From NCBI RefSeq assembly GCF_003403315.2, contig NZ_CP048407.1, forward strand, positions 2,542,001 to 2,606,000: a stretch of 64,000 nucleotides of DNA, read 5' to 3'. Position 1 is the first letter of the stretch; each line of letters begins with the position of its first letter. Made by a program: the position numbers and the translations under genes. This document shows positions 1 to 64,000 of this stretch, in pieces. The stretch is from Thermaerobacter sp. PB12/4term. GTDB taxonomy: Bacteria; Bacillota; Sulfobacillia; Thermaerobacterales; Thermaerobacteraceae. The notes under the pieces are model-generated. The model searched no databases. It was not told the DNA's origin and saw only the letters and a list, made by a program, of their open reading frames with translations.

Positions 1-470
1 ATGGCGGCCAGCCGCGGGTTGACGAACCGCCAGCCCAGTGTGGTGTCGAACACCTGGACGTTGCCGCGGGGGTAACCCTGCTCGGGTTTGGGCATCACCC
101 AGGGCGCCCGGCTCATGCTCTCCACCCCGCCGGCCACGAAGACCTCGCCCTCGCCGGCGCGGATGGCCCGGGCGGCCTGCAGCACCGCTTCCAGCCCGGA
201 GCCGCAGAGCCGGTTGACCGTCACCCCGGCCACGTGCTCGGGCAGGCCGGCCAGCAGGGCGGCCATGCGGGCCACGTTGCGGTTGTCTTCCCCTGCCTGG
301 TTGGCACAGCCCAGGATGACGTCTTCCACCTCGGCAGGATCCACGCCCGCCCGCTCCACGGCGGCGTGGATCGCCACCGCCGCCAGGTCGTCCGGACGAA
401 CCGGCGCCAGGGCACCGCCATGGCGGCCGATGGGCGTGCGCACCGCCGCCACGATGACGGGTTCTGCCAC
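1..470 (-). CDS. paaJ: Thiolase (acyl-CoA acetyltransferase), N-terminal part, cut by window edge
   Basis: The visible 156 residues are the N-terminal half of a thiolase. The active-site cysteine that forms the acyl-enzyme lies in NRLCGSG at about residue 89, followed by the conserved VAGGVESMSR stretch. Thiolases cleave 3-oxoacyl-CoA with CoA. As the last gene of a paa cluster the likely substrate is 3-oxoadipyl-CoA, giving succinyl-CoA and acetyl-CoA; that specificity is inferred from position. The start is GTG at 470, chosen because GAGGAGGG lies just upstream and the protein then begins VAEPVIVAAVRTPIG, the standard thiolase N terminus. The gap to paaH is only 31 bases, so it is probably co-transcribed. 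A general degradative thiolase (FadA/AtoB type) cannot be excluded without the C-terminal half. Confidence 0.9.
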   Translation of the reverse strand, partial: MAEPVIVAAVRTPIGRHGGALAPVRPDDLAAVAIHAAVERAGVDPAEVEDVILGCANQAGEDNRNVARMAALLAGLPEHVAGVTVNRLCGSGLEAVLQAARAIRAGEGEVFVAGGVESMSRAPWVMPKPEQGYPRGNVQVFDTTLGWRFVNPRLAA

Positions 471-501
471 CGCACACCCTCCTCTCCCGTGCCTGCGGGC
501 G

Positions 502-2685
502 TCACCAGGGGCCGCCCGTCCCCCTGTGGACCTCTCCGAGTCTGCGCCCGACACGATGACGACCGGCCCCCGGGCTGGTGCCTCCCGGCGCCCGGCTCGC
601 CCTGCCTCCGGGCCGCTTGGACTCGCGCAGCGCCCGGCGGCGCAAGGCGGGCAGGGGGCGGTAGCGCTCCTCCCGGTAGTGGCGCCACAGGCCCTCCACC
701 AGCGCCAGCACCCGCCGCCAGCCCCACAGGGCCCCCCATTCCAGGAGCCCGCGGGGATAGCCGGTGCCCAGGCGCATGGCCCGGTCGATGGCCTCCCCCT
801 CGGCAATCCCGTCGGCCTCGGCGGCCGCCGCTTCCTGGATGAGCATGGCCACCATCCGGGCTGCCACGCCGCCCGGCCCATCGGCCACGGGGTGGGCGGC
901 CAGGCCCGCCCGTTCGAACCAGGACCGGGCACGGGCCAGGGCCGCGGGACTGGTCGTGGGGCCTGCTGCCAGCTCCACCGCCTGGCCCAGGGGCGGTGCG
1001 GCTGCCCAGCCCACCACCCGCTGGGGGTGCACAAGGACCCAGGCCTGCTCCGCCACGGGCCCGGGCAGCAGGCTGACCAGCAGCAGCACCCCGGGCGGCA
1101 GCCCCGCCTCCAGCCGGGCCAGGTCCTCCAGCGCTTGGGACCAGAAGCCGGGTGCCAGGGGATCGAGGTCCTCCCAGGTGATGACCACGGCGGCGGGAAG
1201 GGGGCCGCCCGCCGAGGCCGGCGCGGGTGGGGGCACCGGGGTGGCCGGGGTGGCTGAAGTCTCCGAAGTCTCCGGGGCCGCCGAGGTCTCCGGAGTCCCG
1301 GGGGCCGCCGGGGTCTCCGCCGTGGCGGCTGCGGTGGACGCTGCCGTCACGGCCGGGCCTGCCGGGTTGGCTTGCGCGGCTCCGGGAGCGGGAGCCGCCG
1401 CTGCGCCCGGGATCCCCGCGGTCTTTGGACCGGTCACCCCGGCCGGGCGCTGGAGGGCTTCCCGAAGCTCCCGGATCCGCTCCACCTCCACGCCCGCCTC
1501 GGCCCACCGCTCGCCAAGGGCTTGGGCCAGGGGCCCGTCGCCCACCACCCAGAGGCGGCCGGGCAGCCCTTCCTGCCCCCCGATGGCCTCCGCACCGGTC
1601 GCCTGGCCGCCGGCGGCGGCCGGCCCGGTTTCCGGAGAGTTGCCTGCGAGCCCGCTCCCCGCCGCCACCTGCCGCCAGCCCCGCCAGGCCACCCCCACGG
1701 GCTCCCCCGCTTCGCCGTAGCGGTAGAAGCCGCGACCCGCCTTGCGCCCCAGCCAGCCCGCGGCCATCAGCTGCTGCTGGATGGGGTGGGGCCGGTAGCG
1801 GGCTTCGCCGCCATACCCCTCGAACACCGAACGGGTCACCGCCAGGTTCACGTCGACGCCGATGAGGTCCATCAGCTGGAACGGCCCCATGGGGAAGCCG
1901 GCGGCTCGCACCAGGGCGTCGATGGTCTCGACCCCCGCCGCCCCCTCGCCCAGCAGCCGGAGGGCCTCGCCGTAGAAAGGCCGGGCCACCCGGTTGACCA
2001 CGAAGCCCGGGGTGTCGGCGCACACCACGGGCTCCTTGCCCAGCCGGCGGGCCAGGTCGACCCCGCGGGCCACGGCCTCGGGCGCGCTGAGGGCGCCGGC
2101 GACCACTTCCACCAGCCGCATGGCCGGCACCGGGTTGAAAAAGTGCAGGCCGATGACCCGCTCCGGCCCGGGGACCACCCGGGCCAGGGCCGTGATGGAC
2201 AGGGACGAGGTGTTGCTGGCGATCAGGGCCTCGGGGCGGACCCGCCGGCCCACGCTCGCCAGCAGGTCCTGCTTGAGCCCCAGATCTTCGGGCGCCGCCT
2301 CGATCACCACGGCCGCCGGGGCCACGGCGCCCAGGTCCGTAGTGGTCTGCAGCCGCCCGAGCCGTTCCGCCGCCGTGCCCGGAGGAACGCGGCCCTCCTG
2401 CTCGTGGCGCCGCCAGGCCTCCTCAAGCCGCCGGCGGGCCCGTTCCAGGGCGGCGGTGGCCACATCGTAGAGGACCACGGCAAACCCCGCCTCCACGGCC
2501 ACCCGGGCGATGCCGCCGCCCATGGTGCCGGCGCCCAGCACCGCCACCACGGCCCCGGGGTCCACCAGGGACCCACCCGCCGGCCCCAAGGGGGCCGGAC
2601 CGGCGGCGGCCCCACCGGGTCCCGCGGAGGCGGCTCGGGCCTGCTCGCCGGGGGACGGTTCGCCCGCAACCGTTGACCTGTTCAC
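502..2685 (-). CDS. paaH: 3-hydroxyacyl-CoA dehydrogenase, PaaH-like, with long internal linker
   Basis: This enzyme oxidises a 3-hydroxyacyl-CoA with NAD; in this cluster that is probably 3-hydroxyadipyl-CoA. The NAD-binding Rossmann motif GAGTMG is at residues 51-56, and the catalytic histidine is in IGLHFFNPVP at about 181. The first 3HCDH helical domain follows at about 225-320. A second 3HCDH-type domain, containing GYPRGLLEWGALWGWRRV, sits near the C terminus. At 727 residues it is far longer than the usual 475-510. The excess is an N-terminal tail of about 45 residues and an Ala/Pro/Thr-rich linker at roughly 430-510. The start is GTG 2685 with GGGAGG overlapping the stop of paaG, which implies coupling. 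The family assignment is firm; the substrate is inferred from neighbours. Confidence 0.92.
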   Translation of the reverse strand: MNRSTVAGEPSPGEQARAASAGPGGAAAGPAPLGPAGGSLVDPGAVVAVLGAGTMGGGIARVAVEAGFAVVLYDVATAALERARRRLEEAWRRHEQEGRVPPGTAAERLGRLQTTTDLGAVAPAAVVIEAAPEDLGLKQDLLASVGRRVRPEALIASNTSSLSITALARVVPGPERVIGLHFFNPVPAMRLVEVVAGALSAPEAVARGVDLARRLGKEPVVCADTPGFVVNRVARPFYGEALRLLGEGAAGVETIDALVRAAGFPMGPFQLMDLIGVDVNLAVTRSVFEGYGGEARYRPHPIQQQLMAAGWLGRKAGRGFYRYGEAGEPVGVAWRGWRQVAAGSGLAGNSPETGPAAAGGQATGAEAIGGQEGLPGRLWVVGDGPLAQALGERWAEAGVEVERIRELREALQRPAGVTGPKTAGIPGAAAAPAPGAAQANPAGPAVTAASTAAATAETPAAPGTPETSAAPETSETSATPATPVPPPAPASAGGPLPAAVVITWEDLDPLAPGFWSQALEDLARLEAGLPPGVLLLVSLLPGPVAEQAWVLVHPQRVVGWAAAPPLGQAVELAAGPTTSPAALARARSWFERAGLAAHPVADGPGGVAARMVAMLIQEAAAAEADGIAEGEAIDRAMRLGTGYPRGLLEWGALWGWRRVLALVEGLWRHYREERYRPLPALRRRALRESKRPGGRASRAPGGTSPGAGRHRVGRRLGEVHRGTGGPW

Positions 2686-2700
2686 CGGGGCGGCCTCCCG

Positions 2701-3498
2701 TCAGCGACCCTGGAAGCGGGGCTCGCGCTTCTCCAGGAACGCCTGCACTCCTTCGGCGTGGTCGGCGGTGTGGCCGGCGATCTCCTGCAGGTACGCCTCG
2801 TATTCCAGCACCTCCGCCAGGCGGGCTCCCGCGGCAAAGTTGAAGGCCCGCTTAGCCAGGCCGATGGCCCGGGTGGCGCCGGCGGCCAGCCGCTGGGCCC
2901 ACTGGCGCGTGGCCTCGGCCAGTTCCTCATGGGGCACCACGCGGTTGACCAGCCCCATCCGCAACGCCTCCTCGGCAGGGACCAGGTCGCCGAAGAAGGC
3001 CATTTCCGCCGCCCGGGCCGGCCCCACCAGCTGCAGGAGGAACAGGCTGGTGCCCGAATCGGGCGCCAGGCCCACCTTGACGAACACCTGCCCGAAACGG
3101 GCCTGCTCCGAGGCGAGGCGCAGGTCGCACGCCAGGGCCAGCCCCAGGCCGGCCCCCGCCGCCACGCCGTTGACGGCCGCCAGGACGGGCTTCTCCATGG
3201 TCCGGATCTTCCAAATCAGGGGGTTGTACCGCTCGCGCAGGGAGGCGATGAAGGACTTCTCGCCGCCCTCCTGCCGGCTCTTGAGGTCTTCCCCGGCGGA
3301 AAAGGCGCGCCCTGCGCCGGTGATTACCACGCAGCGTACCTCGGGGTCCCGCTCCGCCCGGCGCAAGGCGTCCAGCAGCTCGGAGGTCATGGTCCGGTTG
3401 AAGGCGTTTAGCACCTCGGGCCGGTTGAGGGTAAGGGTAAGGACGCCGCCCTCCCGCTCGGCCAGGATGGTGGTGTAGCGGCCGTCGCCTTCGGCCAT
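2701..3498 (-). CDS. paaG: Enoyl-CoA hydratase/isomerase family protein, PaaG-like
   Basis: This is a crotonase-fold protein of about 265 residues. Oxyanion-hole elements are visible at GRAFSAGEDL and NGVAAGAGLGLALACDLRLAS. In phenylacetate clusters the crotonase between the epoxidase genes and paaH is usually PaaG, which isomerises the ring epoxide of phenylacetyl-CoA to an oxepin. A hydratase role (PaaF) is also possible, and only one crotonase gene is visible here. Two ATGs are in frame, at 3507 and 3498. The second is preferred because GGGAGGGG then sits about nine bases upstream; for the first the spacing would be too short. It lies between paaD and paaH on the same strand, 15 bases from paaH. 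Confidence 0.88.
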   Translation of the reverse strand: MAEGDGRYTTILAEREGGVLTLTLNRPEVLNAFNRTMTSELLDALRRAERDPEVRCVVITGAGRAFSAGEDLKSRQEGGEKSFIASLRERYNPLIWKIRTMEKPVLAAVNGVAAGAGLGLALACDLRLASEQARFGQVFVKVGLAPDSGTSLFLLQLVGPARAAEMAFFGDLVPAEEALRMGLVNRVVPHEELAEATRQWAQRLAAGATRAIGLAKRAFNFAAGARLAEVLEYEAYLQEIAGHTADHAEGVQAFLEKREPRFQGR

Positions 3499-3610
3499 GA
3501 ACGTCATCCCCTCCCGCAGGATCTGGCCCGGCCTGGGCCTGTTACGCCAATTGGCGGGAGGCGGGTGGATTTCCTTGCGGCTTCCTTGCCGGGGGGTGAG
3601 GGGGCTCAGA

Positions 3611-4483
3611 TCAAAGGGCCTTCATCTGCTCGAAGGGGTTGCGGCAATCCAGGCAATACCACAGGCTGCGACACGGGGTCGGCCCGAAGGCGTTCTCCCG
3701 GCGGGTACGGCGGGACCCGCAGAAGGGGCAGGTGGCGGCGTAGGCAGCAAGGGTATCCAGACGCCGCAATGCCCCGCAGCCGGCAGGTCCCGGAAGCACC
3801 CGGGTGCCACCCTCTGCGAGGTCCGGTGCTCCGGCACCCGGCACCCCGGCACCGGCACCCTCGGCGTCTCCTCCCCGAAACTGTCCCGGCCCATGCGGCT
3901 CCGGCGCAGGTCGCTCGGTGGAGGGCCGCCCCGCTCCCGCGGGCGGAGGGGGTGCAATGCCAAAGGAGGCCAGCTTCCGCCGCCCCTCGGGCGTGATCCG
4001 ATCGGTGGACCAGGGCGGGCTGTAGGCGACCCGCACCTCCACCTGCCGCACGCCCGGGACCGCCTGCAACCGCCCGGCGACCGCCTGGCGGATCAGCCCC
4101 AAGGCCGGGCAGCCCACGAAGGTGGGCAGCAGCGTGACCTGTACGCTGCCGGCGCGGGCATCAGCTTCCACGCCCTCCACCATCCCCAGGTCGACGACGC
4201 TGACCACGGGGATCTCCGGATCGGATACCTCCGCCAGGGCCTGCCACAGAGCGTCCCGCAGCGCCCGGTTCTCCTGCTGCGCAGCGTCCGGACGCCGGCC
4301 GGCGGCGGGCCCGCTTCCGGCCTGGGCTCCGGTCTCGCCCGGCCGGCGGGACCCCCCGGCCCCGCCGTTCCCACGGGAGCGGTGATTCCCCTGGCACGGG
4401 GCCTGCCCGGGGGCGCTGCCGTCCCCGGGCGAACCGGCCGGCACGGATCCCGATGTCTGCGGCAACGGTCCCGTAGAACCCAC
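3611..4483 (-). CDS. paaD: Phenylacetyl-CoA epoxidase subunit PaaD
   Basis: This is a MIP18/DUF59-type protein with a C-terminal zinc ribbon, the typical PaaD architecture. After a disordered Gly-rich N terminus of about 65 residues, the DUF59 domain runs roughly 70-165 (ALAEVSDPEIPVVSVVDLGM, then TFVGCPALG). A second low-complexity linker follows. The C terminus has CPFCGS and CLDC cysteine pairs and the phrase DCRNPFEQMKAL, close to E. coli PaaD. PaaD is thought to help assemble metal centres of the PaaABC(E) epoxidase. The start is GTG 4483 with GGGGGGAGAG upstream. At 290 residues it is nearly twice the usual 165-175, because of the two linkers. No paaE reductase gene is visible in the window. 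Confidence 0.92.
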   Translation of the reverse strand: MGSTGPLPQTSGSVPAGSPGDGSAPGQAPCQGNHRSRGNGGAGGSRRPGETGAQAGSGPAAGRRPDAAQQENRALRDALWQALAEVSDPEIPVVSVVDLGMVEGVEADARAGSVQVTLLPTFVGCPALGLIRQAVAGRLQAVPGVRQVEVRVAYSPPWSTDRITPEGRRKLASFGIAPPPPAGAGRPSTERPAPEPHGPGQFRGGDAEGAGAGVPGAGAPDLAEGGTRVLPGPAGCGALRRLDTLAAYAATCPFCGSRRTRRENAFGPTPCRSLWYCLDCRNPFEQMKAL

Positions 4484-4552
4484 GGGCTCTCCCCCCCATG
4501 GCCCGGCGCCGTAGCCGGACCCGGCCTCATGGCCATGCGTCCGCCGGCCCCC

Positions 4553-5452
4553 TTACCACTCCGCCGCCGGGTCCGAGCGGTAGACCGACGTCATCTCCGC
4601 CAGCAAGGCCGTCAGGGCGGGCGAGTGGTGTCCTCGCCGGCCTCCCAGGCCTCGCTCGATCCCGGGGGCCGCCGGGCCCCCCTCGGTCCCGGGATCCGCC
4701 GGTTCCACGCCAGCCGGTTCTCCCGGTCCCGCCTGCCCCAGCACCGGTTCGGCCAGGCCGGCCTCTGCCAGCACCTGGCCAACGGCCGCCCACCACAGCC
4801 GGCGGAGCTCCTCCAGGCCGGTCCCCCGCCAGCGGGCAGCCTGCTCCTCCCCGTCTACCGGTTCGAAGAACCCGGCCGCCAGGGGCAGGGCCCGGGCGAG
4901 GGCCGACGCCAGCCGCTCCCGTGCCTCGCCGCCGGCGCGGCTGAGTTCGACCACCCACTGGCGGAAGTGGGCCTGGTGGTAAGCCTCCTCCCGGGCAATG
5001 CGGGCCGCCGCCGCGGCCAGCGGCTCGTAGGGCGATCGGGCCAGCGCCGGCCACAGCACGGCCTCGTACTCGCTGTAGAGGAAGTGGCGGGCGATCTCCG
5101 CGGCCCAATCGCCGTTGGGCTGTTCCAGCAGGACGGCGTTGCGAAAGTCCTGAGGATCCCGGCCGAAGGCCAGGGCATCGGGATCCCCGCCTCCCTGGCC
5201 GAGATCGGCGAGCAGCTGATAGAGCAGGGCGCTGTGCCCCACCTCGTCCTGGGCGATGGAGGAGAAGGCCACGTCTTCTTCCAGGTAGGGAGCCACGCCC
5301 GTCCACTCCGACGCCCGGTGGCCGGCGATCAGCTCGTCGTCGGCCAGGGCGAAGAGCAGGGCCACCAGGCCCCGGTCAGCGCCCGAGGTAGCCGCGACCG
5401 CCGGGTGGGAGGGGAGGGGTTCCATGGCGTGGGCCCGGTTCGACCTGTTCAC
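4553..5452 (-). CDS. paaC: Phenylacetyl-CoA epoxidase subunit PaaC
   Basis: This ferritin-like helical subunit is the structural partner of PaaA in the phenylacetyl-CoA 1,2-epoxidase. Recognisable segments are FALADDELIAGHRASEW, FSSIAQDEVGHSALLYQLL and REEAYHQAHFRQW. In the known enzyme PaaC has the ferritin fold but lacks a working di-iron site and stabilises PaaA. The C terminus contains a Gly/Pro/Glu-rich insertion (about residues 240-280) before the conserved end SPALTALLAEMTSVYRSDP. The GTG start at 5452 overlaps the stop of paaB by four bases (GTGA), indicating translational coupling. An internal ATG (MEPLPSH, residue 10) is an alternative. The first 14 bases around the start are shared with paaH. 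Confidence 0.93.
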   Translation of the reverse strand: MNRSNRAHAMEPLPSHPAVAATSGADRGLVALLFALADDELIAGHRASEWTGVAPYLEEDVAFSSIAQDEVGHSALLYQLLADLGQGGGDPDALAFGRDPQDFRNAVLLEQPNGDWAAEIARHFLYSEYEAVLWPALARSPYEPLAAAAARIAREEAYHQAHFRQWVVELSRAGGEARERLASALARALPLAAGFFEPVDGEEQAARWRGTGLEELRRLWWAAVGQVLAEAGLAEPVLGQAGPGEPAGVEPADPGTEGGPAAPGIERGLGGRRGHHSPALTALLAEMTSVYRSDPAAEW

Positions 5453-6159
5453 CGGTCCTCACCCCCTTGCCCGGTGCGGGCCCCAGTGCCCGTCCCGGCG
5501 GCGGACCCGTTGCCCATCCCCAGTCCGGGACCGGCGCCCTTCCCCGCGTCGCGGCCGGCAACCGCATCGGTCCCTGAACCGGCGATCCCGGTACCAGGCC
5601 TGGCCCCACCGCCCTCGTCACCGGGCGCGGCGCCCTCGGGATCTCGCCGCCCTTCCCGGTCCTGGCGCCGGGGCCCCCGGCGGACCCGCACGTGACCGCT
5701 GCGGTTGAGCACGGCACCGGGTACCACATCATCGGGTGCGCCCGGCTCGCCAGCCCGGTGGGCCGGGGCACCGGCTTCCGGCCCATCCTGCCCCGGGGAG
5801 GGACCGTGGGCTCTGACCGTGCCGCCGCCACCGACACCACCGCCGCCGCCACCGGTGCCACCGCCCGGCCCCCGGCCGAAGCGCTGCCAGAGGATCCGGG
5901 TCCGGGCAAAGCCTTCCCCCAGGCGGTACGTCTTGTCCGTGGCCGGCTGCCACCAGTCGGCGTCACCCTCGCCCACGGCTTCGATGCACGAGCGCGGCAC
6001 GATCCACAGGCTGACGTACTCCTGCCGCCGGCAGTAGAGCTGCTGGGCCAGCAGCCGGGCGTTGCGCCGGTCCCCCGCCAGCAGGCTGCCGCAGTGGATG
6101 TACGGCTCACCCCGCCGCGGCTGGCCGAAGACCTCGTAGACCTCCATGGTGACGCCCAT
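5449..6159 (-). CDS. paaB: Phenylacetyl-CoA epoxidase subunit PaaB with Gly-rich C-terminal extension
   Basis: The first 95 residues are a clear PaaB: MEVYEVFGQPRRGEPYIHCGSLLAGD, then YCRRQEYVSLWIVPRSCI. PaaB is the small subunit that bridges PaaAC dimers in the epoxidase. Known PaaB proteins are about 95-110 residues. This one continues for about 130 residues of Gly/Ala/Arg-rich sequence without recognisable structure before its stop, which overlaps the paaC start. Either the extension is real and disordered, or a frameshift has removed the original stop; the overlap with paaC favours a real extension. Two in-frame ATGs exist, at 6159 and 6147. The second gives the family-typical MEVYEVF start. 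Confidence 0.9.
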   Translation of the reverse strand: MGVTMEVYEVFGQPRRGEPYIHCGSLLAGDRRNARLLAQQLYCRRQEYVSLWIVPRSCIEAVGEGDADWWQPATDKTYRLGEGFARTRILWQRFGRGPGGGTGGGGGGVGGGGTVRAHGPSPGQDGPEAGAPAHRAGEPGAPDDVVPGAVLNRSGHVRVRRGPRRQDREGRRDPEGAAPGDEGGGARPGTGIAGSGTDAVAGRDAGKGAGPGLGMGNGSAAGTGTGARTGQGGEDR

Positions 6160-6198
6160 GGCCGGTTCGTCCCCTTCCTGGGCCGGGGTGATGACCCG

Positions 6199-7221
6199 TC
6201 AGGCGGCCGCGGCGCCGCGGGCCAGGGCTTCCCGTACCCAGCGGCTCTCCTCGTGGGAGAGGCGCCGGATGGCCAGCCGCGCCTCCGTCCTGGGTCCCTG
6301 CCCCTTGACCACGCGCCAGAATTCGTCCCAGTCGGGATCGCCGTAGACCCAGCGGCCCTGCGCTTCGTCATAGTGCAGCTCGGGGTCGGGGATCTGGAGC
6401 CCCAGGGCGCGGATCTGGGGCACGTACTTGCTCAGGAACTCCTGCCGCAGTTCCTCGTTGGTGCGGACCTTGATCCGCCACTTCATGGCCTGCTCCAGGT
6501 TGGGCGACATCTCGTCGGGCGGTCCGAAGAAGTGCAGCAGCGGCCGCCACCACCGGTTCAGCGCGTCCTGGACCATCTGCTGCTGGGCGCGGGTGCCGCT
6601 CATCAGGGTGAGGATGATGTCCTCGCCGTGCTTGAGGTGGATCGCCTCTTCGGCGCAGATCCGCCGCAGGATGCGGGCGTAGGGGGCGTAGCTGGTCTGC
6701 AGCAGCGCCGCCTGGGTCGCCAGGGCGGCCCCGTCGACCAGCCAGGCGATGATGCCCGCGTCGGCCCACGTGGGCGCGGGATAGCTGAAGACGTTGTGGA
6801 ACTTGGCCTTGCCCGCCACCAGGGCGTCCATCATGTCCTCGCGGGTGATCCCGAGGGGTGCGGCCAGGTCTTCCGCCACGCGGTAGATCAGCTGGGCATG
6901 GCCGACTTCATCCTGGACCTTGGCCATGAGGGCCAGCTTGCGGCGCAGGGTGGGCGCCCGCGGGATCCACTCCCGCTCGGGCAGGGCCCCCATGATCTCG
7001 CTGTTGGCGTGGGTCTGGATCAGGCGGAGGCACTGGCGGCGGTACTCGCTGGGCATCCAGTCGCCCGCCTCCACCTTCTCGCCCCGCTCCAGGCGGGCGG
7101 TGAACTCGGCGATGCGCTCCTCCTCCCGCCAGTCGCGGGGGCCGGCCGGCCCGGCCGGAGGCAACCCTGCCCGCTGGCCGGCTGCAACAGCGGCCTGGTC
7201 CTGCATTCCCTGGTCTGCCAT
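6199..7221 (-). CDS. paaA: Phenylacetyl-CoA epoxidase catalytic subunit PaaA
   Basis: This is the catalytic di-iron subunit that epoxidises the aromatic ring of phenylacetyl-CoA with oxygen, so the pathway is aerobic. Metal-binding motifs are visible: QDEVGH (E105, H108) and EEAIH (E191/E192, H195) in a ferritin-like helical bundle, plus family-specific stretches such as PSEYRRQCLRLIQTHANSEIMG and DPDWDEFWRVVKG. At about 340 residues it is slightly longer than the usual 310-330, owing to a short Ala/Gly-rich N terminus. The ATG start at 7221 was chosen for its very good site GGGAGGGGAAACC; the reading frame stays open about 120 codons further upstream but that part does not look like protein. 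It is the first structural gene of the operon, followed by paaB after 39 bases. Confidence 0.95.
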   Translation of the reverse strand: MADQGMQDQAAVAAGQRAGLPPAGPAGPRDWREEERIAEFTARLERGEKVEAGDWMPSEYRRQCLRLIQTHANSEIMGALPEREWIPRAPTLRRKLALMAKVQDEVGHAQLIYRVAEDLAAPLGITREDMMDALVAGKAKFHNVFSYPAPTWADAGIIAWLVDGAALATQAALLQTSYAPYARILRRICAEEAIHLKHGEDIILTLMSGTRAQQQMVQDALNRWWRPLLHFFGPPDEMSPNLEQAMKWRIKVRTNEELRQEFLSKYVPQIRALGLQIPDPELHYDEAQGRWVYGDPDWDEFWRVVKGQGPRTEARLAIRRLSHEESRWVREALARGAAAA

Positions 7222-7635
7222 GGTTTCCCCTCCCGCGGCGGCCCCGGCCGGGGCATCCGGCCCCGGGCTGCCCTTTGGGCCCGCCCAGGGCACGGGGCCA
7301 CCCGGCTGCCGGTTCGGCCGGCGGCTGCCGGTTCGACCGACGGGCCGGGCACCCCAGGACCCCGGCCGGGGACCGCTCCGTGTTTCCCCCAGGGTGACGC
7401 GTCCCCAAGACTCCCAAACAAGACCCAAGACTCCAAACCAGGACTCGCAAAACAAGCGTCTTGCGATGCCTTGAGACTTGTGGTGACTTGCAAGGCGGCC
7501 CTGAGACTTGCGATGACTTGCAAGGCACCGATGGCAACCCGCCTGGCCCAAGCCCGCTTCCAGCGCCGGGACGATCCCACCTTCCGGCACGGCTTCGTTG
7601 CGGCCATAACGCCGGCCGCCCGACCGGCACCGCCC
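7222..7635. other. paaR-paaA intergenic leader
   Basis: This 414-base gene-free stretch lies between paaR and paaA. Its half nearer paaA is GC-rich and featureless. The part from about 7400 to 7530 is less GC-rich and built of repeated CAAGTC/GACTTG words, described separately. No clear sigma-A promoter and no copy of the PaaR operator were found here, so the paaA promoter could not be placed. Confidence 0.5.
7471..7526. repeat. Pair of 26-bp direct repeats in the paaA leader
   Basis: Two near-identical 26-base units lie at 7471-7496 and 7501-7526, 23 of 26 bases equal, period 30. Each contains GAGACTTG followed by TGACTTGCAAGGC. Related words (AAGACTCC, GCGTCTTGCG) continue leftward to about 7400. 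Their position upstream of paaA suggests a regulator-binding cluster or an RNA element, but no known family was recognised. Confidence 0.65.
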
Positions 7636-8220
7636 TCAGGACGAGCCGGCCTCCAGGCCCTTGAGGATCAGCTCCGCAAAGGTGGCCGCCACATCGTCCG
7701 GTGCCAAGGGCCCGTCCGGCGAATACCACTGGTAGGCCCAGTTGACCGCCGACAACGCCAGCAGGGCCGCGAACCGCGGGTCGACCGCGCGGAACTCACC
7801 CCGGGCGACACCGTCGGCGATGAGCTCCCGCCAGCGGGCTTCATACCGGTCCCGCTTGGCCTGGATGCGGGACCGCAGGTCAGCACGCAAGAAGCGCCAC
7901 TCGTGGAAGAACACGCTGGCCGTGTCGCGGTGCTCGGCGATCACCGCCATGTGGGCGGCCAGGGCCCGCCGCAAGCGGTCCCGGGCCGCGGCCCCCTCCC
8001 TCCAGGCCTGCTCGATGCCGTCCAGGAACCGGTCGGCCGCCCGGTCCACGATCTCGAACAGCAGCTCTTCCTTGCTCTCGATGTGGGCGTAAAGGCTGCC
8101 CCGCTGCAGCTGCAGCCGCTCGGCGATGTCCTGCATGGAGGTGGCGTGATAGCCCTTCTGGCGAAAGAGCTCGCCGGCCACGGTGAGGATCTCTTCCCGG
8201 CGGGCGGTGGAACGGCCCAT
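7636..8220 (-). CDS. paaR: TetR-family transcriptional repressor, PaaR-like
   Basis: This 194-residue protein has the TetR layout. An N-terminal helix-turn-helix (about residues 9-55: REEILTVAGELFRQKGYHATSMQDIA, then GSLYAHIESKEELLFEIVDR) is followed by an all-helical ligand-binding domain. It sits immediately upstream of paaABCD in the same direction. TetR-type PaaR proteins repress phenylacetate genes and are released by phenylacetyl-CoA in Thermus and other bacteria. The assignment rests on that context and on a matching operator 36 bases upstream of the start. The ATG at 8220 has GGGAGGAGCC directly before it. The C terminus (DDVAATFAELILKGLEAG) resembles TetR proteins that control acyl-CoA metabolism. 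Confidence 0.85.
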   Translation of the reverse strand: MGRSTARREEILTVAGELFRQKGYHATSMQDIAERLQLQRGSLYAHIESKEELLFEIVDRAADRFLDGIEQAWREGAAARDRLRRALAAHMAVIAEHRDTASVFFHEWRFLRADLRSRIQAKRDRYEARWRELIADGVARGEFRAVDPRFAALLALSAVNWAYQWYSPDGPLAPDDVAATFAELILKGLEAGSS

Positions 8221-8255
8221 GGCTCCTCCCGGTTAACCTAACAAAGGTAAACCAA

Positions 8256-8269
8256 CAAACGGTCGTTTG
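8256..8269. promoter_or_regulatory. Predicted PaaR operator
   Basis: The sequence CAAACGGTCGTTTG is a perfect palindrome apart from the central GT. It fits CNAACGNNCGTTNG, the consensus I recall for the Thermus thermophilus TetR-type PaaR, at every fixed position. It lies 36 bases before the paaR start, so PaaR probably represses its own gene and possibly the operon from here. No second copy was found upstream of paaA. Confidence 0.75.
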
Positions 8270-8683
8270 GTAACCAGCATAGCAGCGGCCGAACCCCGGC
8301 GTCAACCGTTGCCATCCAGCCCGAGCAGCCGGCGGCGCCCGTGCCGTCGCGGGCCGTAACGGTGCATTGGGCTCACTCCCCGGACTCCCCCGTCCCTTCT
8401 CCATGACGCCGCCTGTCAAGGCGAATCCCGGATAATACGGCCAAAGCCAGGGCGGGGAGGGGCCGGAGTCCGCCGGGCCCAATCGGGCGGCAGCTGGCGC
8501 ATAGCCTGCAGCTAACGCAAAGGGGAACCGGTCGCCAGGGGGCGGCAGCTTGCGGAAACGGGCGCCGAGCGCACGGGCACGGGGCCCCACGGGCCAGTCC
8601 CAAAGCTTCACCAGGCGCCGCCGTCCCCAGCCCGGTGCCCGGCAGGACGGGCCCGACCGGCCGCAGCGGGAGGGGATGGGGCG
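8270..8683. other. Intergenic region between divergent paaR and DUF2325 gene
   Basis: These roughly 410 bases separate the two divergent genes. Apart from the operator at its left edge and the ribosome binding site GGGAGGGG near 8670, nothing convincing was seen: no terminator, repeat or clear promoter hexamers. Confidence 0.4.
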
Positions 8684-9616
8684 ATGATGGCGGAACCAAT
8701 GCAGCGCCTGACCGGGCTGCAGATGGCCTTAGGCATCGTCAACGAAGGCATGTTGTGGCTGATTTGCCAGCGGCTTGACCTCCAGCCCCGGTGCGGGCGC
8801 AAGCGGGGTCAACTGGCGAACTGGCTGTTCCGCGAAGCCTGCCGCCACCCGCAGCTGGCCCAGCGACTGGCCGCTGAACTGACCCCGTGCCTTCTGCCGG
8901 GCTACCGCCCGGGCAGCCCGCCGGAACCCCAGCAGGTGGTCAGCCTGCTCAAGCGGAGCCGCCGGAAAGGGCTGGCCCTCGGGCTGCTGTGGGCCATGGG
9001 TGATACCCTGGACGACCCGGCCTGGGCTGCCGCCTGGAACCGCTGGCTCAAGGACTCGGCCGACTGGCGCCGCCGCTTGGAGCAATACATGGCCCTGCTG
9101 AACGACCAGGAGACCGTGCAGGTTGCCCAGTCCATCGTCACCGAGGCCGAGGCCCGGCGCGACCGGATGCGGCAAGCCCTGGTCAGGATGGCCAGGTCCT
9201 ACCGCGAGGAGATGAAGCGGCTGAAGGAGACCATTGCAACCCTGGAAGAGGTCAACCGCCAGCTGGCGGCCCTGCGCCCCTTGCAGAACACCCGCATCCT
9301 GGTCGTGGGCGACCCCAACCACGCCGGCGGTTACCGGCAGGTGGTGAACCGCTACGGCGGCGACATGGTCTTCGCCGACGGCACCAGCCGCCAGTGGGTG
9401 CGCAAGGCCCTGGACGGGCGCTACGACGCCATCGTGGTGGTCACCGCCTACGGCTACCACACCACCCAGATGATGATTCAGAAACACGCTCCGGAGGTGC
9501 CTCTCTTCAACGCCCGGCGGGGCGGCCTGGGCGAAATGGAACGGGTCCTGGTCACCCAGGTGATCCCCGCCCTCTTTAAAAGGCTGAGGTCCCTGGACGA
9601 ACCGGCCTCGGCGTAG
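8684..9616 (+). CDS. DUF2325 domain protein of unknown function
   Basis: This 310-residue protein has a helical, Arg/Gln-rich N-terminal two thirds, with a likely coiled coil around residues 150-200 (EARRDRMRQALVRMARSYRE, then EEMKRLKETIATLEEVNRQL). A C-terminal DUF2325 domain starts at about 205: ILVVGDPNHAGGYRQVV, then YDAIVVVTAYGYHTTQMM. DUF2325 is a small Rossmann-like domain found in many Firmicutes proteins; its role is unknown. The start could be 8684, 8687 or 8699. The first is reported because GGGAGGGG lies about 12 bases upstream. It is transcribed alone and divergently from paaR. Confidence 0.8.
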   Translation: MMAEPMQRLTGLQMALGIVNEGMLWLICQRLDLQPRCGRKRGQLANWLFREACRHPQLAQRLAAELTPCLLPGYRPGSPPEPQQVVSLLKRSRRKGLALGLLWAMGDTLDDPAWAAAWNRWLKDSADWRRRLEQYMALLNDQETVQVAQSIVTEAEARRDRMRQALVRMARSYREEMKRLKETIATLEEVNRQLAALRPLQNTRILVVGDPNHAGGYRQVVNRYGGDMVFADGTSRQWVRKALDGRYDAIVVVTAYGYHTTQMMIQKHAPEVPLFNARRGGLGEMERVLVTQVIPALFKRLRSLDEPASA

Positions 9617-9777
9617 GTCTCCGCGTAGGCGCCGCCGCCGGCGGGGCAGCCGTATGCAGTCCTGTGCCTGGGGGGAAGGGGCCTGTACGGCCACCCTGTC
9701 CCTGGATCCAGTTCCGTAGATGGGTCCGCTGGCGCCAGCTTCGCCACCGGGCGGGACGCAGCCCCTTCGGGGGGCAC

Positions 9778-9957
9778 GGCAAGGACAATGAACATGCCGG
9801 AGAGCGCCATTGTGGAGCCCAGGCGCTCGTAGATCAGCATGGGGAGGAGAAGGGTGTAGAAGGCATCGCCCGCTCGGGAGATCAGAGCGCCCCCAAAAAG
9901 GGCCAGGAAGGAACGGTTTGTCAGCACAGCGAGGTTGAGAACCGGGGCGATTCTCAC
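9778..9957 (-). pseudogene. Remnant of an MFS transporter gene (N-terminal part only)
   Basis: The first about 60 codons on the minus strand (GTG at 9957, GGGGAGGGG upstream) encode the start of a major facilitator permease: NRSFLALFGGALISRAGDAF, then YTLLLPMLIYERLGSTMALS. After VLAVP the homology stops and the frame runs into unrelated Pro/Ala-rich sequence. Only the first membrane hairpin of about twelve helices survives, so it cannot transport. The break at about 9778 marks a deletion or rearrangement junction. Confidence 0.7.
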
Positions 9958-10103
9958 AGGAGGAGCCCCTCCCCACTGGTGTTGGTGCTAGTCGGCCTAA
10001 CGTCCTCGGAGTTCTACCAGACGCAAATCGCCTGTCGACCGCCAGCCCTGAGAAGTGGTCGCAGGTCCTTGCCACCGGCTGGCGCCCGGGGCTGGCAGAG
10101 CCG

Positions 10104-11225
10104 TCACGGCTCCCGGTCCACAACCACGCCCCGCTCCGCCAGCTCCTGGAAGAACGCCTCCGGGTCCGGCCCGCCCGGTGCTTCGGGCGCCAGCACCCCC
10201 GGTCCCTCAATTCGCCCCTGGGCCATCCAAAACGCTCCCAGGGCCAGCGGCACCGCCGTCAGACTCGCCATGGGCGCCGCCGCCCGGTAGCTGCGTTCCG
10301 CCACCTGGGCCCCCACCCGGCCGCGCACCCGGACGACGAGCCCGGAAGCGGGCCGGGATGGGGCCCCCACCCGTTCCAGGAGAGGAAGCAACGGTTTGAG
10401 CACCGCGCCCAGCCGCTGGCGCCGGCGGTGGGTGGCCATCAGCCCCCAGCGTCCGAAGGTGACAGCCAGCCGGTTCAGGGCGGGCTCGGCAAGGCCACCC
10501 TTCAGCCGTACCTCCTGCAGGCCGGGAAGGAATCGTGGCAACGTCACCGGTTCGGGGTGCCCGACATGAAAGACCGTCACGGCACCGAGCGGCGGTGGAA
10601 ACTCGACCCGTTCCGCCCCGGTCCCCGCAGCGACCTCCTCCCACCGTCCTGCGGCAAAGGACGTGACCCTCCCGCTGAAGATGTGCATGGTGTGGAGGAC
10701 CACGGCCCAACCCCGGGAATCCGCCGAGCTGCCCGCCCAGGCGATATGGGCCGCCTCGACCCGGTCCATCCGCTGGGCCGCATGGCGCACGCAAAGGTTG
10801 GTCAGCCCCGGCGTCCAGCCGAGACCGGTCAGGATGGTGACCCCTGCCCTGCGAGCCGGCTCGTCCAGTTCGAGGACCCGCCGGGCCGCGTCGTGATCAT
10901 CACAGAGGCTGATGTAGGGGCGCCGGGCCTCGATGGCCGCCCGGGCCAGGGGCTCTTCCAGGAGGTAGAACGGGCCCGCCGCCCCCATCGCCACATCGTG
11001 GGCCGCCATCAGCTGGGCCGCTGCCCCAGGGGCCAGGATGTCGACCGCCTCCGCAACCACCCGGCAACCTGGCGCCGCTTCTTCCGCCGCTGCGGTGGCC
11101 ACCGACCGGGCCGCCTCCAGATTCCGGTCCGCTACCGTCACTTGGGCCACACCGGGGGTCCTGGCCAGCTCCCGGACCGCCCGGCTTCCCATGTCCCCCG
11201 CCCCGCCGAAGACCACGAAGCGCAT
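10104..11225 (-). CDS. Saccharopine dehydrogenase family oxidoreductase
   Basis: This 373-residue protein opens with an NAD(P)-binding Rossmann motif (FVVFGGAGDMGSRAVREL, residues 2-19) and continues with features of the saccharopine dehydrogenase/LYS9 superfamily: VTVADRNLEAA, ARRPYISLCDD and GVTILTGLGWTPGLTNL. Members act on lysine-pathway or polyamine intermediates or are of unknown role. The local context (a dead MFS gene, a CRISPR array) gives no pathway, so the substrate is left open. The start at 11225 (ATGCGCTTC) was chosen because it places the Rossmann fold at the N terminus; the upstream open frame is low-complexity. The ribosome binding site is modest (GGGGGG). The C-terminal 40 residues are Pro/Gly-rich before FFQELAERGVVVDREP. 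Confidence 0.82.
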   Translation of the reverse strand: MRFVVFGGAGDMGSRAVRELARTPGVAQVTVADRNLEAARSVATAAAEEAAPGCRVVAEAVDILAPGAAAQLMAAHDVAMGAAGPFYLLEEPLARAAIEARRPYISLCDDHDAARRVLELDEPARRAGVTILTGLGWTPGLTNLCVRHAAQRMDRVEAAHIAWAGSSADSRGWAVVLHTMHIFSGRVTSFAAGRWEEVAAGTGAERVEFPPPLGAVTVFHVGHPEPVTLPRFLPGLQEVRLKGGLAEPALNRLAVTFGRWGLMATHRRRQRLGAVLKPLLPLLERVGAPSRPASGLVVRVRGRVGAQVAERSYRAAAPMASLTAVPLALGAFWMAQGRIEGPGVLAPEAPGGPDPEAFFQELAERGVVVDREP

Positions 11226-11271
11226 TGAGCATCCCCCCGCCGATGTGGTCGGTACTGGCAGGCTCGCCTTC

Positions 11272-11297
11272 GGCGCCCCCATGGTGGATGGGGCGCC
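11272..11297. repeat. Hairpin 1 (GGCGCC-ended palindrome)
   Basis: This 26-base imperfect palindrome begins GGCGCCCCC and ends GGGGCGCC around a GGTG loop. It is a near copy of the hairpin at 11339. It lies in the likely 5' leader of the oxidoreductase gene. Confidence 0.6.
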
Positions 11298-11338
11298 TTC
11301 CGCCGGCGGCCGACCCAGCGGTACCGCCGGCCGGCTTC

Positions 11339-11363
11339 GGCGCCCCATGGTGCATGGGGCGCC
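11339..11363. repeat. Hairpin 2 (perfect 11-bp stem)
   Basis: This 25-base perfect palindrome has stem GGCGCCCCATG with its complement around a three-base loop. Together with hairpin 1 it forms a direct pair 67 bases apart. It lacks a T-run, so an operator or RNA structure is as likely as a terminator. Confidence 0.6.
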
Positions 11364-11523
11364 CGGCCATCCAGGTCGGTTCTGGCAAGCGCGCAATGGC
11401 AGGTTCGCAATGAAGGGCCCGTCCTCCTGGAGGGGGGTCTGGGACTTGGGGATGGGATGACGGCGCATGGGACGATCGAGCATAGCCCGATGGATAGGTG
11501 GCCGGGGGAGGAGGCAAGGTGGC

Positions 11524-11573
11524 CCTGCTGTCGACCTCCGATCACGGCAAAACCCCGGGAGGTCGACAGCAGG
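11524..11573. repeat. Long inverted repeat just before the CRISPR leader
   Basis: The arms 11524-11539 (CCTGCTGTCGACCTCC) and 11558-11573 are perfect 16-base complements separated by 18 bases. It marks the boundary between the upstream region and the CRISPR leader. It could be a terminator insulating the array, or a protein-binding site. Confidence 0.65.
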
Positions 11574-11714
11574 AGGTAATTCCACCCAGTTGGCGCCACG
11601 ACTGCGTTTTTGGCTTGCCCGCATCCTGTTTTGCCCAGTATCCCTGTATCTGGATCGACAGAAAGCGGGCGCAGGAACCGTTGAAGGAGAACGGTTTCTT
11701 CGGTCGAAGATGGG
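11574..11714 (+). promoter_or_regulatory. CRISPR leader
   Basis: These roughly 140 bases precede the first repeat and are less GC-rich than the surroundings. Two facts place the leader here: repeats at this end are all perfect, while the opposite end has a run of mutated repeats ending in a strongly degenerate one. An inverted repeat AACCGTT-N7-AACGGTT at 11676-11696 lies 18 bases before repeat 1. It is a candidate for the adaptation machinery or for promoter control. The array is therefore read on the plus strand. Confidence 0.75.
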
Positions 11715-12658
11715 GTTTGTAGGGTGCCTATGAGGAATCGAAACGCCAAAAGCACATACTTGCCGTCGAACCCCTCCCCGTTTGTAGGGTGCCTATGAGG
11801 AATCGAAACCTCGATATGTGAACACTGTGGGACCCATGGCCATTGTGTTTGTAGGGTGCCTATGAGGAATCGAAACTGGCGTGGTATAATATGGGTAGTC
11901 AGGGGCGGTACGGGTTTGTAGGGTGCCTATGAGGAATCGAAACAGTTCATGAACCAGTTCACGAACCCAATCATCCTCTGTTTGTAGGGTGCCTATGAGG
12001 AATCGAAACGGCGGTACGGAATACCGTACCGCCCCTGACTACCCAGTTTGTAGGGTGCCTATGAGGAATCGAAACTTCCAGCGCCCGCCGAACTTCTTTG
12101 CGACGGGCGCCGTTTGTAGGGTGCCTATGAGGAATCGAAACCGCACAACGAAAAACCATGTTCGTCCCAGGCCAGGGTTTGTAGGGTGCCTATGAGGAAT
12201 CGAAACGCCCTCCCTTGTGGCCCGGTCGCGGCCCCCGTTTCAGTTTGTAGGGTGCCTATGAGGAATCGAAACGCCCGGATGCGGTCATCGAGCGGCTTTG
12301 GTCGCACGTTTGTAGGGTGCCTATGAGGAATCGAAACGCGGCGATCAGTCCATCGACATCGACCAGGCGCGGCGTTTGTAGGGTGCCTATGAGGAATCGA
12401 AACTTCTAAGAGCCGGCTCAGCATGGCGCCTGCCGTCAGTTTGTAGGGTGCCTATGAGGAATCGAAACGTCGGGCGGGAATTGGGGCTTTTAAACCAAGT
12501 TCGAGAGTTTGTAGGGTGCCTATGAGGAATCGAAACCTGCGCTATTGCCACGATCATTTGGGCTGGCGTCCGTTTGTAGGGTGCCTATGAGGAATCGAAA
12601 CCCGTCACCGCCACCGTTTCGCCCGCTTCGCCCGTTTGTGTTTGTAGGGTGCCTATGA
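11715..12658 (+). CRISPR. CRISPR array, segment 1 (repeats 1-14 and 5' part of repeat 15)
   Basis: The repeats are 30 bases, starting GTTTGTAGGGTGCC and ending TATGAGGAATCGAAAC; spacers are 35-38 bases. Repeat 1 is at 11715-11744 and repeat 14 at 12572-12601. Repeat 15 starts at 12640 and is broken after TATGA at 12658 by an IS1634-like element. All 14 intact repeats here are identical. Spacers 3 and 5 overlap the same target on opposite strands. The 3' tag ATCGAAAC resembles the ATTGAAAC tags of type I-B and type III arrays in thermophilic Firmicutes, so a type I-B or III system is likely. No cas gene is in the window. Confidence 0.98.
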
Positions 12659-12788
12659 CTCGGGTTTGACCGTTGACGGCCCTGCTTGGTGCCACGCCGC
12701 CCCAGGAACCCGCATGAATCAAGGGGTTTCCATGGGGCGGCGGTTCTTTTGGGTCAAAAGTGTAGTGCCACGTGTATTCGGGAAACAC

Positions 12789-12817
12789 TTGTATGGTAAG
12801 CACGAACATGCTATGAT
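12789..12817 (+). promoter_or_regulatory. Transposase promoter
   Basis: TTGTAT at 12789-12794 and TATGAT at 12812-12817 are separated by 17 bases. The transposase ATG at 12827 is only about three bases past the predicted start of transcription, so the message would be leaderless or nearly so. Confidence 0.6.
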
Positions 12818-12826
12818 GGTTGTGCC

Positions 12827-14443
12827 ATGTTCATCCGCCAGAAGACCTTCAAGAACAAAGACGGCTCCACCCGCACCTACCTCCAGCTCGTCGAGAGCGT
12901 GCGCCAGGGCGGCCGCGTCCGCCAGCGGGTGGTCGCCACCCTGGGCCGGCTGGAGGATCTTCAGGACGGCCGCCTCGATGCCCTCATCGAGAACCTGGCC
13001 CGCTTCTCCCAGAGCACCTGGCGTCGGCTCGAAGAACAGGCCGAACGTCTGAACGTCCGCTGGTCCAAGCAGTGGGGACCGGCCCTGATCTTCGAGCGCC
13101 TCTGGCAGGAGGCAGAGCTGGACAAGGCCTTCGCCGCCCTGCTCGAAGACCGCCAGCTTGCCTTCGATGTCGCCGAGGCCGTCTTCACCATGGTGCTCAA
13201 CCGCCTCACCGACCCCTGCTCCAAGCGCGGCCTGGTGCGCCAGTGGCTGCAGGGCGTCTACCGGCCCCAGGCAGAGCAGTTGGAACTGCACCACTACTAC
13301 CGGGCCCTGGATGTGTTGGCCGAGCACAAGGAGGCGATCGAGGATCGCCTCTTCGCCCGGGCTCGCGACCTGTTCTGGACCGAGGTCGACGTGGTGATGT
13401 GGGACTGTACATCCAGCTACTTCGAAGGCCGAGGGCCGGAGGGGTTGGCTGCCTACGGCTATTCCCGCGACAAACGCCCGGACCGGCCCCAGCTGGTGGT
13501 GGGCGTGCTCATGACCCGGGACGGCTACCCCATCGCCCACGAGGTCTTCCCGGGCGATACCGCCGACAAGGCGACCGTGGCGACCGTGCTGGATGCCCTC
13601 AAGCGGCGCTTTCACCTGCGCCGGGTGATCTTCGTGGCCGACCGGGGCATGGTCAGCCGTCCGATCCTGCGGGCCATCGAGGAGGCCGGGATGGAGTACA
13701 TCGTCGGCATGCCCCTGCGTCGGCACCGGGCGGCCGAGGCGGTCTTGAGCCAGCCGGGACGGTATCGCAAGGTGAACAAACAACTCCAGATCAAGCAGGT
13801 GACCCACCAAGGCCAGCGCTACATCCTCTGCCACAACCCCCTGCAGGCCGAGCACGACCGCCAGGCCCGGGAGGCGGTGCTCGCGCACCTGAAGCAGCGG
13901 ATCGAGCGCGGCCAAGCCAAGGATCTCCTGCGGAACCGCCTCGTGGCCCGTTACCTCAAGGCCCTGCCCCAGGGCGCGTTGGTGGTGAACACCGACGCCG
14001 TCAAGCGAGCCACCCGCTACGATGGGAAGTACCTGCTGCGCACCAACACCGACCTGGAACCGGAGGCGGTGGTCCGCGCCTACAAGGATCTCTGGCGGGT
14101 CGAGCGCGCCTTCCGCACCCTCAAGTCCGCCCTGGACTTGCGGCCGATGTTCCACTGGACGGAGCGGCGGGTCCGGGGGCACGTCATGGTCTGTTTCCTG
14201 GCGCTGGTGCTGGAGAGCCTGTTGTTGCGCAAGCTCCGCCAGCAAAACCCCGAGGCGAGCTACGAGGACGTGCTGAGCGACCTCGCCCAGCTCCATGCCG
14301 TGGCGGTGGAACTCGACGGCGAGACCTACCTCACCCGGACCGAGCTGGTGGGCCAAGCCTACGAAGCCTTCAAAGCCGTAGGTCTGCGGCCGCCGGCGCG
14401 GGTGCAGCCGATGCCACGTCCCGCCACGACCCCCGCCGGGTAG
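12827..14443 (+). CDS. IS1634-family DDE transposase
   Basis: This 538-residue transposase of the IS4/IS1634 superfamily starts MFIRQKTFKNKDGS with the family's YLQLVES and RVVATLGRLEDL phrases. Catalytic acidic residues are visible: D in VDVVMWDCTSSYFEG, D in VIFVADRGMVS, and E in the region LWRVERAFRTLKS preceding LDLRPMFHW. The frame is uninterrupted. The start ATG is the only good one and no strong ribosome binding site precedes it, which agrees with a near-leaderless transcript. It uses the same GC-rich codon style as the host. Confidence 0.93.
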   Translation: MFIRQKTFKNKDGSTRTYLQLVESVRQGGRVRQRVVATLGRLEDLQDGRLDALIENLARFSQSTWRRLEEQAERLNVRWSKQWGPALIFERLWQEAELDKAFAALLEDRQLAFDVAEAVFTMVLNRLTDPCSKRGLVRQWLQGVYRPQAEQLELHHYYRALDVLAEHKEAIEDRLFARARDLFWTEVDVVMWDCTSSYFEGRGPEGLAAYGYSRDKRPDRPQLVVGVLMTRDGYPIAHEVFPGDTADKATVATVLDALKRRFHLRRVIFVADRGMVSRPILRAIEEAGMEYIVGMPLRRHRAAEAVLSQPGRYRKVNKQLQIKQVTHQGQRYILCHNPLQAEHDRQAREAVLAHLKQRIERGQAKDLLRNRLVARYLKALPQGALVVNTDAVKRATRYDGKYLLRTNTDLEPEAVVRAYKDLWRVERAFRTLKSALDLRPMFHWTERRVRGHVMVCFLALVLESLLLRKLRQQNPEASYEDVLSDLAQLHAVAVELDGETYLTRTELVGQAYEAFKAVGLRPPARVQPMPRPATTPAG

Positions 14444-14523
14444 TGTAGTGGTACGCAGTCCCCGTGTGCCCAAGAAAGCCTTGTGTTTCAAGGGTTCTCA
14501 AGGATCACGGTGTCAAAGTCGAG

Positions 14524-16985
14524 TATGAGGAATCGAAACACGATCCCCAGGCCGCTTCGAACATGCGGTACGCAGGTTTGTAGGGTGCCTATGAGGAATC
14601 GAAACTCCGCAAGACTTCCATGGCATGAGGCGACCAGGTCATGTTTGTAGGGTGCCTATGAGGAATCGAAACGCGCAGATGGCGGCCCGGGAAAGTGAGG
14701 GCAGCGGCGTTTGTAGGGTGCCTATGAGGAATCGAAACCGGGACCTCGACGCCGAGCGGTCAGTCCTTGGCGCCTGGTTTGTAGGGTGCCTATGAGGAAT
14801 CGAAACCCGGCGCACCACCTCCACGGGCCGCAAGACCTGCAGGTTTGTAGGGTGCCTATGAGGAATCGAAACTTCCGGGCCGAGGACGTGCTCGCTCTGG
14901 TGTCGTGGTTTGTAGGGTGCCTATGAGGAATCGAAACCGCCCTGGGCGGCGACGCGCACCGACTCGCCCAGCGGTTTGTAGGGTGCCTATGAGGAATCGA
15001 AACGGTCGAGAACGTCCGGGTCGCCGGCTGCGAAGCCACCGTTTGTAGGGTGCCTATGAGGAATCGAAACGGCTATGCGACCTACGACGACCTGCTGGCG
15101 GCCTCCGAGGTTTGTAGGGTGCCTATGAGGAATCGAAACTGCCGTCACGATCCGCCGGCCGCGCATGCGCACCCCGTTTGTAGGGTGCCTATGAGGAATC
15201 GAAACGAGCAGCTCGTCGCCAACGGACTCAGCAACCGCGAGGTTTGTAGGGTGCCTATGAGGAATCGAAACAGGCTTTGGATGAGATGGTTACTGACCGT
15301 CTTGGGGGTTTGTAGGGTGCCTATGAGGAATCGAAACCCACCCCTCGGGAAGAAACATGCGGGCCGCCAGGCGTTTGTAGGGTGCCTATGAGGAATCGAA
15401 ACCCCATGGCTCACACCCGCCTCCCCACGATCTCACCCGAGTTTGTAGGGTGCCTATGAGGAATCGAAACTACCTGCTGGACGGCGACGGCGAGCCGGGC
15501 GCGGAGTTTGTAGGGTGCCTATGAGGAATCGAAACCGCCACCATCGGCCTCATGCTCATGGATGGGACATGGTTTGTAGGGTGCCTATGAGGAATCGAAA
15601 CCGCGGTCACAGAGGTGGTGGGACAGCGGATCGTCTTGTTTGTAGGGTGCCTATGAGGAATCGAAACCCCGGCAGCGTCTCCACCGGCCCGTAGGACTGC
15701 CAGTTTGTAGGGTGCCTATGAGGAATCGAAACGATGCGGTGCGGCGCGTACTCGCCGCTCTCGATCTCGTTTGTAGGGTGCCTATGAGGAATCGAAACGG
15801 GGCGGACGCCGATAGCCTGGATGGTCTCAACCCGGGTTTGTAGGGTGCCTATGAGGAATCGAAACACAGGGCGCCCGTGGCGCAGTATAATGGCGCCGAA
15901 GGTTTGTAGGGTGCCTATGAGGAATCGAAACCAGAAGAGCAACAGCAACAAGGTGGAAGTCATGATGAGTTTGTAGGGTGCCTATGAGGAATCGAAACGT
16001 ATGGACCCGAATCGTGTCGTGGAGCATTGTGGATCTTGTTTGTAGGGTGCCTATGAGGAATCGAAACTCTCCTCATCAATCTCAAAAATTTCAACAACTA
16101 TATGTTTGTAGGGTGCCTATGATGAATCGAAACCTTTCTAGGACCCGACAATACGGCGTATCGACTTCACGTTTGTAGGGTGCCTATGAGGAATCGAAAC
16201 GGCGCCGCACCCGGAAGTAGTAGCCGTCCCGGTCTTGTTTGTAGGGTGCCTATGAGGAATCGAAACGAAGGGCACCTCTTCCTCGGCTGCATCCACCTCC
16301 GACGTTTGTAGGGTGCCTATGAGGAATCGAAACCGGCGGCGCGATCACCGCCCAGTAGCGCCGGCCATGGTGTTTGTAGGGTGCCTATGAGGAATCGAAA
16401 CGCGGAACGGAATGGACCCCGCCAAGGTTGCCACCACGGTTTGTAGGGTGCCTATGAGGAATCGAAACCCCACGCGGTGCCCGGTGCAGTGTGCCATGTC
16501 CAGGGTTTGTAGGGTGCCTATGAGGAATCGAAACCCCGTCGAGGTCACAGAGACGAAGGGGCGCCAGCGCGTTTGTAGGGTGCCTATGAGGAATCGAAAC
16601 CACGTCGCAGGCTGGCCGAACTCGAAGCAGAGGCGCGGCGTTTGTAGGGTGCCTATGAGGAATCGAAACCCGCGACCGCTTCTTCGCCCCAGGACCGCGC
16701 CAGTGTTTGTAGGGTGCCTATGAGGAATCGAAACCCGCGTCGCCCTCTCGGGCTTAGTTGCTCTCGCAACGTTTGTAGGGTGCCTATGAGGAATCGAAAC
16801 GGGCAAGCAGGGCAAGTCGGGTGGCGGTGAAGGAGCGTTTGTAGGGTGCCTATGAGGAATCGAAACCTGCAGCCGAAGGAGACGGACCATCGCGTTCTTC
16901 GCGTTTGTAGGGTGCCTATGAGGAATCGAAACCTGACGATCACGCTCCGGGTGGTGCACGCTGCAGTGTTTGTAGGGTGCCTATG
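14524..16985 (+). CRISPR. CRISPR array, segment 2 (3' part of repeat 15, repeats 16-51, 5' part of repeat 52)
   Basis: This continues segment 1: the remainder of repeat 15 (14524-14539), then 36 complete repeats from 14576 to 16932. Repeat 52 begins at 16968 and is interrupted after CCTA at 16983 by an IS21-like element whose first two bases TG happen to continue the repeat. One repeat (number 39, 16104-16133) carries a G to T change. The spacer before it (16068-16103) is AT-rich, unlike the others. Confidence 0.98.
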
Positions 16986-17055
16986 TCAAGGCCGGTTGAA
17001 TTTTGACCCACTTCGGCCGGTTGAAAAGTGACCCACCGGACCTTGGCAATCTGGT

Positions 17056-17835
17056 TCAGTCATCCTGATTCGGGTCCACGGTGCTGCGAAGGAGACCCGA
17101 GCGACGCTTCTCTCGGAGACGGTAGCTCTCGCCCCGGATGTTGATCACGTGACTGTGATGCAGCAACCGGTCGAGGATGGCCGTGGCGATGACCGGGTCA
17201 CCGAACACCTCCCCCCAGTCGGCGAAGGTCTGGTTCGATGTGAGGACGATGCTGCCGCGCTCATACCGGGCCGCCACGAGCTGGAAGAACACCGTGGCGC
17301 CCACCTTGTCGAGGGGCAGATAGCCCAGTTCGTCGATGATCAGGAGCTTGGGCGCCAGGTAGATCCGCATCCGTCGTTCGAGCCGGCGCTCCTCGTAGGC
17401 GTTGCGTAGATCCTCGATGAGGCGGTGCATCGGCGTGAAGTAGACGCCATATCCCCGGTCGATGGCGGCGAGGCCGAGCGACACGGCCAAATGGGTCTTC
17501 CCGACGCCCGGCGGTCCCAGGAAGATCACGTTCTCGGCGTTGCCCAAAAAGCGGAGCGTGGCCAGCTCCCGAATCTGGCGGGGGTCGATGGAGGGTTGGG
17601 CCTCGAAGTCGAAGTCCTCCAGGGTCTTGCGGAACGGAAGCCGGGCCAGCTTGGTTCGTGTGTCCAGGTAACGCCGGCGTCGAACCGCGAGTTCGGTTTC
17701 CAGCAGATCCACAAGGAAGTCGGCATAGGTTACGTCCTGCTTCGCGGCGCGTTCCAGGCGCGCTTCAAGGACCTCCGCCGCATCCTTCAGCCCCAGGGCC
17801 TGCAGGTGCTGGCGGGCCTTGTCCACCGTGATCAC
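17056..17835 (-). CDS. istB: IS21-family helper ATPase IstB
   Basis: This 259-residue AAA+ ATPase has Walker A GPPGVGKT at residues 107-114, Walker B in KLLIIDELGYLPL, and a sensor-like asparagine in IVLTSNQTFADW. IstB binds target DNA and activates the IstA transposase. Its GTG start overlaps the istA stop by four bases (GTGA, 17832-17835), the usual IS21 coupling. Length and motifs are complete, so it is probably functional. Confidence 0.95.
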   Translation of the reverse strand: MITVDKARQHLQALGLKDAAEVLEARLERAAKQDVTYADFLVDLLETELAVRRRRYLDTRTKLARLPFRKTLEDFDFEAQPSIDPRQIRELATLRFLGNAENVIFLGPPGVGKTHLAVSLGLAAIDRGYGVYFTPMHRLIEDLRNAYEERRLERRMRIYLAPKLLIIDELGYLPLDKVGATVFFQLVAARYERGSIVLTSNQTFADWGEVFGDPVIATAILDRLLHHSHVINIRGESYRLREKRRSGLLRSTVDPNQDD

Positions 17836-19067
17836 CGGCGTTCACCTGCCCGAAGAAGGTCTTCGTAGACCTGGAGCGAGCGGCGCTCCACCGCCGGGCC
17901 GACGACCTGCTGGCCTTGGGGCGGCTCGGGACGTTGGGGCCCACCCAAAGCAAGGCCGTGGTACTGCTCCGGAAGGGGGATCGTCAGTCCGGGCAGCAAG
18001 GCCGGAGGGTGCCGGGCAATCACCCGGTCCCCGTCGCGGATCTCGACCTCCGTTGAGGTCGCAAACACCGTGACGTACCGGCCGCTATAACGCCAGGGCA
18101 CCCCATACCGGCTGCCCGCATACTGGACGTAGCCATCCCGACTCACCCGGCGTTCTTCGTGCAGCAGCGACGTGAAAGCCGCCAAGGGCCGAAGGGGCGT
18201 CAGATGGGCCTGCTCTTCCACCAGCCGATCGGCGGGGCGCTGCCCGGTGGTCCCGTGGAGGCGGCGATTCGCGACCTCGGCCACCCATGCCCGCACCTGC
18301 CGGTTGAGATCGGCCAGGTCGGTGAACTGGACGGCCGGCCAGAAGTGCCGCTTGAGATAGCCGATGGCTCGCTCCACCCGGCCCTTGGTCTGGGCCCGAT
18401 ACGGCCGGCACGCCCGCAGGGCAAACCCGGCAAGCAACGCAAAGTCAAGCATCCTTGGGTGGTAATCCACCTCCGCACCATGGCGGCGAAGGACGACGGT
18501 CTTCATGTTGTCGTAGAGGATCTCCTTCGGGACACCTCCCAAGGCCGCGAAGGCGTGGAGGTGACATCGTAAGAGGGTGCTCAGGTCCTGCTGTTCCACA
18601 AACTCCACGTACATCGCCCGCGAGTAACTGAGGACCATGACAAACCCGTAAACCTTCCGCCGTCGTCCCTGCAGGTCGGTGTAGGCGAACTCCCCCCAGT
18701 CGACCTGCGCCTGGGTCCCCGGCGGGAGCTCGAAGCGCACCACGGCGTGTGGGACCCGGGACGGGCGATGGGGCCGAAGGAACTCCTTGAGAATCGTCTT
18801 TCCGCCGGTATAGCCCTGGGCCCGGAGCTCCTGCAGGAGACGATTGGCATTGAAGACCCCTTGGGCCATACGCTGCTCGAGGTACGGCTTGAACGGATCC
18901 AACTTCGACGCCTTGGGCGGCCGTGGCTTGTACTGGGGTAGCTCGGGTCGGCGCAGGTACTTCCGCACCGTATTCCGGGACAACCCCGTACGGCGGGCAA
19001 TTTCCCGAACGGACAGGCCTTCGGCCTTCAGCCGCAGAATATCCATCAACGACCCACCTTTCAGCAT
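17832..19067 (-). CDS. istA: IS21-family transposase IstA
   Basis: This is an IstA transposase with an N-terminal helix-turn-helix (LKAEGLSVREIARRTGLSRN, then TVRKYL) and a DDE integrase core. Candidate catalytic residues are D in AQVDWGEFAY, D in EILYDNMKTVV, and E in TKGRVERAIGYLKRHFW. The start at 19067 has GGAGG seven bases upstream. ATG 19046 (MDILRLK) behind AAAGGTGGG is nearly as good. The open frame upstream of 19067 belongs to the element end. The protein is about 411 residues, slightly longer than the typical 390-400. It is complete and coupled to istB. Confidence 0.93.
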   Translation of the reverse strand: MLKGGSLMDILRLKAEGLSVREIARRTGLSRNTVRKYLRRPELPQYKPRPPKASKLDPFKPYLEQRMAQGVFNANRLLQELRAQGYTGGKTILKEFLRPHRPSRVPHAVVRFELPPGTQAQVDWGEFAYTDLQGRRRKVYGFVMVLSYSRAMYVEFVEQQDLSTLLRCHLHAFAALGGVPKEILYDNMKTVVLRRHGAEVDYHPRMLDFALLAGFALRACRPYRAQTKGRVERAIGYLKRHFWPAVQFTDLADLNRQVRAWVAEVANRRLHGTTGQRPADRLVEEQAHLTPLRPLAAFTSLLHEERRVSRDGYVQYAGSRYGVPWRYSGRYVTVFATSTEVEIRDGDRVIARHPPALLPGLTIPLPEQYHGLALGGPQRPEPPQGQQVVGPAVERRSLQVYEDLLRAGERR

Positions 19068-19150
19068 GAACCGGCCTCCATTCCTGGGAAGGGAATGGGA
19101 CTCGGTTCGGCGGGGTGGGTCACCTGTGATCGAAGTCAAGCCCCCAGCGA

Positions 19151-20281
19151 TCAAGCCACTCTTCGTCGACGGTGGCGATCCTCGAGGCGGTCCGGCCAAA
19201 GGGCCACGGCGACCGCGTTCCAGTCGGTCACGGCTTGGGCGACCTCAACCAGACGCCGTTGCTTTTGGACGACAAGCGTGGGCTTCGCGGCTCGGTAGGG
19301 CTGGCCTGTAAGAAGCATGCGCCAGGCGACGATGAGGAGCTTGCGTGCCAGGGCCACCACCGCCTTGTGGGGCCCGATCTGCCGCTGTTTCCGGTGGTAG
19401 AACGCGCCCAAGGGACCCTGGTCGTGACGGGCCACGGAGTGGGCCGCTTCGACGACCGCGGTGCGGAGCAGTTTGCTGCCATTCCGGCTGATGCGCCCCC
19501 GGTGGTCCTGCTCGCCGGACTGGTGGACGGACGCGTCCAGGCCAGCGTACCGCGTCACTTGCTTCGCCGTTCGGAAGCGGCGAAGATCCCCCAGGTACGC
19601 CCAGATGGTGGCCGCGGTGAGGAGCCCCACCCCCGTGATCGTCAGCAAGAGCTGAACGGCCGGCTGGTCGGCCACCTGTCGCGCGATCTCCGCTTCAATG
19701 GCCTGAATTTCGATCTCCACGGTCTCCAACTGTCGAAGGGCGCTGAGGAGGATGACGCGTTCCGCCTGCGGCAGCCGGTTCACCTCTTCCCGATCCAGCC
19801 ACTGCCGAGGGTCCACGTTCCGCGGGATGGGGAGCCCGTGGCGCTGGAAGACGGACTTGGCCTGGGTCAGGTACCGCCGCCGGTTCCGGACCAACCGGTC
19901 CCGGTATTGCAAAAGGTACCGAACCTCGCGCACCGCCGGCGGTGGCACCCACACGGCCGGCACCATCCCCAGGGCCAGCATCTTGGCGAGTCGTTCGGCG
20001 TCCACGCGATCCGTGTGCCGACCCGCCCCCAGGCGCTTCAGCTCCAGGGGGTTGGCCAGCAGGACCTTGCCGGCGTACGCCGAAAGTAAATCGTGTACGG
20101 TAAAGGCGTTTCCGGTGACCTCGAGGGCCACGCAATCGTCCGCACGCAGTTGCTGGACGAAGGTTGCCCACCCTGCATCGGTATTGGGGAACCGGAAATG
20201 CCTTCCCTTTTGTACGTCCACCTGCCATTCGCAGCCGTGGACGTACCGTTTATGAAGATCCAGCCCGAAATACCGTGGCAC
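19151..20281 (-). CDS. IS110-family DEDD transposase (recombinase)
   Basis: This 376-residue protein has the IS110 layout. An N-terminal RuvC-like DEDD domain (FGLDLHKRYVHGCEWQVDV with its first D, VALEVTGNAFTVHDLL, HTDRVDAERLAKML) is followed by a coiled-coil stretch. The C-terminal transposase_20 domain has ITGVGLLTAATIWAYLGDL and the catalytic serine region ISRNGSKLLRTAVVEAAHS. These enzymes are guided by a bridge RNA to both donor and target DNA. The start is GTG 20281 with GGGGGA upstream. The reading frame is intact. Confidence 0.94.
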   Translation of the reverse strand: MPRYFGLDLHKRYVHGCEWQVDVQKGRHFRFPNTDAGWATFVQQLRADDCVALEVTGNAFTVHDLLSAYAGKVLLANPLELKRLGAGRHTDRVDAERLAKMLALGMVPAVWVPPPAVREVRYLLQYRDRLVRNRRRYLTQAKSVFQRHGLPIPRNVDPRQWLDREEVNRLPQAERVILLSALRQLETVEIEIQAIEAEIARQVADQPAVQLLLTITGVGLLTAATIWAYLGDLRRFRTAKQVTRYAGLDASVHQSGEQDHRGRISRNGSKLLRTAVVEAAHSVARHDQGPLGAFYHRKQRQIGPHKAVVALARKLLIVAWRMLLTGQPYRAAKPTLVVQKQRRLVEVAQAVTDWNAVAVALWPDRLEDRHRRRRVA

Positions 20282-20534
20282 GGTGTTGTTCCCCCTCTCC
20301 CGGGCTCTTGGGGCGCAGACGGCGATCGCAGCGCACTCACCTGTCCGGGCTATCGGCCAAAGCCGCGCCCATGTAGGCGGTTCGCAGGAGGGGGCCGACC
20401 AGACAAAATTCCGAGCTCAAGGCCCACGACCCCTCGCGGCCGCCCTCCTGCCTGCGCCCGCCAAGGGGCCGCCTACGGATCTGGACACACCCTTACCGAG
20501 GCGCCCACGCTTGTCCTGCCGCCCGGTGGGGGCC
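20282..20534 (-). ncRNA. Candidate bridge RNA region of the IS110-like element
   Basis: This non-coding end lies upstream of the transposase. In IS110-group elements the bridge RNA is transcribed from this position. The word TCACCTGT at 20337-20344 is identical to the insertion junction at 19120-19127, which could be part of a target-binding loop. Structure was not computed, so this is a placement by analogy. Confidence 0.4.
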
Positions 20535-20600
20535 TGCACTTCGATCATGCCGACAAAATTCATCCGACCCTACTGGGTCATTTTTGCACCGGCCGTGACA

Positions 20601-21681
20601 CCTATGAGGAATCGAAACGGCGAGCACGACTGTGGTAAGCATCACTACGGCGAGTTTGTAGGGTGCCTATGAGGAATCGAAACAGCCTGGACTACCTGCG
20701 AGGCGAGGCGGAGAAGGCCGTTTGTAGGGTGCCTATGAGGAATCGAAACCGCGCCAGCGGCTCCATGGCCTACACCGCCTCGTCGGTTTGTAGGGTGCCT
20801 ATGAGGAATCGAAACTCAAGGTCCGCAGGTGCCTCGCCCCACCGGGCCGGTGTTTGTAGGGTGCCTATGAGGAATCGAAACATGACACCAGCGGCTAGAT
20901 AACCCCGCGCCGTGGGCATGTTTGTAGGGTGCCTATGAGGAATCGAAACGTCATAGATCGTGGTCGCCGCTGCCGGCTGGACGGGGTTTGTAGGGTGCCT
21001 ATGAGGAATCGAAACAGTGTGGGACTCCTGCTCCTGCAGCTGCGGCGCCTGGTTTGTAGGGTGCCTATGAGGAATCGAAACTTCCCGGGCCACCGCATCG
21101 CGGCCACCCGTTTCGCGGTTTGTAGGGTGCCTATGAGGAATCGAAACCACCGACCACGCCGTTCGTGCTGGCGAGCAAACACCGGTTTGTAGGGTACCTA
21201 TGAGGAATCGAAACCTTAGGCGCCGCATCCCGCCACGCCAGCCCTGCCCAGGTTTGTAGGGTGCCTATCAGGAATCGAAACTCGGTGGCAACCGTGAGCT
21301 CCGCGCCGCAGCGCCGCACGTTTGGAGGGTGCCTATGAGGAATCGAAACGCGAGCGCCTCGCCCTTCAAGCCGGCGACGCTCACGTTTGTAGGGTGCCTA
21401 TGAGGAATCGAAACATTTGGACTCTATGTCCAATCGCCAGGGGATCCAAGGTTTGTAGGGTGCCCATGAGGAATCGAAACCCGGCACTCCGCCCAGTATG
21501 GGCAGGCCGTCGGCGAGTTTGTAGGGTGCCTATGAGGAATCGAAACCCGGAGCCGGGACCAGAAGCGCTTCAAGGTGACGCCGGGTTTGTAGGGTGCCTA
21601 TGAGGAATCGAAACTTCTCCCGCAGAAAATACGGTGTGGCGTCGATCACGTGTTTGTAGGGTACCTATGAGGAATTGAAAT
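20601..21681 (+). CRISPR. CRISPR array, segment 3 (3' part of repeat 52, repeats 53-68, leader-distal end)
   Basis: This segment holds the remainder of repeat 52 (20601-20618), then 16 repeats from 20654 to 21681. Repeats 61 (GTACC), 62 (ATCAGG), 63 (TTTGGAGG), 65 (TGCCCATG) and 68 (GTACC, ATTGAAAT) carry substitutions, while the other 11 are perfect. Clustering of decayed repeats here and the strongly changed terminal repeat identify the old, leader-distal end. The complete array has 66 intact and 2 split repeats, hence 67 spacers. Confidence 0.98.
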
Positions 21682-21780
21682 GCCCACGGGGACAAAAAGT
21701 GAACCATGTCTAAGGGTTGACCACGGCACAGCACCAGGTGCCGCACCGAAAAGCACCGGCGCGACACCCGGCCCTCCTCC

Positions 21781-22548
21781 TCACGCTAGGCCGCGCCGTA
21801 ACACCCGTGCCGCAATGGCCAGTGCCACCGTGTCGAAGGCCAGGAGGATTCCCAACATGGAAAAGACCAGTTGTGTATCCCAGCCGTTTAGGACCAGCGC
21901 CCGGGTGGCCTCGATGGCGTAGGTCATGGGATTGAGCCGGGCCAGGACCTGCATCCACCCCGGCATGAGGTCAAGGGGGGCCAGGGCGGAACTCAAAAAG
22001 AGCAGGGGTAGACTCAGAAACGCCGTGATGGTAAAGAACTCGGGGTGCCGGCGAACGGCGAAGGCCAAGGCAATCGACAAGGTAGCGACCCCCGCACCGA
22101 ACAGGACGCCGATCCCCAGGGCCGCCACGATCCCGCCCAGGCCGGTGGCGAAACGAACCCCCAGCCCGTAGGCTGTCAGGATGATGAGCAGGTTCTGTGC
22201 GGCGGTCACCGCCATGATGTAGACGAACCGGCTGGTGACGATGGACAGCCGCTGGATGGGCGCTGCCAGAAGGCGCTGCAGAAACCCGGTCTCCCGGTCA
22301 AAGAGGAGTTCGACCCCGCCGTTAATGGCTCCGTTGAACACCGTCATCACCACGGCCCCGGCGCTCATGAAGGCCAGGTAGTTGCCCCCCGGCACATCGC
22401 CGGCCGCCATGCGGGCCAGTAGGTGACCAAAAAGCAACAGCCAGAGCACCGGCTGGCTCAAGGTCGACAACCACGTCAGGGGCTCCCGGCGCAAGCGGAA
22501 CCACCACCGCTGGAGCATCGCACGGTTTTCCAGCCAGATTTCGCCCAT
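21781..22548 (-). CDS. ABC-2 type transporter permease
   Basis: This 255-residue membrane protein of the ABC-2 (DrrB/NodJ-like) family has about six hydrophobic helices. Family phrases are LTWLSTLSQPVLWLLLFGHL near the N terminus, NGAINGGVELLFDRETGFLQ before RLLAAPIQR, and LFLSSALAPLDLMPGWMQVL before ARLNPMTYAIEATRAL. It pairs with the ATPase encoded 45 bases upstream to form an exporter; substrates of such systems include drugs, lipids and haem-related compounds, and none can be assigned from sequence. The GGGCGAAAT start region follows a short spacer; ATG 22548 is the best start. The gene ends 100 bases from the last CRISPR repeat. Confidence 0.9.
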   Translation of the reverse strand: MGEIWLENRAMLQRWWFRLRREPLTWLSTLSQPVLWLLLFGHLLARMAAGDVPGGNYLAFMSAGAVVMTVFNGAINGGVELLFDRETGFLQRLLAAPIQRLSIVTSRFVYIMAVTAAQNLLIILTAYGLGVRFATGLGGIVAALGIGVLFGAGVATLSIALAFAVRRHPEFFTITAFLSLPLLFLSSALAPLDLMPGWMQVLARLNPMTYAIEATRALVLNGWDTQLVFSMLGILLAFDTVALAIAARVLRRGLA

Positions 22549-22593
22549 CCTCCGCCCCCTCCAGCAGCGCTTGCCGTACCCGCCATCTTGGAC

Positions 22594-23640
22594 CTAGCCT
22601 GCCGTCTCCCCATCCCGCAAGGCTCGCCCTGTCAAGTGGAGGAACACATCGTCCAGGGTGGCCGGCCGAGCTGCCACGCCCTCCAGAGCGATCCCCGCCG
22701 CCCGGCAGGTGGCCAGCACCGGTTCCAGGGCTGCAAGGGAATCCCGCACCCGCAATCCAATGCGAACGGCCACCCCGGAGCTGGACCCGGGCCAGTCCAC
22801 CTCGACCTCCATGACCGGCTCCAGGACCTCAAGCTGCCGGGCCAGCTGCCGCACCTGTTCCGCCGGTTGTCCCGCCGCCACCCGCAATTCCAGGTGCTCG
22901 CTGCCATAGCGGGCCTTGAGCCGCGCCGGGGCATCGAGGGCAAGGCACCGGCCCTCGTCAATGATGGCCACCCGATCACAGAGCCAGTCTGCTTCTTCCA
23001 GGTAATGGGTGGTGAGCAGAATGGTGGTTCCCCGATCCCGGAACGTGCGGATATACTGCCACAGCCGCCGCCGGGTCTGGATGTCGAGGCCCAGGGTGGG
23101 TTCGTCCAGAACCAGCACTGCAGGCCGGTGCACCAGCCCCATGGCCAGATCCAGCCGCTTCCGCATCCCGCCGGAGTAGTCTCGGACGACCCGGTCCGCG
23201 GCGGCGGACAGGTCGACCAGTTGCAAGAGCTCCTCCGCCCGCCGGGCTGCATCGGCAGGGGGAAGATGATACATCCCGGCCACCAGCAGCAAGTTCTCCC
23301 GGCCGGTCAACAGGGGATCCACCGCCGTTTCCTGCGGAACCCAGCCGACACAACGCCTGGCTCGCGCGGGTTGCTCCGCCACGTCGATCCCGAGAATGCG
23401 GACCCGGCCGCTGGATGGCTTGAGCAATGAAAGCAGCACCTTGATGGTGGTCGTCTTGCCGGCTCCGTTGGGGCCCAGCAGGCCGAAGATTTCCCCTTGC
23501 TCGACACGGAAGCTGATGTCGCGGACGGCTTCAACGGCGCCGAAACGCCGGGACAGGTGCTCTACCTCGATGGCCGGTACGCGCGTTGGACCCGGACCGC
23601 CACTGGCCGCCGCCGAGGTCCGCCCCGCCGCGCCCGTCAC
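22594..23640 (-). CDS. ABC transporter ATP-binding protein (DrrA/CcmA type)
   Basis: This ATPase has Walker A GPNGAGKT at residues 56-63, the signature YSGGMRKRLDLAMGL, Walker B AVLVLDEPTLGLD and the H-loop TTHYLEEADWLCDRV. A C-terminal domain of about 100 residues follows, as in DrrA-type exporters. The GTG start at 23640 overlaps the stop of the upstream DUF420 gene by four bases (GTGA), so the two are translationally coupled. The first 20 residues are a low-complexity tail; a start nearer VPAIEVEHLS is possible. It works with the permease encoded downstream. Confidence 0.93.
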   Translation of the reverse strand: MTGAAGRTSAAASGGPGPTRVPAIEVEHLSRRFGAVEAVRDISFRVEQGEIFGLLGPNGAGKTTTIKVLLSLLKPSSGRVRILGIDVAEQPARARRCVGWVPQETAVDPLLTGRENLLLVAGMYHLPPADAARRAEELLQLVDLSAAADRVVRDYSGGMRKRLDLAMGLVHRPAVLVLDEPTLGLDIQTRRRLWQYIRTFRDRGTTILLTTHYLEEADWLCDRVAIIDEGRCLALDAPARLKARYGSEHLELRVAAGQPAEQVRQLARQLEVLEPVMEVEVDWPGSSSGVAVRIGLRVRDSLAALEPVLATCRAAGIALEGVAARPATLDDVFLHLTGRALRDGETAG

Positions 23641-24404
23641 GCCCAGGTCACCACCCGTACAAGAGCGGCCAGGGTCGGATCGATTCCTGCAAGGGCCCGG
23701 ACCAGGAACAGCCCAGGGACCGTCCAGATCCCGCCGGCCCCTGCGAAGGGGCCCCACGTGGTGCCGATGGCGGCCACAGCCTCCGGCAGTCCCTGCACCC
23801 CCATCCCCGTAGCCAGGGCCTGGACCCCATAGCCGGGCCGGCCGAACCCGTAGAGCAAGACGAACGTCAACGGCCCCGTGACCGACGTGAAGAACCAGAT
23901 GGGGTAGGCCCAGCGGGCCACCCGGCGGTGGCGGTCGTAGCGGCCGCGCAGGCCGAGGACCAGGGCCACCAGCACCAGGGGGGCCGTCACGCTGGCCGCC
24001 AGGCTGTGGGCGCCCAGGATCACCAGGTAGATCAGCCGAATGGCGGCCTGGCCTTCGAACGGCGTCGTCCCGTAGAGAACGCTTTTGGTCAGGTACAGGA
24101 TCAGGAATACCGCTTGCAACCCGGCCGCCAGCAGCATGCCGCGGCGGTGCCCCGCCACATCACCCGCCCGGATCTGCCGGTACGCCCGGGCGATCACCAC
24201 GGCGCTGATGGCGTTGAGGGTGGCGTTGGTCGCGGCGATGACAAATACGGGGTCGATGGTGGCTCCCGCCTTCCCTGCATGGATTGTGGCGTCATGGTTC
24301 TCGAACTCGATGATGGTTCGGCATGGATGGTTCGGCCGGACGTTGGAATTCGGTCGCTCCGGCCGCTGGCCGCACCGGCCGTCATCCAGACTGTCCGGTT
24401 CCAC
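23637..24404 (-). CDS. DUF420 family membrane protein (YozB/CtaM-like)
   Basis: From about residue 48 this protein matches the DUF420 family: NATLNAISAVVIARAYRQIR, GHRRGMLLAAGLQAVFLILY and WAYPIWFFTSVTGPLTFVLL, with four or five membrane helices. The Bacillus relative CtaM (YozB) is required for cytochrome oxidase maturation; whether this protein does the same is unknown. The C terminus is extended by another hydrophobic pair beyond the usual 180 residues. The start is unclear: the only in-frame usual codon with enough length is GTG 24404, which has a weak ribosome binding site, while a good site (AGGCGGGAG) precedes an in-frame ATC at IDPVFV. Its coupling to the ABC ATPase suggests a joint function. 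Confidence 0.7.
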   Translation of the reverse strand: MEPDSLDDGRCGQRPERPNSNVRPNHPCRTIIEFENHDATIHAGKAGATIDPVFVIAATNATLNAISAVVIARAYRQIRAGDVAGHRRGMLLAAGLQAVFLILYLTKSVLYGTTPFEGQAAIRLIYLVILGAHSLAASVTAPLVLVALVLGLRGRYDRHRRVARWAYPIWFFTSVTGPLTFVLLYGFGRPGYGVQALATGMGVQGLPEAVAAIGTTWGPFAGAGGIWTVPGLFLVRALAGIDPTLAALVRVVTWA

Positions 24405-24452
24405 CCGGGTCGCATTCTACACCACGTTCCATCCGCCTGCCCGGTCCCGCCA

Positions 24453-25796
24453 TCAACTGGCCTGCTCGGGCCAAAAGTGCCGCTTCAACTCGGGCACTCG
24501 GCTGCGGGCCACCGGAATCGTCACCGGCTGGCCGGCGTGGACCACGGTCAGGTTGTAGGTCCCGTTGAAGAACGGGCTGATCTCCCGCACCTTGCGCAGG
24601 TTGACAATGTAGCCCCGGTGGCAGCGGAAGAACCGGTCCGGGGGGAGCAGGTCTTCCAGCTCCCGCAAGGTGTAACGGGTCGGGAGGCGGTGGGTCGCCG
24701 TGTACACGAAGACCTGGTCGTTCTCCGCTTCGGCGTAGACTACTTCTTCCACGGGGATGGGCACCGCGGCCTCGTCCCGGACCCCCATCACCCAGCGCGG
24801 CCGGGGCCGCCCGCGGCCACCGCCTGTCGCGGCCGGCCCGCCCCCCGCTCCCTCCGCGGCGCCCGGTGCCGCCGCATGGTCAGCCGCCGCTGCCGCCCCT
24901 GGCCGCCCCGCCTGCGCCGCTACCCCACCTGGCGCCGGCGAACCCGCCTGCGCTCCCGATCCTGCGGCCGTGGCACCCGGACCCGCCGCGGGACCTACCT
25001 GGCCATCCGGCACCACCTGGCTTGCAGGGCCCGCCCCTGCCGGGGTCGTCCCCACCGTTCCCGCCACCAGCGTCGCCGGAGTTCTCGCCGGCCCTGCGCC
25101 CCCCCGCAAGGCCAGCCTCTCCCGGACCCGGCTCAAGGCCTCCCGCAGCCGGTCGTCGCTGTAGGGCTTGAGGAGGTAATCCAGGGCCCGGGCCTCGAAG
25201 GCCTTGACGGCGTACTCGTCGTAGGCCGTGGTGAAGATCACGTACGGAGCGCCGGGCTGCTGCTTGAGCCGCTCGGCCAGTTCCAGACCGGAAATTCCCG
25301 GCATGGCGATATCCAGGAAGACCACATCGTAGTCCAGGGCGCCGATCAGCCGCAGGGCTTCCCGGGCGGTGGCCGCCTCGCCGGTGATCTCGACCCCCGG
25401 TTCCCGGCTCAGCCGGTAGCGCAGCTCCGCCCGGGCGGGGTACTCGTCGTCGACGATCAGGGCGCGGATGGGACGGCCCCCCGGCGGCGGGCCGTCCAGA
25501 TCCCACTCCCACTCGGGGTCGCCGTTCTGGTCGAACGCAGCCCCGCCGCGGCCCGGCCCGCCCGCGGGCGACGGACCCCGCCCGGCCCCGGTGGCGGGCA
25601 GCGGTCCTGCTGCTACGTCAGCACCCCGGTCTTCTTCTGGCCGCCCTTCCGGCTGCCGCTCGGATCGGGGCCGGTGCTCGAATTCCTGCGGCCGCTCAAG
25701 CTCGTCAGGCCCTTCCCGTTCCGGCCGCTGCCGTCCCGCCCGTTCCTGTTCGTCCGGCCGTTCCAATTCTGCCTGTCGCTCGGCAGGCACCATCAT
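24453..25796 (-). CDS. LytTR-family response regulator
   Basis: This two-component regulator has its receiver domain at about residues 108-225 (RALIVDDEYPARAELRYRL; phosphoacceptor D in VVFLDIAMPG; LKPYSDDRL). A LytTR DNA-binding domain is at the C terminus (YAEAENDQVFVYTATHRLPT, then FFRCHRGYIVNL). It differs from the usual 240-250 residue LytR/AgrA form. There is a charged Glu/Arg-rich N-terminal extension of about 105 residues, and an Ala/Gly/Pro linker of about 115 residues between the domains. The start at 25796 is supported by AAGGAGGAA, which overlaps the stop of the kinase gene. It is co-transcribed with the kinase and may control the neighbouring ABC/DUF420 genes downstream on the same strand. 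Confidence 0.92.
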   Translation of the reverse strand: MMVPAERQAELERPDEQERAGRQRPEREGPDELERPQEFEHRPRSERQPEGRPEEDRGADVAAGPLPATGAGRGPSPAGGPGRGGAAFDQNGDPEWEWDLDGPPPGGRPIRALIVDDEYPARAELRYRLSREPGVEITGEAATAREALRLIGALDYDVVFLDIAMPGISGLELAERLKQQPGAPYVIFTTAYDEYAVKAFEARALDYLLKPYSDDRLREALSRVRERLALRGGAGPARTPATLVAGTVGTTPAGAGPASQVVPDGQVGPAAGPGATAAGSGAQAGSPAPGGVAAQAGRPGAAAAADHAAAPGAAEGAGGGPAATGGGRGRPRPRWVMGVRDEAAVPIPVEEVVYAEAENDQVFVYTATHRLPTRYTLRELEDLLPPDRFFRCHRGYIVNLRKVREISPFFNGTYNLTVVHAGQPVTIPVARSRVPELKRHFWPEQAS

Positions 25797-25811
25797 GGCG
25801 CCGGTTCCTCC

Positions 25812-26951
25812 TTATCGCGCCGGTTCCTCCCTGGCCGGCTGCACGGCCTGGCGCCGCAAGGGGACCACCAGGCGCACCAGGGTTCCCCGCCCCGGGCGGC
25901 TCCGCACCCGCAACCCGTACGCCTCCCCGTACAAACCCACCAGCCGCTGGTTCACGTTGGAAAGGCCCAGCCCCATGCCCTTGCCGACCCCGGGCCGGAA
26001 GATCTCCTGGCGCAGTTCCGGCGGGATGCCGACCCCTGAATCGGCCACCACCACGTGCAGGTGGCCGCCGCGCACCCGGGCCGCCACCGTCAGGCGCCCG
26101 CCGCCTTCCCGGGGTGCCAGCCCGTGGACCACCGCGTTCTCCACCAGGGGCTGGATGGTCAGCACCGGCACCAGGCAACCGAAGGCCCGGGGGTCGATCC
26201 GTACCCGGAAGCGCAGGTTATCGCCAAAGCGAGCCTGCTCGATCTCCAGGTACATCTGCACGTACTCCATCTCGTCTTCCAGCCGGATGAACTCGTCCCG
26301 TACCGTCAGCGCCCGGCGGAGGAACACCGCCAGCTTGACCAGCAGGTCGCGGGCCCGGTCGGGGTCGGTGCGGCTGAACATCAGGACCGTGTTCAGGGTG
26401 TTGAACAGAAAGTGCGGGCGGATCTGGGCCTGCAGGGCCTCAAGCCGCGCCCGGGCGGCCAGTTCCCGCAGCCGCTCCGCCTCGGCCAGCTCCATCTGCA
26501 GGCTGAGCAGCTGGGCAATCCCCGCCCCCAGCCGGTGGACCATGCCGGGGATGTCATTGCGGTGGGTGCGATACAGCTTCAGCGTCCCCACCACCTGGTC
26601 CCGGACCTTGAGGGGTGCGATGACCGCCGCCTGCAGGGGGCAGGGGCAACCGGCGATGGGACATTCGAAATCCGCCTTGGAAGCCACCAGCCGCAGCCGG
26701 CCCGTCGCCAGCACGTTGCGCGTGGCCCGGGTGAGGATGGGCTGGTGCCGCACCATGAACGGGCAGCCCAGGCCGGCGTAGCCCAGGATGGTCTGCCGGT
26801 CCGTGATGGCCACGGCGTCAACCTCGGCGATGTCGCGGATGATCTCACAGATCTTCTGGGCCGTTTCCTCGTTCAGCCCCTGCCGCACGTAGGGCAGGGT
26901 CTCCTCGCCGATGCGGAAGGTGTGGTCGAGGAAGGTCCATTCGGCCGTCAC
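25812..26951 (-). CDS. LytS-type sensor histidine kinase with GAF domain
   Basis: This soluble kinase of 379 residues has an N-terminal GAF-like domain (about 25-130), the dimerisation/phosphoacceptor segment QAQIRPHFLFNTLN with His at 180, and a HATPase domain with N in PLVENAVVHGL and the G boxes DSGVGI and GMGLGLSNV. There are no membrane helices, unlike the classical LytS. The GAF domain has cysteines at about 63, 97, 102 and 104 (GCPF; FECPIAGCPCPL), which could bind a metal or iron-sulfur cluster; related LytS-like proteins share some of them. The start is GTG 26951; the longer open frame upstream is low-complexity. The kinase and regulator genes are 15 bases apart. Confidence 0.9.
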   Translation of the reverse strand: MTAEWTFLDHTFRIGEETLPYVRQGLNEETAQKICEIIRDIAEVDAVAITDRQTILGYAGLGCPFMVRHQPILTRATRNVLATGRLRLVASKADFECPIAGCPCPLQAAVIAPLKVRDQVVGTLKLYRTHRNDIPGMVHRLGAGIAQLLSLQMELAEAERLRELAARARLEALQAQIRPHFLFNTLNTVLMFSRTDPDRARDLLVKLAVFLRRALTVRDEFIRLEDEMEYVQMYLEIEQARFGDNLRFRVRIDPRAFGCLVPVLTIQPLVENAVVHGLAPREGGGRLTVAARVRGGHLHVVVADSGVGIPPELRQEIFRPGVGKGMGLGLSNVNQRLVGLYGEAYGLRVRSRPGRGTLVRLVVPLRRQAVQPAREEPAR

Positions 26952-27199
26952 AGTGCATCCACCCCGCACCCGGTACCCCGTCGCGCGGCACCCCTCCCGC
27001 CTGCACCCTGATGACCCGTGCCGCCGGCGCCCTGGCCACCGGCATCGCCTGTAGCGCCGGCATCCGAGCCGCCCGGATCGCCTGCACCGCGGGCGCCGGA
27101 GCCCCTCCTGCCGGCCGCACCGAAGGCACCCGATCCGCCTACGGCCCACGGCGAAGGCGCGTGCCGCCCGTCCCGAAGCACCCCGCGCCTTCCGCACTA

Positions 27200-27215
27200 T
27201 GTGAAGTTCGTCACA
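27200..27215. promoter_or_regulatory. Crp/Fnr- or Rex-like operator upstream of ilvE
   Basis: TGTGA-AGTTCG-TCACA is a perfect TGTGA-N6-TCACA palindrome. With flanks it also matches 12 of 14 fixed positions of a Rex-type site (TTGTGAA-N4-TTCACAA). Its centre is about 60 bases before the predicted transcription start, the classical class I activator position. Confidence 0.6.
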
Positions 27216-27232
27216 AACCCGCCAGTTCTTGC

Positions 27233-27261
27233 TTGACCCCGCCACAGCCAGATGGTATTTT
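27233..27261 (+). promoter_or_regulatory. Sigma-A-type promoter of ilvE
   Basis: The -35 TTGACC is at 27233-27238 and the -10 TATTTT at 27256-27261, separated by 17 bases in an unusually AT-rich patch. Predicted transcription start is near 27268, leaving a leader of about 44 bases with GGAGGGG. Confidence 0.75.
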
Positions 27262-27311
27262 CGACGATAACATATTCGAGGCGCCCGCGGTACGGAGGGG
27301 GTCCGAACGGT

Positions 27312-28214
27312 ATGCTGGTGTACGTGAACGGTCGCTTCGTCCCCAAGGAGGAGGCGACCGTGTCCGTTTTCGACCACGGCTTTCTCTACGGCGACGGGGT
27401 GTTCGAGGGTATCCGGGCGTACAACGGCCGGGTCTTCAAACTGGACGAGCATATCCAGCGGCTGTATGAATCGGCCCGGGCCATCCTGCTGGAGATCCCC
27501 ATCCCTCCCGAGGAGATGGCCGCCGCCGTGGTGGAAACCTGCCGGCGCAACGATCTGCCGGAAGCCTACATCCGGGTGGTGGTCTCCCGGGGACCGGGGG
27601 ACCTGGGCATCGACCCGCGCAAGTGCGACCGGGCCACGGTGGTCATCATCGCCGACCGGCTGGCCCTGTACCCCGCCGAGCTTTACGAGCAGGGCATGCG
27701 GGTGATGACCGTCGCCACCCGCCGCACCTCGCCGGCCGCCCTGAACCCGCGGGTCAAGTCCCTCAACTACCTGAATAACATCCTGGCCCGGCTGGAAGCC
27801 AACCTGGCCGGTTTCGCGGAAGTCATCATGCTCAACGAGGAAGGCTACGTGGCCGAGTGCACGGGCGACAACATCTTCATCGTCCGCCATGGGCGGCTCC
27901 TAACGCCGCCGCCCCACCTGGGCATCCTGCAGGGGATCACCCGGGACACGGTGATGGAGCTGGCCCGGCGGCGGGGCATCCCCGTGGAGGAGGCCGTCTT
28001 CACCCGCCACGACGTCTACGTGGCGGACGAATGCTTCATCACCGGTACCGCCGCCGAGGTCTGCCCGGTGATCGAGGTCGACGGCCGCAGGCTGGGGGAC
28101 GGCCGGCCGGGTCCCATCACCCGCCAGCTGATGGCCGATTTCCGCGAGTACGCTCGCAGCCACGGCACCCCCATCTGGAACGAACCGGCCGCCCAGGCGG
28201 CAGCCGGCGCCTGA
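27312..28214 (+). CDS. ilvE: Branched-chain amino acid aminotransferase
   Basis: This class IV PLP-dependent aminotransferase of 300 residues catalyses the last step of valine, leucine and isoleucine synthesis. Family features are MLVYVNGRFVPKEEATVSVF, then DHGFLYGDGVFEGIRAYNGR; a likely PLP lysine in VKSLNYLNNILA; ECTGDNIFIV near residue 190; and TGTAAEVCPVIEVDGR with the cofactor phosphate-binding Thr-Gly-Thr-Ala. ATG 27312 is 11 bases from GGAGGGG. The gene has its own promoter and is followed by a strong terminator, so it is monocistronic. A D-amino acid aminotransferase or aminodeoxychorismate lyase is less likely given the GVFEGIRAYNG signature. Confidence 0.95.
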   Translation: MLVYVNGRFVPKEEATVSVFDHGFLYGDGVFEGIRAYNGRVFKLDEHIQRLYESARAILLEIPIPPEEMAAAVVETCRRNDLPEAYIRVVVSRGPGDLGIDPRKCDRATVVIIADRLALYPAELYEQGMRVMTVATRRTSPAALNPRVKSLNYLNNILARLEANLAGFAEVIMLNEEGYVAECTGDNIFIVRHGRLLTPPPHLGILQGITRDTVMELARRRGIPVEEAVFTRHDVYVADECFITGTAAEVCPVIEVDGRRLGDGRPGPITRQLMADFREYARSHGTPIWNEPAAQAAAGA

Positions 28215-28247
28215 AGAGGAGCGTCCCGGAAGGCGGGAGGCAAGCCC

Positions 28248-28280
28248 GGCGCCCGCGGCCTGCCCTGGGCCGCGGGCGCC
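28248..28280 (+). terminator. Rho-independent-type terminator after ilvE
   Basis: A perfect 13-base stem (28248-28260 with 28268-28280) around a seven-base loop is followed by CTTGCTT. It lies 33 bases past the ilvE stop and may also serve corA from the opposite strand. Confidence 0.8.
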
Positions 28281-28327
28281 CTTGCTTGAACCGCGTTCAA
28301 AATCACCCGCGCTCCAACCCCTGCCCG

Positions 28328-29731
28328 TCACCACTCGTACTCCCGCTTGAAGAACCACCACAGGCCCACGCCCAGCACCAGCATGAAGGCCAGCAGGGCG
28401 GGATACGCCCAGGGCAGGTCCAGCTCGGGCATGTACTTGAAGTTCATGCCGTAGATGCCCGTGAGGAAGGTCAGGGGCAGGAAGATGGTCGAGAGCACCG
28501 TGAGCCTCAGGATGAGGCGGTTGGTGCGCTCGGCCGCCAGGGCGAGCCGCAGGTTCATCAGGGTGACGACCAGCTCCCGGGCGTTCTCGAGCCGCCCGCT
28601 CAGCCGCCCCGCGTGGTCCCGCAGGGCGCGCAGGTAGGGACGCAGCTGGCGGTCGCCCAGTCCCTCGCCCCGGCCTTCGTAGCCGTTGTAGCTGCTCTCC
28701 AGAAGCCGGTCGAGTACCTCGCTCAGGCTGTTCAGCCGCCGGTGCAGCTGGCCGGCCCGCCGGTGCAGGGTGCTGAGGAACGACACGCCGCCGGCATCCC
28801 GCCACCGCCCGGAGGCGGGGCGCCCGGCTCCATGGACCGCCGCGGGCCGCGGTCCCCGCACCCGCCTCCAGCGGGGCTCGCCCACCGGCGGCTGTCGGGT
28901 CCGGTCAGAGGCGGCACCCGCCGGGGCCTTGCCGGTTTGGCCGGCGGCGGGGCCTGCCGGGGCCCTACCGGTTCGGCCGCCGGCGGGGCCCGCCGGGGAG
29001 GGTGCGGTTTCGCCGGATGCAGGGCCTGCCCGGCCCGAGGCACCTGCGCCCGGAACCGTGTTCCCGGTGCGGTCCGCGTCGCCCTGGCCGGCAGGCGCGC
29101 CCCCGGGGCCGGGTTCGTCCCGGAGGAAGTGGGCCTCCACCGGTTCCAGGCGGTCTTCCAGGCGCTGGACGTGGTCGCCGTAGCTGTGCAACACGTCTTC
29201 CAGCAGGAAGTAGAGGAGCCATGGCGCCGTGCGGGGCACGGAGGGCGGGCCGGTGGCCAGCCGCTCCCGCAGCCGCTCCCACGGGTCGGCTCCCCCGTCG
29301 CAGACGGTGGTCACTTCGCCGGGGGCCAGGATGACCAGGCAGGGACGGCCTGCCGGCAGCAGGATCTGAAAGACCAGGGTCCCACCGGCGGCTTCGACCC
29401 CGTAGGGTGCCGTGCCGGACTCCAGCCGGCTCCAGAGGAAGGGAGCCAGGGCGCGGCGCCGGCGCAGCAGGTCCCAATCGGCCGGGGTGGGGTCCCGCAC
29501 ATCGAGCCAGACCACCACCCGGTGGCCGTCCGCCCTGCCCGTAGTGCCATATGCTGCAGGCTCGGCGCGGGGGTCGCCTGGTGCCTCGACGCGAGCCGCT
29601 CCGCCCTCAGGGTCGCGGCCCGGGGCCCCGGAAGCTTCCGCGCCTCCCGGCCCCTGGCCGGGAGCCTGCCCATCCCCGGGCACCCTGCCTTCCACCAGGC
29701 CCCGCTCCGACCACTCCCACGCCCGGATCAA
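28328..29731 (-). CDS. corA: CorA-family magnesium/divalent cation transporter
   Basis: The C-terminal two membrane helices with the signature GMN in TGIYGMNFKYMPELDLPW and the end WWFFKREYEW identify CorA, a pentameric channel that takes up magnesium or cobalt. The cytoplasmic domain (RVVVWLDVRDPTPADWDLLR, YFLLEDVLHSYGDHVQRLED) is normal, but an Ala/Gly/Pro-rich insertion of about 110 residues separates it from the stalk helix. Length is about 467 residues against the usual 310-350. The start is proposed as TTG 29731 (M-IRAWEWS), because GGAGGTGGG precedes it and CorA proteins often begin MIR; the open frame upstream is low-complexity. The gene is convergent with ilvE. Confidence 0.9.
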   Translation of the reverse strand: MIRAWEWSERGLVEGRVPGDGQAPGQGPGGAEASGAPGRDPEGGAARVEAPGDPRAEPAAYGTTGRADGHRVVVWLDVRDPTPADWDLLRRRRALAPFLWSRLESGTAPYGVEAAGGTLVFQILLPAGRPCLVILAPGEVTTVCDGGADPWERLRERLATGPPSVPRTAPWLLYFLLEDVLHSYGDHVQRLEDRLEPVEAHFLRDEPGPGGAPAGQGDADRTGNTVPGAGASGRAGPASGETAPSPAGPAGGRTGRAPAGPAAGQTGKAPAGAASDRTRQPPVGEPRWRRVRGPRPAAVHGAGRPASGRWRDAGGVSFLSTLHRRAGQLHRRLNSLSEVLDRLLESSYNGYEGRGEGLGDRQLRPYLRALRDHAGRLSGRLENARELVVTLMNLRLALAAERTNRLILRLTVLSTIFLPLTFLTGIYGMNFKYMPELDLPWAYPALLAFMLVLGVGLWWFFKREYEW

Positions 29732-29947
29732 GCCGCATGCCCACCTCCAGGCCGGTGCCCCTCCTTCTTGGCAATGCGCCAGCCCTCCCGCACCGCCTGA
29801 CCAACCCAAGCCTCGGCAGTGCCAGCCCGCCGCCCGCCGCCTTGCCGGCCCAGACCTCCCGCCCGCCGATCCCCGGCGCCGTGCTGGCACGCCCGCCCGG
29901 GCGGCACCCGCGCCCCGCCCGTACACCCGGCCCGCCGGTACGCCCGT

Positions 29948-30259
29948 TTAGTCTTGCTGGATCACCTCGGCGATATGAAGGCTGACGATCTTCCCGGCAA
30001 AGCCCATGAGATCCTTGCCGGCCGCCCGCCCCTCGGCCGATTGCAGCGCCGCCTGCAGGCTTGCGGCGTCGTCGAAGTACATCTCGGCCATCAGGTAGTA
30101 GGGCGACGAGCCCCCCGGCGAGCCGGTCACCCGGGCGATCTCTACGCGGCGCAGCCCCGGCATACGCTGGGCCAGGGGCAGGTGCACCTCCCGGTAGTGC
30201 CGGTCGAAAGCCTCCGGGTCGTCGGGATGCTGATAAAGGGCCACCAGCTTGACCACCAT
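29948..30259 (-). CDS. EthD domain protein
   Basis: This 103-residue ferredoxin-like alpha/beta-barrel protein is of the EthD family: MVVKLVALYQHPDDPEAFDR, then HYREVHLPLAQRMPGLRRVE with the conserved H-Y-x-x-x-H-x-P-L core. EthD-type proteins occur with degradation clusters and are of uncertain enzymatic role. The ribosome binding site AGAGGGGGATGG precedes the ATG. It is followed on the same strand by corA after a gap of over 200 bases, so operon membership is doubtful. Confidence 0.88.
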   Translation of the reverse strand: MVVKLVALYQHPDDPEAFDRHYREVHLPLAQRMPGLRRVEIARVTGSPGGSSPYYLMAEMYFDDAASLQAALQSAEGRAAGKDLMGFAGKIVSLHIAEVIQQD

Positions 30260-30388
30260 CCATCCCCCTCTCGCGGACTGGTGCGCCTTTCCGGAGGTTT
30301 CGGCGGGGCGGCAGGGGGTTCCTGGGTGCGGCTCCGCGTGACCCGAATTGCAGGCGGGTACAATCGGCGGGTCGTCCCCATCGGGCCC

Positions 30389-30892
30389 TTAGAGGATCCA
30401 TCGACGGCACATGTCGCGGATATGCTCGTGCTCGTGCGCCCAGCCCTCCCAAGCGGCTTGCGCCCAGCGCTTGATCGCAAGGGCCCGGGCCTCGCCCGCC
30501 CCGGCCTGCAGCACATCCAGGACCGTCAGGGCCCACGGGTAGGGCCGGGGATCAAGTCGCGGCCAAGCGATCCGCCGTCCGGCCCGCCTGGCCAGTTCCA
30601 CGTGTGCCTTCTGCACCTGCCGTCCTGTGAACCCGCGTTCGACCGCCAGGTACAAGCCGGCAAGGGCAAACACGGAGGTGATCGGCTTGGTACGCTCCCC
30701 CACATGTTGCGCGGCATAGGCATCCACGCAGTGCTGGTGCACGAAGGCCGGATCGGGGCGCCCCAGGTTTTCGGCGACCAAGCGATGGTAGAGCTCCAGG
30801 CATTCCCCGCTTGCATGGTAAGGACCAGCCACCGGCAAGTGCCGATCCGCGACCTCGAGACCACACCCCGGACATCGAGTGAAACTGCCCAT
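30389..30892 (-). CDS. DUF5946 family protein
   Basis: This 167-residue protein has an N-terminal zinc-binding-like CPGCGL motif, followed by YHASGECLELYHRLVAENLG, then HQHCVDAYAAQHVGER and FALAGLYLAVERGFTGRQVQ. The spacing of these Cys/His features matches DUF5946, a family of unknown function. ATG 30892 (MGSFTRCPGCG) is preferred over TTG 30898 because GGGGGAGG lies six bases before it. Neighbours give no functional clue. Confidence 0.75.
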   Translation of the reverse strand: MGSFTRCPGCGLEVADRHLPVAGPYHASGECLELYHRLVAENLGRPDPAFVHQHCVDAYAAQHVGERTKPITSVFALAGLYLAVERGFTGRQVQKAHVELARRAGRRIAWPRLDPRPYPWALTVLDVLQAGAGEARALAIKRWAQAAWEGWAHEHEHIRDMCRRWIL

Positions 30893-31138
30893 CGACAACC
30901 TCCCCCGGGTTTAAAACCGGCTGCCGCGATGCTCCGGCCCGGCCAGGGCCGCCTGCAGCCCTCCCTCGGCAAGGCGATGGGCCCGCGCCCGCACCAGGAT
31001 CCCCACCAGGCCCAGGAATGGGCCCCGCATAAGGATCACATTGAAGAAGCTGACCCACACCGCCCGCAGGTTGTTGCCAGCCGTAATCTTGCGCTCGGCC
31101 CGCTCCACGGGGGGGCGGTCCGCCTCCGACCGGACCCG

Positions 31139-31303
31139 GACCCTCCCCCTGGCCCTGCAGTTCTTCAACGAGCAGTACAGCACCAACATCCACTATCAGA
31201 TGGCGGCGGCCACCCTGGCGGTGATCCCGTCCCTGGTGCTCTTCTTCCTGTTGCAGCGGGAGTTCGTGGAGGGACATACCTTTAGTGGGATCAAGGGGTA
31301 ATG
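31139..31303 (+). pseudogene. C-terminal remnant of a sugar ABC transporter permease (MalG type)
   Basis: The last about 54 codons encode RTLPLALQFFNEQYSTNIHY, then QMAAATLAVIPSLVLFFLLQ and the typical permease end REFVEGHTFSGIKG. The rest of the gene is missing: upstream codons bear no resemblance to a permease. The stop TAA overlaps the ATG of the following glycosidase gene (TAATG), so the original operon joint is preserved even though the transporter is lost. Confidence 0.8.
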
Positions 31304-34246
31304 CCCGGGTCGAACGGGCCCCGGCGGAGGAGCCGCACCGGCCCCCGGCGAAAGGCTGCCGGGCGGGTTCCGTCCCGCCATTGCGTCACTGAGCGTCAGG
31401 AGCCCCGTGGCCGCCGGGACATGACCGGGGCAGGGGGCGGGGGAGGGCCGCCATTGCAAGGCACAGGACGACCACAGCCCGCAGGGCGATCGCGGCCGGG
31501 CACGGAGAAGCAGCCACGGGACGGTGCCAGCGAGCCGCTTTTGCCCGGCTCCCCCATCCTCACCGTGCCGGAAGAACTGGCAGCGGTGGAGCCCGTGGCG
31601 GTGACGGGGAACTTCTGGGTGTCCCTGCCGGACCTCGACCCGGCCACCGCGGCGGCGCGGTCCGTGGGCGTGCTGAGCGGCGTCGCCCGGGCCCTGATCG
31701 AGTTCACCGGAGCCCCGGTGGGGCGGCAGCCCGGGCACGGGGACGGCCACGGCCCGGCGGAGGGTCCGGGGACCGGTGAGGCGCCCGGTCCCCTGCTCAT
31801 GCCCGTGGTCGAGCAGGACGGCCGGCGCCTGTGGCCGCCGGCGCCGGAAGGCGGCCGGGCGGCCGCCGCCGGCCCGGCCGCGACCGGCGCAGAAGCTTCT
31901 ACGGCGGTGGGGGCCCGCCACGGCCCGGCCACGACCGCTTCGGGGGCGTCTGCGGCGGGAGCCGGCGACGGTCCGGCCACGACCGGCCCAAGGGCGTCTG
32001 CGGCCGCGGCGGCCGGCGACCGCCCTGCCGGTCGCCGGCCCGGTTCCGAAAGCCCGGAGACCATCGGGGATGCCCCCCAGCAACTCCCGTCCCCGGACCG
32101 GCCGGAGCTGCACTACCTGGAGGGCTGGGTGCCCCAGTGGCACATCAACCTCCCCGGCCTGCCGGACTGGCGCCTGGAGGTCACCTGGCTGGCCCCGGCC
32201 GGCCAGCGGGGCTTTGCCGTCGCCCTGCGCCTCTTCCCGGCGGCCGGTTCCGGCGACCGGCCCCCGCTGCCCGCGGGGGTGCGCCTGGGGCTGCTGGTTC
32301 GTCCGGGGACCGTGTGCCGCACGATCTACCACCGGCGACCCCTGGCCGGTGACGCCGGCCCCTTCCCTTACCGCTGGACCAGGGCCCTGGCCTGGGAGGC
32401 TCCCGGCTCCGTGCCGGTTGCAGCCCTGGCCCTGCGTTCGGCCGCAGGCGATCCCCCCGAGCAGGAGGCGGGCGGGGATGGCTGGGCGTTCTGGTCACCC
32501 CCCGGCGCCGGGGAGTTCATCGTGTACGGCGGGGTGGCGCCCGAAGCCGACGGTGCCGCCACCACGGCGGTCCACCTGGCCCGGGTGGGATGGCACCGGC
32601 TGCTCGACGCCACCCTGCAGTGGCTGGCAGCCCGGGATCCCTTCCTGCCCCAGCAGGACGGGAGCCAGCCGCCGGCAGCAGGCGAGCAGGCCCCGGTCGC
32701 GCCTCACGGGGATCGCCCGCCTGTGGAATCGGCGCCCGAACCCGCCCTGTCCCCCCGGCGCCGGGCCGCCTTGCGCCGGGCCGGCCTCGAGCGGGCCGTC
32801 GCTCTGGGCCTGCTCAGCCCGCCGGAAGCCCGCGCCCTGGAAGTCCGCCTGCGGCGCAACCTCTGGTTCAGCTTGTTCTACGCCCACGGCCGGACCCTGG
32901 ACGGGGACGACTGGGTCCTGCTCACCTCGCGCAGCCCGCGCTACTACGTGAGCGGCGCCCACTGGACACGGGACAGCCTGCTCTGGGCCTTTCCCGCCCT
33001 CCTGTGCACCGACCCGGACCTGGCCCGGGAGGTTCTGGTGGCCGCCTTCGCCCGTTACACCCGCTACCCGGGCGAGCACAGCCAGTATCTGGACGGCACG
33101 GTCCTCTATCCGGGGTGGGAGCTGGACCAGGCCGCGGCCTGGCCCCTGACCCTGGCCCGGTACCTGGAGGCCACGGGCGACACCTCCGTCCTCGACGAAC
33201 CGGCCGTCGCCGCCGGGCTGGCCGCCGTCCTCGCCGCGGCCGAAGCCCGGCGGGATGAGGCCACGGGCCTCGTCGCCACCTTCCTGCTGCCGTCGGACGA
33301 CCCGGCCCAGGCGCCGTTCGTGACGTACGACAACGCCCTCTACGCCCAGGCGCTGGAGGACCTGGCCCGGGCGCTGGCCCGGTGGGACCGGCCCGCTGCG
33401 CCAGGCCATGGGGATGCCCCCCCGGTGCCCGTGGGGCCCCCGGTGGCCGTGGCGCCGGAGACGCCCTGGCGCCCGACCCTCCCCGCCAGCACCGGCCCCA
33501 CCTCAGGCGCCGGTGCCGCCCCGAGCGTCCGGCCCGCCTCCACCGCCGGTGTTGCCTCGAGCGCCCGGCCTTCCTCCAGGGCCGGTGCGGCCCCAAGCGC
33601 CGGCGCCGGGCCGGCGGGCACCCGGACCGCCCTCCGGCCGGGCGGCGGCCCGGATCCCGCCTGGCTGGCCGGGCGGGCCGCCCAGACCCGCCGGGCCGTG
33701 CTGGCCCACTGCGTGGTGCCCGGCCAGTGGGGCCCCCAGTTTGCCTGGGCGGTGGCCGGGCCCGGCGGAGCGGGCGCCGTGCTGTACGACGAGCCGCCGG
33801 GCACGCTGGAGCTTCTGGGCCCCTACGGCTTCGCCCGCCGCCGGCCTGACGATCCGCTGGACGTGGCGGCGGTGCTCGCCAACACGGTGCGGTGGATCTA
33901 CTCGGCGCACAACCCCTACGGGCCGCCGGCGGGGCCCTTCGCCACCCCCACCTGCCCCCACGCCCGCCATCCCTGGCTGCTCAGCGTGGCCGCCGGCTTG
34001 CTGGCCGGGCGGCGGGAGTACCTGGGATGGCTGGCCCGGGCCCCCATGGACAGCGGCTTCGCCTGCGAGACCGTGGACGCCGCGACGGGGCAGGTCCGCA
34101 CCGGCCCTGCCTTTGCCACCTGCGCCGGGTTCGTCACCTGGGCCGCGCTGGCCGCCCTGGAACGACTCGCCCTGGAAGAACCAGACGGCAGGAACGCCCG
34201 GGAAGCACCCGGGATGGGCACCGGGTCAGGGGATTCAGCACAGTAG
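31301..34246 (+). CDS. Glycoside hydrolase, GH125-like six-hairpin glycosidase
   Basis: This is a large (981-residue) protein. An N-terminal beta-rich region (about 85-430, including GWVPQWHINLPGLPDWRLEV) is followed by an (alpha/alpha)6-type catalytic region from about 510. Segments such as SGAHWTRDSLLWAFPALL, GTVLYPGWELDQAAAWPLTL with LARYLEATGD, and FATPTCPHARHPWLLSVAAG align by pattern with the GH125 alpha-mannosidase fold; this is a distant resemblance, so substrate is open. Two disordered Ala/Gly/Pro blocks interrupt it (about 160-250 and 700-770). The start may be ATG 31301, overlapping the permease remnant stop, or ATG 31421; neither has a strong ribosome binding site. The lost ABC permease before it suggests it once acted on an imported oligosaccharide. 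Confidence 0.7.
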   Translation: MPGSNGPRRRSRTGPRRKAAGRVPSRHCVTERQEPRGRRDMTGAGGGGGPPLQGTGRPQPAGRSRPGTEKQPRDGASEPLLPGSPILTVPEELAAVEPVAVTGNFWVSLPDLDPATAAARSVGVLSGVARALIEFTGAPVGRQPGHGDGHGPAEGPGTGEAPGPLLMPVVEQDGRRLWPPAPEGGRAAAAGPAATGAEASTAVGARHGPATTASGASAAGAGDGPATTGPRASAAAAAGDRPAGRRPGSESPETIGDAPQQLPSPDRPELHYLEGWVPQWHINLPGLPDWRLEVTWLAPAGQRGFAVALRLFPAAGSGDRPPLPAGVRLGLLVRPGTVCRTIYHRRPLAGDAGPFPYRWTRALAWEAPGSVPVAALALRSAAGDPPEQEAGGDGWAFWSPPGAGEFIVYGGVAPEADGAATTAVHLARVGWHRLLDATLQWLAARDPFLPQQDGSQPPAAGEQAPVAPHGDRPPVESAPEPALSPRRRAALRRAGLERAVALGLLSPPEARALEVRLRRNLWFSLFYAHGRTLDGDDWVLLTSRSPRYYVSGAHWTRDSLLWAFPALLCTDPDLAREVLVAAFARYTRYPGEHSQYLDGTVLYPGWELDQAAAWPLTLARYLEATGDTSVLDEPAVAAGLAAVLAAAEARRDEATGLVATFLLPSDDPAQAPFVTYDNALYAQALEDLARALARWDRPAAPGHGDAPPVPVGPPVAVAPETPWRPTLPASTGPTSGAGAAPSVRPASTAGVASSARPSSRAGAAPSAGAGPAGTRTALRPGGGPDPAWLAGRAAQTRRAVLAHCVVPGQWGPQFAWAVAGPGGAGAVLYDEPPGTLELLGPYGFARRRPDDPLDVAAVLANTVRWIYSAHNPYGPPAGPFATPTCPHARHPWLLSVAAGLLAGRREYLGWLARAPMDSGFACETVDAATGQVRTGPAFATCAGFVTWAALAALERLALEEPDGRNAREAPGMGTGSGDSAQ

Positions 34247-34270
34247 ACATCGGAACGGGAGGAAAAGGCT

Positions 34271-35200
34271 GTGGTGGATTTCTCGCCTGGACAAGGTTCC
34301 CACGGCACCCAAGACGCACAAGGCGTACCGGCGGGCAGCGCAGCCGCGGGAGAGGGTTCCCAGGGAACCCCCGGCACCGGGACTCCGGGAACGGGAGCGA
34401 CGCCGGCCGGCCGGGGCGGCCCCCAGGCTGGGCCCCGGGCCGAGCCGGAGGTCAAGGCTCAGGTTGCGGCGCCGGCCCCGGCCGCCGAGCCTGAGCCCGT
34501 TGACGTGCTGGTCATCGGCGCCCATCCTGACGACGCCGAGATCGGCATGGGCGGCACCCTGGTCAAGCTGCACCGGCTCGGCTACCGCATCGGCCTGATC
34601 GACCTGACCCGGGGGGAGCTGGGCAGCAAGGGCACCCCGGAACGGCGGGCTCAGGAGGCGGCGGCCGCCGCCCGGGTGTACGGCGCCCTTTTCCGCCTCA
34701 ACCTCAACCTGGGCGACAACCGGGTGGAAGACTCCCCCGCCCTGGGCCGCAAGCTGGCCGCCCTGATCCGCCGCTGCCGGCCGCGGCTGGTCTTCACCCA
34801 CCATGGTGACGACCGCCACCCCGACCACCGGGGGGCGTGGGCCCTGGTGCGGCGGGCCGTATTCCAGGCGGCCCTGCGCAACCTGGATCTGGGCGAGCCG
34901 TACCACCTGGTGGATGCCCTGCTCTTCTTCCCCGTCAACGAGTGGGTCGAACCCAGCTTCGTCGTCGATATCACGGACACCTTCGAGGGGAAGCTGGAGG
35001 CCATGCGGGCCTTCGCCAGCCAGTTCGTCGAGCCCACGGCCCCCATCGACCACAAGTACTTCGGGGTCGAGGACTACCTTGAGGCGGCCACCGTCCGCGC
35101 CCGGCACTACGGCCTGCGCATCGGCGTGCGTTACGGCGAGGCGTTCCTGGCCGACGCGGTGCCGGTCGCCGATCCCGTGGCGGCCTTCCGGCGGGGCTGA
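34271..35200 (+). CDS. bshB1: PIG-L deacetylase, bacillithiol biosynthesis type
   Basis: This LmbE/PIG-L zinc deacetylase has DVLVIGAHPDDAEIGMGGTL with the metal-binding AHPDD, then IGLIDLTRGELGSKGTPERR, FTHHGDDRHPDHRGAW with further metal-binding His/Asp, and FVVDITDTFEGKLEAMRAF. This set is typical of BshB1, which removes acetate from GlcNAc-malate in bacillithiol synthesis. The first about 75 residues are a Gly/Ala/Pro tail absent from BshB1 relatives. The start is GTG 34271 behind GGGAGGAAAAGG. It follows the glycosidase by 24 bases and may be co-transcribed. Other bsh genes are not in the window. Confidence 0.9.
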   Translation: MVDFSPGQGSHGTQDAQGVPAGSAAAGEGSQGTPGTGTPGTGATPAGRGGPQAGPRAEPEVKAQVAAPAPAAEPEPVDVLVIGAHPDDAEIGMGGTLVKLHRLGYRIGLIDLTRGELGSKGTPERRAQEAAAAARVYGALFRLNLNLGDNRVEDSPALGRKLAALIRRCRPRLVFTHHGDDRHPDHRGAWALVRRAVFQAALRNLDLGEPYHLVDALLFFPVNEWVEPSFVVDITDTFEGKLEAMRAFASQFVEPTAPIDHKYFGVEDYLEAATVRARHYGLRIGVRYGEAFLADAVPVADPVAAFRRG

Positions 35201-35604
35201 GGACCCGGCTGCCCGGGTCCCGGGCGGCCGCCCGGTCCCGGGCCGGTCCCCGCCGCGCCGCGGGCTGCCGGGGCTGGGGGCCGTGCCGTCGCCCGCGAAC
35301 CCGGGGAGGCTCCAGGCGTCCCCACCCCGGGCGAAGAACCTTGACCGCTGCCCGGCGCCGCCGCCGGCCGGGCCGCCGCCATGGCCCGGAGGAGGCGGCG
35401 CTCCGCTTCCTGCAGCCGCCTTACCATGGCGATGGGGGGCACCCCTTCTTCCCGGGCCAGTTCGGCAATGGATCGGGGCATCCCCCCGTCCAGGCCCCAC
35501 CGCCGGGCCAGGATCCTGGCGTCGGCGGGTGGAACCAGCTCCAGACCCCGCCGCACCCAATCTGCACCTGCAATTTGGGCAAGACTGCCGAGATGGACGA
35601 ACAC
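35131..35604 (-). CDS. Small helix-turn-helix protein resembling sigma factor region 4
   Basis: The first 75 residues contain RRGLELVPPADARILARRWG, then SIAELAREEGVPPIAMVRRL with QEAERRLLRAM. This is the pattern of a sigma-70 region 4 DNA-binding domain (DARILARRWGL then a helix-turn-helix). No region 2 is present, so it is not a full sigma factor; it could be a partner of one or a small regulator. The rest is a Pro/Gly/Ala tail. GTG 35604 has GGGAGGGAGG just upstream. Its 3' end overlaps the end of bshB1 by 70 bases on the opposite strand. Confidence 0.6.
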   Translation of the reverse strand: MFVHLGSLAQIAGADWVRRGLELVPPADARILARRWGLDGGMPRSIAELAREEGVPPIAMVRRLQEAERRLLRAMAAARPAAAPGSGQGSSPGVGTPGASPGSRATARPPAPAARGAAGTGPGPGGRPGPGQPGPQPRRKAATGSATGTASARNASP

Positions 35605-35966
35605 GGTGCCTCCCTCCCCAACCCATACATGCTGCGGCGGGCTGGGGAGTGATGGGCGGCCGTCCCTTCGCGCCGCCCCCGGCCGCTGAAGCTGCCCTGC
35701 AATACTTCCGCAGAGCGCGAGCGAGATTGACGGCGATATTGTGTGATGGAGCGTTATTGGCGGGGACTTTTAAGCTTCGCCACCATCCACATGGCCAGGT
35801 TGGCCACAATGGTATCTTTCCGGTATCTTATGGTGTGGTTCCCCACGGCGCTTTCATGCCCCAGGCTGGTACCCGGCGAGAGGGCCTGGCGCGCGACGTC
35901 TCTCGTGACGTCCTTTCTCCGGTCCATAAGAAGCGGTGGGAACGAATCGTCAGGAGGTGGTAGCCG
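35605..35966. other. Upstream region of nhaA
   Basis: This 362-base stretch is noticeably less GC-rich from 35700 onward. It contains a small hairpin TGGCCA-ggt-TGGCCA near 35790, a direct repeat GGTATCTT twice around 35815, and two GACGTC words around 35900. It ends with AGGAGG serving nhaA. Such a long, structured leader could hold an RNA element, but none was recognised. Confidence 0.4.
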
Positions 35967-37223
35967 GTGACGGGGGGCAAGGGCCGCGTCCGGCCGGTGC
36001 CAGGCGCATGGCAGGAGTTTCTGGCCAGCGAGGCAGGGGCCGGGATCCTCCTCATCGCCTGTGCCGTCATCGCCATGATCTGGGCCAACTCGCCGGCGTA
36101 TGAAGGCTATCGGGCCCTGAAGGAACTCCCGGTGGCGCTGCGGTTGGGGTCTATGGAGCTGGACATGACCCTGGCCGAGTGGGTCAAGCACGGGCTGATG
36201 TCGATCTTCTTCCTCGCGGTCGGTCTCGAGATCAAGCGGGAACTCCTGGCCGGAGAGCTGGCCGATCCGCGCCGGGCCGCCCTGGCCGTCATCGCGGCAG
36301 TGGGAGGGATGGTGGTTCCGGCGGCGATCTACAGCGTGGTGAATGCCGGCGGGCCGGGTGCCCCGGGGTGGGGTGTCCCGATGGCCACCGACATCGCCTT
36401 CGCCCTCGGGGTCCTCAGCCTGCTCGGCCCGCGGGTGCCCGTTGGGCTCAAGGTCTTCCTCACCGCGGTGGCCATCGTCGACGACCTGGGAGCCGTACTG
36501 GTCATTGCCTTGTTCTACAGCGGGGGTCTCCAGCCCGGTCCCCTGCTGCTCATGGCGGTGGCGCTGGCAGGGGCCCTCCTCTACGGCCGCCTCGCCCGGG
36601 GGCAACACCTGGCCGTGTACCTGGCCCTGGGTCTCCTTGCATGGTACGGCTCGCTCCAGGGGGGGATCAGTCCCTCCGTCGCCGCCGTCCTCCTGGCCTT
36701 GACCGTCCCCATGGAGGCCACGGAGCGCGGCGTGCCGACTCGCGGCGCCGGCGGCCCGGCCGGCAGTGGGACCACGCCGGCCCACGCGGCGGCCGGTCCC
36801 CTTCACCGCCTCGAACACATGCTGAGCCCCTGGGTGACCTATGCCATCCTGCCCTTGTTCGCGCTGTTGACGGCGGGGGTGTCGCTGGACGCGGCCTCCC
36901 CGAGCCGTGTCACCATGGGCGCGTTCCTTGGCCTGCTCCTGGGCAAGCCCGCCGGCCTCCTGGGCGCCAGCTGGCTCGCTGTCCGCGCCGGCTGGGCCTC
37001 CCTGCCGGCAGGCACGGGCTGGAGCGCCATGGCCGGTGCCGGCCTGCTGGCCGGGATTGGCTTCACCATGTCCCTCTTCATAGCGGGCCTGGCGTTCGAC
37101 GGCACCCCTTACCTCGATCAGGCGAAGATCGGCGTCCTGACCGCATCGGCGGTGGCCGGTATCGCCGGCCTGGCCGTGCTGGGAGCGGGCGCGGCACGAT
37201 CCGCGACGCGATCCGCAAGATAA
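35967..37223 (+). CDS. nhaA: Na+/H+ antiporter NhaA
   Basis: This 418-residue antiporter has about 12 membrane helices. Diagnostic motifs are FFLAVGLEIKRELLAGEL, PMATDIAFALGVLSLLG and TAVAIVDDLGAVLVIALF with the two ion-binding aspartates. GIGFTMSLFIAGLAF near the C terminus is also conserved. NhaA exports sodium in exchange for protons and protects against salt and alkali. A short Gly/Ala-rich loop (about 250-275) is longer than usual. The GTG start at 35967 has AGGAGG eight bases upstream. A second antiporter gene follows in the same direction. Confidence 0.95.
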   Translation: MTGGKGRVRPVPGAWQEFLASEAGAGILLIACAVIAMIWANSPAYEGYRALKELPVALRLGSMELDMTLAEWVKHGLMSIFFLAVGLEIKRELLAGELADPRRAALAVIAAVGGMVVPAAIYSVVNAGGPGAPGWGVPMATDIAFALGVLSLLGPRVPVGLKVFLTAVAIVDDLGAVLVIALFYSGGLQPGPLLLMAVALAGALLYGRLARGQHLAVYLALGLLAWYGSLQGGISPSVAAVLLALTVPMEATERGVPTRGAGGPAGSGTTPAHAAAGPLHRLEHMLSPWVTYAILPLFALLTAGVSLDAASPSRVTMGAFLGLLLGKPAGLLGASWLAVRAGWASLPAGTGWSAMAGAGLLAGIGFTMSLFIAGLAFDGTPYLDQAKIGVLTASAVAGIAGLAVLGAGAARSATRSAR

Positions 37224-37419
37224 GGAGGCCGGCAGGCGGCAGCGGGACCGGCCGCGGGGGCTGGGCTCGGGACCCGCCCGCAGGGTCCGGCCGCGGCGGC
37301 CGGGCACGGGGGACGGTCCCCAGGGACCGGCTGCGGAGACCGGCCGCCGTGCCCATTGCCTGCACGGGCCTGCGGAAAGGCAGGGGGAGACCCGGCCAGG
37401 GGGTGGAACCATCGACGTC

Positions 37420-38943
37420 TTGACCCTGCTGCTGCTGGGACTGGGCATTGCGCTGTTGCTGGGGGTGGCGCTGACCTGGCTGGCCGATCGGGTCGCCTTC
37501 CCCGCCCTGGTGCTGTTCCTCGGCCTGGGCATGCTGGCCGGCAGCGACGTCCTGGGCTGGGTCTACTTTGACAACGCCCGTCTTGCCCACCAGGTGGGCA
37601 CCGTCGCCCTGGCGCTCATCCTGTTCGAAGGCGGGCTGGCCTCACGGTGGAGCGAGCTGCGCCCCGTCCTGGCCCCGGGGCTGGTCCTGGCCACGGCCGG
37701 CGTCGCCATCTCCGCGGCGCTGGTGGGAGCGGCCGCCGCCTGGCTGCCCGGTCTGGACTGGACCCATGGGCTGCTCATCGGAGCCATCGTCGGTTCCACC
37801 GACGCCGCCGCCGTCTTTGCCATCCTGCGCCGCACGCCGCTCCCCCGCAAGCTGGCCGCCACCCTTGAGCTGGAGTCAGGGACCAACGATCCGGTGGCCA
37901 TCTTTCTGACCGACCTGTTCGTCCGCATGGCGATCGAACCGGTCGCCCCGCTGGAAGGTCTGGCGCTGCTGGTCCGGCAGCTCGGGTTCGGCGCCGTGGC
38001 GGGATGGGTGGCCGGGCGGGCAGGAGCCGTGGCCATGAACCGCCTTGCCGCGGAATCCAGCTACCCGTACATGCTGTTGAGCACGGGCGTCGCCCTGACG
38101 GCCTACGGCGCGGCGGCGGTGGTGGGCGGCAGCGGCTTTTTGGCGGTCTATCTGGCCGGGCTCATGATGAGCCGCTACGCACCGGTGTACCGCCTCACGG
38201 TGGTGCGGTTCCACGAGGGCCTGAGCTGGGTGGCCCAGGTGGGCATGTTCGTCCTGCTCGGACTGCTGGTCTTTCCCAGCCAGTTGCCGGAGGTTGCCGG
38301 TGGGGCCCTGGTGATCACCGGCGCGCTCATGCTGGTCGCCCGGCCCCTGGCCACCTGGATCTGCACGCTGCCCTGGGACTTCGACTGGCGCGAGCGCCTG
38401 TTCCTCGGCTGGGCGGGCCTGCGGGGCGCGGTGCCCATCGTGCTGGCCACGGTCCCGCTGGCCGCCGGGCTGGAAGACAGCTGGTACCTGTTCCACGTGG
38501 TGTTCTTCGTCGTCCTGGCGTCCGTGGCCGTCCAGGGCACCACGCTGGCTCCCCTGGCCCGCTGGCTGGGGCTGGCCGCGCCGGGGGCGGGACCTGCGGA
38601 GCCCCGGCTGGAGCTGGCGCCGGTGGGCCGGCCCGCCGTGGGCCTGATCCACGTGCAGGTCTCCGAACATGCCCCGGCGGCGGGGCGCAGCCTCTCCCAG
38701 GTCAACCTGCCCGGAGGGGCGACGGTCACCATGCTGGTGCGGGACGGCCGGGTGATCCCGCCCCGGGGCCGGACGGTGCTCCATCCCGGGGACCGCCTGT
38801 ACGTTCTCGTACAGGAGCGGGATGTGGATCCGGTGATCGCTCTGCTGGCGGGCACCGAACCCGGCCCGCGGGGTGGAACGGGCCGGCCCCCAGCCGGAGA
38901 CGGCGCACCCCCGCCGCCCGCACCGGCATCGGAGGTCACCTGA
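37420..38943 (+). CDS. Cation/proton antiporter, CPA1 (NhaP2/CvrA) type
   Basis: This 507-residue transporter has about 12 helices of the CPA1 family: LILFEGGLASRWSELRPVLA, AIVGSTDAAAVFAILRR and ESGTNDPVAIFLTD with the ion-site Asn-Asp, then GWAGLRGAVPIVLATVPL. A TrkA-C domain (about 405-470, ending RTVLHPGDRLYVLVQERDVD) follows, as in potassium/proton antiporters of the NhaP2 type. The best usual start is TTG 37420. An in-frame ATC nine bases earlier lies right after GGGGGTGG, so the true start is uncertain. It ends in a Pro/Gly tail. It is probably cotranscribed with nhaA, across a 196-base GC-rich gap. Confidence 0.9.
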   Translation: MTLLLLGLGIALLLGVALTWLADRVAFPALVLFLGLGMLAGSDVLGWVYFDNARLAHQVGTVALALILFEGGLASRWSELRPVLAPGLVLATAGVAISAALVGAAAAWLPGLDWTHGLLIGAIVGSTDAAAVFAILRRTPLPRKLAATLELESGTNDPVAIFLTDLFVRMAIEPVAPLEGLALLVRQLGFGAVAGWVAGRAGAVAMNRLAAESSYPYMLLSTGVALTAYGAAAVVGGSGFLAVYLAGLMMSRYAPVYRLTVVRFHEGLSWVAQVGMFVLLGLLVFPSQLPEVAGGALVITGALMLVARPLATWICTLPWDFDWRERLFLGWAGLRGAVPIVLATVPLAAGLEDSWYLFHVVFFVVLASVAVQGTTLAPLARWLGLAAPGAGPAEPRLELAPVGRPAVGLIHVQVSEHAPAAGRSLSQVNLPGGATVTMLVRDGRVIPPRGRTVLHPGDRLYVLVQERDVDPVIALLAGTEPGPRGGTGRPPAGDGAPPPPAPASEVT

Positions 38944-38997
38944 TCCAACCGGACGGCGATCTGTGCTGCCTCGCCCTGCGTGACGATCGGGGCTGCC

Positions 38998-41689
<2,692 letters not shown>

Positions 41690-41709
<20 letters not shown>

Positions 41710-42520
41710 GGCGCTCCCCCTTCGCCAGGATCTGCAGCACCGTGTTGGCCGTCTCCTCCACGGCCTTGTTGGTCACGTCGATGACGGGGCAGCCCAGCTC
41801 CCGGAAGATCCGCTGGGCATAGGCCAGTTCTTCCTGGATCCGTTGCAGGCTGCCGTAGCTGGAGTCCTCATCCAGGCCGATGGCCTTGAGCCGCTCCCGC
41901 CGGATCCGCTGCAGGGCATCGGGCCGGATGATCAGGCCCACCAGCCGGTTTCGCGGTACTTTATACAATTCCGGCGGCGGCTCTACCTCCGGGATCAGGG
42001 GCACATTGGCCACTTTGTACATGCGGTGGGCCAGGTACATGCTGACTGGCGTTTTGGAGGTCCGGGAGACGCCCAGCAACACGATGTCCGCCTGGAGCAG
42101 GCCGCGGGGATCCTTGCCGTCGTCGTACTTGACGGCGAACTCCACGGCTTCCACCCGCCGGAAGTACTCCTCGTCCAGGCGGTGGCGCAGGCCGGGCTGC
42201 AGCCGCGGCGGGCGCTCCGCCACCCGCATCCAGGCCGCCATCATCGGCCCCATGATGTCGACCACGGGGATCCCCGCCGCCTCGGCCTTTTCGTTCAGCG
42301 CCCGGCGCAGGTCTTCCAGGATCAGGGTGTGGACGATCAGGCTGCGCTGTTCGCGGCGAGCCCGCTCCACGATCTCGTCGACGGTCTCCATGCGATCCAC
42401 GTAGGGGAAGCGGTAGAAGGTCGCGCGATGACCGTTGAACTGGCTGGCCGCCGCCCGGGCCACCAGCTCGGCGGTCTCGCCCAGGGAATCGGAGACGATG
42501 AACACCACCGGTTCTGCCAC
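41690..42520 (-). CDS. ppsR: PPDK/PEP synthase regulatory protein (kinase/pyrophosphorylase)
   Basis: This 276-residue protein of the DUF299/YqfL family is a bifunctional regulator that phosphorylates the threonine of pyruvate phosphate dikinase with ADP and removes it with phosphate. Visible features are VFIVSDSLGETAELVARAA at the N terminus and the P-loop-like VLLGVSRTSKTPVSMYLA, then NVPLIPEVEPPPELY. The start is GTG 42520 with GGGGGAGGGGAA upstream. Its 3' end overlaps ppdK, so the regulator and its target are made together. In E. coli-type PpsR the target is PEP synthase; the adjacent ppdK makes PPDK the clear partner here. Confidence 0.95.
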
Positions 42521-42622
42521 CAGGTTCCCCCTCCCCCGGCCATCGGGTGTCAGGATTGGACATCCTGGCGCCAATCCCTGGTGCCGGCAGCCCGGGCTCC
42601 AGCGGCTGGCGGCCGGGCCGGG

Positions 42623-44848
42623 CTAGACGCCGGCCGCCAGCTCCCCGAGGGCCGCCACCCGGCCGGCCAGGCCGGCCACCCGCTTCAGCAAGGCGAGGCG
42701 GTTGGCCCGGAGGGCCGGATCTTCCGCCATCACCAGCACCCGGTCGAGGAAGGCGTCGACGGCGGGCCGCAGCCCGGCGATGGCCTGGAAGTAGGCGCCA
42801 TAATCCCGGGCCGCCAGGGCCTCCTCCACCTGCCCGGCGGCCGCCTGCACGGCGGCGTAGAGCGCCTGCTCCTCGGGCTCCCGGAACAGGGCCGGGTCGA
42901 CGGCGTCCGCCTCCGCCCGCCCGGCCAGGTTGGCCGCCCGCCGGTGGACGGTCAGCACGTCGGCAGCCAGGGGCGAGGCCACCAGTTCCGCCACCGCCCG
43001 GGCCCGCGCCCAGACCCCGGGCACGTCGCGGGCGTCGACCGCCAGCACCGCCTGGATGACGTCGTGGGCGTAACCTGCCTCGGCCAGCAGCCCGCGCAGC
43101 CGCGCCACCAGGAAGTCCAGCAGCCTGGCCCTGACCTCGCCCGGGTCGAACCGCACTTCCACCGCCGGCGACGCCACGGGCGGCAGGTAGCCGGCCAGGG
43201 CCTGATCCAGCAGGACATCTAGAGGGGGCAGCGACGGGTGGCCCGATCCGGTTGCGCCCGTGCCGGCGGGCGTTCCGGCGCCGCCTCCCGTCCGGCCCGC
43301 CGGCCCTTGCGCCGCGGGCCCGGCCAGCAGTCGGAGCAGGCCCACCCCCGCCCGGCGCAGGCCGTAGGGGTCCTGGGAGCCCGTGGGTTCCAGGCCCGCG
43401 GCGAAGCAACCGGCCAGGGTGTCGGCCCGGTCGGCGATGGCTAACAAGAGCCCCGGCCGAGTGGACGGCAGCGGCTCGTCGTCCCCGCCCCGCGGCAGGT
43501 ACTGCTCGGCCAGGGCCTCGGCGACCGCCGCCGGCTCGCCGTCCAGCAGAGCGTACTGCCGCCCCATGCGGCCCGCCAGCTCGGTGAACTCGTAGACCAG
43601 GGCGGCGACCAGGTCGGCCTTGGCCAGGTGGGCCGCCCGGGCCGCCTGCTCCCGCTCCGGCGCCGGCAGGTCCAGTCGCTCCGCCAGCCATCCCACCAGC
43701 CGCTCCAGCCGCCGCGTCTTGTCCAGCAAGGTGCCCAGGCCCGGGAGGAAGGAGACCCGCTCCAGGTCTGCCACCCGGTCCGCCAGCCGCCGCTGCCGGT
43801 CCTGCTGGAAGAAGAACCGGGCGTCGGCCAGCCGGGCGCGGATCACCCGCTCGTTCCCCTGCCGCACCGTCTGAAGGTGCCGCTCGTCGCCGTTGCGGAC
43901 GGCGATGAAGTAGGGCATCAGGCGGCTCTCCCCCGGCTGCCGCACGGGGAAGTAGCGCTGGTGGACCTTCATGGTGGTGACCAGCACGTCCCGCGGCAGC
44001 TCCAGCATCTCGGCGGCGAAGGAGCCTGCAAAAGCCGTCGGGTACTCCACCAGGTCGACCACCTCATCCAGCAGCTCGGGGTCGATCTCCGCCTCGCCCC
44101 CCACGGCCGCAGCCACCGCCTGCGCCTGCTCCACGATCCGCTGCCGCCGCTCCTCGGGATCGACCACCACGTAGGCTTGCGCCAGCCGGCGGCGGTACTC
44201 GTCTTCCGCCGCCGAGGCCAGTTCCACCGCCTCCGGATGGAGGAACCGGTGACCGTAACTCACCCGCCCTGCCCGCACCCCGGCGAAGGAGACCGGCAGC
44301 ACCTCCTCGCCCAGCAGGGCCACCAGCCAGTGGACGGGGCGGATGAACCGGTGCTCGCCGGCCCCCCAGCGCATGGTGCGGCGGAACTCAAGGCCGCCCA
44401 GGACGGCCGGCAGCAACTCCGCCAGCACCTCCGCCGCAGGCCGCCCCTGGTGGACCTTGCGGGCGAAGACGTACTCGCCCTGGGGGGTCTGGCGCACCAC
44501 CAGCTGGCTCACCTCAACCCCCTGGCTGCGGGCAAAGCCCAGGGCCGCCGGCGCCGGCTCGCCGCCCGGACCGAAGGCCGCGGCCCGGGACGGCCCCCGG
44601 ACCCACTCCTCCCGGGCCTCCTGCCGCGGTGACAGCCCCTGCACCACCAGGGTGAGCCGGCGCGGGGTTCCCAGGGACCGCACCACCTCATACGTCAGGC
44701 CCGCCTCCGCCAGGGCCGTGCCGGCCCGCTCCGCCAGCTGGCGGCGAGCCTCCCCGCAGTCGCCGGCAGGGATCTCCTCGCACCCCACCTCGACCAGAAG
44801 ATCGAGACGCTGGTCCATCTCAGACTGGTCCATCTCACGCTGGTCCAT
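42623..44848 (-). CDS. glyS: Glycyl-tRNA synthetase beta subunit
   Basis: This 741-residue beta subunit of the bacterial alpha2-beta2 glycyl-tRNA synthetase has DLLVEVGCEEIPAGDCGEAR at the start, then MRWGAGEHRFIRPVHWLVAL, YPTAFAGSFAAEMLELP and KTRRLERLVGWLAERL. The C-terminal anticodon-binding region (VLDRVLVMAEDPALRANRLA, then LLKRVAGL) is complete. One Gly/Ala/Thr insertion lies near 520-555. The N terminus is MDQREMDQSEMDQRLDLL, from a 15-base unit repeated, giving three in-frame ATGs. GGAAGGAG precedes the first. It lies 55 bases after glyQ and is controlled with it by the T-box. Confidence 0.96.
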   Translation of the reverse strand: MDQREMDQSEMDQRLDLLVEVGCEEIPAGDCGEARRQLAERAGTALAEAGLTYEVVRSLGTPRRLTLVVQGLSPRQEAREEWVRGPSRAAAFGPGGEPAPAALGFARSQGVEVSQLVVRQTPQGEYVFARKVHQGRPAAEVLAELLPAVLGGLEFRRTMRWGAGEHRFIRPVHWLVALLGEEVLPVSFAGVRAGRVSYGHRFLHPEAVELASAAEDEYRRRLAQAYVVVDPEERRQRIVEQAQAVAAAVGGEAEIDPELLDEVVDLVEYPTAFAGSFAAEMLELPRDVLVTTMKVHQRYFPVRQPGESRLMPYFIAVRNGDERHLQTVRQGNERVIRARLADARFFFQQDRQRRLADRVADLERVSFLPGLGTLLDKTRRLERLVGWLAERLDLPAPEREQAARAAHLAKADLVAALVYEFTELAGRMGRQYALLDGEPAAVAEALAEQYLPRGGDDEPLPSTRPGLLLAIADRADTLAGCFAAGLEPTGSQDPYGLRRAGVGLLRLLAGPAAQGPAGRTGGGAGTPAGTGATGSGHPSLPPLDVLLDQALAGYLPPVASPAVEVRFDPGEVRARLLDFLVARLRGLLAEAGYAHDVIQAVLAVDARDVPGVWARARAVAELVASPLAADVLTVHRRAANLAGRAEADAVDPALFREPEEQALYAAVQAAAGQVEEALAARDYGAYFQAIAGLRPAVDAFLDRVLVMAEDPALRANRLALLKRVAGLAGRVAALGELAAGV

Positions 44849-44903
44849 CGTCCTGGCTCCTTCCCCCGACGATTTGCGCTGTCAACCCCGGGCCCTTCCC
44901 GGA

Positions 44904-45833
<930 letters not shown>

Positions 45834-45847
45834 CGGGACATCCCTCC

Positions 45848-45883
45848 TGTGGCACGAAAATTAAATGTGGCACGAAAATCAAA
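45848..45883 (-). repeat. Tandem 18-bp duplication between T-box terminator and glyQ
   Basis: Units 45848-45865 and 45866-45883 differ at one base. Read on the minus strand each is TTTRATTTTCGTGCCACA. The first copy directly follows the terminator stem and supplies its U-rich tail; the second repeats it just before the glyQ ribosome binding site. Confidence 0.85.
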
Positions 45884-46085
45884 GGCCGCCCGCCCCCTCA
45901 GGGACGGGCGGCCCCTGGCCCCCGCGGTTCCACCCTGATTGGTCCACCGGCGCCCCCCGCCGGCGGCGGCTGCGGACGAACCCGGCCCCGGGCCCGCCAC
46001 GCCCCTCGACGGGCACCGCACCGGCCGCCGCTTCCCGCCCCGCAGGCGAGCAGCCCGGCAAACCCACCTCACTCCGTGCGGGCTT
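45884..46085 (-). promoter_or_regulatory. Glycine T-box riboswitch controlling glyQ-glyS
   Basis: The minus strand carries the canonical T-box AGGGTGGAACCGCGG (45922-45936), whose TGGA pairs with the tRNA acceptor end. It is followed by a terminator stem GGCCGCCCG (45905-45913) with CGGGCGGCC (45884-45892) and a T-rich tail. Uncharged tRNA-Gly binding should favour the antiterminator and permit transcription of glyQS. The 5' limit is approximate: AGTGAGG at about 46060 resembles the start of stem I of the compact glyQS class. The specifier codon could not be placed with confidence. Confidence 0.88.
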
Positions 46086-46479
46086 TACTCGGCAGAGGAC
46101 GGCCTCCGCAGCCCCGGGGCACCGCCATGATCCCGATGGTCCTGCCCCGCCTCCGGGATGCTGCTCTCATGCGCCGCCTCCGCCTTTCCTCCCGCGGGCT
46201 CAGGGGCGCCTTCCCCCGGGGTCCGGGCCGGCCTTCCACCCTCGCCGGCTCGCTGCCACCAGAAGGACCGGGGTACTCCTCCCCTTCATCGCCTCACAAC
46301 GACCGGCCGGCCGCCGGCAGCCTGGCTGCCGGCATGCCCGCCGGCCGGACGGTCAAGGTCCATTCCGCCGGTCTCGGCAAAACAGGCACCGTATGGCGAT
46401 TCCGCCCGGAAGTTCCCTCATTCGGCGACGCCGGGTGGAATCCTCCCGGCGGTGGGGCTCGCTCGGGCCGGCGCGCCCA
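46086..46479. other. Intergenic region between DUF4342 gene and glyQ leader
   Basis: These about 390 bases should contain the glyQS promoter, but no convincing -35/-10 pair was found in the GC-rich sequence. A perfect 8-base stem GCCGGCAG with its complement around CCTGG (about 46314-46334) may end the upstream operon. No gene is supported. Confidence 0.4.
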
Positions 46480-47067
46480 TCAGTGGCGGGGTCCCGGATC
46501 CTGGGTCCCGCCCGCCGCCCCGTCGCCCGGGGAATCCCAGCCGGCGCTGCCCCCGTAGGTGCCGCCCTCACCGTAGCCGCCCGCCGGGCCGCCGGCCGCA
46601 CCCGGGCCCGTGCCGGTCTCGCCCCAGCCGCCGGCCCCGGCCGGGCCCGCACCCCCGGTGCCGACCGTTCCCTGGCCGGCTCCGGCGGTGCCGTCGTTGC
46701 GGCGTTCCACCACGATGGTCGCCCGGGTGACCAGGGCCGCGATGACGCCCACCACCGCCAGCATGGGCGCCAGCAGCGCCCCCAGGGCACCCACGGTGAC
46801 GGGCAGCTCCACCAGGGTCTGCCCGTCCTGGTTGCGGATGACGATGCGGCGCACGTTACCCTCGTTGATCAGCTGCCGCACCCGGTCAACCAGCTCGGCC
46901 CCCTGGACCTGGATCCGCTCCTGCCAGGTGTTGCGGCGGGACTCCTCCTCCAGGCGGATCAGGGCCTCCACCACGTCCCCGCCGCACTGGTCCAGAAGCT
47001 CCTTGGCCCGGCGGTAGCTGACCCCGGCCCGCTCCCTCAGGATATCGATCTTCTCCAGCTCGCTCAC
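46480..47067 (-). CDS. DUF4342 domain protein
   Basis: The first about 50 residues (SELEKIDILRERAGVSYRRA, then KELLDQCGGDVVEALIRLEE) form a UBA/EF-Ts-like three-helix domain. A DUF4342 region with a membrane-associated stretch follows (LVDRVRQLINEGNVRRIVIR, LPVTVGALGALLAPMLAVVG). The C-terminal 75 residues are Gly-rich. Function is unknown; such proteins often lie near translation genes in Clostridia. GTG 47067 is preferred over GTG 47076 because AAGGGG then has proper spacing. It follows recO after 28 bases. Confidence 0.85.
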   Translation of the reverse strand: MSELEKIDILRERAGVSYRRAKELLDQCGGDVVEALIRLEEESRRNTWQERIQVQGAELVDRVRQLINEGNVRRIVIRNQDGQTLVELPVTVGALGALLAPMLAVVGVIAALVTRATIVVERRNDGTAGAGQGTVGTGGAGPAGAGGWGETGTGPGAAGGPAGGYGEGGTYGGSAGWDSPGDGAAGGTQDPGPRH

Positions 47068-47095
47068 CCGCTTCACCCCCTTGGGTCACGACCGG

Positions 47096-48010
47096 CTAGC
47101 GGTCTGCGCTCGCCCCGGGTGCCGGCGGCCCCGCCGGCGGCTGCACCGGTGGGGCCGCCCGCGGCGCCGCCGGCGGCTCTCCCGCCGGCAGCATCGTTGC
47201 TTCATCCAGTATTGCCAAAATGCCGGCCGATCGAAAGGGCCGGCCCAGGTGGTAGACCAGGTGGGTCTGGGTCACCTCCGCCGCCCGGGCCAGGGTCGCC
47301 GGCGCCGGCCGCAGCCGGGCCGCCAGCTGGGGGTTCAGCCGCCCGGCCAGGCGCAGCACCTGCCAGGTGGCGGGGTCCAGGGACAGGGCCGCCGGCCGGC
47401 CCGGCCGGCACCTTCGGCAGAGGGCGCCGCCCATCTCGGCGCTGTAACCCGCGGGCATGGCTCCTTCTCCAGGCGCCGACGGCGGGCCTCCACCGGCGCC
47501 GCGCCCGCCCGGCAGCACCAGCGGCCGCCCGCAGTCCTGGCAGGCCTCCAGCTGGATGCCCAGGCCGGCCAGATCGAGCAGCCTGAGCTCCGCATAGCGC
47601 AGCCAGAGCCCCTGGGCCACGCGGTCGGCCGGGGCCGCCGCCAGCCCCCGCAGCACCGCCAGCAGCACGGGGAAGACCCCGGGGCTCGGTGCCCCTTCAT
47701 GGGTGAACGCCTCGGCCAGCTCGGCCACGTAGGCGGCGGCCGCCAGGGCCTCCAGGCTCCCCCGCAGGCCGGCGTGGGCGTCCAGCACCTGGACCTGGCT
47801 TACCCCGTCCAGGGAGCGCCCTTTCCACAGGAGGAACCGGCTGTAGGTGTAGGGCTGCACCCCGGCCGCCAGGGAACTGCGCGGGCGGCGCACCCCCTTG
47901 GCCAGCACGGTGCGGCGGGTCCCGTCCCGGTCCACCAGGGTGACCAGGCGGTCCCGCTCGCCGTACTCCCTGGTCCTGAGCACGATCCCTTCCACGCTGT
48001 AGAGGGGCAT
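47096..48010 (-). CDS. recO: DNA repair protein RecO
   Basis: RecO loads RecA with RecF/RecR during recombinational repair. The N-terminal OB-fold starts MPLYSVEGIVLRTREYGERD, then RLVTLVDRDGTRR. A helical domain follows (LAAAAYVAELAEAFTHEG), with a zinc-binding cluster CQDCGRPL and CRRC around residues 165-215. That region also holds a Gly-rich insertion. The start at 48010 (ATG behind GGGGAGGTGGG) gives the family-typical N terminus; the frame upstream is spurious. At 304 residues it is longer than the usual 240-255, because of linker and tail. It lies two genes after era in the direction of transcription, as in Bacillus apart from mgtE between them. Confidence 0.93.
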   Translation of the reverse strand: MPLYSVEGIVLRTREYGERDRLVTLVDRDGTRRTVLAKGVRRPRSSLAAGVQPYTYSRFLLWKGRSLDGVSQVQVLDAHAGLRGSLEALAAAAYVAELAEAFTHEGAPSPGVFPVLLAVLRGLAAAPADRVAQGLWLRYAELRLLDLAGLGIQLEACQDCGRPLVLPGGRGAGGGPPSAPGEGAMPAGYSAEMGGALCRRCRPGRPAALSLDPATWQVLRLAGRLNPQLAARLRPAPATLARAAEVTQTHLVYHLGRPFRSAGILAILDEATMLPAGEPPAAPRAAPPVQPPAGPPAPGASADR

Positions 48011-48103
48011 GCCGCCCACCTCCCCGGCCCGGGCGGGCTGCGTGGGGCCCGGTTGGGATGGCACCACGAGGGCCGCTCCGCGCCTGGTCGCCCGGCGGCG
48101 CTA

Positions 48104-49516
48104 TCAGCCCGCGACGCGGAACAGCAGCCACGTGGCGGTGAGAAAGTACACCAGGGTGCCCACCACGTCCAGGGTGGTGGTGACGAAGGGGCCCGACGCC
48201 ACGGCCGGGTCGACCCGCAGCCCGTGCAGGGCCAGGGGCACCACCACGCCGATGGCCGCCGCCACCAGGGTGTTGAGCCCCATGGCCGTCCCCACCGTCA
48301 CCGCCACCGCGCCGTTGCCCAGCACCGCGTAGACCAGGCCGGTGCTGGTCAGCGCCAGCACCAGCGCCAGGAGCAACCCCACCTGCAGCTCCCGCCCCAG
48401 GACCCGCAGCGCTTCGCCGCGGGCGATCTCCCCCGTGGCCAGCCCCCGCACCGCCGTGGCCAGGGACTGGGTGCCCACGTTGCCCGCGGTGGCCGCCAGC
48501 AGGGGGATGAAGTAGGCCAGCTCCGCCACCCGCTCCAGGGTGCCCTCAAACCCCTGGATCACCTTCGCCACCACCAGCTCGCCCAGCAAGAGGCCGACCA
48601 GCCAGGGCAGGCGCAGGCGGGCCCGCAGCCAGGAGGTGCCGGCCGCCGCCCCCTCGGGCGTGGCGGTCAGCCGGTAGATGTCCTCGCTGGCCTCCTCCTC
48701 CAGCACGTCGACCACGTCGTCCACGGTGACGATGCCCAGGATCCGCCCCTCGGCATCGACCACCGGCACCGCCAGCAGGTCGTACTTGGCCACCACCCGG
48801 GCGACCTCTTCCTGGTCCATGTCCGGCGGCACCGTCACCACGCGGGTGCGCATGATGCGGCGGATGGGGGTGTCTGGCGGCGCCACGATGAGCTCCCGCA
48901 GGGAGAGGACTCCCTGCAGCCGCTCCTCCCGGTCCACCACGTAGACGTAATAGATCGTTTCCGCGTCGGGAGCCAGCCGGCGCAGGGCGTCGATAGCCTC
49001 GGCGGCGGTAAGGTCGTCCTGCAGGGCAACGAACTCGGTGGTCATCAAGCCGCCGGCGGTGTCGTCCAGGTATGCCAGCAGGGACCGCACGTCCGCCGCT
49101 TCCCGGTCGCGGAGCAGCCTCAGCAGGTCGACCGCCCGCTGGGGCGGCAGCTCGCCCAGCAGGTCCGCCACCTCGTCGCTGGACATCTCCTCCAGGACGG
49201 CCCCGGCCCGCTGGCGGTCCAGGACCGCCAGGATCTCCGACTGGACCGGCGCCGGCAGCTCCTCCACCACCAGGGCGGCCTGCTCCGGCCGAAGCCACCC
49301 CAGCAGCCGGGCCCGGAGGGCCGGCTCCTGGCTCAGGACGAACTCGGCCAGGTCCGCCGGGTGCAGCTCGCCGGCCAGCCGTGCCGCCGCCGCCGCATCG
49401 CCGTCCTGTACGGCCCGGGCCAGCTGCTCCTGCCAGGGAGCTGCCGCACCGGCGGTGGCGGGGCCGGCCGGTGCGTTCCGGCGTCTCCGCTGCCCGTTCC
49501 CTTCCGCCTGCGCCAC
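48104..49516 (-). CDS. mgtE: Magnesium transporter MgtE
   Basis: This 470-residue MgtE has an N-terminal helical N domain (LHPADLAEFVLSQEPALRAR, EMSSDEVADLLGELPPQRAV), paired CBS domains (about 150-265, including YVVDREERLQGVLSLRELIV) and five membrane helices with the magnesium-pore region. PLLAATAGNVGTQSLATAVR and PFVTTTLDVVGTLVYF are visible. MgtE channels close when cytoplasmic magnesium binds the N/CBS domains. The start is GTG 49516 with GAGGTGG. It lies ten bases after era, an unusual insertion into the era-recO pair. With CorA elsewhere in the window the cell has two magnesium uptake families. Confidence 0.95.
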   Translation of the reverse strand: MAQAEGNGQRRRRNAPAGPATAGAAAPWQEQLARAVQDGDAAAAARLAGELHPADLAEFVLSQEPALRARLLGWLRPEQAALVVEELPAPVQSEILAVLDRQRAGAVLEEMSSDEVADLLGELPPQRAVDLLRLLRDREAADVRSLLAYLDDTAGGLMTTEFVALQDDLTAAEAIDALRRLAPDAETIYYVYVVDREERLQGVLSLRELIVAPPDTPIRRIMRTRVVTVPPDMDQEEVARVVAKYDLLAVPVVDAEGRILGIVTVDDVVDVLEEEASEDIYRLTATPEGAAAGTSWLRARLRLPWLVGLLLGELVVAKVIQGFEGTLERVAELAYFIPLLAATAGNVGTQSLATAVRGLATGEIARGEALRVLGRELQVGLLLALVLALTSTGLVYAVLGNGAVAVTVGTAMGLNTLVAAAIGVVVPLALHGLRVDPAVASGPFVTTTLDVVGTLVYFLTATWLLFRVAG

Positions 49517-49525
49517 CGGACCACC

Positions 49526-50563
49526 TCACTGGTGGAAGCCGAAGTTGCTCAGGGCGCCCTGCTTGTTCCTCCAGTCGGGCTTGACCTTGACCCACAGGTC
49601 CAGGTAGATCCGGGAGCCCAGCAGGGCCTCGATCTCGAGCCGCGCCAGGCGCCCGATCTCCTTCAGCATGCGGCCCTGCTCCCCGATCAGGATGCGCTTC
49701 TGCCCCTCCCGCTCCACGTAGATGGTGGCGGGCACGTAGACCACCCCGTTGGGCCGGCGTTCCACCTTTTCGATCTGCACCGCCACCGCGTGGGGCACCT
49801 CTTCCCGGGTCAGGTGAAGGATCTGCTCCCGGATGAGCTCCGCCATGATCTGAGCCTCGGGCTGGTCGGTCACCATATCCTCGGGGAAGAACCGGGGCCC
49901 CTCCGGCAGCAGGCCCTCCAGGGTCCCAACCAGCTCGGCGACGCCGACCCCGTGCAGGGCGGAGACGGGGTGGACCGCGGCAAAGGTACCCAGCTCCGCA
50001 AAGCGGGCTGCGATGGCCGGCACCTCCCCCGGGGCCACCTGGTCGATCTTGTTGACCACCAGGACCCGCGGCGTCTTGAGACCGGCCAGCTGCTCGGCGA
50101 TGAACCGGTCACCCGGCCCCGGTTCCCGGTCCGGAGCCTCCACCAGCCAGCAGACGGCCTCCACCTCCTGGAGAGTGCGGCGGGCGATCTGGACCATGTG
50201 CTCGCCCAGCAGGTGCTGGGGCTTGTGGATGCCCGGCGTGTCGACGAAGACCAGCTGGGCCCCGGGCCGGTTGAGCACCCCCAGGATCCGGGTCCGGGTG
50301 GTCTGGGGCTTGTCGGACATGATGGCGATCTTCCGCCCGATCAGCTGGTTGAGCAGGGTCGACTTGCCCACGTTGGGCCGGCCGATCAGGGCGACGAAGC
50401 CCGAACGGAAACCCTGGACGCGGGCACCCGGAGCGGGATGGGCGCCCGGCCCGCCCGGAGCGCCGGGCGGGTCCGGCCGGCGCTCGTGGGGCTCGTGGGG
50501 CGACTCGCCGGCTCCGGCCCGGCCAGGGGCCGGCGACTCCTGCCCCGGTCCACCGGTTGTCAT
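49526..50563 (-). CDS. era: GTPase Era
   Basis: This ribosome-assembly GTPase has G1 GRPNVGKST, G2 region KPQTTRTRI, G3 DTPGIH, G4 NKID, and a C-terminal KH domain that binds 16S rRNA (EGQKRILIGEQGRMLKEIGR). A Pro/Gly-rich N-terminal tail of about 50 residues precedes the G domain, so the protein is 345 rather than about 300 residues. The start is ATG 50563. It belongs to the conserved ybeY-dgkA-era-recO block. Confidence 0.96.
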   Translation of the reverse strand: MTTGGPGQESPAPGRAGAGESPHEPHERRPDPPGAPGGPGAHPAPGARVQGFRSGFVALIGRPNVGKSTLLNQLIGRKIAIMSDKPQTTRTRILGVLNRPGAQLVFVDTPGIHKPQHLLGEHMVQIARRTLQEVEAVCWLVEAPDREPGPGDRFIAEQLAGLKTPRVLVVNKIDQVAPGEVPAIAARFAELGTFAAVHPVSALHGVGVAELVGTLEGLLPEGPRFFPEDMVTDQPEAQIMAELIREQILHLTREEVPHAVAVQIEKVERRPNGVVYVPATIYVEREGQKRILIGEQGRMLKEIGRLARLEIEALLGSRIYLDLWVKVKPDWRNKQGALSNFGFHQ

Positions 50564-50588
50564 GCGCCATCCCTCCTCTCTGCCCGGG

Positions 50589-51812
50589 CTAGTTGCCCGC
50601 CGGCGCCTGGCGGTTGTCCGTTTCGCCGGCGGCGTCCGGCCCCTGGTCCGGCCCCTGGATCTCCACCCGGGTGGACGTGGGAACCAGGTGGACCCAGACC
50701 GGACCGGGCACCAGGGTCACGGGCTGGCCGCCGGCCTCCAGCCAGCGGGTAGGTGCGGCAGCAGACGGCTTCTCCCAGCGCCCCTCCCGCCACCGCCCGC
50801 CGGTGGCGATGAGCAGGCGCCCGGAACCGGTCACCTCCACGTCCAGCCGCCCGGCCGCATCGCCGGCGATGGGCCGGGACGGGACGTACTGGATCAGCAG
50901 GCTCGCCGGCGCCAGGGGCTGCCCGGTCTCCTCGGCCGTATGGGGGCCGAAGGCGGTCTCCCGCCGGAAGCCTTGCCCCGTCCACCGGTAGCGCACCCAC
51001 CCCTGGCGCCAGCCGGGCCAGTGGATGACCAGTTCCTCTACCTCCTGGCCCGCCGGACGGGCTCCGGGGTCCAGGAAGGTGAAGGGGGCGGCCGGCGGCT
51101 GCGCCGTGACGGCCCAGCCGCGTTCTTCCGCGGCCGCCACGGCCACCGGCAAGGATGCATAAAGATTATGGGGCATCGCCCGGCCGTTGTCCCGGGTGAA
51201 GACCCGCCGTCCCCCGCCCCGGGGATCGGAGCGGACGCCGTCCAGGTCATCCAGGCCGCTGGCCCCGATGCGGGCATAGTGCTGGGGGCTGCCGCCGGCG
51301 TGGACGTACAGGGCATCCCATTCGGCCGCCAGGTCCAGAAAATAGTGGCGCGAGCTGCGCACGGGCCCCACCCGCTCCGGCCGCTGGGTGACGAACAGGG
51401 CCAGCAGGCGGGTGATGCCGCCTTCCGCGGGCACCTCATACACCAGATCGGCCGCCGCCAGTCCCGCCTGGGGGCGGGCGTCAGGATGGTTGTCGATGCT
51501 GGCCAGGATCGGGCGCTGCTCCAGGAGGGCCGGGTCGTCGAGCGGCAGGCCCGTCAGCGGGTTCACCGCCGCCGGCGGCGTTGGGGCGGGTTCGGCCGGT
51601 CCGGGGGGTGGTGGCGATGGCGGGGCCGTGGCCGGCCCCGACCGGCTGCACGCGGGAAGGACCAGCGCCACGCCGGCCAGGATCAGCATGGCCAGGGCCA
51701 GGACCGGGCCCGGGACGAGCCTCCGGCCGGGGTGAAGGTGCGGGACGGCGGGCCGGCGACCGGCCCGCTCCGGCGACGGCGGCAGGGATGGCTCGCGCGG
51801 TGACGGCGGCAA
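50589..51812 (-). CDS. DUF3048 lipoprotein (YerB-like)
   Basis: This secreted lipoprotein has a hydrophobic segment VLALAMLILAGVALVLPACS whose end forms a lipobox (LPAC). A Pro-rich spacer precedes the DUF3048 domains: NPLTGLPLDDPALLEQRPIL, YEVPAEGGITRLLALF and VGPVRSSRHYFLDLAAEWDA. The Bacillus relative YerB is an uncharacterised lipoprotein. TTG 51812 is the start, with GGGAGGAGGAG upstream. The long Arg/Pro-rich N terminus before the hydrophobic part is unusual for a signal peptide, so a later start is possible. It occupies the place where cdd is often found between dgkA and era. Confidence 0.88.
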   Translation of the reverse strand: MPPSPREPSLPPSPERAGRRPAVPHLHPGRRLVPGPVLALAMLILAGVALVLPACSRSGPATAPPSPPPPGPAEPAPTPPAAVNPLTGLPLDDPALLEQRPILASIDNHPDARPQAGLAAADLVYEVPAEGGITRLLALFVTQRPERVGPVRSSRHYFLDLAAEWDALYVHAGGSPQHYARIGASGLDDLDGVRSDPRGGGRRVFTRDNGRAMPHNLYASLPVAVAAAEERGWAVTAQPPAAPFTFLDPGARPAGQEVEELVIHWPGWRQGWVRYRWTGQGFRRETAFGPHTAEETGQPLAPASLLIQYVPSRPIAGDAAGRLDVEVTGSGRLLIATGGRWREGRWEKPSAAAPTRWLEAGGQPVTLVPGPVWVHLVPTSTRVEIQGPDQGPDAAGETDNRQAPAGN

Positions 51813-51953
51813 GGGTGTCTCCTCCTCCCGTCAGGCTGGAATGGGATGGCCGCTTTGCGGCTCCGCCGGCGCGTCCCCCTGGCACCCGCGGTGGTCCCAG
51901 GCAGGTCCCGGCGGCGACCGGCGAACGGCGGGGGACGGCCCGGCCGGGCCAGC

Positions 51954-52514
51954 CTACCGGGCCGGCCGGCGGGCACCTGCCCGCCGCCGGTCCCGTGCAG
52001 GGGGGCGGGGGACCGGTTCGTCCCGGGTCGCCCGGCGAACGCCCAGGGAGCTCACGGCGAAATACAGCGCAGGGAGCAGGGGCAAGAGCCGCCAGGGCGC
52101 TTCCCGGGCGTGGGCCAGGAACAGGCCGGGGAGCTGCAGCAGCCCCTCACCCAGCACCACCACCCCCGTCAGGGTGGCCAGCAGGGCGGCCGCCAGCACG
52201 GCCCCCGCGGCCACATCCTTGACCCGGCCGGCCAGAGGCCGGAACTCCTCCGTGGCCAGGTCCACCGCCCCTTCGATGGCCGTGTTGAGCCACTCCAGCA
52301 GGATGACCATCCCGGCCGCCAGGATCAGGACGGCCCACTGCCAGGACGCGGCCCCGAGCCACCAGGCGGCGGTGAAGAGCAGCGTGGCGGCAGCGAAGTG
52401 CAGGCGCATGTTGGCCTCGGTGGCCCAGATCCAGCGGAAGCCGGCCCACGCGTAGCGGAAGGACTCGGCCAGGGTGCCGGCCCGGCCGAAGCTGGGCCGC
52501 CGGCCGCCCGTCAT
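51954..52514 (-). CDS. dgkA: Diacylglycerol/undecaprenol kinase
   Basis: This small integral membrane kinase of the DgkA family has three helices and the signature VILLEWLNTAIEGAVDLAT preceded by EANMRLHFAAATLLF. Firmicutes members phosphorylate undecaprenol, supplying lipid carrier for the cell wall. The N-terminal SFRYAWAGFRWIWATEANMR is typical. A C-terminal extension of about 50 residues with one more hydrophobic stretch and an Arg-rich tail goes beyond the usual 120-130 residues. Its ATG overlaps the ybeY stop by four bases. Confidence 0.92.
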   Translation of the reverse strand: MTGGRRPSFGRAGTLAESFRYAWAGFRWIWATEANMRLHFAAATLLFTAAWWLGAASWQWAVLILAAGMVILLEWLNTAIEGAVDLATEEFRPLAGRVKDVAAGAVLAAALLATLTGVVVLGEGLLQLPGLFLAHAREAPWRLLPLLPALYFAVSSLGVRRATRDEPVPRPPARDRRRAGARRPAR

Positions 52515-53044
52515 GGCCGGCTCAGCCCGCAGGCGGCCAGCGCCGCTTCCGCCTTCTCGTGCATGCGCCGCTCGCCCTCCGCGTCGGGGTGGTCGTAGCC
52601 CAGCAGGTGGAGCACACCGTGGGCCAGCAGGTAGGCCACCTCCCGGTCCAGGGAGTGGCCGTAATCCCGGGCCTGGGCCGCCGCCCGCTCCAGGGAGATC
52701 ACCACGTCACCCAGGGGCACCGGCTCCGGCCCGGGCGCCACCTGGGCGGGGACGGCCGGCTCCCGCACCAGCGCGGCCACCTCGTCCGAGTCCAGCTGAG
52801 GAAAGGAGAGCACGTCGGTGGGCGCGTCCTTGCCTCGGTAACGCCGGTTGAGTTCCTGAATGGCCACGTCGTCGACGAAGGTGAGGGAGACCTCCACGGG
52901 GACCCCAAGGCCCTCGGCCGCCAGCAGGCGGCCCACCACCGCCGGCAGGAGGCGATCCCAGTGGGGTGGCACGGCCAGCCGGTCCTGGTGGTTGTCCATC
53001 GCCAGCACGGGCTGGGACGGCACGGCGCCGCCATCCTGGTGCAT
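52511..53044 (-). CDS. ybeY: Endoribonuclease YbeY
   Basis: This zinc-dependent rRNA maturation and quality-control nuclease has the metal-binding motif HGVLHLLGYDH near the C terminus and the substrate-side LNRRYRGKDAPTDVLSF. It has about 177 residues from ATG 53044, which has GGAGGGAA upstream; the longer open frame begins in low-complexity sequence. A short Gly/Pro loop (about 95-110) is inserted. It is coupled to dgkA by a four-base overlap. Confidence 0.95.
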   Translation of the reverse strand: MHQDGGAVPSQPVLAMDNHQDRLAVPPHWDRLLPAVVGRLLAAEGLGVPVEVSLTFVDDVAIQELNRRYRGKDAPTDVLSFPQLDSDEVAALVREPAVPAQVAPGPEPVPLGDVVISLERAAAQARDYGHSLDREVAYLLAHGVLHLLGYDHPDAEGERRMHEKAEAALAACGLSRP

Positions 53045-53129
53045 CCCGTTCCCTCCTGCTTCGTTGCCTCCGGCCGGGCCGCCCCAGGCCGGCCGGACTC
53101 CCCTCTCCTTCGATCTCAGCTGCCCGGTC

Positions 53130-55430
53130 TCAGTCGCCGCCGTCCGGGGGGCGGTGGCTGCCGGGGCCGCCGGCTCCCGCGGCCGGTCCCGGCGGCTCAT
53201 CCGCTCCCGTCCCGGCCCGCTCCGGCCCGGCCGGCTCCGGGGCCTGGGGTGGCCGGGACCCGGTCCGGGAGGGCGGCCCTTCCTTGCGCCGGGCCCGCTC
53301 CATCTCCTTGAGCACCACCTCAGGGTACTCGATGCGGTGATGGAAGATCCCCGTCAGGACCCGGACGAAGGTGCTGGCGATCCGGTCCAGGTCGCGGAAG
53401 GTGAGGTCGGCCCGGTCCAGCTGGCCGTCGTTGAGGCGGTCCTTGATGATCTTGCGCACTACCTGCTCGATGCGGCCCGGGGTCAGATGTCCCAGGGACC
53501 GGACTGTCGCCTCCACCCCGTCGGCCAGCATCACCACCGCCGTCTCGCGGGTGGTGGGGGGCGGGCCGTCGTAGCGGAAGTTGCCCTCCAGCACCTGGTC
53601 CGGCTCACCCATCTCCTGCGCGCGCCGCAGGAAGTATTCCACCCTGGTGGTCCCGTGGTGCTCCCGGATGAACCGGATGATCTCTTCCGGCAGGCCGTGC
53701 TGCCGTGCCAGCTCGATGCCGTCCTTGACGTGGGCGGTGATGATCAGGGCGCTGAGGTTAGGCGACAGCTTGTCATGGGGGTTCTCGCCCCCGAACTGGT
53801 TCTCGATGAAGAAGTAGGGGCGCCGGATCTTGCCCACGTCGTGGTAGTAGGCTCCCACCCGCGCCAGCAGGGAGTTCCCGCCGATCTCCTCCACCGCCGC
53901 CTCGGCCAGGTTGGCCACCATCAGGCTGTGGTGGTAGGTGCCGGGCGCCTCCACCAGCAGCCGGCGCAGCAGCGGCTGGTTGGGGTTCGCCAGTTCGATC
54001 AGGCGGACCGGCGTGACAAGGCCGAAAAAGCTCTCCAGGAAGGGCAGCAGGCCGATGGTGAGAATGGCCGCCAGCAGCCCGCCGAAGGCCGACCAGCCCA
54101 CCTGCTTCCAGACCTCGAGCCCGGTGAGGGGCGGGCTGCCGAACATCAGGGCCAGGGCCAGGGTCGACGCCGCGTTGACGCCCGCGATGATGGCCCCGGC
54201 CCGGATGAAGTCGGACCGGTGCCCCAGGCGGGAGACGGAAAAGGCCGCCGCCGCCCCTCCGAGGAAGGTCACGATGCCGAACCGCAGGCCGTCGCCGGCC
54301 ATCACCCCCACCGCCACGGAGAGCAGCATGGCCGCCACCAGGGCCGTGCGAGGGTTCAGCAAGACCGCCAGCAACATGGGTCCCGTGGCCACCGGCATCA
54401 GGTAGGGCGACACGGGCTGGAGCAGGCGGGCAAAGACCAAGGTGATCACCGGCACCAGGCCGAACAGGACGAACCGCGGTTCGTCCTCGTAAACCCGGCG
54501 ATCAAAGGTAGCCAGGTACGCGCCCCCGGCCGCCATGCCCAGCAGCACCAGCAGGCCCGTGCCCGCCCAGATGCCCGCCAGGTCCCAGGGGTCTTCCTGC
54601 AGCAGGCCCGCGTCCCGCAGGCGGACCATGTCCTCTTCCGTCACCTTCTCCCCGGCTTCCACGATGACCTCGCCGGGGACGATGACCACCGGATCAACCT
54701 GTTCCATGGCCCTGCGCCGGGCCTCTTCGGTGCCTTCCCGGTCGAAGATCAGGTTGGGCCGCAGCACGCGGCTGCCCACCTGGCGCATGAACTGCCGCAG
54801 GGGCTGGGGGTAGTCCAGGTTCTCGATCTCCTCGCCCAGCCGCAGCCGGGTGGCGGCCAGCTGGTCTTCCTTGATCCCCTGGTCCAGCTCCCGCCGCACC
54901 AGCGTCCACAGGTCGCGGCGCATGGCCTCCAGCGTGCCCTTGCCGGCCGCCAGGACGGCGTCCGCCACCTCCGCCGGAAGAGAAAAGCCCAGCCGCTCTT
55001 CCAGGCGGCTGCGATCCGCAGCCGTGGGGGCGGCCTCCGCAGGCGCGCCCTGGCCGTCCGCCTGGCCCCGCCGGGCCATGGCGTCCTGCACGGCAGCCAC
55101 GGCGGCAAAGGCGGCCTCCAGGTCCCGCCGGGCCTGCTCGGCGGCCGAATCGTCCTCCTGGTACTGGTCGGGGACGGCCCGGGCCGCCTCCTGGCGGAGG
55201 CGTTCCGTCGCCGGGCGGTCGATGAGCTGCTTGGGCGCCACCAGATCCCGGGGTGCCGCCTGGCCGGGCCGCACCCGCACCTGGGCCGGCGCCACCGCCG
55301 TGGCCAGCAGCAGCGTGAAACACAGGAAGAACAGGCCACTCCACATGAAGCGCCGCACCTGGGGCTCCCGCCACTGCTCGCCCAGGTGGCGATCAAGCCA
55401 CCGCCCCAGGCCGGCAAAACCTCCGTCCAT
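53130..55430 (-). CDS. pgpH: 7TM-HD cyclic-di-AMP phosphodiesterase PgpH
   Basis: This protein is of the YqfF/PgpH family. An N-terminal helix (about 25-50) is followed by an extracellular 7TMR-HDED domain (about 60-280), seven membrane helices (about 290-490) and a cytoplasmic HD domain. The metal-binding residues are in YHHSLMVANLAEAA, YYHDVGK and ITAHVKDGIELA. Listeria PgpH hydrolyses cyclic di-AMP, and this architecture is the same. The C-terminal 60 residues are Pro/Gly-rich. ATG 55430 is favoured because GGGAGTGG lies five bases upstream; GTG 55448 is the alternative. It lies 48 bases after phoH. Confidence 0.94.
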   Translation of the reverse strand: MDGGFAGLGRWLDRHLGEQWREPQVRRFMWSGLFFLCFTLLLATAVAPAQVRVRPGQAAPRDLVAPKQLIDRPATERLRQEAARAVPDQYQEDDSAAEQARRDLEAAFAAVAAVQDAMARRGQADGQGAPAEAAPTAADRSRLEERLGFSLPAEVADAVLAAGKGTLEAMRRDLWTLVRRELDQGIKEDQLAATRLRLGEEIENLDYPQPLRQFMRQVGSRVLRPNLIFDREGTEEARRRAMEQVDPVVIVPGEVIVEAGEKVTEEDMVRLRDAGLLQEDPWDLAGIWAGTGLLVLLGMAAGGAYLATFDRRVYEDEPRFVLFGLVPVITLVFARLLQPVSPYLMPVATGPMLLAVLLNPRTALVAAMLLSVAVGVMAGDGLRFGIVTFLGGAAAAFSVSRLGHRSDFIRAGAIIAGVNAASTLALALMFGSPPLTGLEVWKQVGWSAFGGLLAAILTIGLLPFLESFFGLVTPVRLIELANPNQPLLRRLLVEAPGTYHHSLMVANLAEAAVEEIGGNSLLARVGAYYHDVGKIRRPYFFIENQFGGENPHDKLSPNLSALIITAHVKDGIELARQHGLPEEIIRFIREHHGTTRVEYFLRRAQEMGEPDQVLEGNFRYDGPPPTTRETAVVMLADGVEATVRSLGHLTPGRIEQVVRKIIKDRLNDGQLDRADLTFRDLDRIASTFVRVLTGIFHHRIEYPEVVLKEMERARRKEGPPSRTGSRPPQAPEPAGPERAGTGADEPPGPAAGAGGPGSHRPPDGGD

Positions 55431-55478
55431 CTTGTCCACTCCCGGCACAGGCGTCGCTCGAGGTGGCCGGGCGGGAGC

Positions 55479-56648
<1,170 letters not shown>

Positions 56649-56890
56649 CGCCCTCCTTCGTGCGCCGGGTGAGGTCCTCCCGCGCCCCGGGCCCGGCAGG
56701 CTGCGCCCCGCGGCGGTGGCGGGTCGAGACCGGCCCGCCACCCCGGCCGCAGGATGAGCGGCCGGCCCTCGCTCACCAACCGGTCCCGCCGCGGGACCGG
56801 TTCCGCTTCCGGGAGGGCAGCCGGACAGGGAGCCTCGGGCCTGCGCCCCGAGCCCAGCCCCGGGGCCCATCCCGCCGGAGTCCGCGCCGC
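56649..56890. other. yqfD-phoH spacer
   Basis: These 242 GC-rich bases separate yqfD and phoH, unusually long for this operon. No promoter, hairpin or gene was recognised. Confidence 0.3.
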
Positions 56891-58210
56891 CTACCGCGGC
56901 TGAAAGGGGCGCTGGACGCCGATGTCCTCGATCACCTCGACGGTGGTGCGGACCCCGGCGAACCCGGCGCCCTGCTGCACCACCTGGCTGCGCACCGCCA
57001 CCACCCGGCTTCCCGGCGGCAGGCCGGCGGTCACCCGGGCCACCACCTGCCGCTCCACCCGCCGCACCGCCTGCTGAGGTGTCAGCACGTGCCGGGCCAG
57101 CACCACCTGGTGGCGCGTTTCCCTGAGCAGTTCGACAGGCGGCGGGCCATCCCTCCAGCCGGGGATGGCCACCAGGACCCGGCGCTCGACCTCGTAGCGT
57201 CCTGGATACCCTCGCTGCCAGTATACCGGCAGGCGCCAGGATCCGATACGCAGGACGATTCGGGTCGACGAGCGTCCCGTGCGCACGGGCTGGGTCTGCT
57301 CCAGGGATACCTCGCGGTACTCGCTGTACCAGGTCCGGGCCAGCACCCGGCCCAGGGCGGCCACCGGCTTGCCCTGGCTGGGGGACGGGGACGGGCTGCC
57401 GCCGCGGCCGGGATCGGGGGGAGGCGGCGGCAGGTAGGCGCCGCGAATCAGGATCTGCCCGGCCTTCACCACCTGGCCGGGCTGGACCACCGGCTCACCC
57501 CGCAAGGCCATGACCTGGACGACGACGCCCGGCCGGCGGGCGACCACGTGGGCCGGCCGGTCGGCGGGCATGGCGGGCGGGGGATCCTTTTCCACCACAT
57601 CCAGCACGACCTTGACGCCGTAACGGGTGATGCCCACCCAGGCCACCCCCGGCACCTCGAGGGGCAGCCGCTCGGCCAGCTGGCGGAGGTCGATGGCATC
57701 CTGGCGCACCCCGGGGCGGAGGCCGGCCCGGGCCAGCTCCTGCCGCAACACGGCCTCCGGCAGGTGCTCAAGGCCCCGGATCTCGATGAACCAGATGGCA
57801 CCGGAGAGGTAATGGACCAGCAGCGCGGTCACCAGGGCGCCCCCCAGCAGCACCTTTCGCCGCTGCAGGCGGCGCCACAAAAAGGGCCAGCCCACCCGCC
57901 GGCCGAAGCGCACCCGGCAGCGGGCGGCCCGGGCCACCGGCCGCAGGCCACCCACCTGGCCGGCGGCCACCCAGCCCCGCAGGGACCCGTCTTCCCGCCG
58001 GCGCACTCGCCAGAGGACCAGCCCCCGGGCGGCCGCCAGGTTGAGAAAGGCCTCGGGCCCGGTTCGGGGCAGGCCGGGATCGTCACCCGGTGCCGGGGCG
58101 GGATCCCCCGGCCGGCGCTTGGACAGGGGGACGAACCGGCGGCCCCGGGGCGAGGGGCTGACGGTCACCTCCACCGCGCCCAGCAAAAACTGCCACAGCC
58201 CTCGGGTCAC
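56891..58210 (-). CDS. yqfD: Sporulation protein YqfD
   Basis: This 439-residue membrane protein of the YqfD family is linked to stage IV sporulation. An N-terminal cytoplasmic part (LLGAVEVTVS, then FLNLAAARGLVLWRVRRRED) precedes a single membrane helix at about 120-138 (KVLLGGALVTALLVHYLSGA). An extracytoplasmic portion begins IWFIEIRGLEHLPEAVLRQE, then LARAGLRPGVR. The family is restricted to endospore formers, so the organism probably sporulates. The start GTG/ATG region at 58210 overlaps the yqfC stop by four bases. Confidence 0.93.
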   Translation of the reverse strand: MTRGLWQFLLGAVEVTVSPSPRGRRFVPLSKRRPGDPAPAPGDDPGLPRTGPEAFLNLAAARGLVLWRVRRREDGSLRGWVAAGQVGGLRPVARAARCRVRFGRRVGWPFLWRRLQRRKVLLGGALVTALLVHYLSGAIWFIEIRGLEHLPEAVLRQELARAGLRPGVRQDAIDLRQLAERLPLEVPGVAWVGITRYGVKVVLDVVEKDPPPAMPADRPAHVVARRPGVVVQVMALRGEPVVQPGQVVKAGQILIRGAYLPPPPPDPGRGGSPSPSPSQGKPVAALGRVLARTWYSEYREVSLEQTQPVRTGRSSTRIVLRIGSWRLPVYWQRGYPGRYEVERRVLVAIPGWRDGPPPVELLRETRHQVVLARHVLTPQQAVRRVERQVVARVTAGLPPGSRVVAVRSQVVQQGAGFAGVRTTVEVIEDIGVQRPFQPR

Positions 58211-58638
58211 CGGGCCTTCCCTCCCGGACGGGAGGCGCCTCTGCCGGAGAAGCCGCCCGTCCTGCGGGGCCCGGCCCTGCCGCTTTCTTCCCCGCCGCCG
58301 GACACCGGCAGGAAGCGCAGCTGTTCCACCTGGCCCTGCAGGCGCAGCTGTTCCCGGTCGATCCGGCCGATGGCCAGCTCCCGGCCCGTGACCTCCAGGC
58401 GGCCGCCGGGCACGGCCACCAGCACCCGGCCCGGAGCGAAGAAGAGGACTCCCCGGTGATTCTCAACCACCAGCTCGAGCCCGCCCAGCAAGGTGATGCG
58501 GGGAAGGTTGCGTACCGCATCCCGCGGCAGCTCCAGGGCACCGGCAAGGGAGTCCTCCAGGCCCGCCAGCCACTGGCGCCACCCCTCCCCACCGGCGACC
58601 CCTCCGCCTGCTCCGCCCCCGCGCCCGTCCCGCGCCAA
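58207..58638 (-). CDS. yqfC: Sporulation protein YqfC
   Basis: The core LELPRDAVRNLPRITLLGGL, then ELVVENHRGVLFF and ITGRELAIGRIDREQLRLQG-like ending (here VTGRELAIGRI) identifies YqfC, a small partner of YqfD in sporulating Firmicutes. TTG 58638 is proposed as the start because GAAGGAGG lies seven bases upstream; the open frame extends 25 codons further without a ribosome binding site. The C terminus is a Gly/Arg tail. It is translationally coupled to yqfD. Confidence 0.88.
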   Translation of the reverse strand: MARDGRGGGAGGGVAGGEGWRQWLAGLEDSLAGALELPRDAVRNLPRITLLGGLELVVENHRGVLFFAPGRVLVAVPGGRLEVTGRELAIGRIDREQLRLQGQVEQLRFLPVSGGGEESGRAGPRRTGGFSGRGASRPGGKAR

Positions 58639-58770
58639 GGCGCTGCCTCCTTCGTGCACAAGCCTCCGCTGAAGGTTACGGCGGGGGACGGAGGGATATG
58701 ATGGGCAGGTCATGGCCCCGCACCGGGGTCGGGGGCCTTGCCGGCGGCCACCGGCTCTCCCCGGGCAACG

Positions 58771-58805
58771 CGGCAGGGGCCGCGGCGTTACCGCGGCCCC
58801 TGCCG
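58771..58805 (-). terminator. Strong hairpin between the floA-linked gene and yqfC
   Basis: A perfect 15-base stem (58771-58785 with 58791-58805) closes a five-base loop, 30 bases past the stop of the 58835-59890 gene. There is no T-run, so it may attenuate or stabilise RNA rather than terminate fully. It divides the floA group from the yqfC-yqfD group. Confidence 0.65.
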
Positions 58806-58834
58806 GACCTGAGTCGTTCGCGGAAGTTCGGGCG

Positions 58835-59890
58835 TCACGGCTTGCGGCGAAGAGGGGGTTCCGGCGTCCACGGGCGCAGGGCGCGGGGCCGGCCCAGCAC
58901 CTCCGTCCAGACCCAGGCGGTGCGCAGGGCTTCCCGGCGGGCCGCCGGCGCCATCAGGGCGACCGCGGCCGCCGGCGGCAGGGGTCCCTGCCGGCCGGGA
59001 GCGGCCGGGCCCGGCGCGGCACCCCCATCCCCCGTGGCGGCGGCCGCCTGGCCGCCCGGGGCAGCCGTGGCCCCGGCGCCGGCCCGGACGCCTGCCCGGG
59101 CGGGAGCCGCGTGCCTTCCGGCAGGCCCCTCCCGGGTGAGCCGGCCCTCGCGGCCCGGCCCGCCCTCCCGGCCGGGGCTTCCCTCTCCGCCGGGAAGGCC
59201 CTCCCCGCCGGGGCCGCCCTCGCCGCCCCAGAGGCCCTCACCGCCGGGCACCCCCTCCCGGCCGGCCCGTCCTTCGCCACCCGCCCGCCCTGGACCTCTG
59301 CCGCCGGTGCCCGCCCGGCCGGTCAACGGCCGATGTTCCGGCGCCGCCTCGCCCGCCTCCGGGCGGCTGCGGGCCGGCGGCCGGGCTCGCCCGGGTTCGT
59401 CGCGGGGCAGCGCGATGTCGGTCTCCCGTAGCAGATCTTCCAGCTGGGACAGGAGGTCACCCCAGAGGTCGCCCCAAAGGTCCCGCCGGGGACCGGTCCG
59501 GGGCCCCCGGGCCGGCACCTGCGGGCGGCCGGCCCGCGGCCGCGGGGCCTCTGCTGCAGCGGGGGGACGGTGCCCTGGAGACCTACCGTCCGGGCCGTCC
59601 CCTCGGCCCTGAGCAGCCGGGAATCCTGGGGCTTCCGCCCGGCCCGGTTCCCCGAACCCGCGGGGCCGCGCCGACTGCGGGCCGGGCGGCGCCAGCTCCC
59701 GCCCGGGCTCCTTGTGCGCTGGGGGCTCCCGCCGTCCGGCCGCGGGGCGGTCCGGTGCCGGCCCGGCCCCTTGACCCGGCCGTTTCCGGTAGAAATCGGC
59801 CAGGCCCCGGGCGACGCTGGCCAGGACCCCGAGCAGGATGGCCAGATTGATTCCCGATTCCAGCAGCCACTCCAACCAGCCGTTCACCAC
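58835..59890 (-). CDS. Membrane-anchored low-complexity protein downstream of floA
   Basis: An N-terminal membrane helix (GWLEWLLESGINLAILLGVL) is followed by a short basic stretch and about 300 residues rich in Gly, Pro, Arg and Ala. From about 200 to 270 it has collagen-like GGEG/GREG triplet-like repeats. Two islands look structured: DLWGDLWGDLLSQLEDLLRE at about 140 and REALRTAWVWTEVLGRPRAL at the C terminus. GTG 59890 has GGGAGGTGGG before it. The position next to floA suggests an envelope or flotillin-related scaffold, but no family was recognised. Confidence 0.75.
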   Translation of the reverse strand: MVNGWLEWLLESGINLAILLGVLASVARGLADFYRKRPGQGAGPAPDRPAAGRREPPAHKEPGRELAPPGPQSARPRGFGEPGRAEAPGFPAAQGRGDGPDGRSPGHRPPAAAEAPRPRAGRPQVPARGPRTGPRRDLWGDLWGDLLSQLEDLLRETDIALPRDEPGRARPPARSRPEAGEAAPEHRPLTGRAGTGGRGPGRAGGEGRAGREGVPGGEGLWGGEGGPGGEGLPGGEGSPGREGGPGREGRLTREGPAGRHAAPARAGVRAGAGATAAPGGQAAAATGDGGAAPGPAAPGRQGPLPPAAAVALMAPAARREALRTAWVWTEVLGRPRALRPWTPEPPLRRKP

Positions 59891-60001
59891 CGCCCACCTC
59901 CCGGCGCCCGAACCCGGAGGAACCGGCGCGGCGTCGAGCCCTGCCGGCAGCGGCAGCCCCGGGCGCCGGGGAAGCCGCCGGCGCCCGGGCCGCCGCCCGG
60001 C

Positions 60002-61003
60002 TCACGTCTCCTGCCGCGGCGGCACCCCTTCGTCCTGGCCCGGACCGCCCGCCAGGGAGGCACGCATCTCGGTGTCGGCCTGGAGGTTGCGCAGGTTGTA
60101 GTAGTCGAACACGCCCAGGCGGCCCTGCCGGAAGGCTTCGGCAATGGCCAGGGGAATCTGGGCCTCGGCCTCGACCACCTTGGCCCGCATTTCCTGGACC
60201 CTGGCCCGCATCTCCTGCTCGGCGGCCACCGCCATGGCGCGGCGTTCCTCCGCCTTGGCCTGGGCGATGTTCTTGTCGGCCTCCGCCCGGTCCATCTGCA
60301 GCTGGGCGCCGATGTTGCGGCCGACGTCCACGTCGGCGATGTCAATGGACAGGATCTCGAAGGCCGTGCCCGCGTCCAGCCCCTTGCTGAGCACCACCCG
60401 GGAGATGGAGTCGGGATTCTCCAGCACCGCCTTGTGGTCTTCGGCGGAGCCGACGGTGGTGACGATGCCCTCGCCCACTCGGGCGATGATGGTCTCCTCG
60501 CCGGCGCCGCCCACCAGCCGGTCGATGTTGGCCCTCACGGTGACCCGGGCCTTGACCCGAAGCTCGATGCCGTCCTTGGCCACGGCGGCCACCACGGGCG
60601 TCTCCACCACCCGCGGGTTGACGCTGACCTGCACCGCCTGCAGCACGTCACGCCCCGCCAGGTCGATGGCCGCCGCCCGCTCGAAGGTCAGCGGGATCTC
60701 CGCCCGCTGGGCGGCGATCAGGGCGTCGACCACCCGGTCCACGTTGCCGCCGGCCAGGTAATGGGCCTCCAGCTTGTCCAGGCTGACGTCGATGCCGGCC
60801 TTGTCCGCCTTGATCAGCGGGTTGATGATCCGGTGGGGTGGAACGCGGCGCAGCCGCATCCCGATCAGGGTGATGATGGGCACCCGCACCCCTGCCGCCA
60901 GGGCCGAGATCCAGAGCCCCACGGGAATGAAGCTGAACAGGACCGTCAGGCCCACCAGGATGAGGCCGATGCTCACCAGAAGAACCGGCCAGGAAAGATC
61001 CAT
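60002..61003 (-). CDS. floA: Flotillin-like protein FloA
   Basis: This 333-residue flotillin (YqfA family) organises membrane microdomains. An N-terminal membrane hairpin ([20 protein letters not shown]) is followed by the PHB/SPFH-like domain ([20 protein letters not shown], then [20 protein letters not shown]) and the long coiled-coil C-terminal part ([20 protein letters not shown], then [20 protein letters not shown]). Length is as in Bacillus FloA. The start at ATG 61003 is supported by GGGGAGGGGA; the upstream frame is spurious. It is adjacent to nfeD, its usual partner. Confidence 0.96.
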
Positions 61004-61237
61004 GGTCGTCCCCTCCCCTTGCCTCGCCCTTGCCGCCGCCCGGCGGCTTCGCCCCTCGCACCCGCGGCCCTGGCCGCCGGTCTCCCGCCCTCGTCGACTG
61101 CCTGCTGCCGCTGGCCTGGCCCTCGACCGGGGGCCGGCGCCAGGTGACGTCCCGGGCACAGGTGCAGAGGCTGCTTGCCCGGTGGCGCCAGGGGCGCCGC
61201 CAGAGCCTGCAGCGGCACCGCCCGGGATCCCGGCACC

Positions 61238-62719
61238 CTAGTCCCCATGGGACCCCTCTCCGGCCCCCGAGCCGGCAGCGGTGCTGCCACCGGAACCGGC
61301 GGCGGGGCCGGAACCGGCCGCGGCGCCAGGGGCCGCCTCCCCGGAACCCCCCGGACCGGTCTCGGGTCCGGCCGCCCGCACCACCACCCGGCGCCCTTCC
61401 ACCCGGATCACCTCCACCCGCGTCCCGGCGGCCAGGTACTCCCCTTCCGTCACCACATCCACGCGCCGCCCGGCGATGGCCGCCGTCCCCGCCGGCCGCA
61501 GCGGAGTGAGGGCCGTTCCTGCCATCCCCACCAGCGCCGGGTCTTCCGCCGTGGCGCGAAAGCCCTCGGCCTCCCCCAGGCGGGTGGGCAGGGCCAGCCG
61601 GCGCCAGAGGCCCCTGCGGCCGGCCACCCGGGCCAGGACGATCAGCACCCCGGCGGTCACGGCAAGGCCGATCAAAAGGGATTGCAACCCCCGCACGGGG
61701 TCCCCGGTCACCAGCACGATGGCCGCGCCGATGGCCAGCAGCCCGGCCACCCCGAACACGCCGAAGCCCGGCATCAGCAGCTCCACCGCCAGCAACAGCA
61801 CGCCGACCAGGAAGAGCAGGAGGATCTCCCACCCGGCGATGCCGGCCAGCAGATGGCCGCCGAAGAACAGGGCCAGGCTCAACAGGCCCACGATGCCGGG
61901 GAAGCCGAAACCGGGGACGTAGAACTCGGCCACCAGCCCCGCCATGCCGAGGGACAGCAGGATCGGCGCCACCACGGGGTCGGTGACGAACCGGGCCACC
62001 CGCTCGGCGGCCGTGGGGGCCAGTTCGTCCACGGGCAGGCCGCTCCACCCTGCTGCCTCCAGGGCGGCTTGGCGGCTGGCCGCCACCCCCTCGATGAAGC
62101 CGATCTCCCGCGCCCGCTCGCCGGTGAGGGTGAGGATGTGGCCGCGCTCCACCAGGCCGGGGACGGCCACGTCCTTGTCCACCATGGCGGCGGCCACCTG
62201 GGGGTCGCGGCCGCGGCTGCGGGCGGCGGCTTCGAATTCGGCGCGGACGTAGGAGATGGTCTTCTCGTCGGCGGGACGCGGCTCGGCGGCGCCCAGGGTG
62301 GCGTCGGGCGCCATGTAGAGGGAGGGAGCGGCGATGGCGATCAGCGCCCCGGCGGAGATGGCGCGGTCGGGAACCCAGGCAGCCACGGGCACCCCGGCCG
62401 CGGCTGCGGCGTTGATGGCGTCGCGGATGTCGGTGGCCCCGTCCACCCGGCCGCCGAAGGTGCTGATCTCCAGCAGGACCGCCGCCCGGTCGCGACGGGC
62501 TTGTTCCAGCCCCCGGCGGACGAAGCGGGCCAGACCGGGTTCGATGTTGCCGCGCACGGGGATGACCAGCACCCGCTGGGGCGGGCCGCTGGCGGGCGAC
62601 GCCTCCTGGGCTGCCGCCGGCGGGCCGCCGCCCAGCCCGTGGCCCACCAGGGCGGCCAGCAGGGCCAGCAGGCCGGCCAGCCGCAAAAGGACCGTCCGGA
62701 ACCGGTTCGGGTTCACCAC
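61238..62719 (-). CDS. NfeD-family membrane serine protease (long form)
   Basis: This 493-residue protein has the long NfeD/YqeZ layout. A signal peptide is followed by a ClpP-like serine protease domain (about 48-225: VLVIPVRGNIEPGLARFVRR; STFGGRVDGATDIRDAI; WVPDRAISAGALIAIAA with the likely catalytic Ser; the Lys may be in MVDKDVAVPGL). Four to five membrane helices follow, then a C-terminal OB-fold (GMAGTALTPLRPAGTAAIAG). It is functionally linked with flotillins through conserved adjacency to floA. The start is GTG 62719, with GGGGGAGG upstream. It ends with a Gly/Ser tail. Confidence 0.93.
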   Translation of the reverse strand: MVNPNRFRTVLLRLAGLLALLAALVGHGLGGGPPAAAQEASPASGPPQRVLVIPVRGNIEPGLARFVRRGLEQARRDRAAVLLEISTFGGRVDGATDIRDAINAAAAAGVPVAAWVPDRAISAGALIAIAAPSLYMAPDATLGAAEPRPADEKTISYVRAEFEAAARSRGRDPQVAAAMVDKDVAVPGLVERGHILTLTGERAREIGFIEGVAASRQAALEAAGWSGLPVDELAPTAAERVARFVTDPVVAPILLSLGMAGLVAEFYVPGFGFPGIVGLLSLALFFGGHLLAGIAGWEILLLFLVGVLLLAVELLMPGFGVFGVAGLLAIGAAIVLVTGDPVRGLQSLLIGLAVTAGVLIVLARVAGRRGLWRRLALPTRLGEAEGFRATAEDPALVGMAGTALTPLRPAGTAAIAGRRVDVVTEGEYLAAGTRVEVIRVEGRRVVVRAAGPETGPGGSGEAAPGAAAGSGPAAGSGGSTAAGSGAGEGSHGD

Positions 62720-62834
62720 CTGAGCCTGCCTCCCCCGGTCTCCCCCATGCGATGGGGCCGGCCGAGCCCTGCCGGCCCGGCGGGCCCGTGACCTGTGCGG
62801 GCCAGGGTCCTGGCGACCAAGACACCGGGCCCGG

Positions 62835-63293
62835 CTAGTTCATCCGGCCCAACAGTTCCCGCACGATCCGGCTGGCGTCGCTGCCCTCGGCCCGGCCGCG
62901 GATGCGGGGCATCAGCTGGCCCATGACCTTGCCCATGTCCTGCGGCCCCCGGGCGCCCACCTGGGCGATGACCTCTTCCGCCAGCAGGGTGAGCTCGGCC
63001 TCGGTCAGCGGCTCGGGCAGGTAGGACGCCAGGACCTGGATCTCTTCCTCCATCTGCTCGACCAGGTCCTGCCGGCCCGCCCGGCGGTACTCCTCCAGGG
63101 CCTCCTGGCGCTGGCGCTTCTCCCGCGCCAGGACCTGCAACACCTCGTCATCGCTGAGGGGATGTCCCCGCTCGATCTCCTCGTTCTTGATGGCAGCCCG
63201 GGCCATGCGAATGACCGAGAGGCGGGTCTTGCCCGCCTCCCGCGCCTTCATGGCCTCCTTCATGTCCTGTTCCAGGCGCTCCTTCAGGGACAT
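62835..63293 (-). CDS. yqeY: YqeY/GatB-like protein
   Basis: This 152-residue GatB/YqeY domain protein has MSLKERLEQDMKEAMKAREA, then GKTRLSVIRMARAAIKNEEI, ending with MGKVMGQLMPRIRGRAEGSD. The domain is related to the tRNA-binding tail of GatB; stand-alone YqeY function is uncertain. ATG 63293 has GGGGGAGG upstream; the longer frame begins with low complexity. It lies next to rpsU as in Bacillus. Confidence 0.95.
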   Translation of the reverse strand: MSLKERLEQDMKEAMKAREAGKTRLSVIRMARAAIKNEEIERGHPLSDDEVLQVLAREKRQRQEALEEYRRAGRQDLVEQMEEEIQVLASYLPEPLTEAELTLLAEEVIAQVGARGPQDMGKVMGQLMPRIRGRAEGSDASRIVRELLGRMN

Positions 63294-63393
63294 GGGAAGA
63301 CCTCCCCCGCCGCCCCGTCGCCCCGGTGCCCCAAGTGCCCGCCCCGGGCCCCTCGCCGTGGCGTCTCCCTCCGAGGCACCACCGGTCTTGGGG

Positions 63394-63429
63394 GACCCGG
63401 CCGTCACGGCGCGACCCGGCCGTCACGGC
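63394..63429. repeat. 17-bp direct repeat between rpsU and yqeY
   Basis: GACCCGGCCGTCACGGC occurs at 63394-63410 and again at 63413-63429, exact, with period 19. It lies in the short gap between two conserved genes; no function is evident. Confidence 0.8.
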
Positions 63430-63463
63430 CGTCCCGGGCGGAGCGTCCGGGCGCTCGGCGACC

Positions 63464-63643
63464 CTAGCGGCTCCGCCGGCGACGGCGGGCGGCATCGCTC
63501 TTCTTCTTCCTGCGCACGCTGGGCTTGTCGTAGTGCTCGCGCCGGCGCACCTCGCCGAGAATGCCGGCTTTGCGCAAAGCCTGGCGGAACCGGCGCAGGG
63601 CGTCGTCCAGGGTTTCGTTTTCCCGGCGCTTGATCTCGGCCAC
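63464..63643 (-). CDS. rpsU: 30S ribosomal protein S21
   Basis: This basic 59-residue protein ([20 protein letters not shown], then [20 protein letters not shown], ending in an Arg-rich tail) is typical S21, involved in initiation on the 30S subunit. The start is GTG 63643 behind AAGGAGGG; the apparent longer frame upstream is not coding. The order hinT-rpsU-yqeY is conserved in many Firmicutes. Confidence 0.97.
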
Positions 63644-63701
63644 CCCGGATCCCTCCTTCCCAGCCACGACCTCCGGCCACCGGGGTGGCCGCAGGGAGCC
63701 A

Positions 63702-64000
63702 TCAGCCGGGTGGCCACTGCAGGGTGCGACCGCCCAGCACGTGGTAGTGCACGTGGAAGACGGTCTGCAGGGCATCGCGCCCGGTGTTGACCACCACCCG
63801 GTACCCGCTCTCGGCCACGCCCACCCGGCGGGCCACCTCGGGGATCACCCGCTGCAGGTGCCCGAGCACGGGGACGTCGTCGTCCCCCGCCTCGTTCAGG
63901 GAGGCGATGTGCCGCTTGGGGATCACCAGGACGTGTTGCGGCGCCTGGGGGTTAATGTCCCGGAAGGCGAGGACGTGCTCGTCTTCGTAGACCTTGTCGG
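63702..64000 (-). CDS. hinT: HIT family hydrolase (HinT-like), N terminus beyond window
   Basis: The visible 99 codons contain [20 protein letters not shown] and the histidine triad HVHYHVLGG near the C terminus. HIT proteins hydrolyse purine nucleoside phosphoramidates and similar compounds. Only about the first 10-15 residues are missing, since the family is about 115 residues. It is the first visible gene of the rpsU-yqeY block. Confidence 0.93.

Follow-up and report, generated by a model that had tools for sequence, protein, structure and literature searches.

Two spacers of a long orphan CRISPR array overlap in reverse complement at a hairpin-bearing sequence and almost certainly record one foreign locus

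How do two spacers of one CRISPR array come to end in the same 22 bases, read in opposite directions? The question is raised by the leader-side part of the array in the window, i.e. the whole stretch of 64,000 nucleotides analyzed here. Spacer 3 (11877-11913, plus strand, 37 nt, TGGCGTGGTATAATATGGGTAGTCAGGGGCGGTACGG), the younger of the pair, follows the direct repeat GTTTGTAGGGTGCCTATGAGGAATCGAAAC at 11847-11876 (plus strand); spacer 4 (11944-11979, plus strand) separates it from the older spacer 5 (12010-12045, plus strand, 36 nt, GGCGGTACGGAATACCGTACCGCCCCTGACTACCCA). An earlier note on this DNA had claimed that the last 22 bases of both spacers are exact reverse complements and that they merge into 51 nt with a perfect 10-base stem and a 4-base loop, and both statements are correct. 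The terminal segments at 11892-11913 and 12024-12045 (both plus strand) agree in 22 of 22 positions, the merged sequence is GGCGGTACGGAATACCGTACCGCCCCTGACTACCCATATTATACCACGCCA, and the pair is the top-ranked inverted repeat in a repeat search of 10500-20000. Chance is excluded as the source of the identity, because only 5.8e-7 such 22-mers are expected from the base composition of the 73 spacers in the two arrays of the host genome, and the longest word common to two spacers in 40 shuffles of this set measured 10-13 nt. A search of the complete host genome (2.82 Mb) with the pair sequence retrieved spacers 3 and 5 themselves and nothing else, and a self-targeting spacer pair was rejected on this ground. 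Spacers 3 and 5 almost certainly record one foreign locus.

In the whole array (11715-21681, plus strand), 66 intact 30-nt repeats, GTTTGTAGGGTGCCTATGAGGAATCGAAAC or close variants of it, and two further repeats, each interrupted by insertion sequences, alternate with 67 spacers of 35-39 nt. The host genome is a single contig of 2,820,915 bases with a completeness of 99.99%. A leader lies at one end of the array and a degenerate last repeat (21652, differing at three positions) at the other; this orientation is supported by the latter and by the conservation of the bases that precede 11715. The position of spacers 3 and 5 at the leader end makes them young relative to the rest of the array, which upholds one half of the earlier argument “near the leader, hence recent”; their absolute recency is questionable, since the genome yielded no core cas genes. 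Two blocks of insertion sequences, whose borders were read in the sequence, split the array. The first is an IS1634-family element (12659-14523, plus strand; transposase 12827-14443; borders 12640-12658 and 14524-14539), which is inserted in a repeat and flanked by the target-site duplication TATGA. The second is a block of IS21 (istA/istB) and IS110-family elements (16986-20600, minus strand; with borders, 16968-20618), which is also inserted in a repeat, one base from the IS1634 site within the repeat and with the apparent duplication CCTATG. The IS1634-family element, 98.9% identical, sits in a repeat of both arrays of the host, and its second copy (L045, about 6236-8100) is bordered by TATGA on the right. 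Insertion sequences seem to land preferentially in CRISPR repeats.

Both spacer 5 and the merged 51-mer open with the perfect 10-4-10 inverted repeat GGCGGTACGG-AATA-CCGTACCGCC. Its left arm (12010-12019, plus strand) begins right at base 1 of spacer 5, the loop occupies 12020-12023 and the right arm 12024-12033 (plus strand), and spacer 3 stops exactly at the corresponding edge between arm and loop. As spacer 5 offers no base ahead of the palindrome, the stem is censored there and its 10 bp are a minimum. This truncation bears on the strands: the two spacers were most likely taken from opposite strands, a reading that requires a short arm in the invader, whereas an arm reaching at least 37 bp may turn spacer 3 into the left arm itself, on the same strand as spacer 5. 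A parallel case in the sister species G001, in which, according to spacers 15 and 24, the arm truncated in spacer 93 continues for only about four more bases and ends at about 12 bp, makes the short arm the better guess. From the earlier wording, “same foreign locus on opposite strands”, the single locus outside the host chromosome is retained, since only the two spacers match the complete genome; the opposite strands depend on the short arm.

What kind of sequence carries this hairpin? Allowing any loop, the palindrome was found in 87 stretches of species-level genomes, nearly all of them from Streptomyces, and it is absent from the viral contigs. The Streptomyces flanks form longer GC hairpins, many of which apparently lie between converging genes, as in bidirectional terminators. 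These terminator-like hairpins (GGCGGTACGG-N4-CCGTACCGCC) share the 10-bp arms of spacer 5 at about 80 loci, many with extended arms, but the flank CCTGACTACCCA occurs in none of the loci displayed, and we judge the likeness to be convergence and not homology. The palindrome of spacer 5 is a plausible high-GC hairpin. On the strand of spacer 5 it is followed by CCTGACT, with no run of T, and the bases that follow on the other strand lie outside both spacers; an intrinsic terminator is only a resemblance. The earlier interpretation as a “phage or plasmid terminator or origin” is not supported: no source was found to contain the 22-mer, so that neither PAMs nor evidence of a replication origin were obtained. 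Spacer 3 carries TGGTATAAT, an extended -10-like motif with TATAAT at 11885-11890, which precedes the palindrome on the strand of spacer 3. Judged by its sequence, this arrangement suggests a regulatory region. TATAAT is present in three of 225 spacers compared with 0.5 expected; the spacer at 15866-15901 likewise has it. A coding origin of the 51-mer may also be considered, because four of its six reading frames are open.

The search for the invader covered viral contigs, phages, plasmids, species-level genomes and relatives. The shared 22-mer is absent from the viral contigs, all species-level genomes and 150 relatives (up to two mismatches), and a distant blastn search with the merged 51-mer, part of the check proposed in the earlier note, gave no meaningful match among phages and plasmids (best phage match 18 nt, E = 4). 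Neither the unique part of spacer 3 nor three back-translated open frames of the 51-mer matched a viral contig, and the same is true for the neighboring spacers 1 and 4. Array stretches gave nothing convincing either: those searched among both phages and plasmids comprised most of array blocks one and two, and those searched among phages comprised the trailer block and half of the G001 array. Formally, the absence of the merged sequence from the genomes searched is the outcome that the earlier note itself named as refuting its biological reading; this has little force, because no array stretch searched had a convincing match. These collections apparently lack the invaders of this genus. Array stretches aligned at 71-74% over 85-99 nt with NZ_CP129218.1 and NZ_CP025075.1, plasmids of Geobacillus zalihae and [Bacillus] caldolyticus, which perhaps reflects similar repeats on plasmids.

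As far as Cas1, Cas3-HD, RAMP and Cas6 are concerned, the array is an orphan, which follows from their lack in the complete host genome. No Cas1 match (PF01867) exceeded the threshold, the sole sub-threshold match being located at 9059-9277 of the window, and no Cas3-HD, RAMP or Cas6 was found; Cas2, Cas5, Cas8, Cas9, Cas10 and Cas12 were outside this search. Thus neither cas1 nor the effector or processing genes of a functional CRISPR-Cas locus (Cas3-HD, RAMP or Cas6) were recovered. The weak Cas1 profile match in the protein encoded at 8684-9616 falls mainly in a coiled coil and was rejected: the structural model (mean pLDDT 66.9) consists of a long coiled coil and an alpha/beta DUF2325 part. 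Homologues of this protein are present in the three species with this repeat type (the host, G001 and G002) and absent from G003, which is without the repeat (n = 4). The open reading frames 3497-5695 and 5692-8241 were considered as new cas genes and judged spurious or unplaced, based on the lack of family matches and on the composition of their translations. In G001, type I-C cas genes are located about 0.7 Mb from the main array beside a different repeat. Arrays with the 30-nt repeat exist in three species, in which no matching cas genes were found.

The genus sample consists of four species (G000, the genome of the window, to G003). Repeats of this type number 137 in G001, with 119 in the syntenic array and 18 in a second array, and 19 in G002; the second array of the host has seven (G000:C1:1858156-1858587). 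The leader region (11250-11714, plus strand) is nearly identical in the host and G001 in a MAFFT alignment, but the two species have no spacer in common, the longest word found in both sets measuring 14 nt. Both arrays have therefore gained spacers since the two species separated, and the species-specific spacers document that the host array was active after this split. Re-sampling of one locus is common in G001. One family comprises spacers 15, 24, 93 and second-array 14 (L042, L170); these four related spacers derive from a locus with a hairpin, GCCGGTGTCTCA...TGAGACACCGGC, and in the genus genomes they match only the arrays themselves and scattered sites with two mismatches. Another, without a long hairpin, comprises spacers 6, 7, 45 and 117 (L042), which have CGGCCGCCCAGAT in common and differ slightly, as would be expected of spacers from divergent variants of a single invader gene. 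Partial overlaps on opposite strands were found for spacers 5 and second-array 9 and for spacers 38 and second-array 3.

The most plausible explanation of the pair, with a probability of about two in three, is the ordinary repeated capture of overlapping stretches from one invader locus by an array that is an orphan today. Two separate captures by Cas1-Cas2 would have taken overlapping stretches of 36-37 nt from a foreign locus whose inverted repeat measures 10-4-10 bp or more. We infer the insertion order spacer 5, spacer 4 and spacer 3. Most likely each prespacer came from a different strand, and a PAM would then be located at either outer end of the 51 nt. The source was probably regulatory or intergenic DNA from a plasmid or virus of this thermophile. 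These captures would have occurred while the lineage still had its adaptation genes or obtained them in trans. Repeated capture is in accordance with a reverse-complement identity far beyond chance that is confined to the two spacers in the genome, with the recurrence of one-locus re-sampling in G001, and with the growth of the arrays of both species after their split. Both strands are sampled in naive acquisition and likewise in type I-B and I-F priming (PMC10011333). Against it stand that the merged 51 nt was not met as one molecule in the collections searched, that the censored stem leaves room for same-strand capture from a longer palindrome, and that the machinery is assumed while the cas genes are absent.

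Storing both strands of one target would have a simple cost, namely a self-complementary array transcript. In folding predictions for a single strand at 37 °C, well below the growth temperature of a thermophile, spacer 5 forms the 10-bp hairpin (crRNA 5; -20.1 kcal/mol, z = -5.6), and the transcript spanning repeats 3-6 forms a 22-bp duplex between spacers 3 and 5 (-92.5 kcal/mol, z = -4.7). If the array is expressed, these predicted structures could hinder the maturation or guiding of the crRNAs.

The alternative that fares best, although it is unlikely, is primed or interference-driven adaptation, in which an interference complex guided by crRNA 5 would have attacked the invader on its return and spacer 3 would derive from the DNA degraded at that site. 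The younger spacer 3 indeed overlaps an older target, and priming of types I-B and I-F draws spacers from both strands (PMC10011333). However, Cas3-HD, Cas1, RAMP and Cas6 are missing from the genome, the intervening spacer 4 is not known to be related to the locus, crRNA 5 may be a poor guide due to its predicted self-fold, and a random overlap is likely enough. If 14 leader-side spacers stem from one invader of 5-20 kb, an opposite-strand overlap of at least 22 nt is expected by chance in about 7-27% of cases, which makes the terms “primed” and “hotspot” of the earlier note unnecessary. The latter is also not favored by the frequency of hairpins: stems of at least 7 bp were found in 10 of 204 spacers compared with 10.7 expected from the genomic background, and a general enrichment was rejected.

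This balanced count also weighs against a second, rather improbable scenario, according to which hairpins or cruciforms of the invader are opened or stall replication forks and the resulting ends feed Cas1-Cas2. Palindromes would then be sampled repeatedly, with spacer borders at the edges of arms or loops. The only two re-sampled pairs sharing at least 20 nt (3/5 in the host and 24/93 in G001) each include a spacer whose first base lies within a hairpin arm, and spacer 3 ends right at the border of arm and loop. Flush stems of at least 8 bp were seen twice compared with 0.1 expected, and stems of this length are associated with re-sampled membership (hypergeometric p about 0.002), both tests being post hoc and based on two loci only. 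In Escherichia coli, the spacer pattern is shaped by SbcCD, which cleaves hairpins (PMC6896009); this speaks for such a route, whereas the G001 family of spacers 6, 7, 45 and 117 was re-sampled without a long hairpin. If palindromes are adaptation hot spots, such pairs and the parallel G001 family would provide a ready test set.

A long palindrome or hairpin end, such as the end of a linear element or an inverted-repeat junction, is very unlikely. The palindrome would greatly exceed 10 bp, spacer 5 would span its turn, spacer 3 would cover one arm as far as the loop, and it would be impossible to tell the strands apart. The unbroken, censored stem at the first base of spacer 5 and the flush end of spacer 3 at the loop are compatible with it, but flush borders may also result from chance or PAM placement, no source was found in the collections searched, and the parallel arm in G001 stops at about 12 bp according to its relatives. 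Least credible is a fold-back artefact, in which a prespacer end was folded and copied so that the first arm of spacer 5 never existed in the invader: spacer 5 adds to the sequence of spacer 3 only the 4-nt loop and a perfect arm copy, and G001 spacer 93 has a perfectly complementary arm at the site of a one-base difference in its relative, spacer 24, yet natural perfect palindromes of the same sequence exist elsewhere, as in Streptomyces, the natural variant spacer 15 of G001 already has the same base as spacer 93, and the mechanism is hypothetical for this array.

Compared with known systems, the host array resembles orphan, cas-less arrays in having repeats, spacers and a leader without a core cas gene found, but it is long (67 spacers) and its spacers are species-specific. 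With type I-B and I-F primed adaptation it shares a younger spacer beside an older target and the mixed strands, but no core cas genes were found in the host genome. A close counterpart of the repeated capture favored here is pMGB1 in Sulfolobus solfataricus (PMC4390879). Whereas the element and its CCN PAMs are known there and the locus is seen here from the spacers alone, both cases comprise different spacers from overlapping stretches of one element, and the pair of spacers 3 and 5 by itself represents one more case of the repeated sampling of an invader, of a familiar kind.
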